From positions 62,001-126,000 of the forward strand of contig JASEFS010000007.1 in the NCBI GenBank assembly GCA_030018495.1: a stretch of 64,000 nt of DNA, in the 5' to 3' direction. This document shows, in pieces, positions 1-64,000 of the stretch. Within the stretch, counting starts at the first letter, position 1; each line of letters starts with the position of its first letter. A program made the translations under genes and the position numbers. The notes under the pieces were generated by a model. It saw only the letters and a program-made list of their open reading frames with translations. It did not search any database and had not been told where the DNA came from. The stretch is from Deltaproteobacteria bacterium (GTDB lineage: Bacteria; Desulfobacterota; Desulfobaccia; Desulfobaccales; 0-14-0-80-60-11).

Positions 1-771
1 GACGTCATCGAGATGGAGGGCTGGGACCTGAGGAATTACAAGAAGAACCCTGTCTTCCTCTGGACCCACGACTACAAGCAGCCGCCTGTCGGCAAGGCCG
101 TAAAAGTGGGGAAGACCGAGAAGGGCCTGCTTTTCCAGGTCAAGTTCCCGACCGCTGAGGAATACGATTTTGCCGACACCATTTACAAGCTCTACCTGGG
201 TGGGTATCTCAGGGCCACTTCAGTGGGCTTCCGGGACCTGGAACGGGAACCCATCACCGACAAGGAGGGGAGGCAGACCGGTTTCCGTTACAAGAAGCAG
301 GAACTCTATGAACTCTCTGCGGTCCCTGTTCCGGCCAACCCCAACGCTTTGATTATGGCGGTACAGAAGGGGGTGGTGAGTGCCCAGGAGGTGGAGCACC
401 TCACCACCATCGCCAATGAGCCGGACCTGGAAGAAAAGACCGCTCAGCCCCCGGAGATCGACAAAGAAGAAATGAAACCGGACCTCCTGGCCCTGGCAGG
501 CCTGGTGGAGGACCTCAAAGTCAAAATAGACGAACTGGCGGCCCGGGTTACCGAACTCCGGCCTACCCAGGATGACCCCGCCCGACTGAAGGGGATGATC
601 CGGGAAGCGCTGGAAGAGTTCTTCCAATCCGGTGCCAAGCCCGCCGATTACTACTCCCTGGCGTTGAACCCCGGCTCTGAGCCTGAAGGGGGGAAGCCGG
701 GCGGGAGTCCCGGCTTTTCACAACTCTTTACTTCGGTCAAGAACCTGCACCGACTCGTCAAAGGAGAATGA
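1..771 (+). CDS. HK97-family prohead protease (5' end cut by window)
   Basis: The frame is open to the first base of the window, so the true start lies upstream. The visible protein has the S78/U35-type prohead protease core: an N-terminal stretch about non-native substrate turnover (NPVFLWTHDY), the RATSVGFRDLE segment, and the ELYELSAVPVPANPNA motif carrying the catalytic Ser region. A charged, partly coiled-coil tail (about residues 140-205) resembles the scaffold or delta domain that is cleaved during capsid maturation. It sits directly upstream of the major capsid gene, the usual order, and overlaps it by 4 bases. The role is to process the capsid precursor inside the procapsid. Family assignment is firm; exact catalytic residues were not aligned. 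Confidence 0.9.
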   Translation, partial: DVIEMEGWDLRNYKKNPVFLWTHDYKQPPVGKAVKVGKTEKGLLFQVKFPTAEEYDFADTIYKLYLGGYLRATSVGFRDLEREPITDKEGRQTGFRYKKQELYELSAVPVPANPNALIMAVQKGVVSAQEVEHLTTIANEPDLEEKTAQPPEIDKEEMKPDLLALAGLVEDLKVKIDELAARVTELRPTQDDPARLKGMIREALEEFFQSGAKPADYYSLALNPGSEPEGGKPGGSPGFSQLFTSVKNLHRLVKGE

Positions 772-1988
772 ATATGGGAGCTGAACTGGCACGCATTCAA
801 GAGCTTTTGGAAGACGTTAACAAGTCCCTCTCCTACACCGGGGAGGACGGCAAGGTGATCCATATCTCGGAAGTCTTCAGGATGCTGCCCGATCTGGCCG
901 CCAAGTACGCCGACCTGGCGGCCCGCTTCGAGGAGCTGGAAAAGCGCAGCCGGGAACGCAAATGGGCCAACGTGCACGGCCTGGAAGACGAAAAAGAGAA
1001 GTTCTCGCTGTTCAAGGCCATTTACGCCATCGGCACCGGCGACTGGTCCCAGGCCCAGTTCGAAGCCGACGTCTTTAGGCAGACCCGTGACATGGCCACC
1101 ACTCCGGACAGCTCGGGCGGGTATCTCGTGCCGGCCCAGGCCATCCCGGAACTCATCGAGATGCTCCGGGCCGAAGCGGTGATCTTCCAGATGGGGGCGA
1201 CCCTGCTGGACAACCTGGCGGGCTCGCCGGTGGAAATCCCCAAGCAGACCGGCGGGGCCACCGCCTACTGGGTGGGGGAAAACGAACCCCTCACCGGCAG
1301 CGACCCCACTTTGGGGCAGCTCCAGCTCACCCCCAAATCGGTGGGTTGCCTGGTGAAGCTCTCCAATCGGCTGCTCCGCATGTCCAACCCCTCGGCGGAG
1401 CAGATGGTCCGGGCCGACATCGCCCGGGTGGTGTCCCTGGCCATTGATCTCGCGGCCCTGCGGGGCAGCGGCGCCAGCGGCCAGCCCACCGGCATCGCCA
1501 ACACCGCGGGCATCAACACCAAGGCCTTCGGGACCAACAGCCCCAATTTCGACTACTTCTTCGACATGGAGTACGAGCTTGCGGTGGACAATGCCCTGAG
1601 GGGCAGGCTGGGGTTCGTGTTCCACCCCTGCGTGAAGCGGACCCTCTCCAAACTCAAGGTGGCCCAGTTCACCGGGGACACCGGGGGCGAATACATCGTC
1701 CGGCCCATGGATGCGGCCCAGCTCCAGGCCTTCATCGGCTACCCCTTCGCCATGAGCACGCAGATCCCGGTGAACCTGGGGGCGGGAACCAACGAGACGG
1801 AGATTTATCTCGGCAACTGGCAGGAGCTGATCGTGGGCCAGTGGGCCGGCATCTCGATCCTCCCCTCCAAAGAGGCAGGCGACGCCTTCGCCAAGAACCA
1901 GACCTGGATTCGGATCATCACCGACGTGGATATCGGCCTCCGGCACACCGAGAGCTTCTGCCTGGGCACCGGGGTGAAGAACAGCTAA
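768..1988 (+). CDS. HK97-type major capsid protein
   Basis: A 406-residue shell protein. Residues about 1-110 form a predicted coiled-coil delta-like domain (AELARIQELLEDVN, LAARFEELEKRSRER), which the upstream protease would remove. The mature HK97 fold begins near the DSSGGYLVPAQAIPELIEML segment. The GGATAYWVGENEPLTGSDPT and SNRLLRMSNPSAEQ stretches and the C-terminal RIITDVDIGLRHTESF are typical of the family. The annotated ATG overlaps the protease stop. A second ATG at 774 has better spacing to the AAAGGAGA ribosome-binding site, so the protein may start two codons later. Confidence 0.95.
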   Translation: MNMGAELARIQELLEDVNKSLSYTGEDGKVIHISEVFRMLPDLAAKYADLAARFEELEKRSRERKWANVHGLEDEKEKFSLFKAIYAIGTGDWSQAQFEADVFRQTRDMATTPDSSGGYLVPAQAIPELIEMLRAEAVIFQMGATLLDNLAGSPVEIPKQTGGATAYWVGENEPLTGSDPTLGQLQLTPKSVGCLVKLSNRLLRMSNPSAEQMVRADIARVVSLAIDLAALRGSGASGQPTGIANTAGINTKAFGTNSPNFDYFFDMEYELAVDNALRGRLGFVFHPCVKRTLSKLKVAQFTGDTGGEYIVRPMDAAQLQAFIGYPFAMSTQIPVNLGAGTNETEIYLGNWQELIVGQWAGISILPSKEAGDAFAKNQTWIRIITDVDIGLRHTESFCLGTGVKNS

Positions 1989-2045
1989 CCGGACGGGGAG
2001 GGGTGACTCCCCTCCCCGATTCTGCTGCTTTAAGGAAGGTGGAAG

Positions 2046-2291
2046 ATGGCGAGATACAGAGTCAAGCCGGGCTACTGCCTTCACCTGCCCCACCAGGCTT
2101 TTGCCCAGGCCGGGGAAGAGGTGGAGCTGAGCGGTGAGCTGGAAAAGGAAATCCTGGAAAGTCAGGGCTGGAAGATCGACCTGTGCAATGCTGACGCCGG
2201 CAAGGACAAGCCCAAAGACAACGGGCCTGAAGAGAAGGAAGTGACTGAGCCGCCCCAGGACCGGGCCGTCAAGGAAGCGAAGACGAAGTGA
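2046..2291 (+). CDS. Small phage head-region protein
   Basis: An 81-residue protein between capsid and connector genes, with an AAGGAAGG ribosome-binding site just upstream. The N-terminal half (ARYRVKPGYCLHLPHQAF) looks like a short beta-rich domain of the kind seen in small phage proteins that follow the capsid gene. The C-terminal 35 residues are very rich in Lys, Glu and Pro and probably disordered. No function is recognised; position suggests a head decoration or accessory protein. It overlaps the next gene by 4 bases. Confidence 0.7.
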   Translation: MARYRVKPGYCLHLPHQAFAQAGEEVELSGELEKEILESQGWKIDLCNADAGKDKPKDNGPEEKEVTEPPQDRAVKEAKTK

Positions 2292-2845
2292 ACCTGACGA
2301 CGCTCTCCCAGGTGAAGGCCCTGCTGGAGTTGACGGAGACCGACTGGGACGGGCTTCTCGAAGAGCTCATCGCCGCGGTCTCCCAAAGGGCCGGGACCTA
2401 CTGCAACCGGGACTTCGAGCAGAAGGAGCGAGTGGAATACCACGACGGCGGTGGCCGGTATCTCTATCTCAAGGGGCTGCCGGTGACCACCATCACCTCA
2501 ATCCACGGCTCCGACGTTTGGGAGTGGGACGAGGACGCTCTGCTTCCCGCCGACCACTACCAGTTGCTCAATGCGGGCATGGTGGCCTACCGCTTCGGAA
2601 CCTGGCCCTACGGCCCCAAGGCCCTGAAGGTGATCTACACCGGCGGCTATACGGAAGACGCAATCCCCGCCGACCTGGAGATGGCGGTGCGCACCCAGGC
2701 GGCTTACGACTTCAAGCGGCGCAAGGACATCGGCCTGGAGTCGGTGAGCTTCCCGGACGGCTCCATCCAGAAGGTGAGTTCCGGGGAGTTCCTCTCGATG
2801 GTCAAGCAGGTGCTGGACCGCTACCGGATAAGGCCCCATGGCTAA
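2288..2845 (+). CDS. Phage head-tail connector protein (gp6-like)
   Basis: Starts at GTG, overlapping the preceding stop. The protein opens with LTTLSQVKALLELTETDWDG, followed by the LIAAVSQRAGTYCNRDFE helix, the usual start of the HK97 gp6/SPP1 gp15 connector family. The middle has a beta section (YLYLKGLPVTTITSIH, ALKVIYTGGYTEDAIPADLE) and the C-terminal helix carries DFKRRKDIGLESVSF. At 185 residues it is somewhat longer than the smallest members. It would form the ring that extends the portal for tail attachment. It overlaps the next gene by 8 bases. Confidence 0.8.
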   Translation: MNLTTLSQVKALLELTETDWDGLLEELIAAVSQRAGTYCNRDFEQKERVEYHDGGGRYLYLKGLPVTTITSIHGSDVWEWDEDALLPADHYQLLNAGMVAYRFGTWPYGPKALKVIYTGGYTEDAIPADLEMAVRTQAAYDFKRRKDIGLESVSFPDGSIQKVSSGEFLSMVKQVLDRYRIRPHG

Positions 2846-3419
2846 AGACCCGGTTATGAACCTGGACCAGATCATCAAGGGGCTGGCCCCCAAGGTGAAA
2901 AAGGTCATCCAGGAGAACAGCAAGCGCCTCTGGGAGCACACGGTGAGCCGACACCTGGCCGGGGGAACCGCTGCCGACCGCCTGGCCCGGCGGAGCGGCA
3001 CCCTGGCCCGCTCCACCCGGCCGCTCTCCGTGGCCATGGAAGGGAACAAGATCACGGGCGGCCTGGGTTTTTCCGCCAAATACGCCGGGGTGCATATCGG
3101 CCCCGCCGGCAGCCAGGTGACCATCCGGCCCCAGAACAAGAAGTTCCTGGCTATACCGCTCCCCGCGGCCAAAACTGCGGCGGGAGTGCCCCGGGGTGGC
3201 CCCCTGGACAACATCTGGGGCCCCACTTTCATCGCCAAGGGAGTGATCTTCGGGTTCAAGAAGGGGACGAAAAAGGAATACCAAAGCCCCATCCCCCTCT
3301 TTGTCCTGAAGCGATCAGTGGTGGTGCCCCGGCGGGTGGACCCCGACGTCCACCTCTTAAACTGGATCAAGCCCCAGTTCATCGCCGACCTGTCCAAGGT
3401 GGCGGAAGTGGGTCTCTGA
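2838..3419 (+). CDS. HK97 gp10-like / virion morphogenesis protein
   Basis: A 193-residue basic protein with the order seen in head-tail joining or tail completion proteins: an N-terminal helix (IKGLAPKVKKVIQENSKRLWE), the LARRSGTLARSTRP stretch, a beta section with AKYAGVHIGPAG, and a C-terminal helix-rich part. It lies between connector and tail terminator genes, the place of HK97 gp10-like proteins. The ATG overlaps the previous gene. Identification rests on synteny and general features, not on a decisive motif. Confidence 0.65.
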   Translation: MAKDPVMNLDQIIKGLAPKVKKVIQENSKRLWEHTVSRHLAGGTAADRLARRSGTLARSTRPLSVAMEGNKITGGLGFSAKYAGVHIGPAGSQVTIRPQNKKFLAIPLPAAKTAAGVPRGGPLDNIWGPTFIAKGVIFGFKKGTKKEYQSPIPLFVLKRSVVVPRRVDPDVHLLNWIKPQFIADLSKVAEVGL

Positions 3420-3862
3420 TGGCGGACAGCATCAAGGTGCAGGCGATGCGGAAGCTGGCCGAGGTCATGGAAACCATCCCGGAGCTGGGCTCGGTGCACC
3501 GCTGGCAGGGGAAGCCCACCGACCTGGACCAGGTGAAGACTCCGGCCCTGTTTTTCTGGGAAGAGGAAGAGTCCCGGGACAAGCGGAACCGCCTGGCGAC
3601 GGGGGTGCTGAAGATGCACCTGGCGGTCTTTATCCGGCTGAGCCCATCGGGAGCCGCCTCCTTCAACGACCTGGCCGACAATATCCAGGGGAAACTTCAC
3701 AACGCCCTGATCCGGACCACCGAACTAAAGGGCCTGGTGGAAAACCTCCAGGAAGAGCGGGTGTGGAAGGAGTTTCCCAATGACGATTACGGAGTGCTCT
3801 TCATGAGCCTCACCCTGACTTACGGGCACGCCTGGGGCGATGCCTTCACCACTGTTTATTGA
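3419..3862 (+). CDS. Tail terminator-like protein
   Basis: A 147-residue protein whose ATG overlaps the previous TGA by one base. Alpha/beta makeup: an N-terminal helix (IKVQAMRKLAEVMETIPEL), beta strands around TPALFFWEEEE and LKMHLAVFIRL, a helix with NDLADNIQGKLHNALI, and a final strand LFMSLTLTYGHAWGD. This pattern and the position just before the tail tube gene match lambda gpU-type tail terminators, which cap the finished tail tube. No catalytic motif is expected. Confidence 0.6.
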   Translation: MADSIKVQAMRKLAEVMETIPELGSVHRWQGKPTDLDQVKTPALFFWEEEESRDKRNRLATGVLKMHLAVFIRLSPSGAASFNDLADNIQGKLHNALIRTTELKGLVENLQEERVWKEFPNDDYGVLFMSLTLTYGHAWGDAFTTVY

Positions 3863-3876
3863 GGAGGGTTTGGACT

Positions 3877-5043
3877 ATGCCTGTGCCTCCCAGCATCGAC
3901 AATTACACCGTCCCCGGCGGCGTCAAGCTGTTCTTCGACGACGGCACCGGGGAGCGGGACCTGGGAAACATCACGGACCTGGACATCGAAACCGGCACGG
4001 AGGAGCTGGAGCACTTCAGCAACCGCTCCGGCAAACGCCTGAAGGACAAGATCATCGTCCTGGAGGAGAAGCTGAACCTCAAGTTTAAGTTCGACGAGCC
4101 GGTGATCGAGAACCTGCGCTACTACTTCAAGGGCGGCGACCTGGAGAACGTGACGTCCGGCACCGGAACTAAGAGCGACCTGAAGCTCATTCTTACCGGG
4201 ACGCTGCTCCACTCGGTGGGCCAGTATTACGGCCTGAGCGGCGTCACCGTCCGGCAGTTCCTGGACAAGGTCTTCCGCTATGACGGTGCTGCTTTTATAG
4301 ACCACTCGGCGGAGGCGGACACCGAGGGCGGCACTCCCTTCGACGTCCTGGTGGACGCGGACGACATCCTCTACCTGGGGAAGAACACCAGGTTCAAGGA
4401 GGTCTACGCCGACTTGGCGGTGAACGGCTCTTACACGGGTCTCACCTGGGAATACTGGGACGGGGATGAGTGGAAGGCGCTCGCCGTCGCCGGTGCCGGG
4501 GCGAATCTGGCCGCCGACGGCCCCGTCACCTTCACCCTGCCTGCGGACTGGGCCCGGACCGCGGTCAACGGTCAGAACCTCTACTGGATCAGGGCTAAGG
4601 CCACTGCGGTCACCACCGCGGCCACGGTGAACTGCTTCCGGCAGAACCTGACCCAGAACACCGACTGGGTGGCGGACCCCGGCCAGGCTGGCGCGGCAGG
4701 GAGACTGCCGGGTCGGATCGGGCGTTTGGCCACCGGGAAGATCGTGGACGGTGAAGAGGTGAAGGTCAACTTCACCTACGCCACCTGGGAGCAGGTGCGC
4801 TTCCCCATCGCCGGGGCATCCTTCGTGGAGGGTTCGGCCCGTCTGGAAGTGCACCCTGACGCCGGGCGGGGCTTGCGCTTCGACGTGGTGGTCCCCAAGT
4901 GCCTGCTCAAGCCCAACGGAGCCATCGGCCTGGACGACAAGAAGTGGCTGGAGGTGCCCATGATGCTGGAGGCCCTGGACGACAGCGCCAACACCCCGGA
5001 TGCCCCCTTCGGCTACTACGTGAGCTACGAAAACGCCGCTTAA
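3877..5043 (+). CDS. Major tail (tube) protein with inserted beta domain
   Basis: The start at ATG 3877 is set by the GAGGAGG ribosome-binding site at 3861-3867; an upstream TTG at 3859 in the same frame would overlap the previous stop and lacks that spacing. The N-terminal part (PGGVKLFFDDGTGERDLGNI, then LEEKLNLKFKFDEP) and the C-terminal part (ARLEVHPDAGRGLRFDVVVP) look like a tail tube beta sandwich. Between them, about residues 140-250, is an inserted domain with WEYWDGDEWKAL and NLYWIRAKAT, a pattern known from adhesin-like domains on tube and baseplate proteins. At 388 residues it is long for a tube protein, which the insertion explains. Confidence 0.75.
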   Translation: MPVPPSIDNYTVPGGVKLFFDDGTGERDLGNITDLDIETGTEELEHFSNRSGKRLKDKIIVLEEKLNLKFKFDEPVIENLRYYFKGGDLENVTSGTGTKSDLKLILTGTLLHSVGQYYGLSGVTVRQFLDKVFRYDGAAFIDHSAEADTEGGTPFDVLVDADDILYLGKNTRFKEVYADLAVNGSYTGLTWEYWDGDEWKALAVAGAGANLAADGPVTFTLPADWARTAVNGQNLYWIRAKATAVTTAATVNCFRQNLTQNTDWVADPGQAGAAGRLPGRIGRLATGKIVDGEEVKVNFTYATWEQVRFPIAGASFVEGSARLEVHPDAGRGLRFDVVVPKCLLKPNGAIGLDDKKWLEVPMMLEALDDSANTPDAPFGYYVSYENAA

Positions 5044-5053
5044 GAGGTGAAAG

Positions 5054-5458
5054 ATGACGGAACAGATCACCGACTCGCAAGTCCTGACGAGTCTTTTGGC
5101 TGAGGAAAACCTGGACGGTTACACCGTCAAACCCTGGACCATCAAGCAACTTCTCCAGGTGATGCCTATCCTGGACAAGCTGGCCGAGGAGCTGGGGAAG
5201 AAGGAGATTTCCTTCGAGAGCCTGGACCGGCTGGTCGAGGAGCACGGCGTCCTGGTCCTGAAGGACCTGCTCCAGGCCGCCCTGCCCCAGCTTCCCGATT
5301 TCCTGGCCATTTCCCTTAAGAAAGATAAGGCGGAGATGGAGGAGCTGGACCTGGGCCAGGCCATGCAAATCGGCGTCAAAGTCCTGGCCATGAACGTGGA
5401 ACACCTAAAAAACGCCTTCAACCTGGTCCTGGGGGAGGCCGGGACCCTGACCAGGTAG
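5054..5458 (+). CDS. Tail assembly chaperone, short form (gpG-like)
   Basis: A 134-residue helical, acidic protein between the tail tube and tape measure genes, the fixed place of tail assembly chaperones. The start follows a GAGGTGA ribosome-binding site. Near its 3' end the zero-frame codons CTA AAA AAC hold the heptamer A AAA AAC (5407-5413), the classic -1 slippery site. Ribosomes that do not slip end at the TAG at 5456-5458 and give this short form, equivalent to lambda gpG. Confidence 0.8.
   Translation: MTEQITDSQVLTSLLAEENLDGYTVKPWTIKQLLQVMPILDKLAEELGKKEISFESLDRLVEEHGVLVLKDLLQAALPQLPDFLAISLKKDKAEMEELDLGQAMQIGVKVLAMNVEHLKNAFNLVLGEAGTLTR
5407..5413 (+). promoter_or_regulatory. Programmed -1 frameshift site A AAA AAC
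   Basis: The heptamer has the X XXY YYZ form with the correct phase: zero-frame codons are xxA AAA AAC (Leu-Lys-Asn). A -1 slip moves translation from the chaperone frame into the frame of the downstream chaperone region, which is open across the junction with no stop between. The downstream stretch up to the zero-frame stop is very GC-rich and could form a stimulatory structure. The downstream frame lacks its own ribosome-binding site. Confidence 0.85.
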
Positions 5459-5802
5459 CTTCACATCCTTTGGCCGTTACCGTGGCCCTGCAGGAGCTGG
5501 TGTCCCAGGGCCACGACCTCCACCTGTTGGTGGACGGTTACCCGGCCTCGTTAGTGAAAGGCTTGCTCTCTGCCTCCCGGCTGCAGCGCCGCTACCACCT
5601 GGCGGAGCAGACGGTGGCCTTCTCGGTGGCGGTGGCCGGGGCGTTGGATTTGGCCCTGAACCAGGGGAAGGGCAAAGTGCTGGACGTCTGGATGGGGGAG
5701 ATCCTGAAAGAGGAAACCAATCCCTCTCAAGCCAGAAGGCCCAGGATGTCTGAGCGGGCCTTCGCATTTTTCACTTCCATGCCGCAAAAGAAAGCTGGTT
5801 GA
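5413..5802 (+). CDS. Tail assembly chaperone, frameshifted extension (T part of gpGT-like)
   Basis: This frame has no supported start of its own: the first candidate is a TTG at 5470 with no Shine-Dalgarno sequence. It is read by the -1 frameshift at 5407-5413. The fusion passes through a Pro/Gly-rich linker (RLQPGPGGGRDPDQ) into a helical domain (LVSQGHDLHLLVDGYPASLV and onward) ending at the TGA at 5800-5802, just before the tape measure gene. In lambda the equivalent gpGT recruits tail tube subunits to the tape measure protein. The extension adds about 129 residues. Confidence 0.8.
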   Translation, partial: RLQPGPGGGRDPDQVASHPLAVTVALQELVSQGHDLHLLVDGYPASLVKGLLSASRLQRRYHLAEQTVAFSVAVAGALDLALNQGKGKVLDVWMGEILKEETNPSQARRPRMSERAFAFFTSMPQKKAG

Positions 5803-5804
5803 AC

Positions 5805-8507
5805 ATGGCGACCACCATCGGCGAACTGCTGGTCAAACTCTCGGCTGACTTGAAGAGCCTGGAAGCCGGTCTTGGCAAAGCCAAGAACGAGCTCTCGGGG
5901 TTCAAGAGTTACGCGGAGGGGTTCGCCTCCTCTCTCAAAAAGACTCTGGCCTTTGCCGGCGTGGCGGTGGGGCTGTGGGAGATCGCCGGGGCGCTCAAGT
6001 CCTTTTCCAAAGAAGCGGCCATGACCGGCGCCCGCACCGAGACCCTCCGGGTGGCCATGGAGCAGGTGGGGAAAAACGCCGGACTTTCGGCCCAGTCCCT
6101 GGATTATTTCGTTGAGAGGCTCAAGACCGCAGGCATCACCACCCAGGAGGCCATGCTGGGGGTGACCAAGTTCATGGTCGCAGGTCTGGACCTGACCAAG
6201 CTCCAGGAGCTGGCCACCCGGGCCCGGGACATCGCGGTGGTGGCCAACGTCAACACCTCCGAGGCCTTTTCCCGCCTGATCCAGGGCATCATCTCCGGGG
6301 AGACCGAGATGCTCCGCCGCCTCATGGTGAACGTCGGCCACATCGACGACCTCCTGAAGCGGCACGCCCAGACCCTGGGGATCGAAAAGGACCAGATCGA
6401 CGCGGTCACCAGGGCCAACATCGTCCTCAACGCCGTCCTGGAGGCCAGCACCCGCTTCGCCGGGGCCGCGGCTGCGGCGGACGCCACCGTGGGGAAGCAG
6501 TTGGCCTCCTTGTCCCGCTACGCTGAAGAGGCCAAGAATGCTCTATGGGCCCTCTTTCAGCCCGTCATGCTGGCTGGGGTGAAAAGCATGTCCCAGGCCT
6601 GGAAGGACCTGGAGGCCTGGGCCAAGGCGAACCAGGCGACGCTGGCCCAATACGGCCAGGCCATGGGCGGGTTCATCGTGGACTTGGCCAAGGCCACCCG
6701 GGCCGTGATCGAGTTCGTGGCGGAGTTCAAGACCCTGCTCAAACTCCTGGCTGAGCTGTGGATAGCGAGCAAGATTGCCGGGGTTTTTGTCGGCTTGGCT
6801 GGTGGCCTCCGGGCGGCTGCGGCCGAGGTGGGGATTTTGACGGCCCTGCTTCTTAGGCTCAAGGCTCTCATCGGCGGCCCCTGGAAGCTCATCATCACCG
6901 TTAGCCTGTTGGGCCTCTATGAGGCCTGGAAGGAGATACAACGGCTTAGGAAAGAAGTCCCCTGGGCCTTCGAATCCGGGCCGTATTTAGGCCCCAAGAT
7001 CAAGGAGGGCATCGCCCGGGACCGGGACAGGTTCAACCAGGAGATAGGGGATCAGGCCCTGGCCACCGAGGCCGCAAGGCGGGGCGTCACCAAAGAGGAA
7101 ATCGAACGCATTATCAAGGAGAACCTGAAGCGCCAGGCCGAGAAAAAGCCCCTGCTGGAGCTCCCCCCGGTTTTACAAAGTCAGGAGACTCACCAGGAAA
7201 AAGCTGAACGGGAGGCCGCTGAAGCCAAAAAGAAGGCGGAGGAGGAGGCCAAGGCCAGACTGGGACCCGGCAAGGAGCCCAAGGGCAAAGGGGCCGCGGA
7301 GAAGTCCACCGAGGACCTCCTGGCCATGCTGGACCAGTACCTGGACGCCAAGCAACAGAAGGAGATCCAGGCCGCCGAGGAGTCCTTCACCACCTTCAAG
7401 GCCGAGAACGACAAAAAGAGGGCCGAACTGGAGCTGGCCCTGGCCGAGGGGAAGATCACCGGGGAACAATATTACGCAGCCCTGAAGGAGATGCAGCAGG
7501 CCGAAACCGAGCAGGCCCTGGCCCTCATCGAGAAGAAGATCGCCGCGGAAAATCAGGCCTACGAGCGGGCCAGGGCAGCGGTGGCCCGGAGTGATGCCAG
7601 CCCCGAGGCCCAGGAACTGGAGCTGGCCAAGCTCCGGGAAGCCCACGAGATGCGGCTCATCCAGCTCAAGGGGGAGTCCGGGCGGATCGGCATCGAAAAC
7701 GCCAAAAAGCTCATCGACCTGGCCAAGCAGGAGTTCGAGAACCGCAAGCGCATCGAGGACACGCTGGCTTCGGGCCGGGAGGAAGCCGCCCTGGGGCCCG
7801 TCGCCGAGAAGGAGGCGGAGATCAACCGGCTGCTCCGGGAGCGCCTGAAACTGCGGGAAGAGCTGATTCGGCTGGGAGGGACCCCGGAACAGGTGGGCGC
7901 TTTCGACCGTGTCACACGGGAACTGGAAATCAACAAACGCTTCGGTGACCAGATCAAGGCCTATACTAATCTCATCACCAATTTTTTCGGCGATCTGACG
8001 GACGCCATCATGGCCGGTGAGATGGACCTGCGCCAGACCCTGAACAAGTTTTTCAAGTCCCTGTTCAAGCAGGCCCTTGAGCCGGCCATGAAACAGATGA
8101 TGCAGTGGCTCACCGACTTCTTCAAGCAGATGTTCGGCGGCCTGGGGGAGACCATCCTGAACAGCCTCATGGGGGTGATCGCCCTCATCGGCATGTTTCT
8201 GACCAGCGGCGGGGGCGGGTCCTCCTGGACGCCGTCCGGGGTGCAGAGCAGCGTCACCGGCCACGAGGCGGTGCGGGGCATTGTCGCCGGGGAGACCAGC
8301 ATTCCCGTGGCCCAGGTGTCCGAGTCCCTGGCCGAGGCCGTGGCTCCGCATCTATCCGTGCTCCGCCAGATCGAGTTCAACACCCGGGGCTCCGGGGGCG
8401 GGGGCGGCGCCCAGGTGAGTGTCACCATCCAGGGCGTCAAGGAGGCCATCCGGGAGGCCATGGACGCCTACTTCCGGGATTACCTGTTGATGGGGGCCAG
8501 GGGATGA
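5805..8507 (+). CDS. Tail length tape measure protein
   Basis: About 900 residues, the longest structural gene here. It starts at ATG 5805, 2 bases after the chaperone stop; a TTG at 5799 is in frame but unsupported. Features in order: an N-terminal helical region (VKLSADLKSLEAGLGKAKNE), a hydrophobic part around residues 320-365 (KIAGVFVGLAGGLRAAAAEV, LIITVSLLGLY), a long charged coiled coil from about 440 to 690, a second hydrophobic helix (ILNSLMGVIALIGMFLTSGG) near residue 790, and a glycine-rich tail. This is the standard plan for siphophage tape measures, which fix tail length and take part in DNA delivery. Confidence 0.92.
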   Translation: MATTIGELLVKLSADLKSLEAGLGKAKNELSGFKSYAEGFASSLKKTLAFAGVAVGLWEIAGALKSFSKEAAMTGARTETLRVAMEQVGKNAGLSAQSLDYFVERLKTAGITTQEAMLGVTKFMVAGLDLTKLQELATRARDIAVVANVNTSEAFSRLIQGIISGETEMLRRLMVNVGHIDDLLKRHAQTLGIEKDQIDAVTRANIVLNAVLEASTRFAGAAAAADATVGKQLASLSRYAEEAKNALWALFQPVMLAGVKSMSQAWKDLEAWAKANQATLAQYGQAMGGFIVDLAKATRAVIEFVAEFKTLLKLLAELWIASKIAGVFVGLAGGLRAAAAEVGILTALLLRLKALIGGPWKLIITVSLLGLYEAWKEIQRLRKEVPWAFESGPYLGPKIKEGIARDRDRFNQEIGDQALATEAARRGVTKEEIERIIKENLKRQAEKKPLLELPPVLQSQETHQEKAEREAAEAKKKAEEEAKARLGPGKEPKGKGAAEKSTEDLLAMLDQYLDAKQQKEIQAAEESFTTFKAENDKKRAELELALAEGKITGEQYYAALKEMQQAETEQALALIEKKIAAENQAYERARAAVARSDASPEAQELELAKLREAHEMRLIQLKGESGRIGIENAKKLIDLAKQEFENRKRIEDTLASGREEAALGPVAEKEAEINRLLRERLKLREELIRLGGTPEQVGAFDRVTRELEINKRFGDQIKAYTNLITNFFGDLTDAIMAGEMDLRQTLNKFFKSLFKQALEPAMKQMMQWLTDFFKQMFGGLGETILNSLMGVIALIGMFLTSGGGGSSWTPSGVQSSVTGHEAVRGIVAGETSIPVAQVSESLAEAVAPHLSVLRQIEFNTRGSGGGGGAQVSVTIQGVKEAIREAMDAYFRDYLLMGARG

Positions 8508-8971
8508 TCGGCGAGCAGGGACTCTCGATTCCGGGCCAGATAGAGGCGGCCCGAAAACATGGCCTCTTGCCGCCGGAGGCGCTGGAGGGGATGCGCTCCA
8601 TCTTCTTTACGCTCTTCGGCAGCCCAGCCAAACTGGACTGCTGGCTCACCCGGATGGCGGACGAGTTGGCCGACGCGGGGAATCCGGCGGTCCGGCCGGT
8701 ATCCCTGGACGCCACGGTCATCCCGGCAGCATTTCAGGCCTGGATGCACCGGCCCCTGGAGGTGGTGGACCTGCTGCTGGAAAGGCTGCACGACTTTTCG
8801 GTCTGGGGCTACACGGTGAAGATCATGCAAACAGAAACGACTTACACGGCCAGAGTCTTCGACCAGGCCAGCGGCCACCTGGTGGAAGAGGTGGAGGGTC
8901 CCGACCCGGAGAGCCTGGCACTTTCCCTGAAAGAAAAGTACGGCCCCAACGTCGAGGTCGTGAGGGAATAA
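8504..8971 (+). CDS. Phage tail-region protein, unknown function
   Basis: A 155-residue protein starting at ATG 8504 in an ATGA overlap with the tape measure stop. The frame is open far upstream, but only this start makes sense for a coupled operon. The N-terminal part (EQGLSIPGQIEAARKHGLL, LFGSPAKLDCWLTRMADELA) is mixed helical; the C-terminal part (TTYTARVFDQASGHLVEEVE) looks like a small beta domain. Position after the tape measure suggests a distal tail or tail-tip component. I do not recognise a family. Confidence 0.65.
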   Translation: MIGEQGLSIPGQIEAARKHGLLPPEALEGMRSIFFTLFGSPAKLDCWLTRMADELADAGNPAVRPVSLDATVIPAAFQAWMHRPLEVVDLLLERLHDFSVWGYTVKIMQTETTYTARVFDQASGHLVEEVEGPDPESLALSLKEKYGPNVEVVRE

Positions 8972-8972
8972 C

Positions 8973-9920
8973 ATGCCGTTTCCTGATGAGCTGACCAATG
9001 CGGTGGACGGCCTCACCGAAATCGAGGCAGCCCACCTGAATAATCTTGAGGCCAAGGTGGGAATAAACGGTTCCACCGTCCCCACTTCTCTGGACTACCT
9101 GCTGAAGAACCCGGCCAGTCTGGACCCTGGTCACAAACATACTGCCGAAGCCTTCAGCGGCGGAAGCGATGGGGAGGTGTTCTTCAAAGACCCCGCCGAC
9201 CATGCCTGGAAACCGGCGGCCCCGGACGCAGCCGGCTTGGTGGCCAAATCCGGCGACCAGGCCATCGGCGGGGTCAAGACCTTTAGCGCCATCCCCCAGG
9301 GACCTAACGCTGATCCGACCCAGGGGAATGAACTGGCCCGCAAGATTTACGTGGACGCCCAACGGGATACCAGGGTGGCCAAAGCCGGGGATGCCATGAC
9401 CGGGCCGCTGACTTTGCCGGGCGACCCTACGCAGGACCTCCACGCCGTGCCCAAACAATATGTGGATAGCTGGGGCATGCCGGTGGGGGTGATTTTGCCC
9501 TTCGGGGGGAGCAGCGCGCCGGCGGGTTATTTCCTCTGCGACGGCTCGGCGGTTTCCCGCACCACCTACGACCGGCTCTTTGCGGTTATCGGCACGACTT
9601 ACGGACCGGGGGACGGCTCCACCACCTTTAACCTCCCCAACCTCAAGGGCAGGATGCTGGTGGGACTGGACGCCACGCAGCCGGAGTTCGACGCTCTCGG
9701 AGAAACCGGCGGCGAGAAGACCCATACCCTGACGGTGGAGGAAATCCCGAGCCATACCCATGAACAGGCGGACGGGGCCGCAGCGACTTTCGGGTCAGGC
9801 TCCGCCAGCGGCTCTGCCGGAAGCGCCACCCCCAAGTACACCACCGGGGCCGCAGGCGGAGGCCAGCCCCACAACAACCTGCCGCCGTACCTGGTAGTCA
9901 ACTACATCATCAAGTATTAG
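8973..9920 (+). CDS. Tail fibre protein with collar domain
   Basis: A 315-residue fibre. The first 155 residues carry fibre repeats of the VPKQYVDSWG and NELARKIYVDAQ kind (AGDAMTGPLTLPGDPTQDLH). Then comes a phage tail collar domain: GVILPFGGSSAPAGYFLCDG, then TYDRLFAVIGTTYGPGDG and FNLPNLKGRMLVGLD. The C-terminus has the matching THTLTVEEIPSHTHE and LPPYLVVNYIIKY segments. Such proteins form the short receptor-binding fibres at the tail tip. It follows the previous gene by a single base. Confidence 0.9.
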   Translation: MPFPDELTNAVDGLTEIEAAHLNNLEAKVGINGSTVPTSLDYLLKNPASLDPGHKHTAEAFSGGSDGEVFFKDPADHAWKPAAPDAAGLVAKSGDQAIGGVKTFSAIPQGPNADPTQGNELARKIYVDAQRDTRVAKAGDAMTGPLTLPGDPTQDLHAVPKQYVDSWGMPVGVILPFGGSSAPAGYFLCDGSAVSRTTYDRLFAVIGTTYGPGDGSTTFNLPNLKGRMLVGLDATQPEFDALGETGGEKTHTLTVEEIPSHTHEQADGAAATFGSGSASGSAGSATPKYTTGAAGGGQPHNNLPPYLVVNYIIKY

Positions 9921-9933
9921 CGGGGATTGAAGC

Positions 9934-10260
9934 GTGGGCGACCGGTTAAAGGTACCCTTCAAGGCCAGGGTCAGAGGCGGCGGGGTGCTGACCTTCATCG
10001 GTAATGAGGCTGAACAGGCCGTCTACTGGTTCCTTGACGCCATCGATCCCCGGCCCGGGCTGGGACCCTGGCCGCCGGTGGGCTCGCTGCGGTGGCAGCG
10101 GCGTAAAACCGACAAGAGTTATCGGGCCACCAATATCTACCTGGCCCCGGATCATCCGCCCCGCATCCGCTACGGCATGCACTACAAGTTCGGTGAGGTC
10201 AAATACGCTCAGGAATCCGGCCTCTATGACCGAGTGACGGTCAAGGCGGTTTTGGACTGA
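9934..10260 (+). CDS. Small phage tail-region protein
   Basis: A 108-residue protein starting at GTG 9934. It is rich in beta-type segments (RGGGVLTFIGNEAEQAVYWF, DRVTVKAVLD) with a short WPPVGSLRWQRRK loop. I do not recognise a family. It sits inside the tail-fibre block, and its stop overlaps the next ATG, so it is translated with its neighbours and is probably a virion or fibre-assembly component. Confidence 0.6.
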   Translation: MGDRLKVPFKARVRGGGVLTFIGNEAEQAVYWFLDAIDPRPGLGPWPPVGSLRWQRRKTDKSYRATNIYLAPDHPPRIRYGMHYKFGEVKYAQESGLYDRVTVKAVLD

Positions 10261-11210
10261 TGTACGAAAAGGTCTTCGAAAGCACGAAACAGGCGCAGCC
10301 GGCCCAGAGCGGGGACTCCTGGTATTACCTCGTTTATATGAGCACCTGGGACACCTTCCTGGCCCAGTCCATCTGGGAGTGGTCCCGGGTCTTCCGGGAC
10401 GGCACCAGGGTGAAGTTCGCCACCACCTCCGGGGGTTACGCCATGCTGGCCCGGGTCAAGGGCTTCCCGGCCTACTGGAATCAGTGGACCGGCAAGGTGC
10501 ACCCGGCCTTCGAAATCAACGGCCTCCCCAATCCCAACGAGGTGCTGAACCCCAATTGGGATATCGGCTACAGCCTGGGACCGTCCACGCAGGTGGGGAA
10601 ATTTATCGATGACGTCAACCAGGTGTACCTGCACCAGCCCAACGTCAACCGGATTGACCTTTACGACCTGGAGAATGGGCAAAAGGCAGGGGAGATCAAT
10701 CACAACGCTGGGGAGTATTTTGCTTCCCTGGCCTGGGTGCAGCCGGGCCAGGTGACGGGCCTTTGCCGAACCAGTGGCAAGGTCAGGATCATGGATTATC
10801 TGAGCAGCCCCCGGGTCCTGGAGTCCGGAAGGATCGAGCCCTTCAAGGTGGCGGCCTATGATTCCGCCTTTCACCTCTTCTTCGCCATTGGCACGGATCA
10901 CAAGGCCAGGGTGTATTGCCGGGAGGCCTGGCCCGCGGCGCTGTCCGCCCCGGTCTTCGAACCGGCTACGGTTTACGGCCTCAAGGCCAACCGGGTAAAG
11001 GCCCGGCTCACCGGCCAGGATGGGGAGCCCTGCCCGGACTGGTGGGTGCATTGGGAACTGCTCGGGGTGGGAGGCAATCCGCCTCTGGGGTATTTGGACA
11101 GGCTGGTTTCCAAGACTGACAAGGAGGGCTGGGCCAAAAATTTTTATTTCGGCCCCGATGATATTTCGGCGGGCCAGTCCCGGATCAGGACCTGGGGGGT
11201 GCTTTACTGA
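10260..11210 (+). CDS. Phage tail-tip protein: repeat region plus Ig-like domain
   Basis: A 316-residue protein. Residues about 1-235 show repeated short beta-strand blocks with aromatic turns (TRVKFATTSGGYAMLARVKG, NRIDLYDLENGQ, KVAAYDSAFHLFFAIG), compatible with a beta-propeller. The last 90 residues (ANRVKARLTGQDGEPCPDWW to KDG-like turns) look like an invasin/Ig-type domain. The following gene has the same two-part layout. No enzyme motif is seen; a surface or receptor-binding role is inferred. The start overlaps the preceding stop. Confidence 0.6.
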   Translation: MYEKVFESTKQAQPAQSGDSWYYLVYMSTWDTFLAQSIWEWSRVFRDGTRVKFATTSGGYAMLARVKGFPAYWNQWTGKVHPAFEINGLPNPNEVLNPNWDIGYSLGPSTQVGKFIDDVNQVYLHQPNVNRIDLYDLENGQKAGEINHNAGEYFASLAWVQPGQVTGLCRTSGKVRIMDYLSSPRVLESGRIEPFKVAAYDSAFHLFFAIGTDHKARVYCREAWPAALSAPVFEPATVYGLKANRVKARLTGQDGEPCPDWWVHWELLGVGGNPPLGYLDRLVSKTDKEGWAKNFYFGPDDISAGQSRIRTWGVLY

Positions 11211-12343
11211 TGAGCCTGTGGCATGTCCGGACCGTCGCCCCCTGCATGGAATACATTGAACTGGGGAGGGCCTGTTACCCAACGACCCCGCCGCTCTGGG
11301 GTCCCGACGGCTTGATTTATAACGGCCACCTGATCACCTGCCCCCGGCATTACAAGCAGACGACCAATGACGTGGCCAACTTTTTCTATGAACCGGGAAA
11401 TGACTGGCTGGTGGCGCACATCATCCTGAGCACCACCTACTGGCCCAGTTGGGATGTGCAGCGCTACGAGTTCAGCGCTGAAGACGGGGCCTGGCTCAAC
11501 CGGGAGGAGGTCCTGGCCAAACAGGCCTTTATCGGCATCTGGGGCGCGGCCTGGACCCGGGACGGCACCATGGGGAGCTTCAACAAGATTTACGCCTGCC
11601 GCAACTCCGAGACCGCCATCCGGGAAATCTCCTGGCGGACCGCGGAGCCGGTGTCCGGCGGCTGGTGGGTGGACTCCTATACCTGGACCCCCAAGTCCAT
11701 CTATAGCTTCGCGGTGGTGAACCGCGTGGACAACCATTTTGCCGCCATCGGCTCCTGGACCCTGGACTGCTGGCGGCACCTGGGCACAGCGCCGGAACGC
11801 TTCGGGCAACTGCGCCTGCCCAATACCCTGGGGTATTTAGCCTATGAGTCCCGGAACTATTGCTGGGTGGTCACCAAGGACGGGGTGATACTCAAAGCCG
11901 ACTACCAGGTGCCCCGTTGGGAGATGATCTCCACGGTCCAGAATCCGACTTCGGACGCCCGGAACTACTACATCACCTATGACACCAGGCGTAAAAGGGT
12001 GGTGGTCTTTAGGTGGCGGGAGGACGCGGCGGACGGCGCCTGCCGGAACCAGCTGGAGTTCTACTACCCCATGGTGGAGGCTGGCCGGCTCACCGAGCCG
12101 GTGCCGGTGACCTCGCTTCGGGCCGGCAACCGCATCATCCTGGCGGCCCACTTGATCGGGGACGCCGGGGAAGGGGTGACGCCCTACACCGTGGAAGGGG
12201 AACTCCTGGAGCCCGTGGAGGGAAGACTGGTGACGCCTTTCTCGGGGACTGAACTCAACGGCCGTGTCTGCTTCCAGTACCAGGCACCGGATCAGGCCTG
12301 TACCGAGACCCTGCGGCTGAAAGTGACAGTGGAGGAGTCGTGA
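11210..12343 (+). CDS. Phage tail-tip protein: propeller-like plus Ig-like domain
   Basis: A 377-residue protein starting in an ATGA-type overlap. The first 280 residues consist of repeated beta blocks with Trp-rich turns (TRDGTMGSFNKIYACRN, HFAAIGSWTLDCWRHLG, ESRNYCWVVTKDGVIL), suggesting a propeller. The C-terminal 90 residues (GNRIILAAHLIGDAGEGVTP onward) look like an Ig-like domain similar in plan to the preceding protein. Adjacent genes of like layout suggest old duplication followed by strong divergence. Function is not recognised. Confidence 0.6.
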   Translation: MSLWHVRTVAPCMEYIELGRACYPTTPPLWGPDGLIYNGHLITCPRHYKQTTNDVANFFYEPGNDWLVAHIILSTTYWPSWDVQRYEFSAEDGAWLNREEVLAKQAFIGIWGAAWTRDGTMGSFNKIYACRNSETAIREISWRTAEPVSGGWWVDSYTWTPKSIYSFAVVNRVDNHFAAIGSWTLDCWRHLGTAPERFGQLRLPNTLGYLAYESRNYCWVVTKDGVILKADYQVPRWEMISTVQNPTSDARNYYITYDTRRKRVVVFRWREDAADGACRNQLEFYYPMVEAGRLTEPVPVTSLRAGNRIILAAHLIGDAGEGVTPYTVEGELLEPVEGRLVTPFSGTELNGRVCFQYQAPDQACTETLRLKVTVEES

Positions 12344-12344
12344 C

Positions 12345-12902
12345 ATGGCGGAGCTGACTTCGGAGACCACGTTCAACGTCATCGCCGCTCCCGAATATTT
12401 TGAGGAGTCGGAGGACCTCTACCTCTACCCTGAGAACGCCGGGGCCGGGGCTTTGCGGGAGCTGCGCTATCCCGGCGACATACTGCCGCCGCTCATCTAC
12501 GAGTCGAATCCCGATCGCTGGGAGAACTTCGATTCCGCGCCCATGACCAACCGGCCCCAGGTGAAGGCGGAATTGACCCTCGCCTCCGCCCAGATCGTCC
12601 AGTGGAAGGGCTATCTCCCGGACCGCTCCGTCCGGGAAATCTGGAAGGGTTCGGACAGCCGTTCCCGGATGACCGCCTACATGCTGCGGCGGCTGTATGA
12701 GTACTTCGCCTACCCGCCGGAGGAGGGCTACATCACCTGGTGCCCCAGGGACCGCACCGAGCAGGCTTATAACATCCAGATCGAGAGCGTCCAGGTGGGG
12801 GGCCAGGACCTCGTGACCTTTGATTTTGTGGCCCTGCGGGGCGGGGAGTTCATCCCCTTCGAAGTGATTTTCCAGTTTCGCATCATCGGGGAGGCGAACT
12901 GA
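12345..12902 (+). CDS. Phage tail-region protein, unknown
   Basis: A 185-residue protein one base downstream of its neighbour and overlapping the next ATG. The middle (PQVKAELTLASAQIVQWKGY, SRMTAYMLRRLYEYF) and the C-terminal beta part (YNIQIESVQVGGQDLVTFDF, EVIFQFRII) recall small baseplate or distal tail domains. No family was recognised with certainty. The tight spacing supports a role in the same tail-tip complex as the next gene. Confidence 0.6.
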   Translation: MAELTSETTFNVIAAPEYFEESEDLYLYPENAGAGALRELRYPGDILPPLIYESNPDRWENFDSAPMTNRPQVKAELTLASAQIVQWKGYLPDRSVREIWKGSDSRSRMTAYMLRRLYEYFAYPPEEGYITWCPRDRTEQAYNIQIESVQVGGQDLVTFDFVALRGGEFIPFEVIFQFRIIGEAN

Positions 12903-14059
12903 TGCGCTACATCTCGGCGGCGTTGCAAGAGGTGCTGGAGAGCCGGCGGCGGCGCCCGGCCTACAAGATTTACGCCTGGGACCCTTTGGTGACGACGATC
13001 TCCCAGGTGGTCTCGGCCCCGGGGAACCACCACTCCAGCCTCCCGGAGCCCCTGGACCTGACGCCCTATGCCTCGGAGATCACTTGGTCCGACAAGCAAC
13101 TCGGCTTTACCATCGTGGACCCGCAGAATCTGTTTCACCCGGACACCGGGGAGTACCGGAACTACTTGCGGGACGCGGCCATCATCCGCCTGGTGGAGGG
13201 GGACGAGGTGCTCCCGGAGGCCGACTGGCTGGTCACCTTCACCGGGCAGATTCACGGCCAGGTGGGGTGGAAGAAAACCCGGCGCACCGGCGAGATCGCC
13301 TCCAAGGTGACCGCCTTTGGACGGGCCGAGACCCAGGCCTTCAAGCGCCGCAAGATCACCAGCCAGGAATACACGGTGGGGACAGACCTGGGGATTGCCC
13401 TGTTCGACATCTGCGAAACGTTCATGGGGCTGACCAAGGCCGAGAATCGCATCCCCTTCACTTTGGGCCGCCAGTTCAAGCACAAGGTGAACCAGCTGGC
13501 CCAGGTATCTCCCTGGCACGGCATTTCCTCGCTCCTGGAGGTGGTCTGCTACGTGCCCTTCTTCGACGGGGAAGGGAAGCTCTCCTATGTCAACAAGAGC
13601 CTGCAACGGCCTCCCGCCAAAGTGCTGGAAGACTACGTCAGCTTCGTGGAATACGAGGTGCCGGAGCGCAGCCAGGACGCGGTGAACAAGGTGAAGGTGA
13701 CCTTCCTGGACGCCCAACTGGAACGGGTGGACAGTCCCTACCAGCAATTGGGCACTGCTCAGGTAACCACCGGCTTTTTCTCCATGCATGAGCGCCTGGA
13801 GTGCTGGTGGTCTGAAGACCACAAGCAGCGGGCTTCCGGCACCGGTATGAAGGTGATCAAGTCGGTGAACTCCGGCATCCTGCCGGTGGGCTCCGAAGAG
13901 TATGCCGAGGTGGACGAGTTCCATGGCGTCATCGAAGTGGAAATCTCCGTTTGGGTGCCCATTCTGGCCACAGTGATGATCGCCGAGTACCTGGCCGCGG
14001 CCTTCATCTTCGACTACACCTTCGGGGCTACCTCGGTCGGGGGAGGTGTCGGGGCCTGA
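12902..14059 (+). CDS. Tail-tip / baseplate hub-like protein
   Basis: A 385-residue protein. After AYKIYAWDP and a beta-rich N-terminal half (FTIVDPQNLFHPDTGEYRN, VTFTGQIHGQVGWKKTRRTG), it has an alpha/beta middle (GTDLGIALFDICETFMGLT) and VNKVKVTFLDAQLERV near residue 265. This matches the hub proteins (gp27/gpD or late control D type) in broad layout: a split beta-barrel with inserted domain. The C-terminus is a hydrophobic stretch (VPILATVMIAEYLAAAFIFD). The next small gene looks like its continuation partner. Assignment is by architecture only. Confidence 0.5.
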   Translation: MRYISAALQEVLESRRRRPAYKIYAWDPLVTTISQVVSAPGNHHSSLPEPLDLTPYASEITWSDKQLGFTIVDPQNLFHPDTGEYRNYLRDAAIIRLVEGDEVLPEADWLVTFTGQIHGQVGWKKTRRTGEIASKVTAFGRAETQAFKRRKITSQEYTVGTDLGIALFDICETFMGLTKAENRIPFTLGRQFKHKVNQLAQVSPWHGISSLLEVVCYVPFFDGEGKLSYVNKSLQRPPAKVLEDYVSFVEYEVPERSQDAVNKVKVTFLDAQLERVDSPYQQLGTAQVTTGFFSMHERLECWWSEDHKQRASGTGMKVIKSVNSGILPVGSEEYAEVDEFHGVIEVEISVWVPILATVMIAEYLAAAFIFDYTFGATSVGGGVGA

Positions 14060-14062
14060 ACG

Positions 14063-14515
14063 GTGGAACAGATCCCCGGTACGGGGTGGACGATACCTTG
14101 GGGCAGGATCATGCAGGCGCAGGCTATGATCGGGATTCTCCTGATCATGATGAGCATCGGCAGCGCCCAGTACGAGGTCTGGGGCACGCCCTATGACTAC
14201 GCCTACCTGGAAAAACAGTCGGTGGCCATTGAAGAGGGGCTGGAGTACTGGCTGGAGAACGAAAAGGAGATCAAGAACGACTTCATCGGCACCCACGACC
14301 AGGCCGACACCATCGCGGTGACCGAACTCATCTGGGAAAAGAGCCTGAGCCGGCCCCGGCGCATCGCCATCGAGGATGACCCCGCCCTGGAGTTGGGTGA
14401 CATCGTGGCCCTGCCCGACGGCCGGAAAATTCTGGTCACCGCGCTCAACAAGAAGATCAAGCGGGGGGAAGTGCCCACCCTCATCATCGATGGCGGCAAA
14501 GTGATGACCGCATGA
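14063..14515 (+). CDS. Baseplate/tail-tip hub partner protein
   Basis: A 150-residue protein with a GTG start 3 bases after the previous stop. The N-terminal 35 residues are hydrophobic (MQAQAMIGILLIMMSIGSAQ), mirroring the hydrophobic end of the preceding protein. The remainder (TIAVTELIWEKSLSRPRRIA, LELGDIVALPDGRKILVTAL) is the kind of C-terminal beta domain found at the end of hub proteins, with LELGDIV reminiscent of gp27-like tails. The two genes may be one hub protein split in two. It overlaps the next ATG by 4 bases. Confidence 0.5.
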   Translation: MEQIPGTGWTIPWGRIMQAQAMIGILLIMMSIGSAQYEVWGTPYDYAYLEKQSVAIEEGLEYWLENEKEIKNDFIGTHDQADTIAVTELIWEKSLSRPRRIAIEDDPALELGDIVALPDGRKILVTALNKKIKRGEVPTLIIDGGKVMTA

Positions 14516-14991
14516 GCATCAGGAAGATCATCGACTGGGCCATCCAGGAAACGGAGTGGCAGAAGATCGGCAACATCGCCAGTCCCTTTTACTATTACTA
14601 TGACTACGCCGGTCACTGGGTCTGGGCCTGCGACGTGGACCTGGGAAACGAGGAGGTGCTGCGCTGCGTGCCGGTGGCCGCCAACAACCGGGAGATCATC
14701 TACGCCGAGCAGGGCCGGGCCGTGACCCTGTCCCGTCTGGGGAACGGCAAGTGGGTGATCACCGGCCTGGCCAAGTCGCTCAAGTCTACGGTGCATTTCA
14801 TTTACCTGTCGTTCTCGGATGACATGTACCAGATCAACCGCAAGGTACTTAGGGGCTACGTGATCCGGCCCCTGACCTACGGGGAGTTGGGAGAACTGAT
14901 TGCCCCTTACGGCTACGGCACGCTCCCCTACGGGGTGCAGGGCAAATTCCGGGCCGACGGGACCTTCCTTGAAATCGTGGAGTGGTACTGA
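14512..14991 (+). CDS. Phage tail-region protein, unknown
   Basis: A 159-residue protein in ATGA overlap with its upstream neighbour. An N-terminal helix is followed by SPFYYYYDYAGHWVWACDVD and a beta section (AVTLSRLGNGKWVITGLAKS), which resembles small OB-fold domains used as spikes or tail-tip plugs. The C-terminal part has GELGELIAPYGYGTLPYGVQ. No family is recognised. Its stop overlaps the start of the long fibre gene. Confidence 0.55.
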   Translation: MSIRKIIDWAIQETEWQKIGNIASPFYYYYDYAGHWVWACDVDLGNEEVLRCVPVAANNREIIYAEQGRAVTLSRLGNGKWVITGLAKSLKSTVHFIYLSFSDDMYQINRKVLRGYVIRPLTYGELGELIAPYGYGTLPYGVQGKFRADGTFLEIVEWY

Positions 14992-16844
14992 TGAGTGTGA
15001 CCCTTTTTAAAGCCTTCATCCAGGGGATGACGGACTACATCGCCAAGCACAATTCCAACTACTCCGTCATCGAGTCGAACCTCAACTACATCCTGGGCAT
15101 CCTGACCGGCCAGTCCAGCGGCGACCTGGCCGTCCCCCAGGGCCTCAAGGAGATCTTCGACCGCAAGGGCCTCATCGGCGTCGGCTCCTACGACTTCGAC
15201 GAGGGGACGCTCACCGGTCCCAATTACAACCTGGGCGTCGCTCCCGGGGCCTATTGGTCCGGCACTGCCTTTCTCTATAAGGCTACCGCCATCACCCTAT
15301 CCCTGGCGGGTCGAGCCACCGGCACCTACTACATTTACCTTGATGGCGGTGGCGCCCCGGCCCTGAGCGACACGGTGAAGGACAACACCCTCCGGAGCTT
15401 CCATTGGGACGCCGGCAGCCACCAGGTGTCAAACAAGCAGCTTTATGCCGGAGTGGCGGTCCTGTTTGACGGGGACGACTACCACGACATGCTGGATTCC
15501 GCCGCTCGGTCCAAGAGCTTCACCAGGGTGGCCGACCGGCTGGAGGAGATCGAGCAGGGTCAGGATGTGTTCTCGGGCTACTATGCCCAGGACCTCCCCC
15601 ACTCGGGCCTCAACTTCAAATACCAGGCCGGCCTGGTGCGCAATGACAGCGCCGTCTCCTTCACCCCCGCCGGCCAGGTGGCCCTTACCGATAACGCCAC
15701 CAATTATGTCGAGGTCGATCCCGCTGACGGCGCGGTGAGCGCCAATACCACCGGCTTCACCAGCGGCCGGCTTCCCTTGTATGTCGTGGCCACGGCCTCC
15801 GGCGCCATTGATACGGTGTCGGACAAGCGCACCCCGGCCATCGCCGGGACCGGGGGCGGTGGAGGTGGTGGTCACACCCAGAACACCGACGTGGGTACGA
15901 GTGGCGACACCTTTACCATCGACCGGGACGCGGCTGGCTCGCCCACAAGCAGGGCCGGGATCGAGGTGGAAAACGGCGAAGATCCCAACGCTGCACTCAA
16001 GTTCAACCGGGACACCGGGCGTTGGGAGTATTCCGAAGACGGCGGCACTTCCTGGAGCGTGTTGGGGGAGGTGAACCTGTCCCTCGCGGCCCAGCAGTTC
16101 ACCAAATATGTCCCCCAGGAGAACCCGCCGGAGGTGCGCACGGACACCGCCCGGGGCTCTTCCATTGACTACGAACCTATTGACCTGAGCGGCTATCTGG
16201 GCAGTCCCCAGTTCGGCGTCAATGCCGTGGTGCTGCGGGTTTTCTTCAACGATGCCGCCCCCGGCGTGAACACCAAGGTACTTTTCAAGAAAGGCGGCGG
16301 CGCTTTCAGTCCGGCGACTGCCTTCACCGTCTGGTCCGACGAGTCCGACGGCGAGCCGAAACCCGCCGACCTGGTGGTGCCCCTGGGGGACGACGACACC
16401 GTGGAGTTTTTCGTGTTCGCCTCCGGACCCGACACCGCCAATCTGCGAGTGTTCCTCCTGGGGTATTTCGAAGAGGTTTACGGGGTCGGCACCCAGGAGA
16501 AGACTTTTACCCAAAGCAATATCCCCTGTTCGGCCAACAGCCAGGTGGACCTGACCTTCGAGAACTTTGTGAACCGGGGCCTGGTGCACTACTTCAGGAT
16601 CGAGGAGACTTCCGGCCTCCCTGCCAACGTCTATGACGTGCACCTGTATGCCGACGCCGCCTTTTCCACCCTGCTTTACAAGGTGGAGGGCGTCATCCCC
16701 GGCAGCGACCCCTTCGAGGACTGGCTGCCCTTTTGGGTTTACGACTCCGGGACAGAGCGGAAGCTGCGCATCAGGATTGTCAATCACGATTTATCGCAGG
16801 CCGGAACGTTTGCTGTAACCATCAAGGCCGAGCAATTCGCCTGA
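14991..16844 (+). CDS. Large tail fibre / receptor-binding protein
   Basis: A 617-residue protein starting at ATG 14991, which overlaps the previous TGA by one base; an in-frame GTG at 14982 is less likely. The N-terminal 70 residues (LFKAFIQGMTDYIAKHNSNY) look like a tail-attachment helix region. The rest is almost all beta, with domains separated by Gly-rich linkers (GTGGGGGGGHTQNTDVGTSG near residue 285), and a final pair of beta sandwiches. Trimeric fibres of Gram-negative siphophages have this plan. No enzymatic motif is visible. Confidence 0.7.
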   Translation: MSVTLFKAFIQGMTDYIAKHNSNYSVIESNLNYILGILTGQSSGDLAVPQGLKEIFDRKGLIGVGSYDFDEGTLTGPNYNLGVAPGAYWSGTAFLYKATAITLSLAGRATGTYYIYLDGGGAPALSDTVKDNTLRSFHWDAGSHQVSNKQLYAGVAVLFDGDDYHDMLDSAARSKSFTRVADRLEEIEQGQDVFSGYYAQDLPHSGLNFKYQAGLVRNDSAVSFTPAGQVALTDNATNYVEVDPADGAVSANTTGFTSGRLPLYVVATASGAIDTVSDKRTPAIAGTGGGGGGGHTQNTDVGTSGDTFTIDRDAAGSPTSRAGIEVENGEDPNAALKFNRDTGRWEYSEDGGTSWSVLGEVNLSLAAQQFTKYVPQENPPEVRTDTARGSSIDYEPIDLSGYLGSPQFGVNAVVLRVFFNDAAPGVNTKVLFKKGGGAFSPATAFTVWSDESDGEPKPADLVVPLGDDDTVEFFVFASGPDTANLRVFLLGYFEEVYGVGTQEKTFTQSNIPCSANSQVDLTFENFVNRGLVHYFRIEETSGLPANVYDVHLYADAAFSTLLYKVEGVIPGSDPFEDWLPFWVYDSGTERKLRIRIVNHDLSQAGTFAVTIKAEQFA

Positions 16845-16853
16845 GGAGATACC

Positions 16854-17837
16854 ATGGGCCTGGTATTCATGAGCGGATTTGAGTGGGGCACCAACCGGGA
16901 GTTCGACCAGGTGGCCGGTAGTGTGGTGACCTCTCAGAAAAGGAGCGGCAATTACTCCGCCGACATCGGCAACGGGCAATGGCTCCACAAGGTCTTGCCC
17001 CAGCCCTTGACTGAGGTTTACGTCCAGTTCGCTTACCGCACCGGCTGGAGTTCCACCGCGGTGTTCTTCGTGATTTCCAAGAGCGGCACTGACATCGTCA
17101 GCATCAGCAAGGATGGCAACTACCGCCTCCAGGTCTGCTCCGGCTATGGTGGAGCGGTGTATTGCACCGGCGTCACGCCCATCCAGCAGAACGTCTGGTA
17201 TTTGATCGAGTTGCATTTCAAGATGGCCGATGCCGGGGGGATCATCGAACTCAGAATCGATGGTAATCTGGAAGCCACTTTCTCCGGCGACACCAAACCC
17301 GGGGCCGATACCAGCTTTGACAAGATGCGCTGGGGGGCCACCACCGGCACCACCGTGTTTAACTTGGACGACGTGGTGATCTTCGACACCTCCGGCGAGG
17401 TCAACAACAGCTGGCCCAACGGCCTGAAAGTGGTGCTCCTCAAGCCCAACGCTGACGGAGGCTCGGTGCAGTGGGAGCCGACCCCCACCGGGAGTCATTT
17501 CGCCTGCGTGGACGAGGTGCCGATTTCGGCCACCGACTACCTCAAGGCCGCAACCGCCGATCTTCTGGAGGTGCTTGGCCTGGAAGACCTCCCCGCCGAG
17601 GCCCAGTCCGTCAAGGCGGTGCGCCTCGATTTCTGGGGCCTCAAGGGAAGTATTCAGCCGCCACAGAACCTCCAGCTTGGAGTGAGGATCGGCGGGAACG
17701 ATTACCTGTCCGCCGACAAGGCCCTGCCTTTGGCCCAGGGGTTGGTGAGCCATGCCCTGGAGCAGAACCCGGCGGGCGGCAATTGGAGCGTTTCCGCGGT
17801 GAATGGTATGGAGTTCCTGGCCAGGTCGAGGACCTGA
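16854..17837 (+). CDS. Lectin-like (concanavalin A-type) phage fibre protein
   Basis: A 327-residue protein. It opens directly with a jelly-roll segment (LVFMSGFEWGTNREFDQVAG), continues with strands spaced as in LamG/concanavalin-like domains (QNVWYLIELHFKMADAGGII, ELRIDGNLEATFSGDT, FNLDDVVIFD) up to about residue 185, and then has a second beta domain. Together with the next gene it probably forms surface-binding fibres or decorations. It lies 9 bases after the large fibre gene and 3 bases before the next. Confidence 0.7.
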   Translation: MGLVFMSGFEWGTNREFDQVAGSVVTSQKRSGNYSADIGNGQWLHKVLPQPLTEVYVQFAYRTGWSSTAVFFVISKSGTDIVSISKDGNYRLQVCSGYGGAVYCTGVTPIQQNVWYLIELHFKMADAGGIIELRIDGNLEATFSGDTKPGADTSFDKMRWGATTGTTVFNLDDVVIFDTSGEVNNSWPNGLKVVLLKPNADGGSVQWEPTPTGSHFACVDEVPISATDYLKAATADLLEVLGLEDLPAEAQSVKAVRLDFWGLKGSIQPPQNLQLGVRIGGNDYLSADKALPLAQGLVSHALEQNPAGGNWSVSAVNGMEFLARSRT

Positions 17838-17840
17838 TCC

Positions 17841-18803
17841 ATGGCGAACGACTTTTCCACCGACAGCCGGGTGAAAGCCCTGTGGCGGTTCGAGAACAAC
17901 CTGGCCGACGCCAGGGGTGGCAACCACCTGACCGACGTCAACACGGTGGGGTTCACCTCCGCGGATAAAAAAGAAGGCAATTATGCCGCCGACTTTGAAA
18001 AAGACAACGCTGAATACGGCTACCGGAATGATGTCGATCTCGATGCCGGGTTCCCCTTAAAAAGTGGGGATGCCCTCAAGAAAATCTCCGTGTGCTTTTG
18101 GTGCAAGCCGGAAAGCTACATCTCGTATTCCGGCTTTCTCACGAAGTGGAACTGGTCGGGCAACAAGCGCAGCCTCGAGATTCAGCGCAATTCCAGCACC
18201 CTGAAGATTAACTGCGGCCATACGGACGGCATCCAGTACCAGAATTTCGACACCGGGATCTCGCTCTGGAACGGGGAATGGTACCACGTGGCCGTCTGCA
18301 TTGATGGCAAAACGGGGAAGTCCATCTATGTGCGGGTTTTCCGGGCCAGCAATTCCACCATTTCCGAATATTCCGGGACGTTGAACAACGAGCTGTATGT
18401 CGGGGACCCCAAGCTGGTCATCGGCGCCAGCGACGGCGGCGGGAGCGACAATTACTTCGACGGCCTCCTCGATGAAATGGTGGTCTTCAATGAACTGCTG
18501 TCCGCCCTGGAGATCGACGCCATTCGCTCCGGGACCTACAGCGGGCCGATGCCCCAGGCCAGGGGCGTCGCCCTTGGCTCCCATGTAGGTTATCACCTAG
18601 CCGGCTTCCTTCAGGCCGATGCCCTGGGGGTCCAGGTGGCTTATTCCCTGATCCCGGAAGAGACTTTTGTGAGAGCGGACGCCGCCGGGGTAATGGCTCT
18701 CTACGCCGTGGCTCCGCCTCCGAAGCGGGTCTTCCCGGTTCCCCATCCGAAGGTCAGGTGGCAGAGCCATTTTGGCAAAAGAAAATTCCCGGTGGTGGGC
18801 TGA
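17841..18803 (+). CDS. LamG/concanavalin A-like domain phage protein
   Basis: A 320-residue protein. Residues about 8-230 form a clear laminin G-like domain: VKALWRFENNLADARGGNHL at the start, then KKISVCFWCKPESYISYSGF, GEWYHVAVCIDGKTGKSIYV and the closing YFDGLLDEMVVFNELLSALE. The rest, 90 residues, includes a basic, Pro-rich tail (PPPKRVFPVPHPKVRW). LamG domains on phage fibres bind host sugars. It partly overlaps the frame upstream of the next gene, whose real start lies beyond this stop. Confidence 0.85.
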   Translation: MANDFSTDSRVKALWRFENNLADARGGNHLTDVNTVGFTSADKKEGNYAADFEKDNAEYGYRNDVDLDAGFPLKSGDALKKISVCFWCKPESYISYSGFLTKWNWSGNKRSLEIQRNSSTLKINCGHTDGIQYQNFDTGISLWNGEWYHVAVCIDGKTGKSIYVRVFRASNSTISEYSGTLNNELYVGDPKLVIGASDGGGSDNYFDGLLDEMVVFNELLSALEIDAIRSGTYSGPMPQARGVALGSHVGYHLAGFLQADALGVQVAYSLIPEETFVRADAAGVMALYAVAPPPKRVFPVPHPKVRWQSHFGKRKFPVVG

Positions 18804-18832
18804 ATGAAATTCAAGGGAGGTTAGACGCAGCC

Positions 18833-19126
18833 ATGAGCCAGGAAGTTTTGACGGTGGCCCAGCTTTTCTCTATTGTGCTGGCGGCCTGCGGCACGCCCGG
18901 GCTGACCTTCTGGGTCATGAAGAAGATGAGCCGGGAGGCCCTGTCCCAAATCAAGGAGAACTGCAAGGCTTGCCGGGCCCACCTGGACGAGAAGATCGCC
19001 GGGTTGGACGGCACGCTCCATGAGGCTGTCAGCCGGCAACTGACACTGCGGGAAAAGCTGCCCATCGATTATGTGCGGCGCGATGAATTCCACCGCCACC
19101 TGAATGGCGAGAAGGAGGGCAAATAA
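18833..19126 (+). CDS. Putative holin or membrane-anchored lysis accessory protein
   Basis: A 97-residue protein. I chose ATG 18833 because upstream in-frame codons overlap the LamG gene. A GGGAGG sequence lies about 12 bases upstream. One hydrophobic N-terminal segment (VAQLFSIVLAACGTPGLTFW VM) is followed by a charged helix with two Cys (ENCKACRAHLDE). The layout resembles short phage membrane proteins placed before the endolysin. Its place directly ahead of the lysin gene favours a lysis role. Confidence 0.55.
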   Translation: MSQEVLTVAQLFSIVLAACGTPGLTFWVMKKMSREALSQIKENCKACRAHLDEKIAGLDGTLHEAVSRQLTLREKLPIDYVRRDEFHRHLNGEKEGK

Positions 19127-19128
19127 TC

Positions 19129-19779
19129 ATGAATCTTAAGCGTGGCATGAGCAGCCCGGAGGTGCTCCGGGTGCAGCAGCGACTCCAGGAGACCGGCTTC
19201 TTCACCGGGACTCCTCGCGGGAACTTCGGGGAAAAGACCGAGGTTGCGGTCCGGGCCTTTCAGCAGGCCAGTGGACTGGTGGTGGATGGGATTGTCGGAC
19301 CCAAAACCCGGGAGGCTTTGTTCGACGCTCAGGAGCCGCAACCGGAACCGTCGGTCAAAACGGGGGAGTTGCCTCCCTGGTTACAGGAAGCCCTTCTGGA
19401 CTTGGGGAAGGGGGTGGCAGAGATTGCGGGCCCTGAGGACAACCCCGACATCGTGGAGGCCCACAGCTATACCACTTTGGGGGCCAAAGACGACGAAACG
19501 CCCTGGTGTTCATCGGAAATGTGCAAGTGGATGGAGCGGGCTGGCATCTCGAGCACCAGGAGTGCTGCCGCCGCCTCCTGGGGCGACTGGGGGCGGGAAC
19601 TGAAAAACGGGCAACTCGGCTGCGTGGTGGTGATGAGCCGCACCGGGGGCAACCATGTGGCCCTCTACCTGGACGAAGACGACGTGGGGGTTTACTGTCT
19701 CGGGGGCAATCAGGGCAATCGGGTGAGCGTGCGCCGCTATTCCTGGGATCGCATCAGCCATTTCCGGTGGCCGGAGTAA
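19129..19779 (+). CDS. Endolysin: peptidoglycan-binding domain plus CHAP/TIGR02594-like peptidase
   Basis: A 216-residue lysin. Residues 1-66 are a PG_binding_1 domain (SPEVLRVQQRLQETGFFTG, then FQQASGLVVDGIVGPKTREA). After a Pro-rich linker, residues about 85-216 are a TIGR02594/NlpC-P60-like peptidase: ETPWCSSEMCKWMERAGI carries the likely nucleophile Cys, and GGNHVALYLDED the His. The final VSVRRYSWDRISHFRWPE is typical of this family. It would cut peptidoglycan stem peptides at the end of the lytic cycle. Confidence 0.9.
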   Translation: MNLKRGMSSPEVLRVQQRLQETGFFTGTPRGNFGEKTEVAVRAFQQASGLVVDGIVGPKTREALFDAQEPQPEPSVKTGELPPWLQEALLDLGKGVAEIAGPEDNPDIVEAHSYTTLGAKDDETPWCSSEMCKWMERAGISSTRSAAAASWGDWGRELKNGQLGCVVVMSRTGGNHVALYLDEDDVGVYCLGGNQGNRVSVRRYSWDRISHFRWPE

Positions 19780-19782
19780 GCC

Positions 19783-20166
19783 ATGCAGGAACTCAAACAA
19801 ATGTTCGAAAAAATCATCCGGGAGGAGGTGGCGACGGCCCTCAAGCAGCCGCCTCCTCATCGACTGGCCGAGTTCTTTACAGACCCGGGCTCCCGGGAAT
19901 ATTCCATGAGCCGGCTGTGTTTTGGGTTGCTCATCCTGGGCATCCTGGCCCTGGACGCCATGTCAATCCTTCTGGGCTTATGGGGACGCCTGCCGGATGC
20001 CTGGGTAGGGCACCTGACCACCATGAACACGGTGGCCCTGGCGAGCGTGGCCGGGGTTTATGGAGCCAACTCCGTGGTGGGGGCCTGGCGCAGCGTGGGC
20101 GAGAAGGTCAAACACCTGTTGAACACGCCCGGCAAGGAAACCATGCCTGACTTCCCGGACGAATAG
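19783..20166 (+). CDS. Putative holin (two membrane segments)
   Basis: A 127-residue protein 3 bases after the lysin gene. An N-terminal amphipathic, charged helix precedes two membrane segments (LCFGLLILGILALDAMSILL and TMNTVALASVAGVYGANSVV), then a basic, polar tail. Phage holins next to lysins often look like this, and it is the last gene of the phage late operon. The family itself is not recognised. Confidence 0.6.
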   Translation: MQELKQMFEKIIREEVATALKQPPPHRLAEFFTDPGSREYSMSRLCFGLLILGILALDAMSILLGLWGRLPDAWVGHLTTMNTVALASVAGVYGANSVVGAWRSVGEKVKHLLNTPGKETMPDFPDE

Positions 20167-20633
20167 GAAAGGCCGAGATACAGAGAAGCTGGAATCTTTT
20201 CGGCAGCAAGGCCTTGGGAAGAGCCGACCAAGTGGCGGTGTAGCAGTGGGAGGAGGAATTTACTGCATGAAAAGGGAATGAACTTTGTCCCGGACCATCT
20301 TCCCGAGCGCAAACATCGGTGAATTGTTCCTTTGATCAATATACCCTTTTAAGGCATTTCTGGAGAGCTACCTTGCTGGTTGAGCTCTTATCATAAATTT
20401 AGATAGGATCCTGGGAGAGTTGGCATACTTCCGAGTTTACCAAGGAGCTAAGTGAGATCAACCTGTAGGATAGGTTGTGGAACCCACCTTAGCTTAGCCC
20501 CCCGCACCGTTCCTCAACCGCATCGTGTCTAGTCCTAATCTGGCCCAGAGACCAGGTACTTCTTTGGTGCAATCGCTTTCCATTAATCAGAACCTTGGTT
20601 AAGAGCTCATGGGAATGTTCTACATCGACGTAC
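20167..20633. other. Non-coding junction between phage late operon and cargo block
   Basis: A 467-base stretch without a supported gene, between the holin (+) and the helicase (-), which converge on it. GC content drops here relative to the phage region. A short inverted repeat AACCT/AGGTT near 20460-20480 is seen, but no convincing terminator with a T-run. No tRNA, insertion sequence or attachment-like duplication is visible. Confidence 0.6.
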
Positions 20634-22889
20634 TCATCGCCACTTGCTCACCTCGTTTTTCATCTCCTCGATATCGAGACAATCCGCTGTGAAGGCTTTG
20701 CGGAGGAGCTCCGGGGGCACGAATTCATCGTATTTTTGAAGCTGCGGAGCTTCTGTTTCGCCAACCAGGTCCTCTTCATCAATTTCCTCATCGTGCTTGG
20801 AGATAACCCACTGGCGAAACTCTTCAATGGCAGGTCCTCTGAATTGGACTGTCAGAAAGTAGGGTGATATGCCGCCTGTGCTTACTATCCCCAACTCTTC
20901 TTTTCCGGCATAACGAATCCATCGTTCTAAGGTGCGGTAGGCGATTGTTCCCAACCAAGGGAAGACAGAGCAGGTATTTTGTCCCACGGGCAAGATATTG
21001 CTCTGGTCTAGTCCTGCGCTTCTTGCCAGCTTTCGAGCTGAAGAGATCCTTTCTCGTGCTCGCTCTTGTAGATAGCTGTATTCAATGTCTTCAAAGAGGA
21101 CCTGCCTCATCCTTTTAAGAACTTTGGTGCAGATCGTTCCACCGCTTCCATGCCAGTGGATGCTGGCTTTCCCTTTTACAGGTTTCACGAAGACAGTCTT
21201 TCTTTTGAGATCAATATCCAGAACCTCCCAGCTCTTTCCTGCGAGAATGAACCGTTCTCCCGGTGGTGGAGGCATAACGATGGTGCCAATATCCCTGGAT
21301 TCCTCCTTAACCGAATATTCCTCATTATCCGGGAAGACGGCATAAAAGCGGAAATTTCTAACTACAATTTCACCGGTTAGTCCGATGATAAGTCCTCGCT
21401 CGTCGGTTTTCTGGATGTGGTCGATTTCAAGGAGGTGAAGCAGAAGGGCGCGAAAATCTTCCTGAGAAATGTGCCGGAATGAGGGAAGCGTTAGGACTCT
21501 TTGCGCCAGTGCTGCCGGAGAAAGCTCGCCTGTTGATGCCAAGGTGCTCATCGTCTGGTGGTAGAGGAGGCTGAAGGGATACTTAACGGGCTGGATAGGT
21601 TCGATGAAGCGTTCCTCAATATAAAGCTGAATAATGGCGATGCACTGCAGGAGGTGCCAGGGGATTTGGAGCGGGAGCAATTCTTTTCCGGTCGGAGTCT
21701 CCTCGGAGCATACAAACCACATTTCTGAAGGGTTGCCACGTCTTCCGGAGCGCCCGAGCCTTTGCAGGAAACTCGACACCGAGTGGGGTGCATCGAGTTG
21801 TATGACCCGCTCAAGCTGTCCGATATCGATACCAAGCTCAAGTGTAACCGTTGCCGCTGTAACCGCTGGGCTCATGGATTCGCGCATGGCGGTTTCGGCG
21901 GCCTCTCTTAGCGGCGTCGCTATGCTCCCGTGATGAACGTGATAGATGTCGGGCAGCCTTTCCGCCTCGGCTATCTGTCGCAGGCTGGCTATCACTGACT
22001 CGGTTTCTGAGCGGTTGTTGGCAAAAATCAGGCACTTTCTGGCCTTGCTCACCTCAAAGATGTATCTAAAGTAAGGACTTCCGGCAGGTTGTATGGATTT
22101 TTCTTCCGCGGATTTGGATCGATCTGGCACTGCTGAGTTCTTGCTCTTTTCGAGACTCTCACCTTCCTTTCGGTTCTTCTGTGGCTCGATGAAGAAATGC
22201 TCAACTGAAAGACGTATTTTATGCTGGCCGCCTTCGATCTTAGGAGTGATGACTTTATTCTTTGTTCCAGACTGGAGCCATGCTTCGGCAAGGGAGTAAT
22301 CACCAAGTGTGGCGGAAAGCCCGATCCTGCGAGGCTCTGTCCGACCGAACCTTGCAAGCCGCATCAGCTGACAGAGCACCTGACGGCCGCGGTCCGAGCC
22401 CATGAACACGTGGACCTCATCAATTATGATGAACCGGAGGTCTCCAAACAGCCGGACCAACTCGCCGGATTTATTAATGAGTAGGCTCTCGAGAGACTCA
22501 GGGGTGATCTGAAGGATGCCACCCGGCTTTTTAAGAAGCCTTATCTTGCGACTCTGCGATACATCTCCATGCCAGTGCCAAACGGGAATTTCGGCTTCTT
22601 TGAGAAGGTCATCGAGCCTTAAAAATTGGTCGTTTATAAGAGCTTTAGTAGGTCCAATGTAGAGGACTCCAACCGTTGCAGGAGGGGATTCATGAAGAAG
22701 GGTTATGACAGGAAGAAAGGCGGCCTCGGTCTTTCCAGACGCTGTACCGGCGGCCAGCAAAAGATGGGCATTCGAATCGAATATGACTCTGCAAGCCTCG
22801 ACCTGCACAGCCCGCATCTCCGTCCATCCGTGCGTATAAATGTAGTCTTGAATGAAGGGAGCAAGCCTGTGGAATGGATGCGTGCTCAC
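20634..22889 (-). CDS. DEAD/DEAH helicase, Lhr/BrxHI-like
   Basis: A 751-residue SF2 helicase. Motifs in order: Walker A AGTASGKTEAAFL near residue 45, DEVH box (IIIDEVHVFMGSDRGRQVL) near residue 155, motif III LSATLGD near 198, and the second RecA domain with LIFANNRSE, TLELGIDIGQL and QRLGRSGRRG (motif VI) near 355-395. A long C-terminal region with winged-helix-like parts follows, as in Lhr-family and BREX BrxHI helicases. The ATG overlaps the stop of the BrxD-like gene by 4 bases, so the two are coupled. It is the last gene of the minus-strand block and probably acts with that ATPase on DNA. Confidence 0.88.
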   Translation of the reverse strand: MSTHPFHRLAPFIQDYIYTHGWTEMRAVQVEACRVIFDSNAHLLLAAGTASGKTEAAFLPVITLLHESPPATVGVLYIGPTKALINDQFLRLDDLLKEAEIPVWHWHGDVSQSRKIRLLKKPGGILQITPESLESLLINKSGELVRLFGDLRFIIIDEVHVFMGSDRGRQVLCQLMRLARFGRTEPRRIGLSATLGDYSLAEAWLQSGTKNKVITPKIEGGQHKIRLSVEHFFIEPQKNRKEGESLEKSKNSAVPDRSKSAEEKSIQPAGSPYFRYIFEVSKARKCLIFANNRSETESVIASLRQIAEAERLPDIYHVHHGSIATPLREAAETAMRESMSPAVTAATVTLELGIDIGQLERVIQLDAPHSVSSFLQRLGRSGRRGNPSEMWFVCSEETPTGKELLPLQIPWHLLQCIAIIQLYIEERFIEPIQPVKYPFSLLYHQTMSTLASTGELSPAALAQRVLTLPSFRHISQEDFRALLLHLLEIDHIQKTDERGLIIGLTGEIVVRNFRFYAVFPDNEEYSVKEESRDIGTIVMPPPPGERFILAGKSWEVLDIDLKRKTVFVKPVKGKASIHWHGSGGTICTKVLKRMRQVLFEDIEYSYLQERARERISSARKLARSAGLDQSNILPVGQNTCSVFPWLGTIAYRTLERWIRYAGKEELGIVSTGGISPYFLTVQFRGPAIEEFRQWVISKHDEEIDEEDLVGETEAPQLQKYDEFVPPELLRKAFTADCLDIEEMKNEVSKWR

Positions 22890-24229
22890 AAAATGAACTC
22901 CGAAAACTCTCCGACTTCTACCAAATCGGGATCGGCGCCTGCTACACTTGGTTTGAAGTCCGCTCCATGGATCAATTGCCCGAAGCTCACTTGGGGGTTC
23001 TGGCGAAGAATGTTGAGGATGCTGATGAAATCACGCACGATTTCCCGAGGTGTGAGAAGCTCCTCCGCACCTAGCCTCTTTACGGTCTCCTGCAAGAAGG
23101 CCTGAAGGTCCTCAGGTGCCAGGTTGTTTTCATACTTATGGTGAGCCCCATACACACCGATAAGGCGGGTCAACAGCACGAAAATCTCTTCATGGCTCAA
23201 TGTCTGAAGCCGTATGATCGGCCCTGAAGTATCTCTAAGCCCATCCCTTATAAACCGGCTTTCCGTCAGGCGAGAGCGCAGGGCTTCATAGCTGTAAAGG
23301 CCTCGCCTCTGGTCTTCTAAGAATTGAGGAGTCCCTCCTAAGAGAAAGCCAAGGGATTCCGCCTTTCCCTGCATAATGTCGTTGAATACGGAAAGAAGCT
23401 TTTCATAGTTGCTTTCCCGGGAGACCTTGTGGGTGATCTTGTAGAGATTGACCGCCTCGTCCAGGATCACCAGCATCCCCTTGTAGCCGATATCTGAGAC
23501 GAGCTTTGCAAAAAGCTTGATGTAATCATACCAGCTGTCATCATTGATAATTACCCGAACCCCTAATGCGTTGTTCGCTTCCGTCTTTGTCGAATATTCA
23601 CCGCGAAGCCATCGGAGTGCCGAATCCTTCAATGTGTCATCATTTTCACGGTAACCTTGCCAGTAGCTCTTGAGCACGGCAGCAAAATCAAAGCCATGGA
23701 CCATTCCCACCATGTTGTTCACAACTTCAAGGATTTTTCCTTCCAGTACTTCACTGAAACCCTGATCACTCGGCCGCATTCCGGTCTCTTTTACAACCTG
23801 CGCCTGGACCGTTGAGAACCAGCGCTCCAAGATTGCCGCTAAAGCTCCTCCTTCCGGCCGGGTCTTCGTAGAAAGGTTTCGCATGATTTCCCGGTAAGTG
23901 CCGAGGGCCTGCCCATTGCTCCCGGTAAGGCGTCGCTCAAGAGAAAGATCACAGTCACCGACCACAAAATCCCGCTCCATCGCATAGTTCCGGATGAGCT
24001 GTAAAAGGAAACTCTTCCCGGAGCCGTATCGGCCAACGATGAATCGAAATGCCGCTCCTGCCTCCGAGATGTTTTCAAGGTCCTGGAGGAGAGCAGCGAT
24101 TTCCTCTTTTCGATCTACTGCCACATATTCCAAACCGATCCTCGGGACCACACCGGCGCTTAGAGAATTTATCAGTGCGGTCGATATTCTTTTAGGGATC
24201 TTTAAAGCTGTCATAGGTCTATACCTCAT
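22886..24229 (-). CDS. BrxD-like (DUF2791) P-loop ATPase
   Basis: A 447-residue ATPase of the DUF2791 family, which includes BREX BrxD. Landmarks: RKEEIAALLQDL, Walker A VGRYGSGKSFLLQLIRN near residue 65, the family block DCDLSLERRLTGSNGQALGT, KTRPEGGALAAILERW, Walker B MLVILDEAVNLYKI near residue 255, and the GGTPQFLEDQRRGLYSYEAL stretch with a probable sensor or Arg finger (LRSRL). It starts 2 bases after the TerB gene; an alternative ATG at 24214 has a GAGG sequence better placed. Family knowledge says BrxD partners helicases; no PglZ or PglX is present here, so this is not a full BREX. Confidence 0.92.
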   Translation of the reverse strand: MRYRPMTALKIPKRISTALINSLSAGVVPRIGLEYVAVDRKEEIAALLQDLENISEAGAAFRFIVGRYGSGKSFLLQLIRNYAMERDFVVGDCDLSLERRLTGSNGQALGTYREIMRNLSTKTRPEGGALAAILERWFSTVQAQVVKETGMRPSDQGFSEVLEGKILEVVNNMVGMVHGFDFAAVLKSYWQGYRENDDTLKDSALRWLRGEYSTKTEANNALGVRVIINDDSWYDYIKLFAKLVSDIGYKGMLVILDEAVNLYKITHKVSRESNYEKLLSVFNDIMQGKAESLGFLLGGTPQFLEDQRRGLYSYEALRSRLTESRFIRDGLRDTSGPIIRLQTLSHEEIFVLLTRLIGVYGAHHKYENNLAPEDLQAFLQETVKRLGAEELLTPREIVRDFISILNILRQNPQVSFGQLIHGADFKPSVAGADPDLVEVGEFSEFIL

Positions 24230-24231
24230 CT

Positions 24232-27200
24232 TTAGGCTTGTACAAGTTTTCGGACGAACTCCAGATCCTCCTCCTCGATGGCTGGCGGGGCGGAACCTGG
24301 CGCAATTATGATGTCACCGACTGTATCGAGCGCAAGCTCGTTTATCGAATCAATGAGAAATTCAGGCATTATGGCGCTCTCATCGGCAAGCCTGGCGAGC
24401 TCTTCACTTGGGTCTTCCATTGCAAGAATGGCTCTGAGAGCCTGATGCTGATGTTCTTTGAGGGCGGCTCGAAATTGGGCCCATTCCTCGGGAAGGTCGT
24501 CACCGGTGCTTTGGTCCTGCTCTGCCCCTTGACGGTTCATAGCAGGCGCGCCGGCATTCGCCAAAAGAAGATGCTCGAGTTCGTCTCTGAAATCTTCGGC
24601 CACCACTTTCGTCTGGTTTTCGGCCACAATAAGAAGGTCACCAAGCATCTCGAGCGATAGACTATTGACGCGGTCCACCATAAATTCAATGAATTTTCCT
24701 GGAAGCTCCTCGCTAAGAACACTTGCTTCCACTTCCCATCCATGCCTCATGAGCGCCTTGATCAAACCCTTCTCATCATTATCCAGCCTCGCAAGAACCT
24801 CATGGACGCTATCGAGATCGGTCAGGAGATGATCAGGAGTACCTTCAGGACGGGCGATCTTCCCGGCAATGTCTTGCTGCGAAGTAATTAGGTACTCCGC
24901 AAGTTTCTCTGACCCCTTCTCCTCGCCTGTCTGGAGCATTTGCAGCACTTGGTCCGACTGTTTAATCAGGGTCTGGACTCTTGAGAAGTCGATTACGATC
25001 TCTTGCTTGGGTGGGAAGACAGGAACTGTCTTCGGAGGAGCAGACGGGATGAGGTTGTCGATGATTTTCTGTATCTCGGGCTCAATACTATACCCACGAA
25101 GCCTTCCCTTGTAGTTGTTCGCTTCGCGAAGTCGGTTTTCAGTGTGTTTGACGGTAGATGCAATGAAATCCCGCAAAGGAGCATGCTGTGAGTAAGAGAC
25201 GATGTTGCCCATTTTGATCGTGCCGAGCCTTCCGCTATAGAGGGCGCTTTGGTATGGATAACGCTCGACAGGCGAGCAGCTTTTCGGTTTAAAGAGGCCG
25301 AAGATGCCTGCTCCAAACTTCTCGGTCATGTGCCTGTTCACTTCATCAAGACTACGTGGAATAAACTCCTCCACAACGCTCTGGTAGCCTTCATTGAAGA
25401 ACTTGCTTCTGAGAATTCTGTAGTTCGAGATGGAATCGATCAATACGAGCGGTATTTCAACAAGTGATCCGGTAATGTACCATGGCAAAACCAGATCGAT
25501 ATAATTGTAACGGGGTATTGCGGTCACTCTAAACGCTTCCCGCAGAACTTCCATGGGATCAGCGGGATACTTGTTGATTAGAGCATAGTCAAAGATCCAG
25601 TCTATGAGGTAATTATCGAGCTTTGGTTGCCGGTCACGGTAGTTAAGCCAGACACGTCTGAGCTGCTCGTAGCCATCTTTGGCATCCTTCACTCCGACAT
25701 TGTTGATGAGTTCATAAATTAAGACAAAGATGTAGGAAAGATCCGAATCTGGATACTTCCCGTCGCGGACCATGCTACGCCAGTAGAAGTACCATTTGAG
25801 CTGTGAGCTTGTCATGGAATCGTAGGTAGGCCAGTAGCACATGAAGGGGACATGTGCTACAGTCGTCCCGCGATGATTCACGGCTTTTTTCGCATCCTGT
25901 ATGAACTTGTCGGCGCTGCCGGAATAGCCTGTCGAATAGCTGATCTCAATGCGGATTCCCAAATCCTTCAATTCGATCGATGATTTTTCTTCCGTGGCTA
26001 CAGCAGCGGGTTCCACATACACGGGGCGGGGAGGAATCGGAATCGATTTTGAGCCCGGTGAAGACCCGAGGGTAAATTCCGCCGGTCCACTTGCTCCAGT
26101 TCCGGTCTGCTGCCTTGGTGGCAATCGATAAGCGAGGGGGGCCGAGGGTGCGTGTTCTGCAGGATTGCGCAGCCCATACTTCCAAAGCAGGCTGCCGTCC
26201 CGCGATGAAATTCCGAAGACCTGCGAGAGCGCCTCTCTTGTTGATGTGCGCTTGAGGAAGTCAATTCCTGAAAATAAGCCGATGGTTAAGGTCTTCCGGC
26301 ATTCAAGGAGGCTTTTGAAGAGCTTGGATGTCCCCGATTTTACCAGTGAATCAGCTTCGAGGAGGCAAAGAACTGTCCACTTGACACTGGTAATGGCTGG
26401 AATAGCCTCCAAGGCTTTGGGCGTAGCGAGCACTACCCCCTGGATAGAGGCCTTGAATTCAGGGTCTTTTCGGGTTCCCTCAAAGCGTGCCGCAATGATA
26501 TTGCTCCATTCCTCCCTAAGGCTGTCGAGTGTCTTTTTGGCCGCAATCACAAGTACCTTCACCTGAGGTGATTTGCTTAGAAGGGTCGAGAACATTTCAT
26601 AGAATGCATCCACATGAAAATCTCGCTCACCAAGGATTCCACCCGGAAGCCCCCAGGCTCTGAGGAATTCAAGGTGTAGCCGGGCGGTATCCTGAGCATC
26701 TTTTCCCTGCGGGAACCTGAGCTCTGGGGCCTCAATCCTGGAGCAAGGTCCTCTCAGTCGATCAGATCCCCGGTTGAGAACCTCAGTAGGAGTAAGTGGA
26801 ATAGGACTGAGGGAGCTTCCGTCATCGGCTACTCCAAGAGGTCCAATGCCTATTTGCCGCAGCTTTTCGATCGGAACCCAGCCAGGCTCTATCCTTATGA
26901 ACCTCTTATTATTTGAGAGCTCCCGGGAAATTTCCTCGGCTTTTCTGCGAAAGCTCCCACAGACAAGTTCAGGAAGAGCGGAAACCACCCCGATCCCATT
27001 TTGCTCCTCCCTCACAAGGGATAGTATCAATTCACATTCATCCTGTATGACCCTATGCCTGCTCCGAAGCGCTTCCTTTTTCCCGTCTGTCCACTTGAGA
27101 ACCTTTGGCAATACATTCATCAAAAAGTGAGGGATGAGCTCGCCGCGAAGACGATAAGTCCCGGTCTTGGTGAACATTCCGCCGAATAGTTTTGCTGGTG

Positions 27201-27924
27201 CAAAGCCCGGCATGATAGTTTCAGCAACCATGATGTGGTTGCCAAGCGAGGGGATTTCCTTTGCTGAAGCTGGATCGATTCTGAAGGTGACATGAAGTTC
27301 CACTGCATCTTCAGTTACTTCTTTGATCGTTAATAGGAAGAGTGGCTCATCGGAGTATTTGACTACACATATGTATGGAAGCTCACGCTCCTTCCATTCC
27401 CTGACCTTTCGAGTGATGAGGGTGAGGATGTCCTCGCCGGTTATCGCTTCCATTCTGAGCCACTTGTCGTCCTCCTCGCTTGTTCCCTCAACCTCCCAGT
27501 AAGCGTCCCCTAGGAGGAACCAGCCATCTCCCAAGTAGGCAACCCCATCAGCCACCGTTTGCTTTACGTAACTCAGACCATCTACCCAGACGTACCTCAC
27601 TTCAAAGCCTTCCGGCATCGATACAGCCTGAAGGTTATCCGCACCTTCGCTGATTAGAACCTCAAAACGTTTATTGTCGAGATTGCTCAAGACCTGTTTT
27701 ATTTCGGAAAGCATGGAAATTGGAACAATTAACATATCTTTGGATGATTGCAGGCTTTTAAGGCTCCTAAGTTCTTCGTAATGTTCAGCGAGGTAAGCAA
27801 CCGGAATAGCTTTCTTCCCCTTATTAGCCTTAAGCTGAAGGTGATTCCCATGTCTCTCCAGGTTAATCCGATATGGGCGACGCCGAAAAATGCCCGCGAT
27901 CCAGTGAAACAATCCCTTGAACAT
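24232..27924 (-). CDS. TerB_N/TerB_C protein with degenerate SNF2-like core
   Basis: A 1230-residue protein with an AAGGA ribosome-binding site. Residues about 410-600 look like the first half of a SNF2-type helicase: HLEFLRAWGLPGGILGE in the place of the Walker A region, KVLVIAAKKTLDSLREEW (motif Ia), and SKLFKSLLECRKTLTIGLFS in the place of the motif II/III block. The Walker A lysine and the DEAH box are absent (LLEADSLVKSG instead), so ATPase activity seems lost. About residues 690-800 are a TerB_N domain (SSQLKWYFYWRSMVRDGKYP, LSYIFVLIYELINNVGV). The C-terminus carries TerB_C-like helices (NSLSLEMLGDLLIV, NELALDTVGDIIIAPG). It is probably the scaffold for the ATPase and helicase encoded just downstream. 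Confidence 0.85.
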   Translation of the reverse strand: MFKGLFHWIAGIFRRRPYRINLERHGNHLQLKANKGKKAIPVAYLAEHYEELRSLKSLQSSKDMLIVPISMLSEIKQVLSNLDNKRFEVLISEGADNLQAVSMPEGFEVRYVWVDGLSYVKQTVADGVAYLGDGWFLLGDAYWEVEGTSEEDDKWLRMEAITGEDILTLITRKVREWKERELPYICVVKYSDEPLFLLTIKEVTEDAVELHVTFRIDPASAKEIPSLGNHIMVAETIMPGFAPAKLFGGMFTKTGTYRLRGELIPHFLMNVLPKVLKWTDGKKEALRSRHRVIQDECELILSLVREEQNGIGVVSALPELVCGSFRRKAEEISRELSNNKRFIRIEPGWVPIEKLRQIGIGPLGVADDGSSLSPIPLTPTEVLNRGSDRLRGPCSRIEAPELRFPQGKDAQDTARLHLEFLRAWGLPGGILGERDFHVDAFYEMFSTLLSKSPQVKVLVIAAKKTLDSLREEWSNIIAARFEGTRKDPEFKASIQGVVLATPKALEAIPAITSVKWTVLCLLEADSLVKSGTSKLFKSLLECRKTLTIGLFSGIDFLKRTSTREALSQVFGISSRDGSLLWKYGLRNPAEHAPSAPLAYRLPPRQQTGTGASGPAEFTLGSSPGSKSIPIPPRPVYVEPAAVATEEKSSIELKDLGIRIEISYSTGYSGSADKFIQDAKKAVNHRGTTVAHVPFMCYWPTYDSMTSSQLKWYFYWRSMVRDGKYPDSDLSYIFVLIYELINNVGVKDAKDGYEQLRRVWLNYRDRQPKLDNYLIDWIFDYALINKYPADPMEVLREAFRVTAIPRYNYIDLVLPWYITGSLVEIPLVLIDSISNYRILRSKFFNEGYQSVVEEFIPRSLDEVNRHMTEKFGAGIFGLFKPKSCSPVERYPYQSALYSGRLGTIKMGNIVSYSQHAPLRDFIASTVKHTENRLREANNYKGRLRGYSIEPEIQKIIDNLIPSAPPKTVPVFPPKQEIVIDFSRVQTLIKQSDQVLQMLQTGEEKGSEKLAEYLITSQQDIAGKIARPEGTPDHLLTDLDSVHEVLARLDNDEKGLIKALMRHGWEVEASVLSEELPGKFIEFMVDRVNSLSLEMLGDLLIVAENQTKVVAEDFRDELEHLLLANAGAPAMNRQGAEQDQSTGDDLPEEWAQFRAALKEHQHQALRAILAMEDPSEELARLADESAIMPEFLIDSINELALDTVGDIIIAPGSAPPAIEEEDLEFVRKLVQA

Positions 27925-28048
27925 AGGCCATCCTTATGATTAAGAGGCAACCATAGGCATTTCTAAGTTCCTTGTTGGTTCATTGGCGACAATAAGTTTG
28001 GTGTGAGCTTAATATCCGAAATTTTTCTATAGGATCGAAAAGGCTTGC

Positions 28049-31000
28049 TCAATTATCGCTTTCGTCCAAATCAAGCTTTAACATTACTCCCAGGATGGGC
28101 ATGTGGATGCAGGTCTCAATGACTGGGCGGCCGGTGGCCTCTTCCATGGCTTTACGGTAGGCCAACAATTGAGGGGCATACTCCTTGGCTTTTTCAGGCC
28201 ATTGGTCCACGTGCCCGGGAAAACTCTTGTGATCGATCACAACGTATCCTTTTCCAGCGGCGATAAGAAGATCAATCCAGCCGCTCAGCTTCTGCTCTCC
28301 TATCCTGAGGTGGACCGGCCACTCACTGTGGCAAGTGCATCCAGGGCCATAATTATTCCTAATGTAATTCCACAACCTGTCGCCCGCGACGAGAAGGGCT
28401 TCCGGCTCAATGCCATCAGCCCCCCAATTGATCAAAAGTTTCCTGGCCATCTCCAGTCGCTGTTCATGACTTAAGGATGAATCATCCGCCGCCAGGAATC
28501 TGTGGAAGACTTCACCCAGTAAGGTCATGTCGGGGCGACCATTGAGGGGCAAGCGGGGTCCCAAAGTTACCAATTGGGAATCCTTGATCGTAAAAGTGAA
28601 AAGTGTAGACCCAGCCTTGCTCGCGGTCAGACGCGCAGGCAGGAAAGGTTTCTTCTGAGGAATGGTGGCAGAAACATGAACTTGTCCAGGTTCTTTTTGC
28701 CATTGACTTTCCAGGGGCTGAAACGAAGAGGAGTAGAACTGGAAAGTTTGTCTACCGATCTCGATGGTCTTTTCCCCCGTCCCCGACGGCATGGTAAAAA
28801 TCGGGTCACCATTGCCATCCTTGAGGGAATCCAGCCAGGCAGTTGAAGGCTTCTTTCCCTCTCGGGCGGCGCAGACAAGGTAGTCCCTAGCCCTGGTCAT
28901 GCCCATGTACAGGAGACGCATCAGTTCCTTTTTATCCTTCACCAGGACCGCCTGGCGTTCCTCGGATTTATTTATGGCCTCATCCAGTCCCACTCCCACC
29001 TTTTGGCTGCCATAAGGCCATGGCCAGAAGCGGATCCAACGGCCCGACAAGGGGTTATTTACATCAAAAGGTTTATCGGAAGGGCAGACATCTACCCCGA
29101 AAGGATTGTCCTTCTCCACTGCCTGGAGATCACTGAGTATTACCACTGGCCATTCCAGCCCCTTGGCCCGGTGATACGTCAAAACTTGGACGCTGTGTTC
29201 ATCATGACCCTCAGCTTGCTTGTCCAGCTCAGACTTTTTCACCTCATTGGCAAGGAAGGTCATCAAGCCGGCTGGCGTGCCAGCACTTCTGGCAATCAAG
29301 CACCTTTCTTCATACTTGAGCGATAGGCTTCTCAGCACCTCCAGGTTAGCCAGCCTTGGTGAACCGTCCCCCCACAATACCACCCTGTCGCTTACTGTCC
29401 CTGCGCTGATGGCCAGTTGCAACGCTTCACTGGGTGTCAGGTGGAGCAGTTTCTCTCGTTCTGCTTCCAGATTCCGGATAATCGGATGGGACTTCCATGG
29501 CGGGGGCTCTTGTTGGGTCAGCCAGTTGCTAAACCACTGCCGGGGGTTGGACGGGTCCTCCGAAAAGTGAAGGATTTCGGCGACGGCCAGGCTGTCGTTT
29601 GCATCGACCAGGTATCTCAGGCAGGCAAGGGCCAGGATACACTCAGGCCTGGCAAGCAGCCCACTGCGGGGCAACGTTGCCCGCACGCCATGGCTCTCGA
29701 GAGCTTCGGCAACCTGGCTGCACTTGGCATTTGTCCGGCAAAGAATGGCCAGGTCTCCGCCCCGCAAGGAACGCAGCTGTTTAGTGGCTTTATCCAATAC
29801 CTGAAAATCACCTGCCCTCGCAATCATGTTGCCAACTGCCACAGCCAAAGCCCCGGTCTCCTCGTTGATGTTTTTTGCCTGAAGCCACCAGGTATGAAGG
29901 GGACAGGCTTGCCCTACTTCTTTTCTAACGGGTTGGAGTATCACCCGGTTTCCTGGTATTCCCACTGATTGGAAGGCCTCGGCAAAAAGGGCATTGGTGA
30001 GAGCAACCAGCCCGGGGCGGGAGCGATAAGATTGGGTGAGAATCTCGAAATTTTCTGGACCGATTAGATTTTCAATAACCGCATCCATTAACAATGGGTC
30101 TGTGCCGCGAAACCCATAAATCGATTGTTTTTGGTCTCCGACCCATATCGCCTGATCAGCAATCTGGGCCAGTTGAAGGAAGACAGCCAACTGCACCGGC
30201 GAGGTGTCCTGAAATTCATCTACTAAGACCAGCCTCACCTGCTCTTGGAGCTGGGCCCTGACCTCAGGGTTTTGCAATAATTGGAAACACAGGGTTTCCT
30301 GGTCCACAAAATCGATGAGCCCATGTTCCCTCTTGAAATTAGCGAAGTTCTGCATGGCCTCGGCAGCGCAAGCAAAAATCCTGAGAATGAAATTCTTAAT
30401 ATCACGTTGAAAGCGGGGGTGCCTGGGGTGCACCGCGGCCACTGCAATCACCGGTGCCACAATGCCCCGGCTTTTAGCTCCCGGAGACAGCTTTGAAAGA
30501 CGGACCCAATCCGGCCAGGACAAACGAAAATCCTCCCCATGACGTCGCAGGATTTTCTGCAAGTCTTGGGAAACCTTCTGGGTAGCCTGCGTTTCATCCG
30601 GGCTGTCTTTCAGTTGGATTACCGCTTCGCCAATGGCCTCAAACAGAGACTTGTCCAACTGACTTTCCTTGGCCTCGGGTTCGGCCTTGGGCACAAGTTT
30701 CTGAAAGGTCTTGAGTGACCGGGTGGCACTCTCAGTTAAACTTTCCGGGGTGATGTTGTTGGTCCTCGCCAAGTCACTGATGCTTTTGACATCGTCCCGC
30801 CAATTGTCCACCTCAAAGCGCCGGGCTATGGGGTCAATCTCCGGGGCATGCTTCTGCACCACAGAGGCAATGGCCTTTTCATAGATAGCCTGGTCCTCGC
30901 CTTCCGGTAAAACGTCCAGAGTTGGCGAAAGCCCTGCCTCAAAAGCGAAGTCCTTGAGAAGGCGACCGCATACTGAATTAACTGTGCCCACATAGCCATC

Positions 31001-31216
31001 AAAGATGCGTTGGGCTTTTTCCCACTCACCCTGGCCTAAGAGGCTGGTACGGACTCTCTCCGTCAATTCGGCCGCAGCCTTGTTGGTGAAAGTGGTTGCC
31101 AAGACCCTTTCCGGATCCAGCCCACCATTGAGCGCTTCGGCAAGCTTTTCGGTCAAGCGATATGTCTTTCCCGAGCCGGCGCTGGCGCTTATAAGCGTGA
31201 TGTTCGGAAGACCCAT
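28049..31216 (-). CDS. AddA-like UvrD/Rep helicase with C-terminal nuclease
   Basis: A 1055-residue SF1A helicase-nuclease. I chose ATG 31216, preceded by TTTAGGAGATA, 8 bases after the previous stop; the frame is open further upstream but that overlaps the preceding gene. Motifs: SASAGSGKTYRLTEKLAE (Walker A, residue about 12), TTFTNKAAAELTERV, LVLVDEFQDTSPVQLAV (motif II), VGDQKQSIYGFRG (III), SYRSRPGLVALTN (IV), TYHRAKGLEWPVVIL (V) and LLYMGMTRARDYLV (VI). The last 150 residues hold a RecB-type PD-(D/E)XK site (GWIDLLIAAGKGYVVIDHKS and a later QLLAYRK). It would resect DNA ends together with the AddB-like partner. Confidence 0.93.
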   Translation of the reverse strand: MGLPNITLISASAGSGKTYRLTEKLAEALNGGLDPERVLATTFTNKAAAELTERVRTSLLGQGEWEKAQRIFDGYVGTVNSVCGRLLKDFAFEAGLSPTLDVLPEGEDQAIYEKAIASVVQKHAPEIDPIARRFEVDNWRDDVKSISDLARTNNITPESLTESATRSLKTFQKLVPKAEPEAKESQLDKSLFEAIGEAVIQLKDSPDETQATQKVSQDLQKILRRHGEDFRLSWPDWVRLSKLSPGAKSRGIVAPVIAVAAVHPRHPRFQRDIKNFILRIFACAAEAMQNFANFKREHGLIDFVDQETLCFQLLQNPEVRAQLQEQVRLVLVDEFQDTSPVQLAVFLQLAQIADQAIWVGDQKQSIYGFRGTDPLLMDAVIENLIGPENFEILTQSYRSRPGLVALTNALFAEAFQSVGIPGNRVILQPVRKEVGQACPLHTWWLQAKNINEETGALAVAVGNMIARAGDFQVLDKATKQLRSLRGGDLAILCRTNAKCSQVAEALESHGVRATLPRSGLLARPECILALACLRYLVDANDSLAVAEILHFSEDPSNPRQWFSNWLTQQEPPPWKSHPIIRNLEAEREKLLHLTPSEALQLAISAGTVSDRVVLWGDGSPRLANLEVLRSLSLKYEERCLIARSAGTPAGLMTFLANEVKKSELDKQAEGHDEHSVQVLTYHRAKGLEWPVVILSDLQAVEKDNPFGVDVCPSDKPFDVNNPLSGRWIRFWPWPYGSQKVGVGLDEAINKSEERQAVLVKDKKELMRLLYMGMTRARDYLVCAAREGKKPSTAWLDSLKDGNGDPIFTMPSGTGEKTIEIGRQTFQFYSSSFQPLESQWQKEPGQVHVSATIPQKKPFLPARLTASKAGSTLFTFTIKDSQLVTLGPRLPLNGRPDMTLLGEVFHRFLAADDSSLSHEQRLEMARKLLINWGADGIEPEALLVAGDRLWNYIRNNYGPGCTCHSEWPVHLRIGEQKLSGWIDLLIAAGKGYVVIDHKSFPGHVDQWPEKAKEYAPQLLAYRKAMEEATGRPVIETCIHMPILGVMLKLDLDESDN

Positions 31217-31224
31217 CTTATCTC

Positions 31225-33960
31225 CTAAACCTTGGCGCCGCAAAGGTTCAGATAGTTGCACCATTCGCAGCGGGCTTCCAATTCCAAGCCGTCTTCGGCT
31301 TCCTCTATCTCTGGTTTTTCGGTCGGGCTCTCCGCTTCTGCAAAGTCTTCTACGCCTGCCGCCAAGGCAAGCCCATTTTGCAGCTGCTTCAGCCTCTGGC
31401 GATAGGCATTGAGAGAGCGCTGCCAAACGTCCTCCAAATTCACATCCTGGATGACGTTTTGGTCAGGAAAAAGCGGGCAAGAGGAAACCAGGAGTTCTCC
31501 TTGCGCCAGCATATAATAGCCCCCAGCAGGGAAACGCCCTTCTTCTGCTTCCAGCAACCATCCGTAAGTGGCAAGCTGTAGCGCTTTCCCTTCCCGTAGT
31601 TCCTCCCCCTTGTACCGGGCTCTCTTAGCCCATTTCAGATCCAAGATGATTGACCTACCCTCTAAGCTTGCCAGAATCAGGTCTATTCGCCCCTCAAGTA
31701 CCTTGCCCTCAATAAAGCTCCTTTCCTTTTTTACCTCGTAACCGACTATCTGTAGATTGACAGCCTCGATGAGAGAAAACAGTCTTTTCACCGCCTGTCC
31801 TACCTGTTGGCGATAACGAAGTTTCTCCAACTCCCGTCCCGGATGATCCAAAACGGCGGCGATTTTTGGGACAAACTCGTCATAAAGCTGCAACGCCCTC
31901 CGCTCTGCTTCATCAGGGGTCCATTTCGATGACTCTGAAACCAACGTCTCAATGATGAAGTGGCTTAGGGTTCCCAACATTTGGCTGACTCCCGGGAGCG
32001 CCAGCAAATCCCCCGGGTAAAGATTTGCTATGTATTGGAAAACCCAGGACAACGGACATTGAATGATTTTGAACAGACTCGAAGCTGATTCGCGTTCCCT
32101 GGGAAGAATACACACCGGCGGGATGCTCCATTCCCTGCAGGGGACGGGAATGGAGACCTCCGGAATGCTCTTTCTATTTATGAGACTATCTATGACCTTG
32201 GTGGCTTGATCTTTCCATAGTTCCAGGGCATTGAAGCTTAATTTTTGAATCTCGGTCTCGTTTAACTTTAGTAGGTAACGGATTTCGTCCCAGAAGGGAT
32301 GGGGAACCGCTACCTCGCCAGAGATGCTCTCAGGGATGACCAGGACCAGTTGTTTTGCGGCCAAGGCAACCGGCTTCCGCCAGTACTCGGCTTCTCTCAG
32401 CCTGGCTCGGCGGGTGTCCTCAAGGTTAACCCCCTCCGAGCAGAGCGCTTCCCTTTCTGCCAATGTCCAGGGGATACGCCGTTGGTCAATTCCGGAAGAA
32501 GTAAAATTCCACCAAATCACGGTATCAGCCGCCCCCCAAAGCTGCCCCGGGGTTTCCACCTGGGACCAGGGAGCAGCCTGGGGAAAATCAGCGGGGTTTT
32601 CCAGGCCTTCCCCCATCACCGAATCCAGTATCCGGTTCAGTTGCGGCAGGGTTACTTTGTCCAATCCCGAGGCCACCACCGAGTCCCCCACCGCGATGGC
32701 CAGGGCTGCTGAAGTAATAAGCAGTTCATCGTTTTCAAGTCCGCCTCTGGTCGAGGCCCAATTGGCCACCTTGGTGCAAATGTCTCGGATGACAGTGGTG
32801 GGCATGCCTTCCTTGGGATCATACCGTTTTTCCCCGAGCCAGAAACTGAGGTTTTCCTGGAATGCCTCCACGGAGCCTTTGGCCGGTGCCCCGCCCTCTT
32901 TACCGAAAGCTTTCGCATGATAACCGGCAACAACCGAATCCCAGGCCTCTTCCCACTTCGGACCGCCGATGCCGGGATGATCGCGGAGAGATTTTTCAAA
33001 ATACCGGGCCGCCCATCGAGGTATGGGAGACTTGGGAAGGGTAAGGATTTCCAAGAGCCGTTGCGGGTCAAAAGGTTCCCAGTAGTTGCTGAGAATTAAC
33101 GGGAGGACCTGCATAGCCGTGCGCCAGCGGGAGCGCGATTCGCTGCCGAGTCCGGGAAGATTGTGAGCGTGCAAGGCATCGTTCAGGACCACGCTCCCAT
33201 TCCCTTTTATGATGAGCACCTTGGACAAGTCTCTATGAACTTCAAGCCAAGAAGCTAAAGCTTCGCTCACCTCGTATTCATTGGCGCCCTCGAGAATAGC
33301 CAGGGTACCGTCAACCCGGATTGACCCGGGGTCAGGCTTTTCTCCCTGCAAAGCTCGTCGCAGGAGGTTTAGGTCAGAATTATCTTGGTAGGCAAAATCA
33401 ACAACTGTCGTTTCAACTTCTTCCACCCTCACGCCGCATCGTAAAAGCGCGTCAAGGAGCCGGCACCAACTTTGAGGTAATGATAACCGCCTATCTACCA
33501 GTTGGATGAGTTGGAGGGCTAATTTCCTGCCGGAATCCAAGGCACCTATGACATTGTTCAGACGCTCTCCTATTCCAGGAGCAAGTTCCAGATGGTGGAG
33601 TTGTTCCACAGTGGCCATGTCTTGAAGGCGAGGGCTGGCCCCTTTAGGGACGCCCCGTTGCCAACCAGCCATGACCAGTTCATCCCGCCAAGTCAGGAGC
33701 TGCTTGGCTACTGACCAGGCATCGGCCTGCAATGATTGGGAATAAAACCGCCGGCCATCGTCAATTTCTCTTAATCTTTTTAAATATTGACCAATGCGCA
33801 CCGCCTGGGGCACCTGGACGCCTGAAAGTCCCAAGCTCGTTTCAACGACGCCCAGCAGTCCATGAGGACCGAGGACGGCGGTTCCCTGGCAAGCCACTTC
33901 CTGTCCCAAAGCGTCCGGGAAACTGGCGGAATCGAGTTCATAGCCAAAGATGATCCGCAT
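31225..33960 (-). CDS. AddB-like PD-(D/E)XK nuclease with Fe-S cysteines
   Basis: A 911-residue partner of the AddA-like protein. No Walker A motif is visible; the N-terminal 600 residues resemble the non-catalytic helicase-like body of AddB-type subunits. A cysteine at IIQCPLSW (residue about 632) and the C-terminal CEWCNYLNLCG (about 898-908) make the four-cysteine set expected for a 4Fe-4S cluster. Between them lies the nuclease core: GRIDLILASLEGRSIILDLK W near 757-777 and ALQLATYGWL after it. Distant from genuine AddB; the pair may be a specialised version carried by a mobile element. A ribosome-binding AGAGG lies 8 bases before the ATG. Confidence 0.88.
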   Translation of the reverse strand: MRIIFGYELDSASFPDALGQEVACQGTAVLGPHGLLGVVETSLGLSGVQVPQAVRIGQYLKRLREIDDGRRFYSQSLQADAWSVAKQLLTWRDELVMAGWQRGVPKGASPRLQDMATVEQLHHLELAPGIGERLNNVIGALDSGRKLALQLIQLVDRRLSLPQSWCRLLDALLRCGVRVEEVETTVVDFAYQDNSDLNLLRRALQGEKPDPGSIRVDGTLAILEGANEYEVSEALASWLEVHRDLSKVLIIKGNGSVVLNDALHAHNLPGLGSESRSRWRTAMQVLPLILSNYWEPFDPQRLLEILTLPKSPIPRWAARYFEKSLRDHPGIGGPKWEEAWDSVVAGYHAKAFGKEGGAPAKGSVEAFQENLSFWLGEKRYDPKEGMPTTVIRDICTKVANWASTRGGLENDELLITSAALAIAVGDSVVASGLDKVTLPQLNRILDSVMGEGLENPADFPQAAPWSQVETPGQLWGAADTVIWWNFTSSGIDQRRIPWTLAEREALCSEGVNLEDTRRARLREAEYWRKPVALAAKQLVLVIPESISGEVAVPHPFWDEIRYLLKLNETEIQKLSFNALELWKDQATKVIDSLINRKSIPEVSIPVPCREWSIPPVCILPRERESASSLFKIIQCPLSWVFQYIANLYPGDLLALPGVSQMLGTLSHFIIETLVSESSKWTPDEAERRALQLYDEFVPKIAAVLDHPGRELEKLRYRQQVGQAVKRLFSLIEAVNLQIVGYEVKKERSFIEGKVLEGRIDLILASLEGRSIILDLKWAKRARYKGEELREGKALQLATYGWLLEAEEGRFPAGGYYMLAQGELLVSSCPLFPDQNVIQDVNLEDVWQRSLNAYRQRLKQLQNGLALAAGVEDFAEAESPTEKPEIEEAEDGLELEARCEWCNYLNLCGAKV

Positions 33961-34093
33961 GAGAGCCTCTAAGTTCCTTTTATTCCATTAAATTGGGAAA
34001 ATAGGTTCAACAAACCTTTTGGCCCTTCCCAAAAAGCCTTACGTCCATGGGGCAGCAGCTAGTAAAAAGAGATCGCTATTAGGGAAGCTATCT

Positions 34094-35098
34094 TCAAATG
34101 TAATTATTCATCATTTCGCTTACCGCCCCCTTCATCTCATCTCTCAAATCGTCAGGCGCCAGCACCGCTGCCTTGGGACCGAAGCTGAGGACCCAGGAGA
34201 TCACTTCTGGCCGGCTGGTAGCGGTGAACTCCAGGAAGATCCCGCCATCCGGCAGCGGAGAAATAACCTGGTCTGCGCTCCATTGGCGCTCTTTCACATA
34301 AACCGCGGCCTCCGGCCGAAAGCTGATTTGCACCCGGAAAGGTTCCCCCTTCATCAGGCCGAAGATATGCTGGCCATCTTTAAACGAGTCTTCCGAGACC
34401 GTAAATGTCCGCTCCGTCAGCTCAACTTGCAAAAGCCTTTGGACCGCCAAAAGCATGCCGTCATAGATGATGTCCGGTTCCCCGGAGTCCGTCACCAGCC
34501 AACACTGGACATAAAGGGTTGCATGGTGGGCGATCAAGGTTAATGGGGCGATGCAGTATTCCTTGGGCTCAGGTCTCTTCGGGGATTGATACCTGACACG
34601 GCAGATTTTGTGGTCCACCATGGCATCGAGAAGCACGTCCAACAAGTGCTGATGGGCGGTATAGTTGATTAATCCCTTGGAATAAGCCTCTCCCAGCTTG
34701 GTCATGGCCCGGGAGCGGTCCTCCATATTAGGGAGCAGGACCGTGGTATGGGCAATGGTCCGACTGATCTCCTCCCTTAATGATTGCGGCAGTAGGTGCC
34801 AAACAAAATCCCGGCAGACCAGGAGCAACTGTATGGCCTCGGCATCAAGGCAAACCTGTGGCCTGACCGGAGGAGTCTTGACCTTGAACCATTTCCGGCC
34901 CCCGTCGATCCAGCTATCCACCTTGGCCTGGTGGCTCAGTTCGATTTGCTCCATCATGCGGAGAACCGTTTGCTTGGAACAGCGGAGCAGTTGGGCAAGC
35001 TGGGTCAAGGAATACTTCTTCCCGCTGAATAAAAGCAGGCCGTAGAGGCTGAGAATCTTGGCCGCCGGCGAGGAATAGGGGCTGATCTTTCCAGGCAT
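34094..35098 (-). CDS. WYL-domain transcriptional regulator (BrxR/CapW-like layout)
   Basis: A 334-residue regulator. Residues about 10-80 form a winged helix-turn-helix (AAKILSLYGLLLFSGKKYSL, LAQLLRCSKQTVLRMMEQIE). After a linker helix region comes a WYL domain about 165-245 (ICRVRYQSPKRPEPKEYCIA PL... TLYVQCWL, with YDGMLLAVQRL), then a WCX-like C-terminal domain (FRVQISFRPEAAVYVKERQW and VISWVLSFGPKAAVLAPDDL). Regulators of this build control BREX and CBASS loci (BrxR, CapW). It sits at the head of the block and faces a divergent gene across a palindrome at 35136-35152, a likely autoregulatory site. Confidence 0.9.
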   Translation of the reverse strand: MPGKISPYSSPAAKILSLYGLLLFSGKKYSLTQLAQLLRCSKQTVLRMMEQIELSHQAKVDSWIDGGRKWFKVKTPPVRPQVCLDAEAIQLLLVCRDFVWHLLPQSLREEISRTIAHTTVLLPNMEDRSRAMTKLGEAYSKGLINYTAHQHLLDVLLDAMVDHKICRVRYQSPKRPEPKEYCIAPLTLIAHHATLYVQCWLVTDSGEPDIIYDGMLLAVQRLLQVELTERTFTVSEDSFKDGQHIFGLMKGEPFRVQISFRPEAAVYVKERQWSADQVISPLPDGGIFLEFTATSRPEVISWVLSFGPKAAVLAPDDLRDEMKGAVSEMMNNYI

Positions 35099-35135
35099 GA
35101 GGCCCCTCGAAAAATTTATTTAAAAAATTTTCCAT

Positions 35136-35152
35136 GTTCCGCAATTTGGAAC
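35136..35152. promoter_or_regulatory. Candidate WYL-regulator operator
   Basis: A perfect inverted repeat, GTTCC and GGAAC separated by 7 bases, in the 125-base gap between the divergent WYL gene and the ARPP-1-like gene. On the + strand it overlaps a TTGGAA that has an ACAAAT 17 bases downstream; on the - strand it overlaps TTGCGG, with AAATAA 17 bases downstream. Both promoter-like pairs are weak. A palindrome that covers both -35 regions would let one regulator control both genes. Binding is inferred. Confidence 0.45.
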
Positions 35153-35223
35153 GGTCTGATGTTAGCTTACAAATCCGGCAATGTAAACAAATAATCTCCA
35201 GCCATTCAGCCATAGGAGGCGCT

Positions 35224-36213
35224 ATGCAAAAGCCGGTCAAAGATTATTTCCAGGGCCTGGAGATAGGGCCAAGAGCAGACCATCAAAACATGAGCGTGTT
35301 TCCCTTCTTCTTTATGGCGGAGGCCGGTCTTCAATACCTCCCCCTTGATGCCGCCCTGGCCAGTGGGGTTATCGAGGTTGCCGAGGTGAGCGAGGGCGGC
35401 GACGTCCCTAATCTTAAAGTCACTAACAAAGGTGAGATTCCCATCCTGATCCTGGCGGGCGAAGAACTGGTGGGAGCCAAGCAAAACCGGATCGTCAACG
35501 CCACCTTCCTGATTGCCGGGAAGGCCCGTTTCAATATTCCGGTATCCTGCGTGGAGCAAGGCCGTTGGAGCTATCAGAGCAAACATTTCATGAGTGAAAG
35601 GCGGATGTCCTCGCCGCAGCTCCGTTCCAGGGTCGAGTTAGACCTGGCGTGCTCAATAAGGGAAGGTCGCGGCTTCCGGGCCAATCAATCGGGGGTTTGG
35701 GACGAGATCGGCACCAAGTCTGCCCGGATGTCGGTCCATTCTCCCACTGGCGCCATGTCCGACATCTATGAATCTTATGAGGACCAACTCAGGCAATATA
35801 CCGAAAGCTTCAGCTTATCCCCGAACCAGAAAGGTTTCCTGGTGGCCATTAATGGCCGGATGGCGGGCATGGAAGCCTTTGGCTCCCAAGATTCCCTGGC
35901 CAATTACTTTACCAAGTTGATCCAGAGCTATGCCTTGGATGCCATTGATTTGCACAGACAAGGACAATCCTCCAAACACCCGGAGGATGGAATTGAGGCC
36001 TGGGTTGAGGAGATAAGGGAGTTACCCGTAATATCCAGCCCTTCTCTGAGCCTAGGAGAGGACCTCAGGGTTGAAAGTGAGAAGGTCATTGGCTCCGGCC
36101 TCATGCATGAAGGCACGGTGCTCTATCTTTCGGTTTTTTCGAAGAACGGCTCTAAAAACAAATCCGGAATGGCTCGCGCCAGCAGGAGGGGTTCCTTTAA
36201 CCGGGACTTTTAG
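35224..36213 (+). CDS. ARPP-1-like protein
   Basis: A 329-residue protein starting at ATG 35224, with an AGGAGG ribosome-binding site at 35214-35219; the frame is open to 35134 but without a site. It begins with YFQGLEIGPRADHQNMSVFP and contains GEIPILILAGEELVGAKQNR, then the conserved VSCVEQGRWSY segment. These mark the ARPP-1 family (named for genomic association with ARG and rhodanese-phosphatase proteins in proposed ADP-ribose/NAD-related pathways). Biochemical function is unknown. It is transcribed away from the WYL regulator and may belong to the same cargo. Confidence 0.7.
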   Translation: MQKPVKDYFQGLEIGPRADHQNMSVFPFFFMAEAGLQYLPLDAALASGVIEVAEVSEGGDVPNLKVTNKGEIPILILAGEELVGAKQNRIVNATFLIAGKARFNIPVSCVEQGRWSYQSKHFMSERRMSSPQLRSRVELDLACSIREGRGFRANQSGVWDEIGTKSARMSVHSPTGAMSDIYESYEDQLRQYTESFSLSPNQKGFLVAINGRMAGMEAFGSQDSLANYFTKLIQSYALDAIDLHRQGQSSKHPEDGIEAWVEEIRELPVISSPSLSLGEDLRVESEKVIGSGLMHEGTVLYLSVFSKNGSKNKSGMARASRRGSFNRDF

Positions 36214-36254
36214 CATCCAAAAATGATCACGGATGCAGGATTCAGGAGGAAACC

Positions 36255-37157
36255 ATGGCAAAAAATGGGCAATTGATGGAGGCGGCTATCCTGGGCAATG
36301 CGCCCGCATCAAAAAAGCCGGGTTGTATGAAGAACGTGCCAGGCAAGGGCCTGGTCTGGCTGGTTATTCTTAGCTTTTTCACTTCCACCATTATCTCTTG
36401 CGCCGGAGTTCACCCCCCGAAGCCAAAGGTTGTCTTGCCTGCCACCAGTTACCCGAATTCAACCACTGTGGCCGGGGTCTCAGTGGCAGCCGTGCTGTTT
36501 GATCCAAACCGGGATATTTATGCCAGCCCCAACGATGCCAGCCAGAAGCGCCCGGATTTTAACTGGTTTAAGGCCGGGGTCTGCCCTGCGCGGCTCATCC
36601 TGGAAAACGGTTCCAATAATCCCATCATGATTGACCCCACGCAGATAACCTGCACCGATTCGGCCGGAGTGACCTATAAGCCCTATGACGCTCGCGAGGC
36701 GGGAGACGCCGTGGTTTCCTCGGAGGCGTTCAACTCTTACGTACGTGGGGCCATTGCAGGGGCGATCCTGGGTGCGGCCATCGGAGCCGGGTTAGGAGCG
36801 GCCATCGGCGGTGTGGCCGGCGGGGGCCGGTGGGCGGCCCGGGGTGCGGCGATAGGCGCGGCCAGTGGAGGAACCCAGGGGCTGGTCTTGGGGTCCGTGG
36901 CTAACCGGCAAGCCATGGAGATGAGAGTGAGGACCGTGCTGATGGCCAATCACCTTCAGCCCAAGGTCCTATCCAAAGAGATGACCCATGAAGGACTGGT
37001 CTACTTCCCGGCCAAGGACATCAAGTCAATCCGGCTTTTACTCGCTTCCGAGGGAGGCCAGGACGTCCTTAAACTCGATATTCCAGTGGTTATGGCTCCA
37101 CAAGAAAAGGTCGTCCGGGAAGAGGAAAAGTTGCAGGAGAGTGTGCCTGCGCAATAA
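36255..37157 (+). CDS. Glycine-zipper lipoprotein-like membrane protein
   Basis: A 300-residue protein with a strong AGGAGG site 7 bases before ATG 36255; a later ATG at 36327 would give a more typical signal peptide. The hydrophobic segment GLVWLVILSFFTSTIIS is followed by Cys-Ala-Gly, a plausible lipobox, so the mature protein would be lipid-anchored. Residues about 160-200 are a glycine zipper with repeated GAAIGAGLGAAIGG-type steps, which can insert into membranes. The N- and C-terminal domains are soluble beta-rich parts. It follows the ARPP-1-like gene by 41 bases and may be co-transcribed. Confidence 0.75.
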   Translation: MAKNGQLMEAAILGNAPASKKPGCMKNVPGKGLVWLVILSFFTSTIISCAGVHPPKPKVVLPATSYPNSTTVAGVSVAAVLFDPNRDIYASPNDASQKRPDFNWFKAGVCPARLILENGSNNPIMIDPTQITCTDSAGVTYKPYDAREAGDAVVSSEAFNSYVRGAIAGAILGAAIGAGLGAAIGGVAGGGRWAARGAAIGAASGGTQGLVLGSVANRQAMEMRVRTVLMANHLQPKVLSKEMTHEGLVYFPAKDIKSIRLLLASEGGQDVLKLDIPVVMAPQEKVVREEEKLQESVPAQ

Positions 37158-37188
37158 ACGCTGAATAAGCTTAGAATAATAACTTGCT

Positions 37189-37428
37189 TGATTAGAGTTC
37201 GCTGAATGGCAACTCGGTTACTCCAGGTGTTAGGGGCAGGAGTACTTCGCCAGGGTGAATGACGTAGTCGGGGGAGGCACGGTCCTGTAAGTCCTTTTGG
37301 AAACTGTGAGGTTGCGGGTCATGGCGGTCGGGGCGTATCGGAGAGTTTAACCTCCAAAGGGATAGCCGTCCGCCATCGTCCACCACAATATCCACCTCGG
37401 CTCCGGCTGCAGTGTGACAAAGGTACAC
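37189..37428 (-). pseudogene. Remnant of a DUF4143-family AAA ATPase (C-terminus only)
   Basis: A minus-strand frame of about 78 codons reads YLCHTAAGAEVDIVVDDGGR, then a degenerate middle, then DYVIHPGEVLLPLTPGVTEL P. This is the C-terminal signature of the AAA_14/DUF4143 family (normally about 400 residues). The ATPase part is missing and no good start exists, so it is a decayed fragment. It marks past turnover of genes in this part of the island. Confidence 0.7.
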
Positions 37429-37601
37429 TGAGCATGATCGTCATGGTAGCCGTGCAGGTATACCATATGAATGTAAAACTTCATGGAATCAGCGAACTTT
37501 TTCTTATAAAATAATCCTAACATTTGGGATGTCGGTTGCCAGCTTCTAAACAGAAAAAGATAAAGGCTTAGGCATAGTTTCAGAGCCATAATGAACTCAA
37601 G

Positions 37602-38270
37602 ATGATGATGGAGCATAACAATAAAATGTACGGTAGCCAGTATTGGTTGCGGATAGCGGTAAATGAGGCACGGGAAATTTTCAACCAAAAGGTCATAGAA
37701 GCCGTATCACTCGACGTTGGCGAGCAGATAGAATGGATTTCTCCTTTGGCGATGGCTTATACTGAATATCAGGACCAACAGTTTGTCGAAAAACTTCGCA
37801 TAAATCTAAAAATTCCCCTAAAGGACTTTTGGCCAAAAGGCGGCCCTGTGTGGGATGCCCTCGCGCGAACCTCCAATCCCGAAGGCAAAGTGTTCCTTAT
37901 TGAAGCAAAGGCACACATTCCAGAGATAAATTCGTCCGTATCAGGTGCCTCTCCAAGGTCTCTCCAGCGCATCGCTAAGAGCCTGAATGAGACAAAAGCT
38001 TTTCTCGACGCGAATCCCATCGTCGATTGGACTCGGACATTCTACCAGTACACGAACCGGATAGCCCATCTCTATTTCTTGCGCAAACTCAATAATATCT
38101 ACTTTATCAATGATACTCGGATGGGTGGACCTTCAACTATTGAAGAATGGAAAGGTGCCTTGGCTTTGCTCAAGACCCACTTAGGTATCACTCGCACCAA
38201 GCTGACGCCGTTCATGAAGGATCTCTTTATTGATGTTGACGATCTAAGGCAATTTTTGCGCAAGCTCTAA
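37602..38270 (+). CDS. PD-(D/E)XK nuclease-like protein
   Basis: A 222-residue protein of low GC content. The stretch GGPVWDALARTSNPEGKVFL IEAKAH near residues 78-105 has the form of a restriction-endonuclease-like core (Asp, then Glu-x-Lys 17 residues later, with a hydrophobic strand before it). The rest is helical (SPRSLQRIAKSLNETKAFLD). The start is one of three ATGs in a row with no clear ribosome-binding site. It lies 63 bases before a DNA glycosylase-like gene on the same strand, suggesting a two-gene DNA-targeting module. Nuclease function is inferred. Confidence 0.6.
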   Translation: MMMEHNNKMYGSQYWLRIAVNEAREIFNQKVIEAVSLDVGEQIEWISPLAMAYTEYQDQQFVEKLRINLKIPLKDFWPKGGPVWDALARTSNPEGKVFLIEAKAHIPEINSSVSGASPRSLQRIAKSLNETKAFLDANPIVDWTRTFYQYTNRIAHLYFLRKLNNIYFINDTRMGGPSTIEEWKGALALLKTHLGITRTKLTPFMKDLFIDVDDLRQFLRKL

Positions 38271-38333
38271 TAGTCAGCTACTTTCAGACACATTTGAGAT
38301 GGAAAGTTACCTCCCTAAAAAGGGAGGCCTCGC

Positions 38334-39050
38334 ATGGACAAGATGGCAGCCCGGAATCGACTCGCTGCGGTTATTCGCGAACTAGCCACAGAGAAGCGAG
38401 TTGAACTCGAACGACTTAAGAAGGAGTACAGCGGGCTTTCCCGCCCTGACTTTGTATGGCATTATCTCTTGCAAAGTTTCTCAACAATGGGGAGGGCCTC
38501 CGGTTGGCATGGGCTTATTGCTAACAAGAAAAACTACCAGCAGATAACCTACCATGCCCTCGCCACCCTGACTCCGGAAGGTCGCAGAACGCAAATCCGG
38601 GAAGTGTGTAGGGCAGCCAAGGTTCGTATGCCTGATAAGAAAGCGGATTACATCCTGCTCTGTTTTGATTATGTCAGGCAGCTTGGCGGCCCTGAAGCCG
38701 CAAAGGCTAAGCTGCTCGCCCAACCGGGGCGTGAGGCAAAGATCCGCTTCCTCCAAACTTTTCCTGGCATTGGGCCCAAGTATGCCAGAAACATCATGAT
38801 GGACGTCTATCATGAGGAATTTCGGAATAGCATAGCCCTGGATATTCGAATTAAGGCCATCTCAGAGGCGCTCGGTCTATCGTTTTCGTCTTATGCTGAA
38901 CACGAGTCATTCTACCTTAACGTAGCTCGCGATGCGGGGATCAATGGGTGGGAGCTGGACCGCTTACTATTCAATTTTCGTGATGAAGTCGAGGCGAGGC
39001 TTGGGGTCAAAGGAGAAATTGGCACCCGAAACAAGCAATGCTCACGATGA
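38334..39050 (+). CDS. HhH-GPD DNA glycosylase-like protein
   Basis: A 238-residue protein with a GGGAGG ribosome-binding site. Near residues 142-180 it has the helix-hairpin-helix FPGIGPKYARNIMMD followed by SIALDIRIKAI. Aligned to endonuclease III (LPGVGRKTA ... VDTH), the Lys of GPKYA takes the place of the catalytic Lys, and the Asp of LDIR that of the catalytic Asp, so both active-site residues are present. No 4Fe-4S cysteine loop is visible. It could remove modified or mismatched bases. It is the last complete gene before the attachment-site remnant. Confidence 0.72.
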   Translation: MDKMAARNRLAAVIRELATEKRVELERLKKEYSGLSRPDFVWHYLLQSFSTMGRASGWHGLIANKKNYQQITYHALATLTPEGRRTQIREVCRAAKVRMPDKKADYILLCFDYVRQLGGPEAAKAKLLAQPGREAKIRFLQTFPGIGPKYARNIMMDVYHEEFRNSIALDIRIKAISEALGLSFSSYAEHESFYLNVARDAGINGWELDRLLFNFRDEVEARLGVKGEIGTRNKQCSR

Positions 39051-39163
39051 CCCAAACCATAGGGTTAAGAATGCGAGTTGAGATTGGGAACCTGACACCT
39101 TGGACACGATTTATCCCTGCCTCTAAGGGGGTCAAGAAAAGAGGCTGGGAAGACCCCCGGGAG

Positions 39164-39187
39164 GGCGAGTAGGTTGGCGAGTAGGTT
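39164..39187 (+). repeat. Tandem 12-bp repeat (GGCGAGTAGGTT x2)
   Basis: Two exact head-to-tail copies of GGCGAGTAGGTT. A related pair occurs at 39320-39343. The shared core is GAGTAGG(T/A)T. Both lie within 270 bases left of the tRNA fragment at 39433, inside the element, where integrase arm-binding sites are expected. Confidence 0.7.
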
Positions 39188-39319
39188 GGGTTCAAACAGG
39201 GGTCACGGGGTGAACCTCCATTTTCTGAAAGGCCAGTAAATCAAGGGTTTCAGAGGATCAGCAATTTTGATTGAGGCCCTTCACTCCGGCAACCGGGTGA
39301 AATAAAAGCCCCCCAAATC

Positions 39320-39343
39320 ACTGAGTAGGTTACTGAGTAGGAT
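39320..39343 (+). repeat. Tandem 12-bp repeat (ACTGAGTAGGTT / ACTGAGTAGGAT)
   Basis: Two head-to-tail copies that differ at one base and share the GAGTAGG core with the pair at 39164-39187. Candidate arm-type binding sites of the element's integrase, inferred from position next to the attachment site. Confidence 0.65.
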
Positions 39344-39432
39344 ATAGCATTTATCCCCCTTTTTCCAGATTTATCCGAGACTGGGGCCCCACGGAAACAC
39401 TGATATTTACTGGGATATGGTTAAGTATTGTA

Positions 39433-39479
39433 GCTTCGCATGCAGGAGGTCAGGGGTTCAAATCCCCTCATCTCCACCA
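39433..39479 (+). tRNA. 3' half of a tRNA-Ala(CGC) gene: right attachment site (attR)
   Basis: The sequence runs from inside the anticodon arm to CCA: GC, loop TTCGCAT (anticodon CGC, U33 before it, A37 after), GCAGG, variable loop AGGTC, T-arm AGGGG-TTCAAAT-CCCCT, acceptor strand CATCTCC, discriminator A and CCA. A full tRNA-Ala would need CCTGC before the loop and a GGAGATG- or GGGGATG-type acceptor start upstream; neither is present. This is therefore the displaced 3' part of a tRNA gene, the usual right-hand junction left by a tyrosine integrase. The intact gene should lie at the other end of the element, outside the window. Confidence 0.85.
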
Positions 39480-39498
39480 ATAATAAGCAAAGTATTAC

Positions 39499-39533
39499 AA
39501 GGGTTGGCAACCCGGGGGGTGTCAGCCCTTTTT
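39499..39533 (+). terminator. Rho-independent terminator of the tRNA-Ala gene
   Basis: An 11-pair stem (AAGGGTTGGCA with TGTCAGCCCTT, two G-U pairs) around a 10-base loop, followed by a run of T. It lies 20 bases after the CCA end of the tRNA fragment, as expected for the original terminator left behind at the right junction. Confidence 0.7.
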
Positions 39534-39881
39534 GATTTTGAAGCCAAATTTGGGGTGGCATGCGGTTTTGCGTCAATTCCCATGTCATTTAGCGCTGCCT
39601 GAGCTTCTCTAAAGCGAACATTCACATGGTCGCCGCTTTCAGGGCTGCGCCCCACTCGATTCCCCCCTGGACCTCTTTGAGCTTCACGCCAGCCATTCCT
39701 AGCTTTTCCATAGGAAAACTTGCCTACGCTGCTTGAAACTTCCCATTGGAGTGCTTAGAAAATATCACATGAGTACTTGCAGGAGCTCCATGCTTGAAAT
39801 GTAGTTTCTGGCGGCTACCGCCTCTTGTGACTTTTTTGGCGCTGGCCGGAGGCGAGACCAAACTTTAGGAGAAATTTGATC
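39534..39881. other. Non-coding upstream region of the SQR operon
   Basis: About 350 bases without a supported gene. A TTGAAA at 39733-39738 with TAGAAA 17 bases downstream (39756-39761) is a possible promoter for the SQR operon, with weak -10. A minus-strand stretch at about 39600-39715 reads as a broken short frame starting with MEKLGMAGVKLKEVQGG, possibly a gene remnant of unknown kind. Confidence 0.4.
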
Positions 39882-41156
39882 ATGAAAAAGCTGGTTATTT
39901 TAGGTTCAGGTACCGGTGGCACCATCATGGCCACCAAGATGCGGCAGAAGCTGCCCGAATCCCAGTGGGAGATCACCATTATCGATCAGGACTGGCAGCA
40001 CCACTACCAGCCTGGATGGATCTTCATTCCGTTCGGCATTTACACCAAAGAGGACTGCGTCAAGCCCAAGGCCAAGTTTATCCCCCCGGGGGTCAACTTC
40101 GTTCTGGATGAAATCATCGAGGTCGACCCCCACCAGAAGCAGGTCAAGACCAAGCGGGACACTTACGCCTACGACTGGCTCATCATCGCCACCGGCTGCC
40201 GCATCATGCCCGCGGAAGTGGAAGGCATGATGGAAGGCTGGGGCAAGAACATTTTCAATTTCTACACCCTGGAAGGCGCCATGGCCCTGTATGAGCAGAT
40301 GAAGTACTTTAAAAAGGGCCGGGTAGTGGTGAACATCGCGGAGCTTCCGTTCAAATGCCCGGTGGCGCCCCTGGAATTCGCGTTTATGGCCGACTGGTTT
40401 TTCTCAAAAAACAGGGTGCGCGACGACATCGAAATAGAGCTGACCACGCCGCTGGGCGCAGCCTTTACCAAGCCGGTGGCCGCACAGGTGCTGGGCAACA
40501 TCTGCGCAGAGAAAAACGTCAAGGTCACCCCCAACTTTCAGATTTCCGAGGTGGACGCCGGCAAAAAAGTGATCAAGTCGTTCGGCGGCGAGGAGGTGCC
40601 CTATGACCTGTTGGTGTCCATACCCCCCAACTTCGGGGCCCAATGCCTCATTGACAGCGGCATGGGCGACCCCATGGGCTACATGGACACGGACCACAAC
40701 ACCCTGAGGGCCAAAAACTTCGATGCCATCTACGTCATCGGCGACGCCACCAATGTGCCCACCTCCAAGGCCGGGGCCGTGGCCCATTATGAAGCCGACA
40801 CAATTACCGAGAACCTCATCCGGGAAATCGACGGACAGCCGCCCCTGCCGTCTTATGACGGCCACGCCACCTGACTGGTGGTGACGGGTTACGAGAAGGG
40901 GTCCCTTCTCGATTTCAACTACAAAATTGAGCCGCTGCCCGGCAAATTCCCCTTTCCGGGCCTGGGTCCTTTCGACCTGTTGAAGGTGAGTTTCAGCAAT
41001 TATGTGGCCAAGATGATGTTCCGCTGGGTGTATTTTAATTTGATGCTCAAGGGCAGTCACCTGCCCCTGGAGTCTGAGTTCATCCTGGCCGGCAAGGAAC
41101 GGGGCATTCTGTCCCCTGACATTGAAATGCCCCTGCGCATGAGGAGGCGGAAATGA
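39882..41156 (+). CDS. sqr: Sulfide:quinone oxidoreductase, predicted selenoprotein (UGA at 40872)
   Basis: Starts at ATG 39882 behind AGGAG. The frame encodes an FAD-dependent SQR: dinucleotide fold KLVILGSGTGGTIMATKM, the PFKCPVAPLE motif with redox Cys159, DLLVSIPPNFGAQ, and IYVIGDATNVPTSKAGAVAH (second FAD motif). It then meets a single in-frame TGA at 40872-40874 (codon 331) and continues with no other stop for 93 codons: LVVTGYEKGSLLDFNYKIEP, LPGKFPFPG and FRWVYFNLM, the normal SQR C-terminus. The TGA takes the place of the C-terminal redox cysteine (the one in AVCFADMG of the Acidithiobacillus enzyme). With the SECIS-like hairpin behind it, selenocysteine is the best reading: 424 residues, normal SQR length. 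The alternative is a nonsense mutation. SQR oxidises sulfide and passes electrons to quinone at the membrane. Confidence 0.8.
40892..40911 (+). promoter_or_regulatory. Candidate bacterial SECIS element
   Basis: CGAGAAGG (40892-40899) and CCTTCTCG (40904-40911) form a perfect 8-pair stem with the loop GGTC. The loop lies 25 bases after the in-frame TGA, within the range accepted for bacterial SECIS elements. The same GGUC occurs in the apical loop of the E. coli fdhF SECIS, where G and U contact SelB. The bulged U of fdhF is not evident here. Confidence 0.65.
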
Positions 41157-41869
41157 GCCCGGAAGAACAACTTCTGGAACGGCTGGCCCGAATCGAAGCA
41201 AAGCTGGATGGGCTGGACCGCCTGGAGAAGCAGATGCAAGTCTTCGCCGGTACTTGGGAGAACTTCCATGATCTCAGCCGGGACGTCTCCCTGCTCATGG
41301 AACCTGCGGTCCAGCACCTAACCGATGAACTGGTGGAAGTGGAAACGGGCTTCCAACTGGAGGATGTCCTCACTCTGTTGAGAAACCTCCTGCCCCGTCT
41401 GCGCTATATCTCTTACAGCCTGGAGCAGTTGGAGAACCTCATCGACTGGTGGCACGATATGGAGCCGGTACTGAAGATCGCGGTGCCGCATTTCATCGAC
41501 TACCTGGACAGTTTAGAGCAGAAGGGCATTTTTCGCATCAACCGGGCCATGATCGACATGTACGCCAAGATAGCCGAGCACTACACCCCGGAGGACATCG
41601 CCGCCATCGGCGACGGCTTTGTGCGCATGCACGGCATCATCAAGAAGTTTTCCGAGCCGGAATTCATCCGGTTCGTCGAAAAATTCATGGACATCCCCAC
41701 CCAGATGAAACTGGAAGAGGCTAAACCCACCGGACCCATGGGCCTCATGTTCCGCCTGATGGATGCCGAATGCCGCCAGGGTCTTGGCGTGGCCCTGGAA
41801 ATGACCAAGGCACTGGGGAAGCTGAAAAACGGGGATGGGCAACCGAGCGGTACTGAAAAGGAAAAATAG
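41153..41869 (+). CDS. DUF1641 protein, SQR partner
   Basis: A 238-residue, mostly helical protein whose ATG overlaps the SQR stop by 4 bases. It starts with a coiled-coil segment (LERLARIEAKLDGLDRLEKQ) and contains the DUF1641 core: LLRNLLPRLRYISYSLEQLE and PMGLMFRLMDAECRQGLGVA. DUF1641 proteins are regularly found beside SQR or formate/sulfur oxidoreductase genes; their role is not established but they may help dock the enzyme to partners or the membrane. The overlap shows that translation reaches the real SQR stop at 41156, which itself argues for readthrough of the internal TGA. Confidence 0.85.
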   Translation: MSPEEQLLERLARIEAKLDGLDRLEKQMQVFAGTWENFHDLSRDVSLLMEPAVQHLTDELVEVETGFQLEDVLTLLRNLLPRLRYISYSLEQLENLIDWWHDMEPVLKIAVPHFIDYLDSLEQKGIFRINRAMIDMYAKIAEHYTPEDIAAIGDGFVRMHGIIKKFSEPEFIRFVEKFMDIPTQMKLEEAKPTGPMGLMFRLMDAECRQGLGVALEMTKALGKLKNGDGQPSGTEKEK

Positions 41870-42254
41870 CAAGTTCGATAAAGCGGGAAAATATAATATG
41901 AAGGCCCGTTGATCCCAAGCAGCGGGACTGGAACCACTACTAGAAAAATCGGCCATCGGAGGGGCATGGTCATCGACATGCGGGCTGCCGCGATTGTCTG
42001 GCGGCCTGCCCCACACCGCCTGTATTATCGGATTCGGCGGATGGCATGCCGCCGACCCCCTCTTTGGTCTGCCAAAAAGTTGCTGAGCTTTAGCAGTCCA
42101 AGCTCGAGACCATGACTCCTTCCTTTTAGTTGCCGAGTTCTTCTGCCTCTCATGGAAAAAAACAAGTTACGCTTCGCCGATTTCGAAGCGTTGGGTTGTT
42201 ATTAATGCAGAGGGCAATTATCCGTATTTCAAGAAACAAAAAACAGACTTAATC
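41870..42254. other. Non-coding gap with one hairpin
   Basis: A 385-base gap between the DUF1641 gene and the secreted small-protein pair. CGCTTCG (42170-42176) and CGAAGCG (42184-42190) form a 7-pair hairpin followed by TTGGGTTGTTATT, a weak terminator candidate. No other feature is supported. Confidence 0.4.
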
Positions 42255-42689
42255 ATGAAAAGGGCCTGCTTGAATTTTGCCGTCGGACTTTTCCTCCTGG
42301 TGTTCGCCGCCTCCTCGGCCTGGGCCCAGCGCGGCGGGCGTATTCATTACAGCAACTTGTTCGACCCCCAAACCATGGACACCGTATCCGGCGAAGTGGT
42401 GCGGGTGGATTATGTCCTTGCAGGGAACGGCAGGCATTACTGCACCCAGGCCTTGCTTAAGACGCCGCGAGGAAATATCACCGCGGTTTTAGGGCCTAAG
42501 AGCTTTATGGAAGAGCAGGGCCTCACCATAGCCGCCAAAGACCGGGTGACGGTCACCGGCTCCCGGATTGTCATAATGAACCGGCCATTTATCCTGGTCA
42601 CCGAAATGACCGGCGATCGCACCATGAAACTCAGGGAAGCCGGCGGCCGTCCGGTATGGGCCGACGGCGACGACTGGCATGCACGCTAG
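42255..42689 (+). CDS. Secreted small OB-fold-like protein, copy 1
   Basis: A 144-residue protein with a classic signal peptide (KRACLNFAVGLFLLVFAASS AWA, cleavage likely after AWA). The mature part has repeated short beta strands (MDTVSGEVVRVDYVL, DRVTVTGSRIVIMNRPFILV) resembling the periplasmic OB-fold (YgiW/BOF-like) family. It shares the plan and many blocks with the next protein: LFDPQTMDTVSGEV versus LYNPATVETLGGEV, and EEQGLTIAAKDRVTVTGSRI versus EQQGMAFAAGDKLQVTGSRI. Function unknown; it probably acts in the periplasm. Confidence 0.75.
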   Translation: MKRACLNFAVGLFLLVFAASSAWAQRGGRIHYSNLFDPQTMDTVSGEVVRVDYVLAGNGRHYCTQALLKTPRGNITAVLGPKSFMEEQGLTIAAKDRVTVTGSRIVIMNRPFILVTEMTGDRTMKLREAGGRPVWADGDDWHAR

Positions 42690-42733
42690 GGCGTCAGAGC
42701 GCCAGAAATAAAAGCCGAGTAGGAGAGATTGCC

Positions 42734-43201
42734 ATGAAAAGAGCAATTGGGCTGGTGAGCGTTTGGGTCATCATGGGGTTGTTCCTAGTCACCTCGGCCA
42801 CGGCCCAGCCAGGCAGGGGCCGGAGTTGGGGCGGCTGGGGGCCGGGAGGGTCTTACGGCCGCTTGTACAACCCGGCCACAGTTGAAACCCTGGGCGGGGA
42901 GGTGATCAAGGTAGACCGCTATATGCCGGGCCGCGGCATGGGCTACGGGGTACACCTCAGCTTAAAGACCGCCGCTGAAACCATTGACGTGCACCTGGGG
43001 CCATCCTGGTATGTGGAGCAGCAAGGCATGGCTTTTGCCGCGGGAGACAAGCTGCAGGTCACCGGCTCCCGCATCACCTATCAGGGAAAGCCCGCCATCA
43101 TCGCGGCGGAAGTGAAAAAAGGTGATCAGGTTTTGAAACTCAGAGATGCCCAGGGCATCCCGGTCTGGTCCGGAGCCGGGGCTGGCCGACGGCGGCGTTA
43201 G
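42734..43201 (+). CDS. Secreted small OB-fold-like protein, copy 2
   Basis: A 155-residue paralogue of the preceding protein, 44 bases downstream. The start is ATG 42734, behind TAGGAGAG; the frame is open upstream over the end of the first copy but that start lacks a site. It has a signal peptide (GLVSVWVIMGLFLVTSATA) and a Gly/Trp-rich stretch after it (GRGRSWGGWGPGGSYGR) that the first copy lacks, then the shared beta domain with VKKGDQVLKLRDAQGIPVWS. A basic tail ends the protein. Tandem duplication with divergence. Confidence 0.75.
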   Translation: MKRAIGLVSVWVIMGLFLVTSATAQPGRGRSWGGWGPGGSYGRLYNPATVETLGGEVIKVDRYMPGRGMGYGVHLSLKTAAETIDVHLGPSWYVEQQGMAFAAGDKLQVTGSRITYQGKPAIIAAEVKKGDQVLKLRDAQGIPVWSGAGAGRRRR

Positions 43202-43247
43202 GGCAAGAAGAGGGGGCAGCCATCGGCGGGGGCGGCGGCTGAAAAGG

Positions 43248-43850
43248 TCACAGACCCAGTGAATCAGTGAGGTTCAGGAACAAGATCTCCGCCCCCCGAT
43301 CCGCTACAGAAATGCCGCTTACAGAGCCAGGGTCTATCCGCAGCCGGAGCAGCAGGTCCAGAGGCATGCCCGCATAGTGGCAGAGGGCGGCCTTGATTAC
43401 ATCCGCGTGGCTCACCAGGGCCAGGATACCCCCAGCCGCATTATTTGAGAAGGCCTGCAAGCACCCCACCGCCCTTTGCTGAACTGACACCATCAACTCT
43501 CCGCCCGGAATGCGGGTGCTGCTGCGGAAGACGTTGAAGGCCTGCCAGAGCGGCAATTGCGAGAGTTCGCTGAAGGGGCGTCCGGTCCAGTCGCCGAAGT
43601 CGATCTCGTTCAGTTCTTCACAGACAAGGATTTCCTTCAGGTGGCGGGCGGCAATGGGAGCCGCCGTTTCCAGGGCCCTTTCCAGGGGGCTGCTCAAAAC
43701 CGCGCTTATATCAAGATGGGCCAGGCGTTCTGCCAGCCGGAGCGCCTGTTGCTGTCCCTCAGCGTTCAGATGCAGTCCGGGCTGGCGGCCTGCCAGATAT
43801 GTTCCCAGGGCATCGGTGGCGCCGTGGCGGATCAGCAGCAAAATGGTCAT
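43248..43850 (-). CDS. Histidine phosphatase family protein
   Basis: A 200-residue protein starting at ATG 43850, in an ATGA overlap with the GH39-like gene; the frame is open further upstream but that is the other gene. LLIRHGATDALGTYLAGRQP has the catalytic RHG motif, LSSPLERALETAAPIA the second Arg, ELNEIDFGDWTGRPF the Glu, and LALVSHADVIKAAL the second His. These are the residues of the phosphoglycerate mutase-like/CobC superfamily. Placed at the end of a glycan operon it may act on a sugar phosphate; alpha-ribazole phosphatase is an alternative, as cobQ is 16 kb away. Confidence 0.85.
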   Translation of the reverse strand: MTILLLIRHGATDALGTYLAGRQPGLHLNAEGQQQALRLAERLAHLDISAVLSSPLERALETAAPIAARHLKEILVCEELNEIDFGDWTGRPFSELSQLPLWQAFNVFRSSTRIPGGELMVSVQQRAVGCLQAFSNNAAGGILALVSHADVIKAALCHYAGMPLDLLLRLRIDPGSVSGISVADRGAEILFLNLTDSLGL

Positions 43851-44767
43851 TCCCGCAGTCCCGTTTGAACCATCCGGCGGCTGCGGGTCTCGGGAACATA
43901 GCGCCTGACCACCTCCAGGGCAAATTCGGCGAATTCCGCCAGGTCTATAGGCGGGCTGGTGTGACAGTAGCGCTTTCCCCTGGAAGGAGGGGTGAAACAT
44001 AGGGTGAGGGTGGTGTCAAATTCTTCCAGCATGGCCATCTGGCGGTCAAACCACGCGGTGGCGCCCGGGCGGTGCCAGTCGGCCCAACTGATGCCGCTCC
44101 TCAACCGTTTTATGCCCATCTTATTAAGCCATTCGACTATCAATTCCAGGCGATGATCCTCATAATGGACCCACTGGCAGATGCCCATGGCCGGGTCGAA
44201 AAATTCCAGGGCCGGCTTCGGCGTGCCGTCGGCGCGGATCAACCCCAGGTAAAAGTGGCGGTAATAAGCGCTGCCCTCGCTTTCCTTGTGCCGGGTGGTG
44301 GCCTTCCAGGCGGGCGGCAGATCCAGCAGACTATACCAGTAAATCCGCTCCACCCGACCCAGGAGCAATTCCTGGGTGCGCCGCAGACCGAACACCTGCA
44401 CCTCGTCGGCCCCGAAGGAAGAGGCGCCCACTTCCGTGACCCAGACGGGTTTTGCCGCGGCCTGTTCGATTTCTTCAATCTTGGCGGGCCACTCGTTGAT
44501 TTGCCAGTGGTTCCAATCAAGAGGAAACCCGTGCACCGCCACCGCATCCAGGTCATCAAGCGTGCCGTAACTCCGAAGCAATTTGATAAAGTTGGGGTCG
44601 ATGGGGGCCAACCCTCCCAAGACCAGGCAAAGGTCCGGCCGCGCCTCGCGCACCGCGGCAGCCGCCAATTTCGTCATCCGGGCGAAATCCCGCCACTCCG
44701 GGTCCATCTCAAAGTCCCAATGTGAAAGATTGTTGGGCTCGTTCCAGAATTTGATTGCTTCGATCAT
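43847..44767 (-). CDS. GH39-like glycoside hydrolase, apparently circularly permuted
   Basis: A 306-residue protein. The motif KFWNEPNN, which holds the acid/base Glu of clan A hydrolases, is at residues 6-13, and the nucleophile-like WVTEVGASS at about 108-116. The segment that normally starts such barrels (HRLELIVEWLNKMGIKRLRS, GISWADWHRPGATAWFDRQM, LTLCFTPPSRG) comes after these, at about 210-275, ending with FAEFALEVVRRYV. So the order of the halves is reversed. It is translationally coupled to glycosyltransferase genes on both sides (4-base overlaps), so it belongs to the glycan pathway. The substrate is unknown. Confidence 0.7.
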   Translation of the reverse strand: MIEAIKFWNEPNNLSHWDFEMDPEWRDFARMTKLAAAAVREARPDLCLVLGGLAPIDPNFIKLLRSYGTLDDLDAVAVHGFPLDWNHWQINEWPAKIEEIEQAAAKPVWVTEVGASSFGADEVQVFGLRRTQELLLGRVERIYWYSLLDLPPAWKATTRHKESEGSAYYRHFYLGLIRADGTPKPALEFFDPAMGICQWVHYEDHRLELIVEWLNKMGIKRLRSGISWADWHRPGATAWFDRQMAMLEEFDTTLTLCFTPPSRGKRYCHTSPPIDLAEFAEFALEVVRRYVPETRSRRMVQTGLRE

Positions 44768-45822
44768 CGCGCCTCCGCCAAATAGGTCTCGAGTTCCTGC
44801 ACCCGGTGCGCCGCGGTGTGTTCCCTGAGAACGCGGTCCCGCGCCCGCTCACCGAGGCGCTGCCGCTCCGCTTCAGGCATTTCCAGAAGATAACTCAATG
44901 ATTCTTCAGTGGAGTTTGCCACCAAAAGCTCTTTTCCCGGACAAAAAAAGGTTTCCAGTCCTGCCCAATAGTCGCTGATGACCGGCACCCCGCACGCGGC
45001 TGCTTCGAAAAGACGGACGCTGGGGGCATACCCGGTGCGGACCATTTCAGCCCGGGTGATATTCAGGGTGAAGCGTTGCCGGCAATAAAAAGAACGATGC
45101 TCAGCCGGAGGGAGGTGTTCAATGCGGAGCAGATTTTCCGGCCAGTTTATGGATGCGGGGTATTGAGGGCCCGCAACCGCAAAGGAGCCGGCCGGCCAGG
45201 TTCTGGCCGGTTGGATAAGCAAACGCTCCAGGCCCGGCTGCCGATCATCGCTATAGGTCCCTAAATAGCCGAGGTCGATGGACAAATCGTGCTGTTCAGG
45301 GTAGTACACCGACGGGTCGAAAGAACAGTACAACGGCCTTGCCCTGCGGGCTCCATAAATACGTTCCAGTTCGTCGAGCACAGGCCCCCCGGTAAACGAC
45401 AGGTACAGGTCGAATTGCCCAATGAGGTGAGGGGCGATGTACTCGTAGTCCTGCCGCCGCAGTTTGGCCAGGGTGACCGGGGTGTCGATATCGTAAAAAG
45501 CCCTAACCCCTTGGGCCGTTTTTAAAAGCCACTCCCCCACGGCTACGCCTTCCGGGACATAAGAGCCCATGATCACCAGGTCCGCGGCCGCAACGGCCGG
45601 GGCAAACCGCTCCTGCAATTCCGGGAGGCCGTCGTACAGGATCGTCTTGCCCCAGGGAGGGTGAGGCAGGTCGCGCGCCGCGGCATACCAGGGGCGGTCA
45701 CGTTCCAGGAACAGCACTTGGTGCCCTTGGGCGTCCAGTTCCCGCACCAAGGCGCGGTAAGTGGTAGCATGCCCGTTTCCCCATGAGGAGGTGATGGAGA
45801 GTCCCAAAATGACAAGGTTCAT
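44764..45822 (-). CDS. CgeB-like glycosyltransferase
   Basis: A 352-residue protein. The start is ATG 45822, overlapping the upstream gene by 4 bases. Two-domain GT-B layout: MNLVILGLSITSSWGNGHAT at the start, DLVIMGSYVPEGVAVGEWLL in the N-terminal domain, and in the C-terminal domain RFTLNITRAEMVRTGYAPSV RLFEAAACGVPVISD, the sugar-nucleotide binding segment with the EAAACG motif of CgeB/GT1-like enzymes. It shares the first 30 residues in plan with the next two proteins, so these arose by duplication. Acceptor and donor unknown. Confidence 0.85.
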   Translation of the reverse strand: MNLVILGLSITSSWGNGHATTYRALVRELDAQGHQVLFLERDRPWYAAARDLPHPPWGKTILYDGLPELQERFAPAVAAADLVIMGSYVPEGVAVGEWLLKTAQGVRAFYDIDTPVTLAKLRRQDYEYIAPHLIGQFDLYLSFTGGPVLDELERIYGARRARPLYCSFDPSVYYPEQHDLSIDLGYLGTYSDDRQPGLERLLIQPARTWPAGSFAVAGPQYPASINWPENLLRIEHLPPAEHRSFYCRQRFTLNITRAEMVRTGYAPSVRLFEAAACGVPVISDYWAGLETFFCPGKELLVANSTEESLSYLLEMPEAERQRLGERARDRVLREHTAAHRVQELETYLAEAR

Positions 45823-46919
45823 TGCGCGCCTGCGTTCAGCGCCTCCAGGAGGAGCGCTTCTGTTGCCGCGGCCCGCTGCCGGTAGGTGTGTTCGGCTAAA
45901 ACGCGCTGTCTTGCCCTTTGGCCGATCTCCCGGGCCATCTCGGGTCGAAGGTCCGACAAGATGTCGACGACGGCCTCGCCGCTTTCGGCTACCAGGCATT
46001 CTTCGCCGGGCTCAAGAAACTGTTCGATGCCCTCCCAGGCATCCGTAATCAGGCAGGCGCCGGCCCCCGCGGCTTCAAAAACCCTGGTCGCCGGAGAGAA
46101 GCCATAGCGCGCCATGCTTTCACGGCTGATGTTCAGGACGGCCCTGGGGCTGCAGTTGAAGGCATTATGGTCGCAAGTGAAGACATGTCCCAAATAAACC
46201 ACATTCGGCAGGGCCGGGACATTTTCGCCCCAGCCGCTGCCTCCCAGAAGAAAGCGGTGACGGCTTAACGCGGAGGCCGGCTTGAAAAAGAACTCGCAAA
46301 CCCGCGCCTCCCGATCCGGCATGCGGTTGCCGATAAAACCCAGCAGCCCCTCGAAGCGCGGCTCCGGGGGGACGGGATGATGCGTGCGGGGGTCCAGGCC
46401 GTTGTAGATCGGCCGGCATTTCCTGGCCCCCAGCGCCTCATAGGCCTTGACGACAGGCTCCCCTCCTCCATAGGTTAGAACCAGGTCGTAGTCAGGAAGA
46501 AGGGGCCGCAAGGGATCGTCCGGCACGCTGCCGAGCCGGTCCAGGGTGGCCGGGGCATCCACGTCCCAATAAACAACGAGGTTGTGCGGCTTCTTGAGGT
46601 CCAGCACCGCCTGGGCCAGCAGGTCGTCAAAGACCCCGACTCCGCTGGCCTTGACGATCACGTCGGCATGTCGGGCTGCTTCCACCGCTTGGAGCACACT
46701 TTTTTCATCAGCGGCATAGATGACGCTCCGGGCATACTCGGGATCCGGAATGTCGCGGTTGGCCCGGCGATCATAGGCATCGGGCTCATAAAACACAATG
46801 GCATGCCCGAGATCATTGAGGGCCTGAAGCAGACCGCGATAATAAGTGGCCGCGCCGTTCCAATACGCGGATATCAGGCTGGAGCCGAAAAAAGCCAGAT
46901 TCAGACGGGGAGGCGGCAT
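45819..46919 (-). CDS. CgeB-like glycosyltransferase
   Basis: A 366-residue paralogue of the neighbouring enzyme. N-terminal LNLAFFGSSLISAYWNGAAT YYRGLLQAL; C-terminal CSPRAVLNISRESMARYGFS followed by ATRVFEAAGAGACLITD, matching the CgeB/GT-B nucleotide-sugar site. A C-terminal helix with RARQRVLAEHTYRQRAAATE is shared with the family. It overlaps the upstream glycosyltransferase by 19 bases and the downstream one by 4. Confidence 0.85.
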   Translation of the reverse strand: MPPPRLNLAFFGSSLISAYWNGAATYYRGLLQALNDLGHAIVFYEPDAYDRRANRDIPDPEYARSVIYAADEKSVLQAVEAARHADVIVKASGVGVFDDLLAQAVLDLKKPHNLVVYWDVDAPATLDRLGSVPDDPLRPLLPDYDLVLTYGGGEPVVKAYEALGARKCRPIYNGLDPRTHHPVPPEPRFEGLLGFIGNRMPDREARVCEFFFKPASALSRHRFLLGGSGWGENVPALPNVVYLGHVFTCDHNAFNCSPRAVLNISRESMARYGFSPATRVFEAAGAGACLITDAWEGIEQFLEPGEECLVAESGEAVVDILSDLRPEMAREIGQRARQRVLAEHTYRQRAAATEALLLEALNAGAQ

Positions 46920-48070
46920 TTAAACCGGTCCTGTTGAGGTTCTTGGTTTTCCAGGTCCTTCTCGGCCGGCAATCCCAGCTCGCGGCATATCTGCATAAGC
47001 TGGTCCACCCGATGGGCGCAGGTGTGCCGCTCCCTGATAGTCCTGAGGCCATGGTCGGCCAGTCTGCCGCGCTTGGCGGGGTCATCCAGAAGCATCCGCA
47101 GACAGGTTTTCATCTCCGAGCCGTCGCGGGCTACCAGGTAGTCGCGTCCTGCGGTGAACAGCCCTTCCGTGTCCCTCCAAGGCGAGCTGATCAAGGCAAT
47201 GCCACAGGCGAGCGCCTCGAAAGGCCGGATGGTGGGAATGCCCGCCAACCTTTTGACATAGGGTCTGCGGGGAATATGGAGCGCCACCTTGAAACCGGCG
47301 TACACCTCCGGCACCTTGTAGTTCGGGAGCCAACCGCAATATTCGATTCCCGCGGCGGCCAATAAATAAACGGCCTCGGGAGGATAGCGGACGCCATAGG
47401 CGCGTGCTTTAAGACCAAGGTCTCGTACCGGCCTAATGAAAAATTCCAGGTATTCGGCTGTCCTTTCATCGTCCCCCCAATTGCCGATCCAGACCACGTC
47501 ACCGGTTTTGCGGGTTTTTTGGGGGTAAAAAACGCGGATATCCGCGGCTTCATGCCAGACGCTGACAAAGGCGGCCCACTTTCTTTTCAAATAGATGGTG
47601 CGCAGTGCTTTGCCGTAGACCAGGACGCCGTCGAAATTTTCCAGACGGCAAGAGTTAATTTTTTCAGGATTGGTCAAACCGCAGTGATGAGTATCATGGA
47701 AAAGCAGTTTGTAATGAGGATTTCGCCTCCGGTGTTCCCCGATGCGGCGAACCAGCTCCGGCTCGTTCCATTCGTGCACGATAACCAGGTCGACTTCTTT
47801 CAGTATAAGGTCAAGGTCCAGCTCGCCCAATGAGTAGGACGTGCTTTCCAGGTGCGGATAACGGCGGCTGAATTCGTGGATCGGCAAAGAGCCGTGCCGG
47901 GCCTCAAGCTGAGCGCGGCTCCAACCGCCTGCGGGCTCGTAAATCCCGACCTGATGGCCGCGGCAAAGCAGCTCCGTGGCAATGCCCCTCAGAAAATGGG
48001 CGTTGCCGTTATTCCAGTCCGACACCAGCGAGTGATAAAAAAGGGCAATATTCATGGGCTGCTTATGCAT
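46901..48070 (-). CDS. CgeB-like glycosyltransferase
   Basis: A 389-residue GT-B enzyme. NIALFYHSLVSDWNNGNAHF LRGIATELL opens the protein; DLVIVHEWNEPELVRRI is in the N-terminal domain; the C-terminal domain has LAGIPTIRPFEALACGIALI SSPW, the usual donor-binding segment. Start at ATG 48070 or five codons later at 48055 (MNIALF); the first abuts the upstream stop directly. Part of the coupled glycan operon. Confidence 0.85.
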   Translation of the reverse strand: MHKQPMNIALFYHSLVSDWNNGNAHFLRGIATELLCRGHQVGIYEPAGGWSRAQLEARHGSLPIHEFSRRYPHLESTSYSLGELDLDLILKEVDLVIVHEWNEPELVRRIGEHRRRNPHYKLLFHDTHHCGLTNPEKINSCRLENFDGVLVYGKALRTIYLKRKWAAFVSVWHEAADIRVFYPQKTRKTGDVVWIGNWGDDERTAEYLEFFIRPVRDLGLKARAYGVRYPPEAVYLLAAAGIEYCGWLPNYKVPEVYAGFKVALHIPRRPYVKRLAGIPTIRPFEALACGIALISSPWRDTEGLFTAGRDYLVARDGSEMKTCLRMLLDDPAKRGRLADHGLRTIRERHTCAHRVDQLMQICRELGLPAEKDLENQEPQQDRFKCRLPV

Positions 48071-49228
48071 TTAAATAAAGCTGCCGGAAAAGGAAGGGCG
48101 ATTTCGGGCGAGCAGCCGTTTTCCCCATTCTTTAGTTGCCGTTTTCCGGTGCTGCATCAGGGCATAGGTCTTAAGATAGGATTCAGCCATACGCGGCGGC
48201 GTAAACCGGAGGGCGCGATCCTTGGCCCGCTCTGCCATCAGGCTCCGCCGCTCATGGTCATAGATAAGTTCTTCAACGGCCTTCCGGAGCGCCTCAGGGC
48301 ATCCGGGCGCGACATAGGTTGCCGCGTCGCCCCAAATCTCTCTCAAGCTGGGGATGCCAGACAGGACCAGGGCGCAACCGGCTAGGCCCGCCTCCAGAGC
48401 CGAGAGCCCGAATGGTTCGTATCTTGCCGGCAACACGTAGACGGCGGCCCGGGAAAACCAATGGGCCACTTCGGCAGGCGTCAATTTCCCTAAATAATGT
48501 ATGCCCCGGGGCCGGCGCCGGCCCCCCTCAGGGTGGCAGTTCTCGCCTGCGCCATACACCGGCCAGGGCAAATCCGCGGCAATAGCTTCCAGCGCCGGAA
48601 TATTCTTGGCCTCATCCCACAAACGGCCCACCGTCAGGATGAAGGACTCCTTGGGGCGCGGCGGAAACAAGGAAGATTTCCGCCCGTTGTAGATCGGTCC
48701 GGCCGTGCGGAAAGAGCCGTAATGCCGTCTCAGGGAGGCAAGTTCAGTAAAAGTCGGCGCGGTGACCAGGTCGGCGGCGCTCAGTCCGGCCGAAATCCTG
48801 CTGTGGTAGGTCTTCCAGGCCGCCGGCGGTTCCGAACCTTTAACCGCCTCAAACCAGGCGTATACCGAGGAATGCCCCACCACCAGCTTGGGTGATTGCC
48901 ACGGCAGGACGGCGTGAGAATAACCGTTAAGATGAACAATATCAGGAGCGGTCAGCGCTTCCAGTTCGAGAAGCCAGTCGCCGGCAAGGTCGACGTCGGC
49001 CCAGGGGTCCTGCATCCATTCAAGCTTGAAGCCGCTTTCGAAAATCTCAAGATTTGGAATTTTACGCACCGCATCCCACTGGCATTTATCCAGCGGCTCC
49101 CCCATACTGGCCAGCATCACCTGAACGCCGTAAGCCCCCAGGGCCTCGCTCAGTTCCAGGGCGTAGGTCCATACTCCTCCCATGGTATCGGTGGTCATCA
49201 GCACGCGATGGATGGTCCGGGGCGCCAT
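48071..49228 (-). CDS. Glycosyltransferase family 4-type
   Basis: A 385-residue GT4-like enzyme: HRVLMTTDTMGGVWTYALEL at the start, DIVHLNGYSHAVLPWQSPKL VVGHSS in the N-domain, FILTVGRLWDEAKNIPALEA in the C-domain, and ARYEPFGLSALEAGLAGCAL with the E-x7-E motif. These are standard retaining GT-B features. It is the first of the four consecutive glycosyltransferase genes in transcription order and abuts the next gene with no gap. Confidence 0.9.
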   Translation of the reverse strand: MAPRTIHRVLMTTDTMGGVWTYALELSEALGAYGVQVMLASMGEPLDKCQWDAVRKIPNLEIFESGFKLEWMQDPWADVDLAGDWLLELEALTAPDIVHLNGYSHAVLPWQSPKLVVGHSSVYAWFEAVKGSEPPAAWKTYHSRISAGLSAADLVTAPTFTELASLRRHYGSFRTAGPIYNGRKSSLFPPRPKESFILTVGRLWDEAKNIPALEAIAADLPWPVYGAGENCHPEGGRRRPRGIHYLGKLTPAEVAHWFSRAAVYVLPARYEPFGLSALEAGLAGCALVLSGIPSLREIWGDAATYVAPGCPEALRKAVEELIYDHERRSLMAERAKDRALRFTPPRMAESYLKTYALMQHRKTATKEWGKRLLARNRPSFSGSFI

Positions 49229-49310
49229 TTTCTTAAGTCAAAATTATGCCGATATCCTTTCCTTTATTCTCCTTCACAAACCTCATTCAGAGAACAAAAC
49301 GCCGCAAAGG

Positions 49311-49595
49311 TCATCGCCTGACGAATTTGGAAAACCGGCTCTGCTCTCCGCTTTTGGTCTTATCCTGGTACAGGAAAGATAACTTGGCCTCTTCGAATTT
49401 TTGGAAGAATTCGTCCCAGGAAATCTCCTTGAGATCTTTATCGTCACTGTATTTGGGAAAATGTATGCGGAGCAGGCCGGCTTCCTCGCCACCCTTTTCA
49501 GTGCCTTTGACGCTGGCGGGGACGCCGCCCCTGGCTTCGGCCCATTTGCGAATCGTGGCATGATTTGTCGTTTCTTTCGAGTCATACTCACTCAT
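49311..49595 (-). CDS. Small conserved protein of unknown function
   Basis: A 94-residue soluble protein: TIRKWAEARGGVPASVKGT near the start, GLLRIHFPKYSDDKDLKEIS in the middle and the ISWDEFFQKFEEAKLSFLYQ segment near the end, closing with SRFSKFVRR. I recall similar small proteins in many proteobacteria, sometimes labelled as glucan branching enzyme related without experimental basis. Located between a Gfo/Idh gene and a glycosyltransferase on the same strand, so probably part of the locus. Function unknown. Confidence 0.75.
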   Translation of the reverse strand: MSEYDSKETTNHATIRKWAEARGGVPASVKGTEKGGEEAGLLRIHFPKYSDDKDLKEISWDEFFQKFEEAKLSFLYQDKTKSGEQSRFSKFVRR

Positions 49596-49605
49596 GGTGC
49601 TTCTC

Positions 49606-50685
49606 CTATAATGAATGTCTACTTGTTTTCAGGCGGGAGCCGGTAATATGTCGGTCTTCAGGGAGACAGGCCGCTTCGTATATCGCTTCCAGCACTTCCG
49701 CAACCGCAAGGACTGTTTCAACGCCCGGATCATAGGCAGGGCTGGCGGCCAGGTTGCCGGCCCAGGCTTCAGCCGCCTTCCCCCACCAACCGGCGGACGG
49801 TCCTGCCAATACCTCCCTGTTGGTGCCTTTAAGCACCTCGCACACAAACTGGAAAAAGGAGCCATTGACGTTCCTGACGGCCAGCCCTCCCTTGGTGCCG
49901 TAAAAAGAGGCGTTGATAACGGCCTCGCAACCCGCGGGCAGATTCCAGGAGCAGGCCAGGGACACCGTCGCGCCGTTCATTTGGAAATGAGCGAGGGCGT
50001 AATCTTCTACGGCGTTACGGCGGTTCGCCAATGGTCTGCCCCCGGCCAAAAGGCAGGCTGTCACCTTGGAAATTTCGGCGGAACCAAGGGTCCAGAGGGC
50101 CAGGTCCACCAGGTGGATGCCCAGATCCATCAGACACCCACCTCCCGCAGAGGCGGGATCGTAGTACCACTCCTTGTCCGGCCCGTAAGCGTTGTGAAAT
50201 ACGAGGTCCACCGCGTAGACCGACCCTATTTCGCCCACCTGAATCATTTCCCTGAGCTGCTGCATCCCCTCCACATGGCGGTAGGATAAATCGATCCCCA
50301 GCAGACGGTCTGCTTTCCGGGCAGCCGCCAGAACCTGCCGGGTTTCTGCCGCGGATCGGGCCAGGGGTTTCTGGCAAAACACGGGGAATCCGGCTGCCAG
50401 GGCCCGGATGGCCTGGTCGGCGTGCAGGGCGCTGGGAGTGGCGATGACGATGCCGTCCAAATCCTGGGCCAGGAGCTCCTCCAGGCCGTAAAACCGGCGA
50501 ATGGCCGGGAACTCGCTCAAGACCTGCCGCGTTGCGGCTTCCGCGGGGTCGGCCAACGCCGCGGCCTCCACCTGCACCTGACGGCTTTCCACCAGGGACT
50601 TAAGCCTGTTAAAGCCGATCCAGCCGACTCCCAGAAAGCCCAGGCTAATTTTCCGGCTATTGCCAGGTTGCCTTGTTTCCGCCAT
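49606..50685 (-). CDS. Gfo/Idh/MocA-family oxidoreductase
   Basis: A 359-residue NAD(P)-dependent sugar oxidoreductase. ISLGFLGVGWIGFNRLKSL is the Rossmann glycine motif at residues 13-30; VFCQKPLARSAAETRQVLAA holds the conserved E/Q-K-P lysine; GGGCLMDLGIHLVDLALWTL carries the catalytic D-x3-H segment. The C-terminal half is the alpha/beta dimer domain. It overlaps the downstream end of the dehydrogenase gene by 29 bases. It likely oxidises or epimerises a sugar intermediate. Confidence 0.9.
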   Translation of the reverse strand: MAETRQPGNSRKISLGFLGVGWIGFNRLKSLVESRQVQVEAAALADPAEAATRQVLSEFPAIRRFYGLEELLAQDLDGIVIATPSALHADQAIRALAAGFPVFCQKPLARSAAETRQVLAAARKADRLLGIDLSYRHVEGMQQLREMIQVGEIGSVYAVDLVFHNAYGPDKEWYYDPASAGGGCLMDLGIHLVDLALWTLGSAEISKVTACLLAGGRPLANRRNAVEDYALAHFQMNGATVSLACSWNLPAGCEAVINASFYGTKGGLAVRNVNGSFFQFVCEVLKGTNREVLAGPSAGWWGKAAEAWAGNLAASPAYDPGVETVLAVAEVLEAIYEAACLPEDRHITGSRLKTSRHSL

Positions 50686-51649
50686 TTAACATAAGTCCTT
50701 TGAGAAAACCCGGCGGCCGCTCCCTCAGGACTTCAAAAGCTTCCGGCAGGCGGGTCAACTCAAATGCATGGGTATACAACGGCAGCGGATTCAACTGCCC
50801 GGCGCACTGGCTCACCATGGCCGAGCGGATTCCTTCCAGATAAACCGCGGCTTCCCGCTCGTGCGCATTAATGACGTCCAGGCCGCGCCAGTTCCAGAGC
50901 TGCATGTTGACCCGGCGCACCCCCTCCTGATGGTAGCCGGCGATCACCAGACGGCCCCGGATGCGAACCAGTTCGCCTGCCAAATCAAGGGTGCTCTGCT
51001 GGCCCGCGCATTCAATCACCACGTCACAGCCTTTGCCCCCTGTCTTGCCGTAAACCTCCTGGACGATGCCATCCTGGCCGTTCAAGGGGAGAACTTCTTC
51101 GGCGCCGCACCGGCTTGCGGTTTCCAAAGCAAAAGGACGGCGGGACAACGCGATGACTCTGGCCCCCTGGCGCACCGCCATCTGCGTCAGGAGAGCCCCC
51201 AAAAAACCGATGCCTACGACGGCGACGGTTTGGCCTGATGAGATCCCGCTGCGCCGGTAAATGTTCGACGCGCAACCCAAAGGTTCGCCGGGAAAAGGCT
51301 TTCCGGAAAGAGGGGGGAGCAGTGCCAGCACAGAATGCGCCGGAGCGAGATCGTAATCGGCGTAGCCATGGCCGGAAAGGAGGGCCACGCGATCGCCTGC
51401 GTGAACATGTTTAACCCTGTCGCCCGCCTGTGCCACCACGCCCCAGGCTTCGTGTCCGGGGGCGCCGGGTTCGAGGGGGTATTTAAACCATGGCCTGCCT
51501 TCCCATAAGGGCAGGTTAGAGGCGCACACCCCGCATCCTTCAAGCCTCACCAGGACTTCCTCCGGGCCGGGTTCCGGTATCTTGATCTCCCCTAGCTCGA
51601 TTTTGCCGGGCTCGACAAAGATAGCCGCACGCATGTACCCTCTGATCAC
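50657..51649 (-). CDS. Zinc-type medium-chain alcohol/polyol dehydrogenase
   Basis: A 330-residue MDR enzyme. The start is GTG 51649, 4 bases from AGGAGG; ATG at 51634 is an alternative. LEGCGVCASNLPLWEGRPWF holds the zinc-site Cys, PGAPGHEAWGVVAQAGDRV the GHE motif, and VAVVGIGFLGALLTQMAV the NAD-binding motif. No structural-zinc four-Cys loop is visible, which is common in the shorter members. It probably acts on a sugar alcohol or activated sugar in the glycan pathway. Confidence 0.9.
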   Translation of the reverse strand: MIRGYMRAAIFVEPGKIELGEIKIPEPGPEEVLVRLEGCGVCASNLPLWEGRPWFKYPLEPGAPGHEAWGVVAQAGDRVKHVHAGDRVALLSGHGYADYDLAPAHSVLALLPPLSGKPFPGEPLGCASNIYRRSGISSGQTVAVVGIGFLGALLTQMAVRQGARVIALSRRPFALETASRCGAEEVLPLNGQDGIVQEVYGKTGGKGCDVVIECAGQQSTLDLAGELVRIRGRLVIAGYHQEGVRRVNMQLWNWRGLDVINAHEREAAVYLEGIRSAMVSQCAGQLNPLPLYTHAFELTRLPEAFEVLRERPPGFLKGLMLNGGNKATWQ

Positions 51650-51658
51650 TGGACCTCC

Positions 51659-53629
51659 TTATGTTAAGCGGCCAGACTGTTGTTTTTTTTTGAGCCATTT
51701 GTAAAGATGTTTTACTCCATCCTGGACGCCCACTTCCGGCCCCCAGCCGGTGAATTCCTTGAATTTTCGAGTATCAGAGATGTAGAACTTCTGGTCGCCC
51801 TGGCGCCAGCCGGAATAGACAAGCGGCGGCCTGCTCTTGTTGACTCCCTTAATCATGGCCAGAAGTTCGATCAAACTGACGGCGTTGGCCGGGCCTCCTC
51901 CCATATTGAAGGCTTGCCCGCGGGTTTTCTCCATGTTTGCCGCGGCCAGCAGCAAGGCGTTTACCAGGTCTTCAACGTACAGAATGTCCCGGACCTGGAA
52001 GCCGTCGCCGAAGATGGTAATCGGCTGGGCGCGGAGCGCCCGGATGAGAAAATGGGCCACCCAGCCCTGGTCTTCGGTGCCCAACTGATGCGGGCCGTAT
52101 ATGCAGCTCATGCGCAGGACCACGGCCGGCAGGCCGTATGTTTTGGAATAGTCCAAAATGTAGAGATCAGAGGCGCCTTTCGAGCAGCCGTACGGGCTGC
52201 AGAAATTAACAGCCCGTCGTTCATCGACCCCCCAGTTTTTTATGATTGGATCAGAGGGTTCATATCTGGTGCCGTTGCGGCGCAAGCCGATTTCCTCCAA
52301 AGGGCCGTAGACCTTATTGGTGGAAGTGAACACCAGCGGCGGCGGCGACTTTAAAAGGCGCAATGCCTCCAGAAGATTAATGGTGCCCCGCAGGTTGATG
52401 TCGAAGTCTTCGGCCGGGTTGGCCAGGGATGTGGTTACAGCCGCCTGCGCGGCCAGATGAAAGACCTGGTCGGCCCTTTCGACAGCCGCCTTCAGGGGGA
52501 TGGGATTCCGCATGTCCGCAATTTTAACCTTAAGCTTTTCCCCGTATTGTGCCTTCAGCCATCTGAGGTTTTGTTCAACCCCCGGACGGGAAAGATTATC
52601 GTAAATCATCACCGGCCTGCCCTCGGCAAGAAGACGCCTGGCGAGATTGGTGCCGATGAACCCCGCCCCCCCAGTTATCAAACTAAAGGTGTCGGCCCGT
52701 GTGCTGGAGGCCTTGGCGCTTTCCCGTCCAGGACCTTCATATCCCATATCCATCAGACTTTTCAGGCCGCTAAGTCCACCCTGAACTAAAGTGCGGAACA
52801 ACAGCTTGGGCGCACCGTCCCTGCGCTTCAAGCCGCAATGGAGCAGGTATTCGCCGTTTGGAAATTCGGCTGTGGGGGCGGGTTTGTTGCCGGCGTCAGC
52901 GCCGGCATACCAGAAGAATTTCTCCACCGGGATTTCCAGCAGCTCCTGGAACCTTTGCGCCTGCTGGTATTCGTCATATTGCCAAGTCGAATAGCCGGTT
53001 TCAGTTATCCAGATGGGAATGGCGAGGCCCAGCCGAGCCAGCCAGCCGCAGAGGGCCTGGACGAGTTCCTGCCAGTTCCGGCGGTTGCCTAAAAAGCCCT
53101 GAACTCCCAAGACATCAATATTGTCCGCCACCGCGGCGACGAGGCCTTCCCAATTGCTGTGGTGAATGCTTACTCCCAGCGCCAGGCGCTTGCCATGCAC
53201 TTTCGCCCTGCGGCAGATTTTGCCGATCTCATCCGCCAGTTTGGCGCCGGTTGTTTTCCGGGTGGTCCGGAATTCAAAAGGACGGGGATTAAAGCAGAGT
53301 TCCAGGCAATCGAAATAACGGCCCAAAGACAGCACTAACTGATCGGCCTGTTTCAGGGCCGTCAGCCCGGAAGCCTCCGGCACCTCCAAAATCAGGGACG
53401 GCAGCAAGCCCACCTCTTGTGAGACCCTCTTGAAAAGCCACTCAAACCAGCTTTGGTGCGCCTTGGCGCCGAAGCCACGGATAGGTATCCGCAGCTCCTT
53501 GACCCCAAGCTGCCGCATGTCCTCCAGGAACTGCTCCACCCCGGCTTTATCCCGGGGGTCAAATGATGCCACCAAGCCGATTGTTGGTGTCTGGCCGGGC
53601 TTGGCCACGACATTTTTTTCCGGGGTCAT
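51659..53629 (-). CDS. Fusion: glycoside-hydrolase-like barrel plus NAD-dependent epimerase
   Basis: A 656-residue two-domain protein. Residues about 15-300 are a TIM-barrel like GH39/GH5-type proteins: LGVKELRIPIRGFG, then FNPRPFEF in the place of the usual NEP motif (no acid/base Glu seen), and IWITETGYSTWQYDE with the nucleophile-like Glu. Residues about 315-650 are an extended SDR: LITGGAGFIGTNLARRLLAE, VFTSTNKVYGP, and the catalytic PYGCSKGASDLYI (Tyr-x3-Lys), most like CDP-paratose 2-epimerases. The missing catalytic Glu suggests that the barrel binds sugar rather than cleaves it. Coupled to the neighbouring SDR by a 4-base overlap. Confidence 0.8.
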   Translation of the reverse strand: MTPEKNVVAKPGQTPTIGLVASFDPRDKAGVEQFLEDMRQLGVKELRIPIRGFGAKAHQSWFEWLFKRVSQEVGLLPSLILEVPEASGLTALKQADQLVLSLGRYFDCLELCFNPRPFEFRTTRKTTGAKLADEIGKICRRAKVHGKRLALGVSIHHSNWEGLVAAVADNIDVLGVQGFLGNRRNWQELVQALCGWLARLGLAIPIWITETGYSTWQYDEYQQAQRFQELLEIPVEKFFWYAGADAGNKPAPTAEFPNGEYLLHCGLKRRDGAPKLLFRTLVQGGLSGLKSLMDMGYEGPGRESAKASSTRADTFSLITGGAGFIGTNLARRLLAEGRPVMIYDNLSRPGVEQNLRWLKAQYGEKLKVKIADMRNPIPLKAAVERADQVFHLAAQAAVTTSLANPAEDFDINLRGTINLLEALRLLKSPPPLVFTSTNKVYGPLEEIGLRRNGTRYEPSDPIIKNWGVDERRAVNFCSPYGCSKGASDLYILDYSKTYGLPAVVLRMSCIYGPHQLGTEDQGWVAHFLIRALRAQPITIFGDGFQVRDILYVEDLVNALLLAAANMEKTRGQAFNMGGGPANAVSLIELLAMIKGVNKSRPPLVYSGWRQGDQKFYISDTRKFKEFTGWGPEVGVQDGVKHLYKWLKKKQQSGRLT

Positions 53630-54765
53630 AGCGTCAAACCCCGCACAGCCAGTTCTGCTGCCGCGATTTCCACCCGGTCTTCCGCGGCCTTGCCCTCCAG
53701 CCAGTCCGACAGTTCTGTCAAGCCTTCCTCAAACGTAATCTGGGGGCGGTACCCGAGCACGGCCTGGGCCGTCGTTATATCGGCGAAACAATGGCGAATA
53801 TCCCCGATGCGGTATTTCCCTGTAATTACCGGCTTCAAGTCTTCCTTTCCCATTGCTTTCGCCAGGGCCTCGGCAACTTCGAGGATGGTGAGGGAACGGC
53901 CGCTGCCGATATTGAAAACCCCGACGTCCACCTTACTGCTTCGCAGGGCCAGCAAACAGGCCTGAGCAACGTCATTAACGCTGACAAAATCCCTTCTTTG
54001 CTGTCCGTCTTCAAATATCAGCGGGGGTTTGTCATTCAGGTAGCGGGAGGCAAAAATCGCCAAAACTCCGGTATAAGGATTGGAGAGCGACTGACGGGAG
54101 CCATAAACATTGAAGAAGCGCAGTGCTATAGTGGGAATCCCGTAAGTCCGGCCCATCATGAGACACATTCTTTCCTGGTCGTATTTCGACAGGGCGTAAA
54201 CCGAAGCCAGGGCAGGGGTTTTGTTCTCCGGAGTGGCCACCGGCTCCAGGGGGTTGCTTTGCGCATCGCTCGCTTCCCAAATGCCTCTTTTCAGTTGCTC
54301 CAGGTCCCTTTCTCCGGTTTGCACCAATTCCCCTGCCTGGTTGCGGTAAAGTCCCTCCCCGTAAATGCTCATGCTGGAGGCGACGACCAGTTTTTCTACA
54401 GGATGGGCGAGCAGGGACTTTAGCAGGACGGCGGTCCCCAAGTTGTTGACGCTGGTGTACTCGTCAATTCGGTACATGCTCTGACCCACGCCCACCGCCG
54501 CGGCAAAATGAAATACGGTGTTAATGCCTTTAAGCGATCGGGCCACGGCTGCTTCGTCCCGGACATCCCCCCGGATGAATTCGACGTCTTTGTTCAAGTA
54601 TTCCGGCACCCTTTGACGGTTGCCGTGCACCTGCACCGACAGGTTATCGAGAACACGCACCCGGCAGCCTTCTCGGATGAGCCGGTCGGCCAGGTGCGAG
54701 CCGATAAAGCCCGCCCCTCCGGTGATCAGGATTTTTTGCCGCATATTGATAAGTTCACTTTGCAC
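53626..54765 (-). CDS. NAD-dependent epimerase/dehydratase (SDR)
   Basis: A 379-residue extended SDR, the first gene of the minus-strand glycan operon. ILITGGAGFIGSHLADRLIR is the NAD motif; VFHFAAAVGVGQSMYRIDEY, VASSMSIYGEGLY, the catalytic YALSKYDQERM, and RFFNVYGSRQSLSNPYTGVL follow in the order of UDP-glucose/GlcNAc 4-epimerase-like enzymes. ATG 54765 or 54741 (MRQKIL) may be the start. It would supply an epimerised nucleotide sugar for the transferases. Confidence 0.9.
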   Translation of the reverse strand: MQSELINMRQKILITGGAGFIGSHLADRLIREGCRVRVLDNLSVQVHGNRQRVPEYLNKDVEFIRGDVRDEAAVARSLKGINTVFHFAAAVGVGQSMYRIDEYTSVNNLGTAVLLKSLLAHPVEKLVVASSMSIYGEGLYRNQAGELVQTGERDLEQLKRGIWEASDAQSNPLEPVATPENKTPALASVYALSKYDQERMCLMMGRTYGIPTIALRFFNVYGSRQSLSNPYTGVLAIFASRYLNDKPPLIFEDGQQRRDFVSVNDVAQACLLALRSSKVDVGVFNIGSGRSLTILEVAEALAKAMGKEDLKPVITGKYRIGDIRHCFADITTAQAVLGYRPQITFEEGLTELSDWLEGKAAEDRVEIAAAELAVRGLTL

Positions 54766-55055
54766 TCGATCTTGCCTTTACCGGTAATAACAACTCCGGG
54801 AAAGGGCTATAGAGGGGAAAACTTATTTGCCTCGGGCGGTATACTTAAAGAGAGCGTTTTGAAACGGTACGCCGGTCGCCGCGGCCACCAGCAGCATTCC
54901 GGAATGCCGTCCCACCATATTCTTTACGGAATTGCCTGAGCCTAAGAGCGCCCGCCTTTTGTACGGGTAACAGGAAGCAGAACCGGTTGCCTTGCTTTCG
55001 CACTCCCGCTGGTTAAGTTGATTTACACCATGGGAGGAATGCAGGAGGAATGCCC
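54766..55055. other. Divergent non-coding region
   Basis: A 290-base gap between the glycan operon (-) and the truncated methyltransferase gene (+). It must hold the promoter of the glycan operon, but I see no clean -35/-10 pair. No repeats are evident. Confidence 0.4.
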
Positions 55056-55616
55056 ATGAAGGAATTGCAGCAACTTCGACCCAGCGGACCGGCCGGGGAG
55101 CTACAGGAGACAGTCCGCCGTTTCAGGCCCTGGTTTCATAACCTGCATCTGCCTGACGGCACTGAAACGGCGCCCGATCACCCCCTCGGCGATTTCCCCT
55201 CTTACAAATGGCGGGAAATCTCGGCGGCCCTGCCCGAAAATCTGTCCGGTTGGGAAGCCTTGGACATCGGCTGCAACGCCGGTTTTTATTGTTTTGAATT
55301 GGCGCTGCGGGGGGCCCGGGTCACGGGCATCGACATGAATCCCCATTACCTGGCGCAGGCGCGCTGGGCCGCAAGCCAATTCGGCTTGGCGGATGTGGTG
55401 GAATTCAGACAGATGCAGGTTTATGAACTGGCCCGGATGAACAAAGTGTACGACCTGGTATTATTCCTGGGGGTTTTTTACCACCTGCGCTATCCCCTGC
55501 CTCTCCTTTTATGTCAAATTAAGGGTGGCGGACGAATGCTCCTGGTAATAATATTTAAAGAGTATTTACCTGGAAACGATTTTCAAGGAAACGATTTTCA
55601 AGTTTGCCAGGATTGA
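55056..55616 (+). pseudogene. Truncated TIGR04290-like methyltransferase
   Basis: The frame encodes the N-terminal part of an AdoMet-dependent methyltransferase: ETVRRFRPWFHNLHLPDGTE, ALDIGCNAGFYCFELALRGA (motif I), TGIDMNPHYLAQARWAASQF and VLFLGVFYHLRYPLPLLL. Homologues of the TIGR04290 type go on for another 60-100 residues; here the frame changes character to GGGRMLLVIIFKEYLPG and ends after a duplicated 15-base unit at 55571-55600. So the C-terminus is lost. AGGAGG at 55043-55048 supports ATG 55056 (55050 is an in-frame alternative). Methyltransferases of this type often lie beside glycan loci like the adjacent one. Confidence 0.7.
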
Positions 55617-55668
55617 TATAAACTATAGCTTAAAACTTTGGCTTATTGCATAAGGAGGACGGCATTTC

Positions 55669-56886
55669 ATGGAAAAATGTTCCCACGGCGACAGCAAGAG
55701 TTGTGCTTCCTGCGGCGTCGCCGCTGATTCCGAAAAAGCAGCAAGAACTCCGGAGGACGAAGAAAAGGCCATTTTCCGCACCTTAAGAGGCATCCGCCAT
55801 AAGATTCTGGTCATGAGCGGCAAAGGCGGGGTGGGCAAGAGCAGCGTGGCCGTGACCCTGGCCCTGAGCCTGGCCCGCCGGGGCTATAAAGTGGGGCTCA
55901 TGGATGTTGACATACACGGGCCCAACGTTTTGCGCATGCTGGGTCTGGAGGCGCCTTTCGATATTCAGCACGCCCAGTTCGACCTGCCGCCGGACCTTTA
56001 CCACAATTTGAAGGTCATCTCCATCGAAGCCCTGATGCGCAACCGGGAGATCGCCGTCATCTGGCGCGGGCCCTTGAAGCATCAGCTTATCCGCCAGTTC
56101 CTGAGCGAGGTGCAGTGGGGCGACCTGGACTACCTGATCATCGACGCCCCCCCGGGCACCGGCGACGAACCCATGAGCGTGGCCCAGACCATCCCGGACG
56201 CCCAGGCGGTGATCGTCACCACCCCTCAGGAAATCTCTCTGGCTGACGTGCGCAAGTCCATCAATTTCTGCCAGAAAATCAACATGAAGATTTTAGGTCT
56301 GGTGGAAAATATGAGCGGCTACTTCTGCCCGCACTGCGGCAAGGAGTTGCCCTTGTTTAAGAAAGGCGGCGGGGAAAAAACGGCTCTGGCTTTCAATATT
56401 CCCTTATTGGGGTCGCTCCCCTTTGACCCCGTGGTGGTGGAGGCCGCGGATGAGGGCCGGCTAATGCAATTGGCTGAAGAAGACAGCGCCTTCCTGAAGG
56501 CCATGAAGCCCATGGTGAGTTATCTGGCTCAGATTCTGCCCCCCGGACCGGCCGAGAAGCGGGAGCCGGGAGTGTTCAAGTTCGCGGTTCCCATGGACGA
56601 CGGCAAGCCTGCGGCCCGCTTCGGCGAGGCCAAACAGTTCGCCATTATCACCGTCAAAGACCGGGCTGTGGCCGGCCAGGAACTGTTGGACACTCCGCCC
56701 CACGAGCCGGGGGGCATGCCGGTGTGGCTGGAAGATTTAGGGGTCACTCATGTGCTCACCCGGGAATTGGGAGAAAAAGCCCAGCAACTTTTGAAAAAGA
56801 AGGGCATCGAAGTAGTGGTGGGAGTGACCGAAGACCCGCCGGAGACTCTGGTGGAGAGATATCTGGATTTATATCCGGGGACCTGA
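55669..56886 (+). CDS. mrp: Mrp/NBP35-type Fe-S carrier ATPase with C-terminal NifX-like domain
   Basis: A 405-residue protein. The N-terminal CSHGDSKSCASCG is a cysteine-rich leader typical of delta-proteobacterial Mrp. Residues about 44-270 are the P-loop domain: ILVMSGKGGVGKSSVAVTLA (deviant Walker A), MDVDIHGPNVLRMLGLE, IIDAPPGTGDEP, and the CPHCGKE motif (CxxC) that binds the bridging Fe-S cluster. Residues about 305-400 are a dinitrogenase cofactor (NifX/NifB-like) domain: FKFAVPMDDGKPAARFGEAK. A complete, intact fusion. It assembles or delivers Fe-S clusters in the cytosol. Confidence 0.93.
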   Translation: MEKCSHGDSKSCASCGVAADSEKAARTPEDEEKAIFRTLRGIRHKILVMSGKGGVGKSSVAVTLALSLARRGYKVGLMDVDIHGPNVLRMLGLEAPFDIQHAQFDLPPDLYHNLKVISIEALMRNREIAVIWRGPLKHQLIRQFLSEVQWGDLDYLIIDAPPGTGDEPMSVAQTIPDAQAVIVTTPQEISLADVRKSINFCQKINMKILGLVENMSGYFCPHCGKELPLFKKGGGEKTALAFNIPLLGSLPFDPVVVEAADEGRLMQLAEEDSAFLKAMKPMVSYLAQILPPGPAEKREPGVFKFAVPMDDGKPAARFGEAKQFAIITVKDRAVAGQELLDTPPHEPGGMPVWLEDLGVTHVLTRELGEKAQQLLKKKGIEVVVGVTEDPPETLVERYLDLYPGT

Positions 56887-56950
56887 GGCGCTTAAGTCGA
56901 GGGAGGGGCCGGGGGACCGCACGTTTCCCGCCCCCTTTTCTTTCATGGTG

Positions 56951-56998
56951 AAAAGGCGAAAAGGGGACAGCGAAGGTGTCTCTTCCTTTTCGCCTTTT
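56951..56998. terminator. Bidirectional terminator between mrp and guaB
   Basis: AAAAGGCGAAAAGG (56951-56964) and CCTTTTCGCCTTTT (56985-56998) form a perfect 14-pair stem; inner GACA/TGTC extends it. T-runs follow on the + strand and A-runs precede it, so it can end transcripts from both converging genes. Confidence 0.85.
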
Positions 56999-57025
56999 TT
57001 CCTTTTTTCCCTTTTCCCCGGCAAT

Positions 57026-58507
<1,482 letters not shown>

Positions 58508-58672
58508 TCAGGTTTTTCGGGTCAACCGATGATTTGGAAAAAAATATCAGAGGTCATTCTAAAAAAGCAACGCGAGCGTGCATTTAAAGCCCGCGTTGCC
58601 CTCGGCATGGCGTAATCGCTTCAAAAATCTTTTTAGCTCCAGGCTTTTCCCGGCGCTCGTCAGGTATAAAAT

Positions 58673-59608
58673 TCAGGCCGCCATTTCCGCCAGCAGGCCT
58701 TCCAGCAGGCCGGCATCAATAACCACCAGGGATTCCCGGGGGAAAATTTCCAGAATAGTCTGGATTATCAGAACACCGGCCGGCATGACGCCGGCCTTGG
58801 CGGCTTCCAGGCCCGGCAGGCGGGCCCGGTCGGCTTCGGGCAAAGCCAGCATTTCCGCCGCCATAGCGTCAATCTGAGATTTGTCCAGAACCAGGTTATT
58901 GACCCGCTGCGGGTCATAGTCCGTCATTTTCAAGGCCAGGGCCGCCAGCGTGGTCACCGTGCCGGCGGTGCCTACCAAAACAGGCGGTTCCTGAAGAAGG
59001 TCTGCAAAATTCTCGTTAATAAATCCTTGCAGCCGTTCTTTGATTGTGTGTCTTAAAATCCCGACTTTCTCCGCCTCCGGGGGGTCGCCCACCGGAAACT
59101 CCTGGCTTAAGGTCAGCACCCCCAAGGGCAGGCCGGCAAACACCGGCTCGGAACCGGGTTTCAGCAGGACAAACTCGGAACTGCCGCCCCCCACGTCGAT
59201 TACCAACAGGGGACCGGCGTCAACCCAGCTGCGGTCCAGGGCCGAGAGCACCCCTTTAAGCGTCAGCCGGGCTTCCTCCTCAGGGGAGAGGACGCGCACC
59301 GGAATGCCCAAATTCTCCACCTCAGCCAGGAACGCCTCGCGGTTGGCTGCCTGCCGGACGGCCTGGGTAGCCGCCGCGGCCGACTTTTGAACTCCCAGCT
59401 CTTGAGCTTTTGCCGCAAAAGTTTCCAAGGCTTTCAGCGTCCTGGCCATGGACCCGGCGGCGAGCTTGCCGTTTTTTGTCAGGCCCCGGGCCAGCGCGGT
59501 GATTGCCCGATAATGCCCGAGAACCCGGAAGCGACCAGGCCCGGTTATCTCCGCCACGGCCAGGCGTACTGTCAAGCTCCCCAGGTCAATGGCGGCTATC
59601 CGATTCAT
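58673..59608 (-). CDS. Ppx/GppA-family phosphatase
   Basis: A 311-residue ASKHA-fold protein: IAAIDLGSLTVRLAVAEI (phosphate 1 motif), ATQAVRQAANREAFLAEVEN, and LLVIDVGGGSSEFVLLKPG (phosphate 2 motif). The short form, lacking the C-terminal HD domain of long Ppx/GppA, as found in many anaerobes. It hydrolyses polyphosphate or pppGpp. It lies 42 bases downstream of hpt on the same strand and may share its transcript. Confidence 0.9.
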   Translation of the reverse strand: MNRIAAIDLGSLTVRLAVAEITGPGRFRVLGHYRAITALARGLTKNGKLAAGSMARTLKALETFAAKAQELGVQKSAAAATQAVRQAANREAFLAEVENLGIPVRVLSPEEEARLTLKGVLSALDRSWVDAGPLLVIDVGGGSSEFVLLKPGSEPVFAGLPLGVLTLSQEFPVGDPPEAEKVGILRHTIKERLQGFINENFADLLQEPPVLVGTAGTVTTLAALALKMTDYDPQRVNNLVLDKSQIDAMAAEMLALPEADRARLPGLEAAKAGVMPAGVLIIQTILEIFPRESLVVIDAGLLEGLLAEMAA

Positions 59609-59650
59609 GGCTTGGTTTTCGGGGGAAGGCAGGCATCCGCGGCTTTGACC

Positions 59651-60172
59651 TCAATCCAGCAGCTCATAAACCTCCGGCAGGGTGCGCAGTTTTTCGCCGC
59701 AATCCAGGCCGTAGCCCACCAAAAACCCTTTCTCAATGGTAAAGCCTACATAATCCAAGGGGACGTTCACAGCCCGGCGCTCTTTCTTGTCAATCAGACA
59801 GCAGACCTTCAGTGAGAGGGGATGCTGCAGGCTAAGATGCTCCCGCAAATAGTGGAGTGTGTAGCCTATGTCAACTATGTCCTCCACTATGATGACGTGG
59901 CGGTCCTTTATGGGCACTTCCAGGTCCTTGGTTATGCGGACGTCCCCTGAGGAAGTGGTGCCGGGGCCGTAGCTCCTGAGGCGCACAAAATCGATTTCCA
60001 CGGGAAAATCGAGCTCTCGCACCAGATCGGCCAGGAAAATGAAGGCCCCTTTAAGTATGCCCACCAGGATGGGGTCCTTGGCGCGATAATCTTTGCTGAT
60101 TTGAGCGGCCAGTTCGCGGACCCGCCGGGCGATATCGTCACGGGAAATAATCAGCCGTTTCGCTTCATTCAT
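59651..60172 (-). CDS. hpt: Hypoxanthine phosphoribosyltransferase
   Basis: A 173-residue PRTase. I chose ATG 60172, 15 bases from the promoter -10 below and behind GAGGGTGCAAGG; the frame opens further upstream without support. VGILKGAFIFLADLVREL and IDFVRLRSYG are typical; HVIIVEDIVDIGYTLHYLRE is the PRPP-binding loop (consensus ...EDxxDTGxT; Ile replaces the Thr here); VGYGLDCGEKLRTLPEVYEL closes. It salvages hypoxanthine and guanine. Confidence 0.95.
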   Translation of the reverse strand: MNEAKRLIISRDDIARRVRELAAQISKDYRAKDPILVGILKGAFIFLADLVRELDFPVEIDFVRLRSYGPGTTSSGDVRITKDLEVPIKDRHVIIVEDIVDIGYTLHYLREHLSLQHPLSLKVCCLIDKKERRAVNVPLDYVGFTIEKGFLVGYGLDCGEKLRTLPEVYELLD

Positions 60173-60193
60173 CCTTGCACCCTCGCTTGGTTC

Positions 60194-60244
60194 AAGATAA
60201 GAAAACCACCAGAGGTTGTCAAACTTGGAATTGTTTATCATAAT
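60194..60244. promoter_or_regulatory. Back-to-back promoters of hpt and cobQ sharing the -35 region
   Basis: On the + strand TTGTCA (60216-60221) and CATAAT (60239-60244) are 17 bases apart, facing cobQ. On the - strand TTGACA (60217-60222) and TATCTT (60194-60199) are also 17 apart, facing hpt. The two -35 hexamers overlap by five bases on opposite strands. Both have good sigma-70-like consensus. Confidence 0.6.
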
Positions 60245-60281
60245 TGCTTGGCAAGTGCCTGTCAAAACCTGATTTTTGGTC

Positions 60282-61808
60282 ATGCTTTATCGCCCTCTGA
60301 TGATTCTCGGCGCAGGCTCGGATGTGGGCAAAACCTTGCTCGCCGCGGCGCTGTGCCGGATTTTCCGGCAGGACGGCGTCCGGGTGGCGCCTTTCAAGGC
60401 CCAGAATATGGCCCTGAACAGCTTCATCACCCCGGCAGGGGGGGAGATGGGGCGGGCGCAAGTCCTGCAAGCCCAGGCCGCGGGGCTGACCCCGCATGTG
60501 GATATGAATCCCATTCTCCTTAAACCCAGCCGCGGGGTGGGCTGTCAGGTCATCGTCCAAGGCAAGGTCTACGGCAATCTGACGTCCGCGGAGTACTACC
60601 GCCGCAAACCCGCCCTGATGCGCACTGTTATGGCCTGTTTCCGCCGGCTGGCCGCGGCCCATGAACTCATTATCCTGGAAGGCGCGGGCAGCGCGGTGGA
60701 GCTCAACCTGCGCCGGAGCGACCTGGTCAATTTTGCCATGGCCAAAAAGGCAGGGGCCGCGGCCCTCCTGGTGGCGGACATCGACCGGGGCGGCGTGTTC
60801 GCCGCGACCATCGGCTCCTTTAATCTGCTCACTCCTGGCCAACGCCGCCTGCTGGCCGGCTTTATCATCAATAAGTTCCGGGGCGATCCCGCCCTGTTTG
60901 CCGAAGGCGTAAAAATCATCGAGAAGCGCACCCGGCGGCCGGTGCTTGGAGTGGTGCCCTATCTCGCCGACCTGGCTCTGCCTGAGGAGGACAGCGTTCC
61001 CCTGGACCGGCAGAGGTCGACATGCGGCCAACCAGCCAAAAAGGGAGTGCTTAACATCGGCGTCATCCGCCTCCCCCATATCTCCAATTACACCGATTTC
61101 GGCCCCCTGAAACAGGAGCCGAAAGTGCATCTGCGCTATCTTGACGCGGCCGAGTCGCTGGACGGTCTGGATGTCCTGATACTGCCGGGCACCAAGAGCA
61201 CCATCAGCGACCTCGTTTTTCTCAAGCACAAGGGCATGGCCGATAAAATCCAGGCCTTTGCTGAAAGCGGCGGTCACATCGTGGGGATTTGCGGCGGCTA
61301 CCAGATGCTGGGCCTGGAGGTGCGGGACCCCGTGGGGGTAGAGGGGGAACCGGGCGCCGAGGCGGGCTTGGGTCTCCTGCCTATAGTTACCACTATGGCC
61401 GGAACCAAGACTACTACCCAGGTGGCAGGCGAAGCCCTGGGGGCGCCGGGGGCCGGCCTGCCGGTAACCGGCTACGAGATTCACATGGGAGTCACCGAAA
61501 TCCAGGGGCCGGGACAGCCGGCTCTGGCCGTCACGGAAAGAAACGGCCAGCCCGTGCGCCTCACCGACGGTTGGGTTGCCCCTAACGGCCGGGTGTGGGG
61601 CGCCTATGTGCACGGCCTCTTTGACAACGATGCCTTCCGCCGGGCTTTTCTCGACAAGGTCAGTCGGGAGCGGGGTGTTGCCAGGTCTGACAACTCGGAC
61701 CTCTCCTGGCAGTCCTTCCAGGAGGAACAGCTTGACCGGCTGGCCCAAACGGTTCGACGCCATTTGGATATGGAAAAAATCCGGGCTTTGTTAAGCCAAG
61801 CTTTTTAA
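60282..61808 (+). CDS. cobQ: Cobyric acid synthase
   Basis: A 508-residue enzyme (ATG 60282; an upstream TTG at 60276 is in frame but less likely). N-terminal ATPase domain: MILGAGSDVGKTLLAAALCR (P-loop), VAPFKAQNMALNSFITPAGG EMGRAQ. C-terminal glutamine amidotransferase-like domain: GGHIVGICGGYQMLGLEV with the nucleophile Cys near residue 335, and GAYVHGLFDN with the His. It amidates four side chains of adenosyl-cobyrinic acid a,c-diamide using glutamine and ATP, in cobamide synthesis. Confidence 0.96.
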   Translation: MLYRPLMILGAGSDVGKTLLAAALCRIFRQDGVRVAPFKAQNMALNSFITPAGGEMGRAQVLQAQAAGLTPHVDMNPILLKPSRGVGCQVIVQGKVYGNLTSAEYYRRKPALMRTVMACFRRLAAAHELIILEGAGSAVELNLRRSDLVNFAMAKKAGAAALLVADIDRGGVFAATIGSFNLLTPGQRRLLAGFIINKFRGDPALFAEGVKIIEKRTRRPVLGVVPYLADLALPEEDSVPLDRQRSTCGQPAKKGVLNIGVIRLPHISNYTDFGPLKQEPKVHLRYLDAAESLDGLDVLILPGTKSTISDLVFLKHKGMADKIQAFAESGGHIVGICGGYQMLGLEVRDPVGVEGEPGAEAGLGLLPIVTTMAGTKTTTQVAGEALGAPGAGLPVTGYEIHMGVTEIQGPGQPALAVTERNGQPVRLTDGWVAPNGRVWGAYVHGLFDNDAFRRAFLDKVSRERGVARSDNSDLSWQSFQEEQLDRLAQTVRRHLDMEKIRALLSQAF

Positions 61809-61930
61809 TGAGGAAACATTCATGGCTGCTACTAAGCGGGAGAGCGAGAAATTGATATTTCCTTTTTGCGGCCGGCAGCATCCTCCTTTGTTTTCATCCG
61901 AAGCCATTCCCTACCAGGGAGGGGCTTGGT

Positions 61931-61976
61931 GGCACAGGCCTCTGACCTGTGCTCACACAGGCGGGACGCCTGTGCC
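61931..61976. repeat. Palindromic interspersed repeat
   Basis: GGCACAGGC (61931-61939) and GCCTGTGCC (61968-61976) form a 9-pair outer stem, with an inner CACAGG/CCTGTG pair. Similar CACAGGC/GCCTGTG elements occur scattered in many genomes, so it is probably a dispersed repeat. No gene lies in 61809-62344 apart from these repeats. Confidence 0.6.
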
Positions 61977-62122
61977 GCCTGTTTTTTAGCTGAAAAGGCC
62001 ACCATACCGCAACGGGAAACCACAACCTGGAAATTGAGACCTCTGCTAAAGTGCCAAATGCTTCTGGGCGCTTAAGAAAATGCCAAGGTGTTCTTATAAA
62101 AGCATTTTTAATTCAGTAAGGA

Positions 62123-62164
62123 GCGCAATTTATTGCGCCCTAAAGGGCTTGATGAATCAAGCCC
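62123..62164. repeat. Double hairpin repeat
   Basis: Two adjacent hairpins: GCGCAAT/ATTGCGC (62123-62138) and GGGCTTGAT/ATCAAGCCC (62145-62164), with 2-base loops. The sequence type (gggcttgat...atcaagccc) is known to me as a dispersed palindrome in several bacteria. Likely repeat; a role as terminator for cobQ is possible but there is no T-run. Confidence 0.6.
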
Positions 62165-62344
62165 CTACAGGACTTTCGCTGAGCTCTCAAATTTGAAAAA
62201 TGTTGGTTTTGACCGTACTTGAATTGCCGGACAAAACACGCTAAGAATTAAATGTGCGTCGTGCGCATTTCGGCGGCTGGCTGGCACCGCCTTCCCGTTT
62301 ATGTCTTTCTCGGAAAACGGCAAACGGAAAACGGAAAACATACC

Positions 62345-63337
62345 ATGGATGGCCGGAAAGAAACCAAAGAGTGGGTTGACGTGGCCCGGGCCGTGCTGGA
62401 GATTGAATCCCAGGCCCTCCTTAGGGTGGCGGACCGCCTGGATGACAATTTGGCCAAAGCGGTCAGCCTGATTCTGGAACACCGGGGCAAGGTGGTGGTA
62501 ACCGGCATCGGCAAGTCCGGCCATATCGGCCACAAGATCGCGGCCACCCTTTCCAGCACCGGCACTCCGGCGGTTTTTTTGCACGCCGCGGAAGCGGTGC
62601 ACGGCGATTTGGGAATTTACACGCCGGGGGACCCCAGCATCCTTATATCCAAAAGCGGAGCCACCGGGGAGCTGCTCCGCCTGGTGCCCCTTCTTCGCCA
62701 ATTTAAGTCCCCCATGATAGCCATCGTGGGCAACCTCAACTCGCCGTTGGCCGGCCAGGCTGATGTGGTCCTGGACGCCCGGGTGGAGCGGGAAGCCGAC
62801 CATCTGAACCTGGCGCCCACCTGCAGCTCCACCGTGGCCCTGGCCCTGGGCGACGCGCTGGCGGTGGCCCTGATGCACGCCCGGCGCTTCACGCACCAGG
62901 ATTTCGCCCAGTTCCATCCTGCCGGCCAGTTGGGCCGGAATTTATGGCTGCGGGTGGCGGATGTGATGCACCAGGGGGCCGCAGTGGCCTGGGTGGGGCC
63001 GGAGACGCCCCTGCGCCAGGTGATCATCGCCATGACGAAGCGCCCCTTGGGCGCGGCCTGCGTGGTGGATCAGGATTCGCTGCTTTTGGGAATCATCACT
63101 GACGGCGATATCCGCCGTGCGCTTCTCACCTATGAAGATTTCCGTGACGTACAGGCTCAGGACATCATGACTAAAGGCCCGGTGAGCGTGCCCGCACCGG
63201 CCAGCCTCAAGGACGCGGCCCGCCTCATGGAGGACCGCCCCTCGCAAATCTCCGTCCTGCCCGTGGTGGACCCCGATACCAAGCGGTGTTTGGGGCTAAT
63301 CCGCATCCACGACATTTACCAGCCGGACCTGATCTGA
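62345..63337 (+). CDS. kdsD: Arabinose-5-phosphate isomerase (KdsD/KpsF)
   Basis: A 330-residue enzyme. I chose ATG 62345; the frame opens upstream into non-coding repeats without a site. SIS domain about 25-190: GKVVVTGIGKSGHIGHKIAA TLSSTGTPAVFLHAAEAVHG DLG and LISKSGATGELLRLVPLL. CBS pair about 200-330: DVMHQGAAVAWVGPETPLRQ and IITDGDIRRALLTYEDF. It turns ribulose 5-phosphate into arabinose 5-phosphate, the first step towards Kdo of lipopolysaccharide, so the cell is Gram-negative. Confidence 0.95.
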   Translation: MDGRKETKEWVDVARAVLEIESQALLRVADRLDDNLAKAVSLILEHRGKVVVTGIGKSGHIGHKIAATLSSTGTPAVFLHAAEAVHGDLGIYTPGDPSILISKSGATGELLRLVPLLRQFKSPMIAIVGNLNSPLAGQADVVLDARVEREADHLNLAPTCSSTVALALGDALAVALMHARRFTHQDFAQFHPAGQLGRNLWLRVADVMHQGAAVAWVGPETPLRQVIIAMTKRPLGAACVVDQDSLLLGIITDGDIRRALLTYEDFRDVQAQDIMTKGPVSVPAPASLKDAARLMEDRPSQISVLPVVDPDTKRCLGLIRIHDIYQPDLI

Positions 63338-63466
63338 CTTCGTCCCGTTGCCGCCAAGACTTTCGCAGGCATTTCAGAGCATTCGCCCCACGGTACGTTG
63401 GCTCTCTCCAAGAAGATGAAAGTTTACTGCATGACCTTTCCTTCACCAATTACGGCCTGAGTCCAT

Positions 63467-63605
63467 CCCCTGCCTCGTCCCCAAGCTCCTGCTTGGGGAC
63501 GCCGATGGCCGCCAAGCTCCGCTTGGCAAACCGATCATGCCCTCATTCCTGTCTGGTTTTTTAAGCAAAGCAGAGCTTTGCATCCAGGACGGCTCCCAAG
63601 CAGGA
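63467..63605. repeat. Direct repeat, copy 1 (about 139 bp), hairpin-rich
   Basis: Copy 2 lies 395 bases downstream with no indels and about 7 mismatches. Internal hairpins: CCCCAAGC/GCTTGGGG, GCCAAGC/GCTTGGC and GCAAAGC/GCTTTGC. Resembles REP/BIME-type clustered palindromes. No open gene is seen in it. Confidence 0.85.
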
Positions 63606-63861
63606 GCTCGGGAACCAGATGAGAAAAGATGAAAAGAATTGGGGTATATTTGACGGTAACTTGGTATTGATGCCAGAGACAGGATGCGCTTCGCTTTCCC
63701 GCCTGCGGCGTTTAGGATTTAGGGAGACCCTCGAAGCCGCCTGAAGAATCTTTCGGCACAACACCGATGAATTCAATATTCAGAACCACCGCCCCAGGCA
63801 GTTCGGACGCCGCGGGAAGCGGCGCGCTACAGCGCGCTGAGTCATAAACGAAATGTAATAC
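63606..63861. other. Spacer between repeat copies, no supported gene
   Basis: Contains a minus-strand stretch about 63741-63845 that reads as coding-like (GAVVLNIEFIGVVPKDSSGG) but has no start or length to support a gene; possibly a remnant. Confidence 0.3.
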
Positions 63862-64000
63862 CCCCTGCCTCGTCCCCAAGCTCCTGCTTGGGGACGCCGA
63901 TGACCGCCAAGCTCCGCTTGGCAAACCGATTATGCCCTCATTCCTGTCTGGTTTTTTAAGCAAAGCGGAACTTTGCATCCAGGACGGTTCCCAAGCAGGA
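63862..64000. repeat. Direct repeat, copy 2, cut by window end
   Basis: Matches 63467-63605 base for base apart from substitutions. In one place the GCAAAGC hairpin carries changes (CGGAAC versus CAGAGC) that weaken the last stem pair. The unit may continue past the window. Confidence 0.85.

Follow-up and report, generated by a model that had tools for sequence, protein, structure and literature searches.

Phage-borne defense hotspots have been described as small, owing to the limit set by the capsid. In P2-like phages such a hotspot lies between the replication and portal genes and holds different defense cargo in each prophage; cargo at the P2/P4 hotspots averages 3.2 kb, and BREX and type I RM were reported as lacking there (PMC9122126). 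Among tRNA islands, the anticodon-centered class of Islander combines an intact tRNA, a displaced 3' fragment and an internal tyrosine integrase in the right orientation, with a length criterion of 2-200 kb (PMC4383910). Of the defense systems relevant here, type-3 BREX has six core components in one block (PMC12839542), and Shango is made up of the adjacent genes for SngA, SngB and SngC (PMC10250203).

The window analyzed here is a 64-kb stretch of DNA, C59:62001-126000 of a 3.46-Mb assembly; positions given without a contig prefix are those of the window. The segment 39433-39479 corresponds to the 3' half of tRNA-Ala(CGC), with no 5' half alongside, and ARAGORN and Rfam found zero tRNAs across the whole window. 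A 25-bp probe from the fragment, with up to 3 mismatches allowed, matched once in the window and not at all in shuffled sequences, with 0 matches expected by chance. Genome-wide (3.46 Mb), a 45-bp probe occurs twice, at the fragment and at C59:12027. The repeat is exact over 49 bp, with the right copy at 39433..39481 (C59:101433-101481, + strand) and the left copy at C59:12025-12073. These are the only two copies in the genome, on the same strand and 89,408 bp apart, and this core begins 2 bases ahead of the anticodon loop and ends 2 bases beyond CCA. In window numbering the left copy is at -49975 to -49927, i.e. outside the window, within an intact tRNA-Ala(CGC) gene (C59:11996-12071, 50 kb left of the window, same strand as the fragment). 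Such an intact gene, sharing its core with the fragment and adjoining an integrase, had been predicted to lie left of the window by an earlier sequence-only reading, and extending the assembly leftward located both the second core copy and the integrase gene (C59:12086-13132). The core had been put at 47 bases; the repeat is real and exact, but its length is 49 bp. Left of the core the two copies differ, GTAGC in the fragment standing against CCTGC in the intact gene, so that the divergence proposed for the 5' side of the anticodon stem is borne out by comparison with the intact gene. The crossover is expected within the 7-base anticodon loop, TTCGCAT.

The tyrosine integrase gene is convergent with the tRNA gene and ends 15 bp from it. 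Its product matches the PHROG integrase family (4.5e-49), all of the motifs R, HxxR, H and Y are present, and dN/dS is 0.05 relative to the copy in a sister element. Tandem 12-bp direct repeats (CACTGAGTAGGT) are found ~90 bp right of the start of the left core and ~90-110 bp left of the right core; these paired repeats (CTGAGTAGGTNA) sit just inside both element ends and nowhere else in the genome. The inner pair at the right end (CACTGAGTAGGTTACTGAGTAGGA, 39319..39342, + strand) is a double repeat whose only other genomic copy is at C59:12118-12141, and an outer pair (CGAGTAGGTTGG twice, 39166..39189, + strand) lies further in at the right end. Among 59 related genomes the double repeat was found with zero mismatches only at G009:C86, and with two mismatches at two further places. 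The G009:C86 site is the sister element, in a different genus, where the integrase at tRNA-Ala(CGC) is 98% identical and accompanied by the same repeats; it should be mentioned that the attR of this element falls off its contig. One of the two-mismatch sites adjoins a 49%-identical integrase (G009:C117), with tRNA-Sec as the neighboring tRNA. A search of IMG/VR gave no close relatives of the integrase. It is most likely that the repeats (CTGAGTAGGT) are arm-type binding sites accompanying this subfamily of integrases, and the presence of paired repeats just inside both ends indicates that one integrase probably serves both.

Based on these features, it is highly probable that an 89.4-kb prophage (C59:12025-101481), with 39433-39481 as its attR, was integrated at tRNA-Ala(CGC) by its own tyrosine integrase, cargo included. 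The anatomy of the site is observed directly, and the reaction that would account for it is recombination by the integrase of attP with the tRNA-Ala(CGC) gene, with the crossover in the anticodon loop. Relative to the parts of the Islander description considered here, nothing essential differs, and the 89,408 bp fall within its length range (PMC4383910). Transfer RNA fragments also arise for other reasons, but a chance or degenerate tRNA pseudogene with no relation to a prophage is refuted by the exact 49 bp, the shared strand, the integrase adjoining the intact copy and the arm repeats at both ends, and can be given virtually no weight.

Just outside the element, a hairpin with a T-run is found in host DNA at 39500..39534 (+ strand; -19.2 kcal/mol, z = -3.1). 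A terminator with 11 pairs had been claimed at this place; the hairpin and the T-run are real, but the minimum-energy fold has 13 pairs, and the terminator is better viewed as one that belongs to the host. The right side of attR reads GGTTGGCAA...CAGCCC followed by the T-run (z -3.1), and the element DNA to the right of the attL core has GGCCACTTAGGTGGCC and a T-run (z -4.3). A hairpin of the GGTTGGCAA type lies downstream of tRNA-Ala(CGC) in G001, which is of the same genus, and in G011, G012, G016 and G010:C227. Because of this tail in the relatives, the terminator to the right of attR is best read as the native tRNA-Ala terminator of the host, displaced by 89 kb, with the element supplying a replacement at the left, although in two of the relatives with such a tail an unrelated integrase also adjoins the tRNA, and the tail could in principle stem from an older element. 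By this exchange attP would bring a tRNA 3' half together with a spare terminator, leaving the tRNA gene at attL whole, and the host's own 3' half and terminator would be pushed to the right end. The supply of a substitute terminator, with the native one left at attR, is a point not found in those parts of the Islander account (PMC4383910).

The right flank of the element is host DNA with a gene for a sulfide-dehydrogenase-type flavoprotein and two following genes (39882..41869, + strand), a three-gene order that is kept in many genomes of the family. In G001, the left-flank gene order g009-g016 matches up to the tRNA at 67-89% protein identity, and the tRNA-Ala(CGC) is intact with one core copy, so the element-free genome of the same genus has a whole tRNA rather than a fragment. 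As the intact gene of the present genome adjoins an integrase, neither of the two observations named in advance as contradicting the earlier reading was made. No integrase is present among the G001 genes beside the tRNA, a Wzz-like gene follows, and the right flank is not syntenic with the host flank of the element. The comparison with an insert-free relative, which the earlier reading had proposed, supports the left boundary of the element through the left flank and the single intact tRNA, but the right flank is different and provides no joined empty site. No empty site joining both flanks was found among the relatives, and those with the right-flank gene trio show no tRNA in the stretch examined. 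Further 3' fragments of tRNA-Ala(CGC), with other left flanks, are present at G009:C32:8109-8153, G010:C220, G021:C6 and G010:C238. The fragment at G009:C32 was considered as the attR of the sister element and rejected; its flanks differ and arm repeats are missing, which assigns it to another element.

Of the element, ~50 kb are phage backbone and ~40 kb are cargo, the latter split into two blocks. The early genes lie at C59:12.1-38.2 kb, where the integrase is followed by an excisionase/regulator-like ORF, a PLD-nuclease-like gene (weak match), a CI-type repressor, a DnaC-like loader and more early phage genes. Late genes (C59:59.8-82.2 kb, GC 0.62) encode portal-MuF, protease, major head, adaptor, tail and endolysin proteins by PHROGs matches. 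The part within the window (1..20166, + strand) is collinear with related elements and includes genes for the major head protein (774-1988), head-tail adaptor (2288-2845), major tail protein (3877-5043), a tail collar-type protein (8973-9920) and endolysin (19129-19779), all on the + strand and all assigned by PHROGs, and for a putative tape measure (5805-8507, + strand), assigned by size and position. The gene set of a tailed temperate phage was thus found, with integrase, repressor, replication, terminase, portal, head, tail and lysis genes, the terminase being in two ORFs with weak matches. It is noted that the large terminase seems to be split over C59:23162-25465 (L004:3162-5465) into a nuclease-domain ORF (g035), a small HTH ORF (g036) and an ATPase-domain ORF (g038), an order also kept in the viral contig G059. 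After the ATPase gene, ~0.9 kb (C59:25466-26394; L004:5466-6394) has no convincing ORF and no match in Rfam. Even the two sister elements are not alike in the slot that separates integrase and repressor, a 1154-aa TOPRIM-type protein being encoded in the sister (L062:9170-12634, - strand) where the present element has the PLD-nuclease-like gene. Elsewhere in the host genome, the phage exonuclease gene is present again as a partial copy (G000:C42:18550-18996, 58% identity), a possible remnant of another prophage of the same family. In G063:C50:11124-12104 (L135) the DnaC-like gene runs directly into the last 87 portal residues, which could reflect either a derivative with a large deletion or a join introduced by assembly.

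Cargo block A (C59:38.2-59.7 kb, GC 0.52) is flanked by the early exonuclease gene on one side and the portal gene on the other. It encodes, in addition to BrxF, BrxC, PglXI, the BrxH helicase, PglZ and BrxA, an HD protein, a DarG-like protein, PsyrT, PsyrA and a DUF262-type protein. With PADLOC scores of 219 bits for BrxF, 2055 for BrxC, 1331 for PglXI, 1553 for the BrxHI|BrxHII model, 1020 for PglZ and 340 for BrxA, all six core components of type-3 BREX are predicted in block A, and the system appears complete. The core genes share one block as in described type-3 BREX, but here the genes for PsyrT/PsyrA and for the DUF262-type, HD and DarG-like proteins are interspersed among them (PMC12839542). 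Terminator-like hairpins, identified by eye, bracket the block, one after the exonuclease gene (C59:37065-38168 to 38250) and one before the portal (C59:59690-59806), and may thereby insulate block A from both the early and the late operons of the phage.

Block B (C59:82.6-101.1 kb, GC 0.52) is situated between the lysis genes and attR and contains Shango, AddAB-like genes and a WYL regulator. Side by side on the - strand are predicted genes for an SngC-like helicase (20634..22889; PADLOC SngC, 831 bits), an SngB-like ATPase (22886..24151; PADLOC SngB, 608 bits) and an SngA-like, TerB-type protein (24232..27924; PADLOC SngA, 323 bits over residues 634-1119), which would constitute the Shango trio sngA, sngB and sngC. 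About 630 residues precede the part of the SngA-like protein that matches. The three homologues are adjacent as in described Shango, but SngA here has 1230 aa with only its middle part matching, and the AddAB-like genes and WYL regulator follow on the same strand (PMC10250203). These are a UvrD/AddA-like helicase (28049..31216, - strand; GajB-type UvrD helicase matches in PADLOC), an AddB-like PD-(D/E)XK protein (31225..33960, - strand; Pfam PDDEXK_1, 2e-20) and a WYL-domain regulator (34094..35098, - strand; PADLOC WYL). The rest of the block (35224..39050, + strand) encodes an ARPP-1 domain protein (Pfam ARPP-1, 9e-96) and three proteins without a match, one of them a putative lipoprotein. 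Judging from the gene families, the prophage most likely benefits by defending the lysogen.

The change in GC content from 0.62 to 0.52 at 20.2 kb of the window could suggest two elements in tandem in the tRNA-Ala site, a prophage ending near 20.2 kb and a separate Shango island at 20.6-39.4 kb. In addition, tRNA-Ala(CGC) serves several types of integrase as an integration hotspot in this bacterial family, where several integrases and fragments at the gene are unrelated. However, no third core copy is present at the phage/cargo boundary, even when 19/45 mismatches are allowed, no integrase is found among the right-hand cargo genes, and block A, equally with a GC content of 0.52, sits in the middle of the phage. 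The repeats that match the left-end integrase are located to the right of the cargo, beside attR, and the Shango cargo is therefore placed inside the integration unit. A six-frame translation of C59:101435-101890, right of attR, gave no recognizable remnant integrase. The tandem arrangement was rejected on the missing core copy and is regarded as very improbable. For the single prophage that we prefer, the arm repeats on the attR and attL sides, as the likely integrase binding sites, would put the late genes and the right-hand cargo in one integration unit. The sequence-only reading had also proposed one element up to 39479, with ~19 kb of cargo; the single unit stands on the core pair and the arm repeats at both ends, but the cargo amounts to ~40 kb in two blocks.

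Related elements were compared at the position of block A by the distance from the exonuclease (g062) to the portal (g077), taken here as the dock size, in nine comparisons for which both flanks were available. The phage backbones are collinear, and this distance varies over 0.17-32 kb. It is 0.17 kb in the IMG/VR viral contig G059, 0.59 kb in the viral contig L189, 1.65 kb in the viral contig L098 and 2.2 kb in the congener G065, which is taken as the same genome as G001. Larger docks contain type I RM (14.2 kb, G007:C107), type-3 BREX with PsyrTA (21.6 kb, present element), DUF3780/DUF1156/PLD-helicase with PtuA-like genes (23.4 kb, G016:C41), CusA/CzcA, CzcB, a P-type ATPase and ArsR (24.0 kb, G060:C134), and three RND pumps with a heavy-metal-type sensor kinase (32.0 kb, G060:C6). 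All docks of 14.2-32.0 kb are in prophages of host genomes, and the viral contigs are nearly empty there. The present genome (G000) and G060:C134 have in common ~120 bp directly before the portal and are then entirely different. One-sided cargo in G021:C18, G016:C292, G016:C329, G003:C80 and G027:C73 was left out of the dock count, as these contigs do not include the portal and the DNA may belong to the chromosome. The occurrence of different large blocks at one portal-proximal locus in related prophages identifies this locus as a cargo dock of the phage family. Variation is also seen at the right end, with an RmrA-like gene and a methyltransferase gene after the late genes in G063:C13, and with type I-C cas3, cas8c, cas7, cas4, cas1 and cas2 beside the integrase in the 54.8-kb contig G059 (IMGVR_UViG_3300022554_000219; L130-L132). 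This contig has CRISPR repeats at each of its ends, and no cas5 was recognized in its set.

The dock works like the P2 hotspot, being a variable portal-side locus with different defense cargo per prophage, but it is not a member of that class, which is defined by P2-family phages and cargo of a few kb. The present phage has a portal-MuF and an HK97-type head protein and is not P2-like, and the cargo here measures 14-32 kb (21.6 kb in the present element), includes BREX and type I RM, and comprises metal efflux as well (PMC9122126). We tentatively propose, as a possibility that we rate clearly below even, that deltaproteobacterial temperate phages keep a portal-side dock and a second one at attR for cargo of 14-32 kb (whole BREX, type I RM, metal resistance) and still move between genera, either with a capsid for ~90 kb or by spreading without packaging the whole element.

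The element may instead be a domesticated, immobile prophage that gained its cargo after grounding and is now a chromosomal defense island between old att sites, a possibility that falls just short of an even chance. At 89 kb it has about twice the genome size of the phages with the nearest major capsid proteins in phage records (mostly 33-44 kb), the dock is almost empty in the family's viral contigs, and a search of IMG/VR with BrxC and SngA gave no relatives, and thus no viral contig with such cargo. However, collections of viral contigs may be biased against contigs rich in cellular cargo. The backbone ORFs of laden relatives are open wherever the contig covers them, and the integrase, repressor and structural genes have dN/dS values of 0.03-0.30, both of which argue against long decay; the 49-bp core copies are still identical, and the 98%-identical integrase occurs in another genus. 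Taken together, domestication and continuing mobility are about even. Either the capsids are larger than in the 33-44-kb phages, or the laden prophages do not enter the capsid in their entirety.

The attachment site itself is of textbook type and yields a precise element boundary, predicted from sequence alone; the large-cargo dock is the part worth following. Large systems that were reported lacking from P2/P4 are found here in prophages with intact-looking structural genes, which makes the capsid-limit argument directly testable. For an under-studied bacterial group, this prophage family points to a source of BREX, Shango, type I RM and metal-efflux clusters that is, or once was, mobile.

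Follow-up and report, generated by a model that had tools for sequence, protein, structure and literature searches.

The chemistry of sulfide:quinone oxidoreductase (SQR) depends on a cysteine trisulfide or disulfide. In the human enzyme, SQOR, the trisulfide is held by the pair Cys201 and Cys379 (PMC12589024). A form of SQR with selenocysteine (Sec) is already catalogued: the NCBIfam profile NF049943, SQR_III_seleno, bears the name 'type III sulfide quinone reductase, selenoprotein subtype', and a table in a 2026 review lists a type III SQR with the motif HxxU and the example MGW8192990.1 (PMC13188914). A family predicted by deep-Sep in Desulfosediminicola in 2025 was described as an NAD(P)/FAD-dependent oxidoreductase, and homologues with TGA were noted outside that genus (PMC12013277); the review, which comes from the deep-Sep group, equates that family with NF049943 (PMC13188914). 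In the light of these three sources the statement of the initial annotation that no Sec-type SQR had been described does not hold, and the gene presented here is a well-supported addition to an already catalogued Sec-SQR family. No enzyme assay or expression data on this family were found in the literature searched. The term 'type III' (SqrC of the six-type scheme) is NCBI naming only, and the closest solved enzyme is the human type II SQOR.

The window, i.e., the whole analysed stretch of 64,000 nucleotides, belongs to a genome in 63 contigs, which is probably a metagenome-assembled genome (MAG). The features of the SQR locus are as follows (the basis of each is given in brackets).

39867..39872, + strand: Shine-Dalgarno-like AGGAGA 5' of the ATG (sequence)
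39882..41156, + strand: sqr read through UGA, type III-labelled sulfide:quinone oxidoreductase, predicted selenoprotein subtype, 424 aa (NF049943 profile, human SQOR match)
40356..40358, + strand: TGC codon of Cys159, the first redox Cys, equivalent of human Cys201 (invariance, alignment to human VKCAGAP)
40872..40874, + strand: in-frame TGA, predicted Sec331, equivalent of human Cys379 (Sec/Cys column, alignment to human TSCPLVTGY)
40892..40911, + strand: bacterial SECIS-like hairpin of 8 bp with the GGUC loop at 40900-40903 (fold, strict stem counts, nucleotide invariance)
41153..41869, + strand: DUF1641 gene, putative SQR partner, overlapping the far stop as ATGA (PF07849)

Under translation table 11 the locus yields two ORFs, 39876-40874 and 40878-41156. 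When 39882-41156 is read as one frame, the only internal stop is TGA 40872-40874 at codon 331, as had been claimed; the interval 40872-40911, which the initial annotation had marked, runs from this TGA to the end of the hairpin. The product scores 665.6 bits against the NF049943 profile (cut-off 525), and its sequence together with the match of its predicted structure displays the features of an SQR, i.e., the tDBDF fold, the FAD motif GSGTGG, Cys159 and the residue 331 position. The predicted structure (mean pLDDT 83.7) is matched best by human SQOR (PDB 6oi5, 6oi6, 8dhk; TM 0.83-0.87), and the matches that follow include the SQRs of Acidithiobacillus and Aquifex; human SQOR is also the best solved relative by sequence (E 3e-53). 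Both phmmer and profile alignments pair UGA 331 with the Cys in human TSCPLVTGY, and Cys159 with that in human PVKCAGAP; we take these two to be Cys379 and Cys201, respectively. The TGA thus stands at the C-terminal redox Cys, as proposed, and the other redox Cys, in the motif FKCPV, is indeed kept: it is invariant in alignment A1 and retained by every relative that covers the position. The position of the UGA was fixed via human SQOR and not residue by residue via the Acidithiobacillus enzyme named in the initial annotation; the profile match to the latter reaches chain residue 361-364, and a structural match to it was also obtained.

In all, 17 distinct full-length genes have TGA at exactly the column of codon 331, and all other homologues fetched have TGC or TGT there, so that the Cys/UGA comparison proposed in the initial annotation finds TGA confined to one clade of the fetched loci and Cys codons in all the others. 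The TGA genes come from the taxonomic family of the window or from MAGs titled Syntrophobacterales, Syntrophales, Desulfobaccales, Deltaproteobacteria or uncultured bacterium; a class-level search around genome G361 for relatives of Desulfosediminicola returned no TGA SQR. None of these genes has a second stop ahead of its natural end, and the random other stops in the second half that would have spoken against Sec were not seen in relatives; the TAG or TGA of two distant matches (G159, G108) is the natural C-terminal end and not the Sec column. Two genomes (G007, G016) carry two Sec copies and one Cys copy each. Nonsynonymous change amounts to 0.112 downstream of the UGA versus 0.198 upstream, at similar synonymous change, and hence the downstream part appears to be translated protein; by these sequence comparisons purifying selection is stronger after the TGA than before it. 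If the TGA were a real stop, the gene would give a truncated 330-aa enzyme and an independent 92-aa ORF from GTG 40878, or it would be a decaying pseudogene. Such an arrangement is what the two table 11 ORFs describe, and the Cys-type paralogue of the same genome (see below) could supply the SQR function. However, the TGA is common to 18 distinct sequences in which the frame is kept, selection on the part past it exceeds that on the part before it, the TGA copy stands alone among matches at E<=1e-100 in five nearly complete genomes (G004, G011, G015, G003, G005), and GTG 40878 is without a plausible Shine-Dalgarno sequence, which together make a real stop highly improbable. The pseudogene was rejected on the kept frame, the lack of any other stop and the purifying selection downstream. 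An assembly error as the source of the TGA was also considered and rejected.

The hairpin that follows the TGA is built of the arms CGAGAAGG (40892-40899) and CCTTCTCG (40904-40911), which enclose GGTC (40900-40903). The 8-pair stem and the GGUC loop were described correctly in the initial annotation, but the stem had been placed 25 bases after the TGA, which is the distance of the apical loop; the stem itself starts 17 nt from the UGA. The fold of 40872-40917 reaches -18.7 kcal/mol (z -2.69). The published bacterial SECIS model requires a stem of 4-16 bp, a loop of 3-9 nt with G in the first two positions, a distance of 16-37 nt from the UGA and a minimum free energy of <= -7.5 (PMC13188914). 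With 8 bp, GGUC, 25 nt and a stable fold the hairpin agrees with this model; a scan of Rfam, which is uninformative for bacterial SECIS, gave no match to a SECIS family. A strict 8-bp stem at the bacterial SECIS distance was found in 17/17 full-length Sec genes versus 0/83 Cys genes. Within the window, 36 TGAs are flanked in both directions by a long open frame, and such a stem follows the SQR TGA only, the next best having 6 bp. The identical 20-nt hairpin, CGAGAAGG-GGTC-CCTTCTCG, is present in all 18 distinct TGA sequences, i.e., the window gene and 17 others (16 full-length and one fragment), and its seven codons, 337-343, are the sole run of at least three invariant codons in the gene; four-fold sites outside the hairpin codons differ by 0.34-0.39.

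The machinery for Sec insertion, which the initial annotation had advised to look for, is complete: selA, selB, selC (tRNA-Sec, anticodon UCA) and selD are all encoded in the same genome, on contigs other than that of the SQR, so the absence of SelB or tRNA-Sec genes, which would have counted against Sec, is not observed. The selD gene (L020; G000:C55:29319-30230) has an in-frame TGA of its own, with Sec at the catalytic position (RAAGUASK), and selA is present in 21/22 genomes of the family. The UGA might instead be read as another residue, through Trp insertion, some other code change or near-cognate read-through, and indeed any code that assigns a residue to UGA leaves the frame open. Against this, the homologues carry Cys alone in the column and never Trp, the strict SECIS-like hairpin is restricted to UGA genes, the genome encodes both the Sec machinery and a Sec-containing SelD, and sqr itself terminates in a TGA that is directly overlapped by the next gene; a reassigned code was rejected on these grounds, and insertion of any residue other than Sec is scarcely plausible. 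That the hairpin arose merely by chance from codon bias and the peptide YEKGSLLDF has a negligible chance of being right: although close Cys homologues retain these amino acids and one Cys-type relative, L067, has a near-identical hairpin, synonymous reshuffling of the same peptide gave such a stem in just 289/200,000 trials, the codons are identical in all TGA genes while neighbouring codons vary, the strict stem is missing from the Cys genes counted above, and L067 groups inside or next to the Sec clade, consistent with a relic.

The gene thus almost certainly encodes a selenocysteine-containing SQR, as the initial annotation had read it. The Sec/Cys column, the SECIS-like stem, the selection past the UGA and the sel genes are four independent lines that agree and strongly support Sec at UGA 331, all of them drawn from sequence. 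The host, a sulfate-reducer-like bacterium, very probably reads a stop codon as Sec at one of the two catalytic Cys positions of its SQR. In the proposed mechanism SelB with Sec-tRNA would bind the hairpin, and Sec would be inserted at UGA 331. Judging by homology, the enzyme would oxidize sulfide and reduce quinone. As in SQR enzymology, sulfide is expected to attack the Cys/Sec bridge; Cys159, adjoining the flavin, would hand electrons to FAD and then quinone, and Sec331 would fill the role of human Cys379, holding the sulfane sulfur until an acceptor removes it. In the sulfur hand-off the selenium could improve residue 331 both as nucleophile and as leaving group, or it could protect the residue from over-oxidation. 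The initial annotation had proposed that Sec would speed up a selenide/persulfide step.

The DUF1641 gene overlaps the far stop of sqr (ATGA at 41153) and not the TGA, just as had been reported. A DUF1641 gene lies directly downstream in 17/17 Sec loci and 79/83 Cys loci; since it adjoins SQR genes of both kinds, it belongs to the SQR unit whether or not Sec is present. Its product may be translationally coupled to SQR, and the synteny suggests that it is probably a membrane or complex partner of the enzyme. As to the wider neighbourhood, an ARPP-1 domain protein (PF20208) is encoded upstream of SQR at 35134-36213 of the window, and two ORFs between the two genes, 37602-38270 and 38334-39050, have no Pfam or NCBIfam match. 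Downstream of the DUF1641 gene, two adjacent ORFs in 42255-43201 share a mutually similar pattern (TVSGEVVRVD and TLGGEVIKVD) with no Pfam match.

The genome has a second SQR (L002; G000:C56:452-1675), which is Cys-type. In this paralogue the open frame that holds the DUF1641 gene begins about 300 bp downstream, with no overlap. In Desulforhabdus sp. TSK the SQR of L067 (3001-4290) has, just past its Cys codon, the near-identical hairpin with one G-U pair, which is probably a relic of Sec, judging from its sequence and its position within or beside the Sec clade. In the rooted tree the Cys group that includes this species is nested within the Sec genes, which suggests a reversion from Sec to Cys in the Desulforhabdus-containing group; the reversion is probable and not decisive, because monophyly of the Sec genes is not rejected by the AU test (p 0.23). 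A broader scenario can be offered tentatively, though it is unlikely to be right in full. The resting enzyme would hold a mixed Se-S bridge, Cys159-S-S-Sec331, the selenium counterpart of the human Cys201-S-S-S-Cys379 trisulfide, that tunes sulfur transfer for a sulfate reducer at high sulfide; the Cys version would be kept in the genome for other conditions, and Sec would have been lost again in the sister lineage that bears the SECIS relic.

To the catalogued family the present analysis adds the conservation of the SECIS-like hairpin, the co-occurrence of Sec and Cys paralogues within a single genome, the probable (not decisive) Sec-to-Cys reversion, and the finding that Sec and Cys members are not told apart by the NF049943 cut-off. 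Many Cys genes exceed this cut-off, and the Cys paralogue itself scores 671.7 bits; the NF049943 name alone is therefore no proof of Sec, and annotation by this profile alone could mislabel Cys enzymes. The family displays the gain and probably also the loss of Sec, with a trace of the SECIS, and a genome that naturally has both a Sec variant and a Cys paralogue provides a ready experiment on what selenium contributes to sulfide oxidation. The gene described here resembles NF049943 in profile membership and in the position of the Sec motif (HATU here, GHAT followed by UGA), but the model accepts Cys forms as well. With the deep-Sep family it shares Sec/Cys pairs and a bacterial SECIS, although that family was reported from another genus and without the SQR name in the 2025 paper. 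Its own paralogue is 67% identical, keeps C159 and is followed by a DUF1641 gene, but it has a TGT Cys codon at the Sec column, is without a SECIS-like stem and belongs to a separate clade. Human mitochondrial SQOR, at 29% identity, has the same fold and both redox Cys columns, and differs in carrying Cys379 where the bacterial enzyme is predicted to have Sec331.
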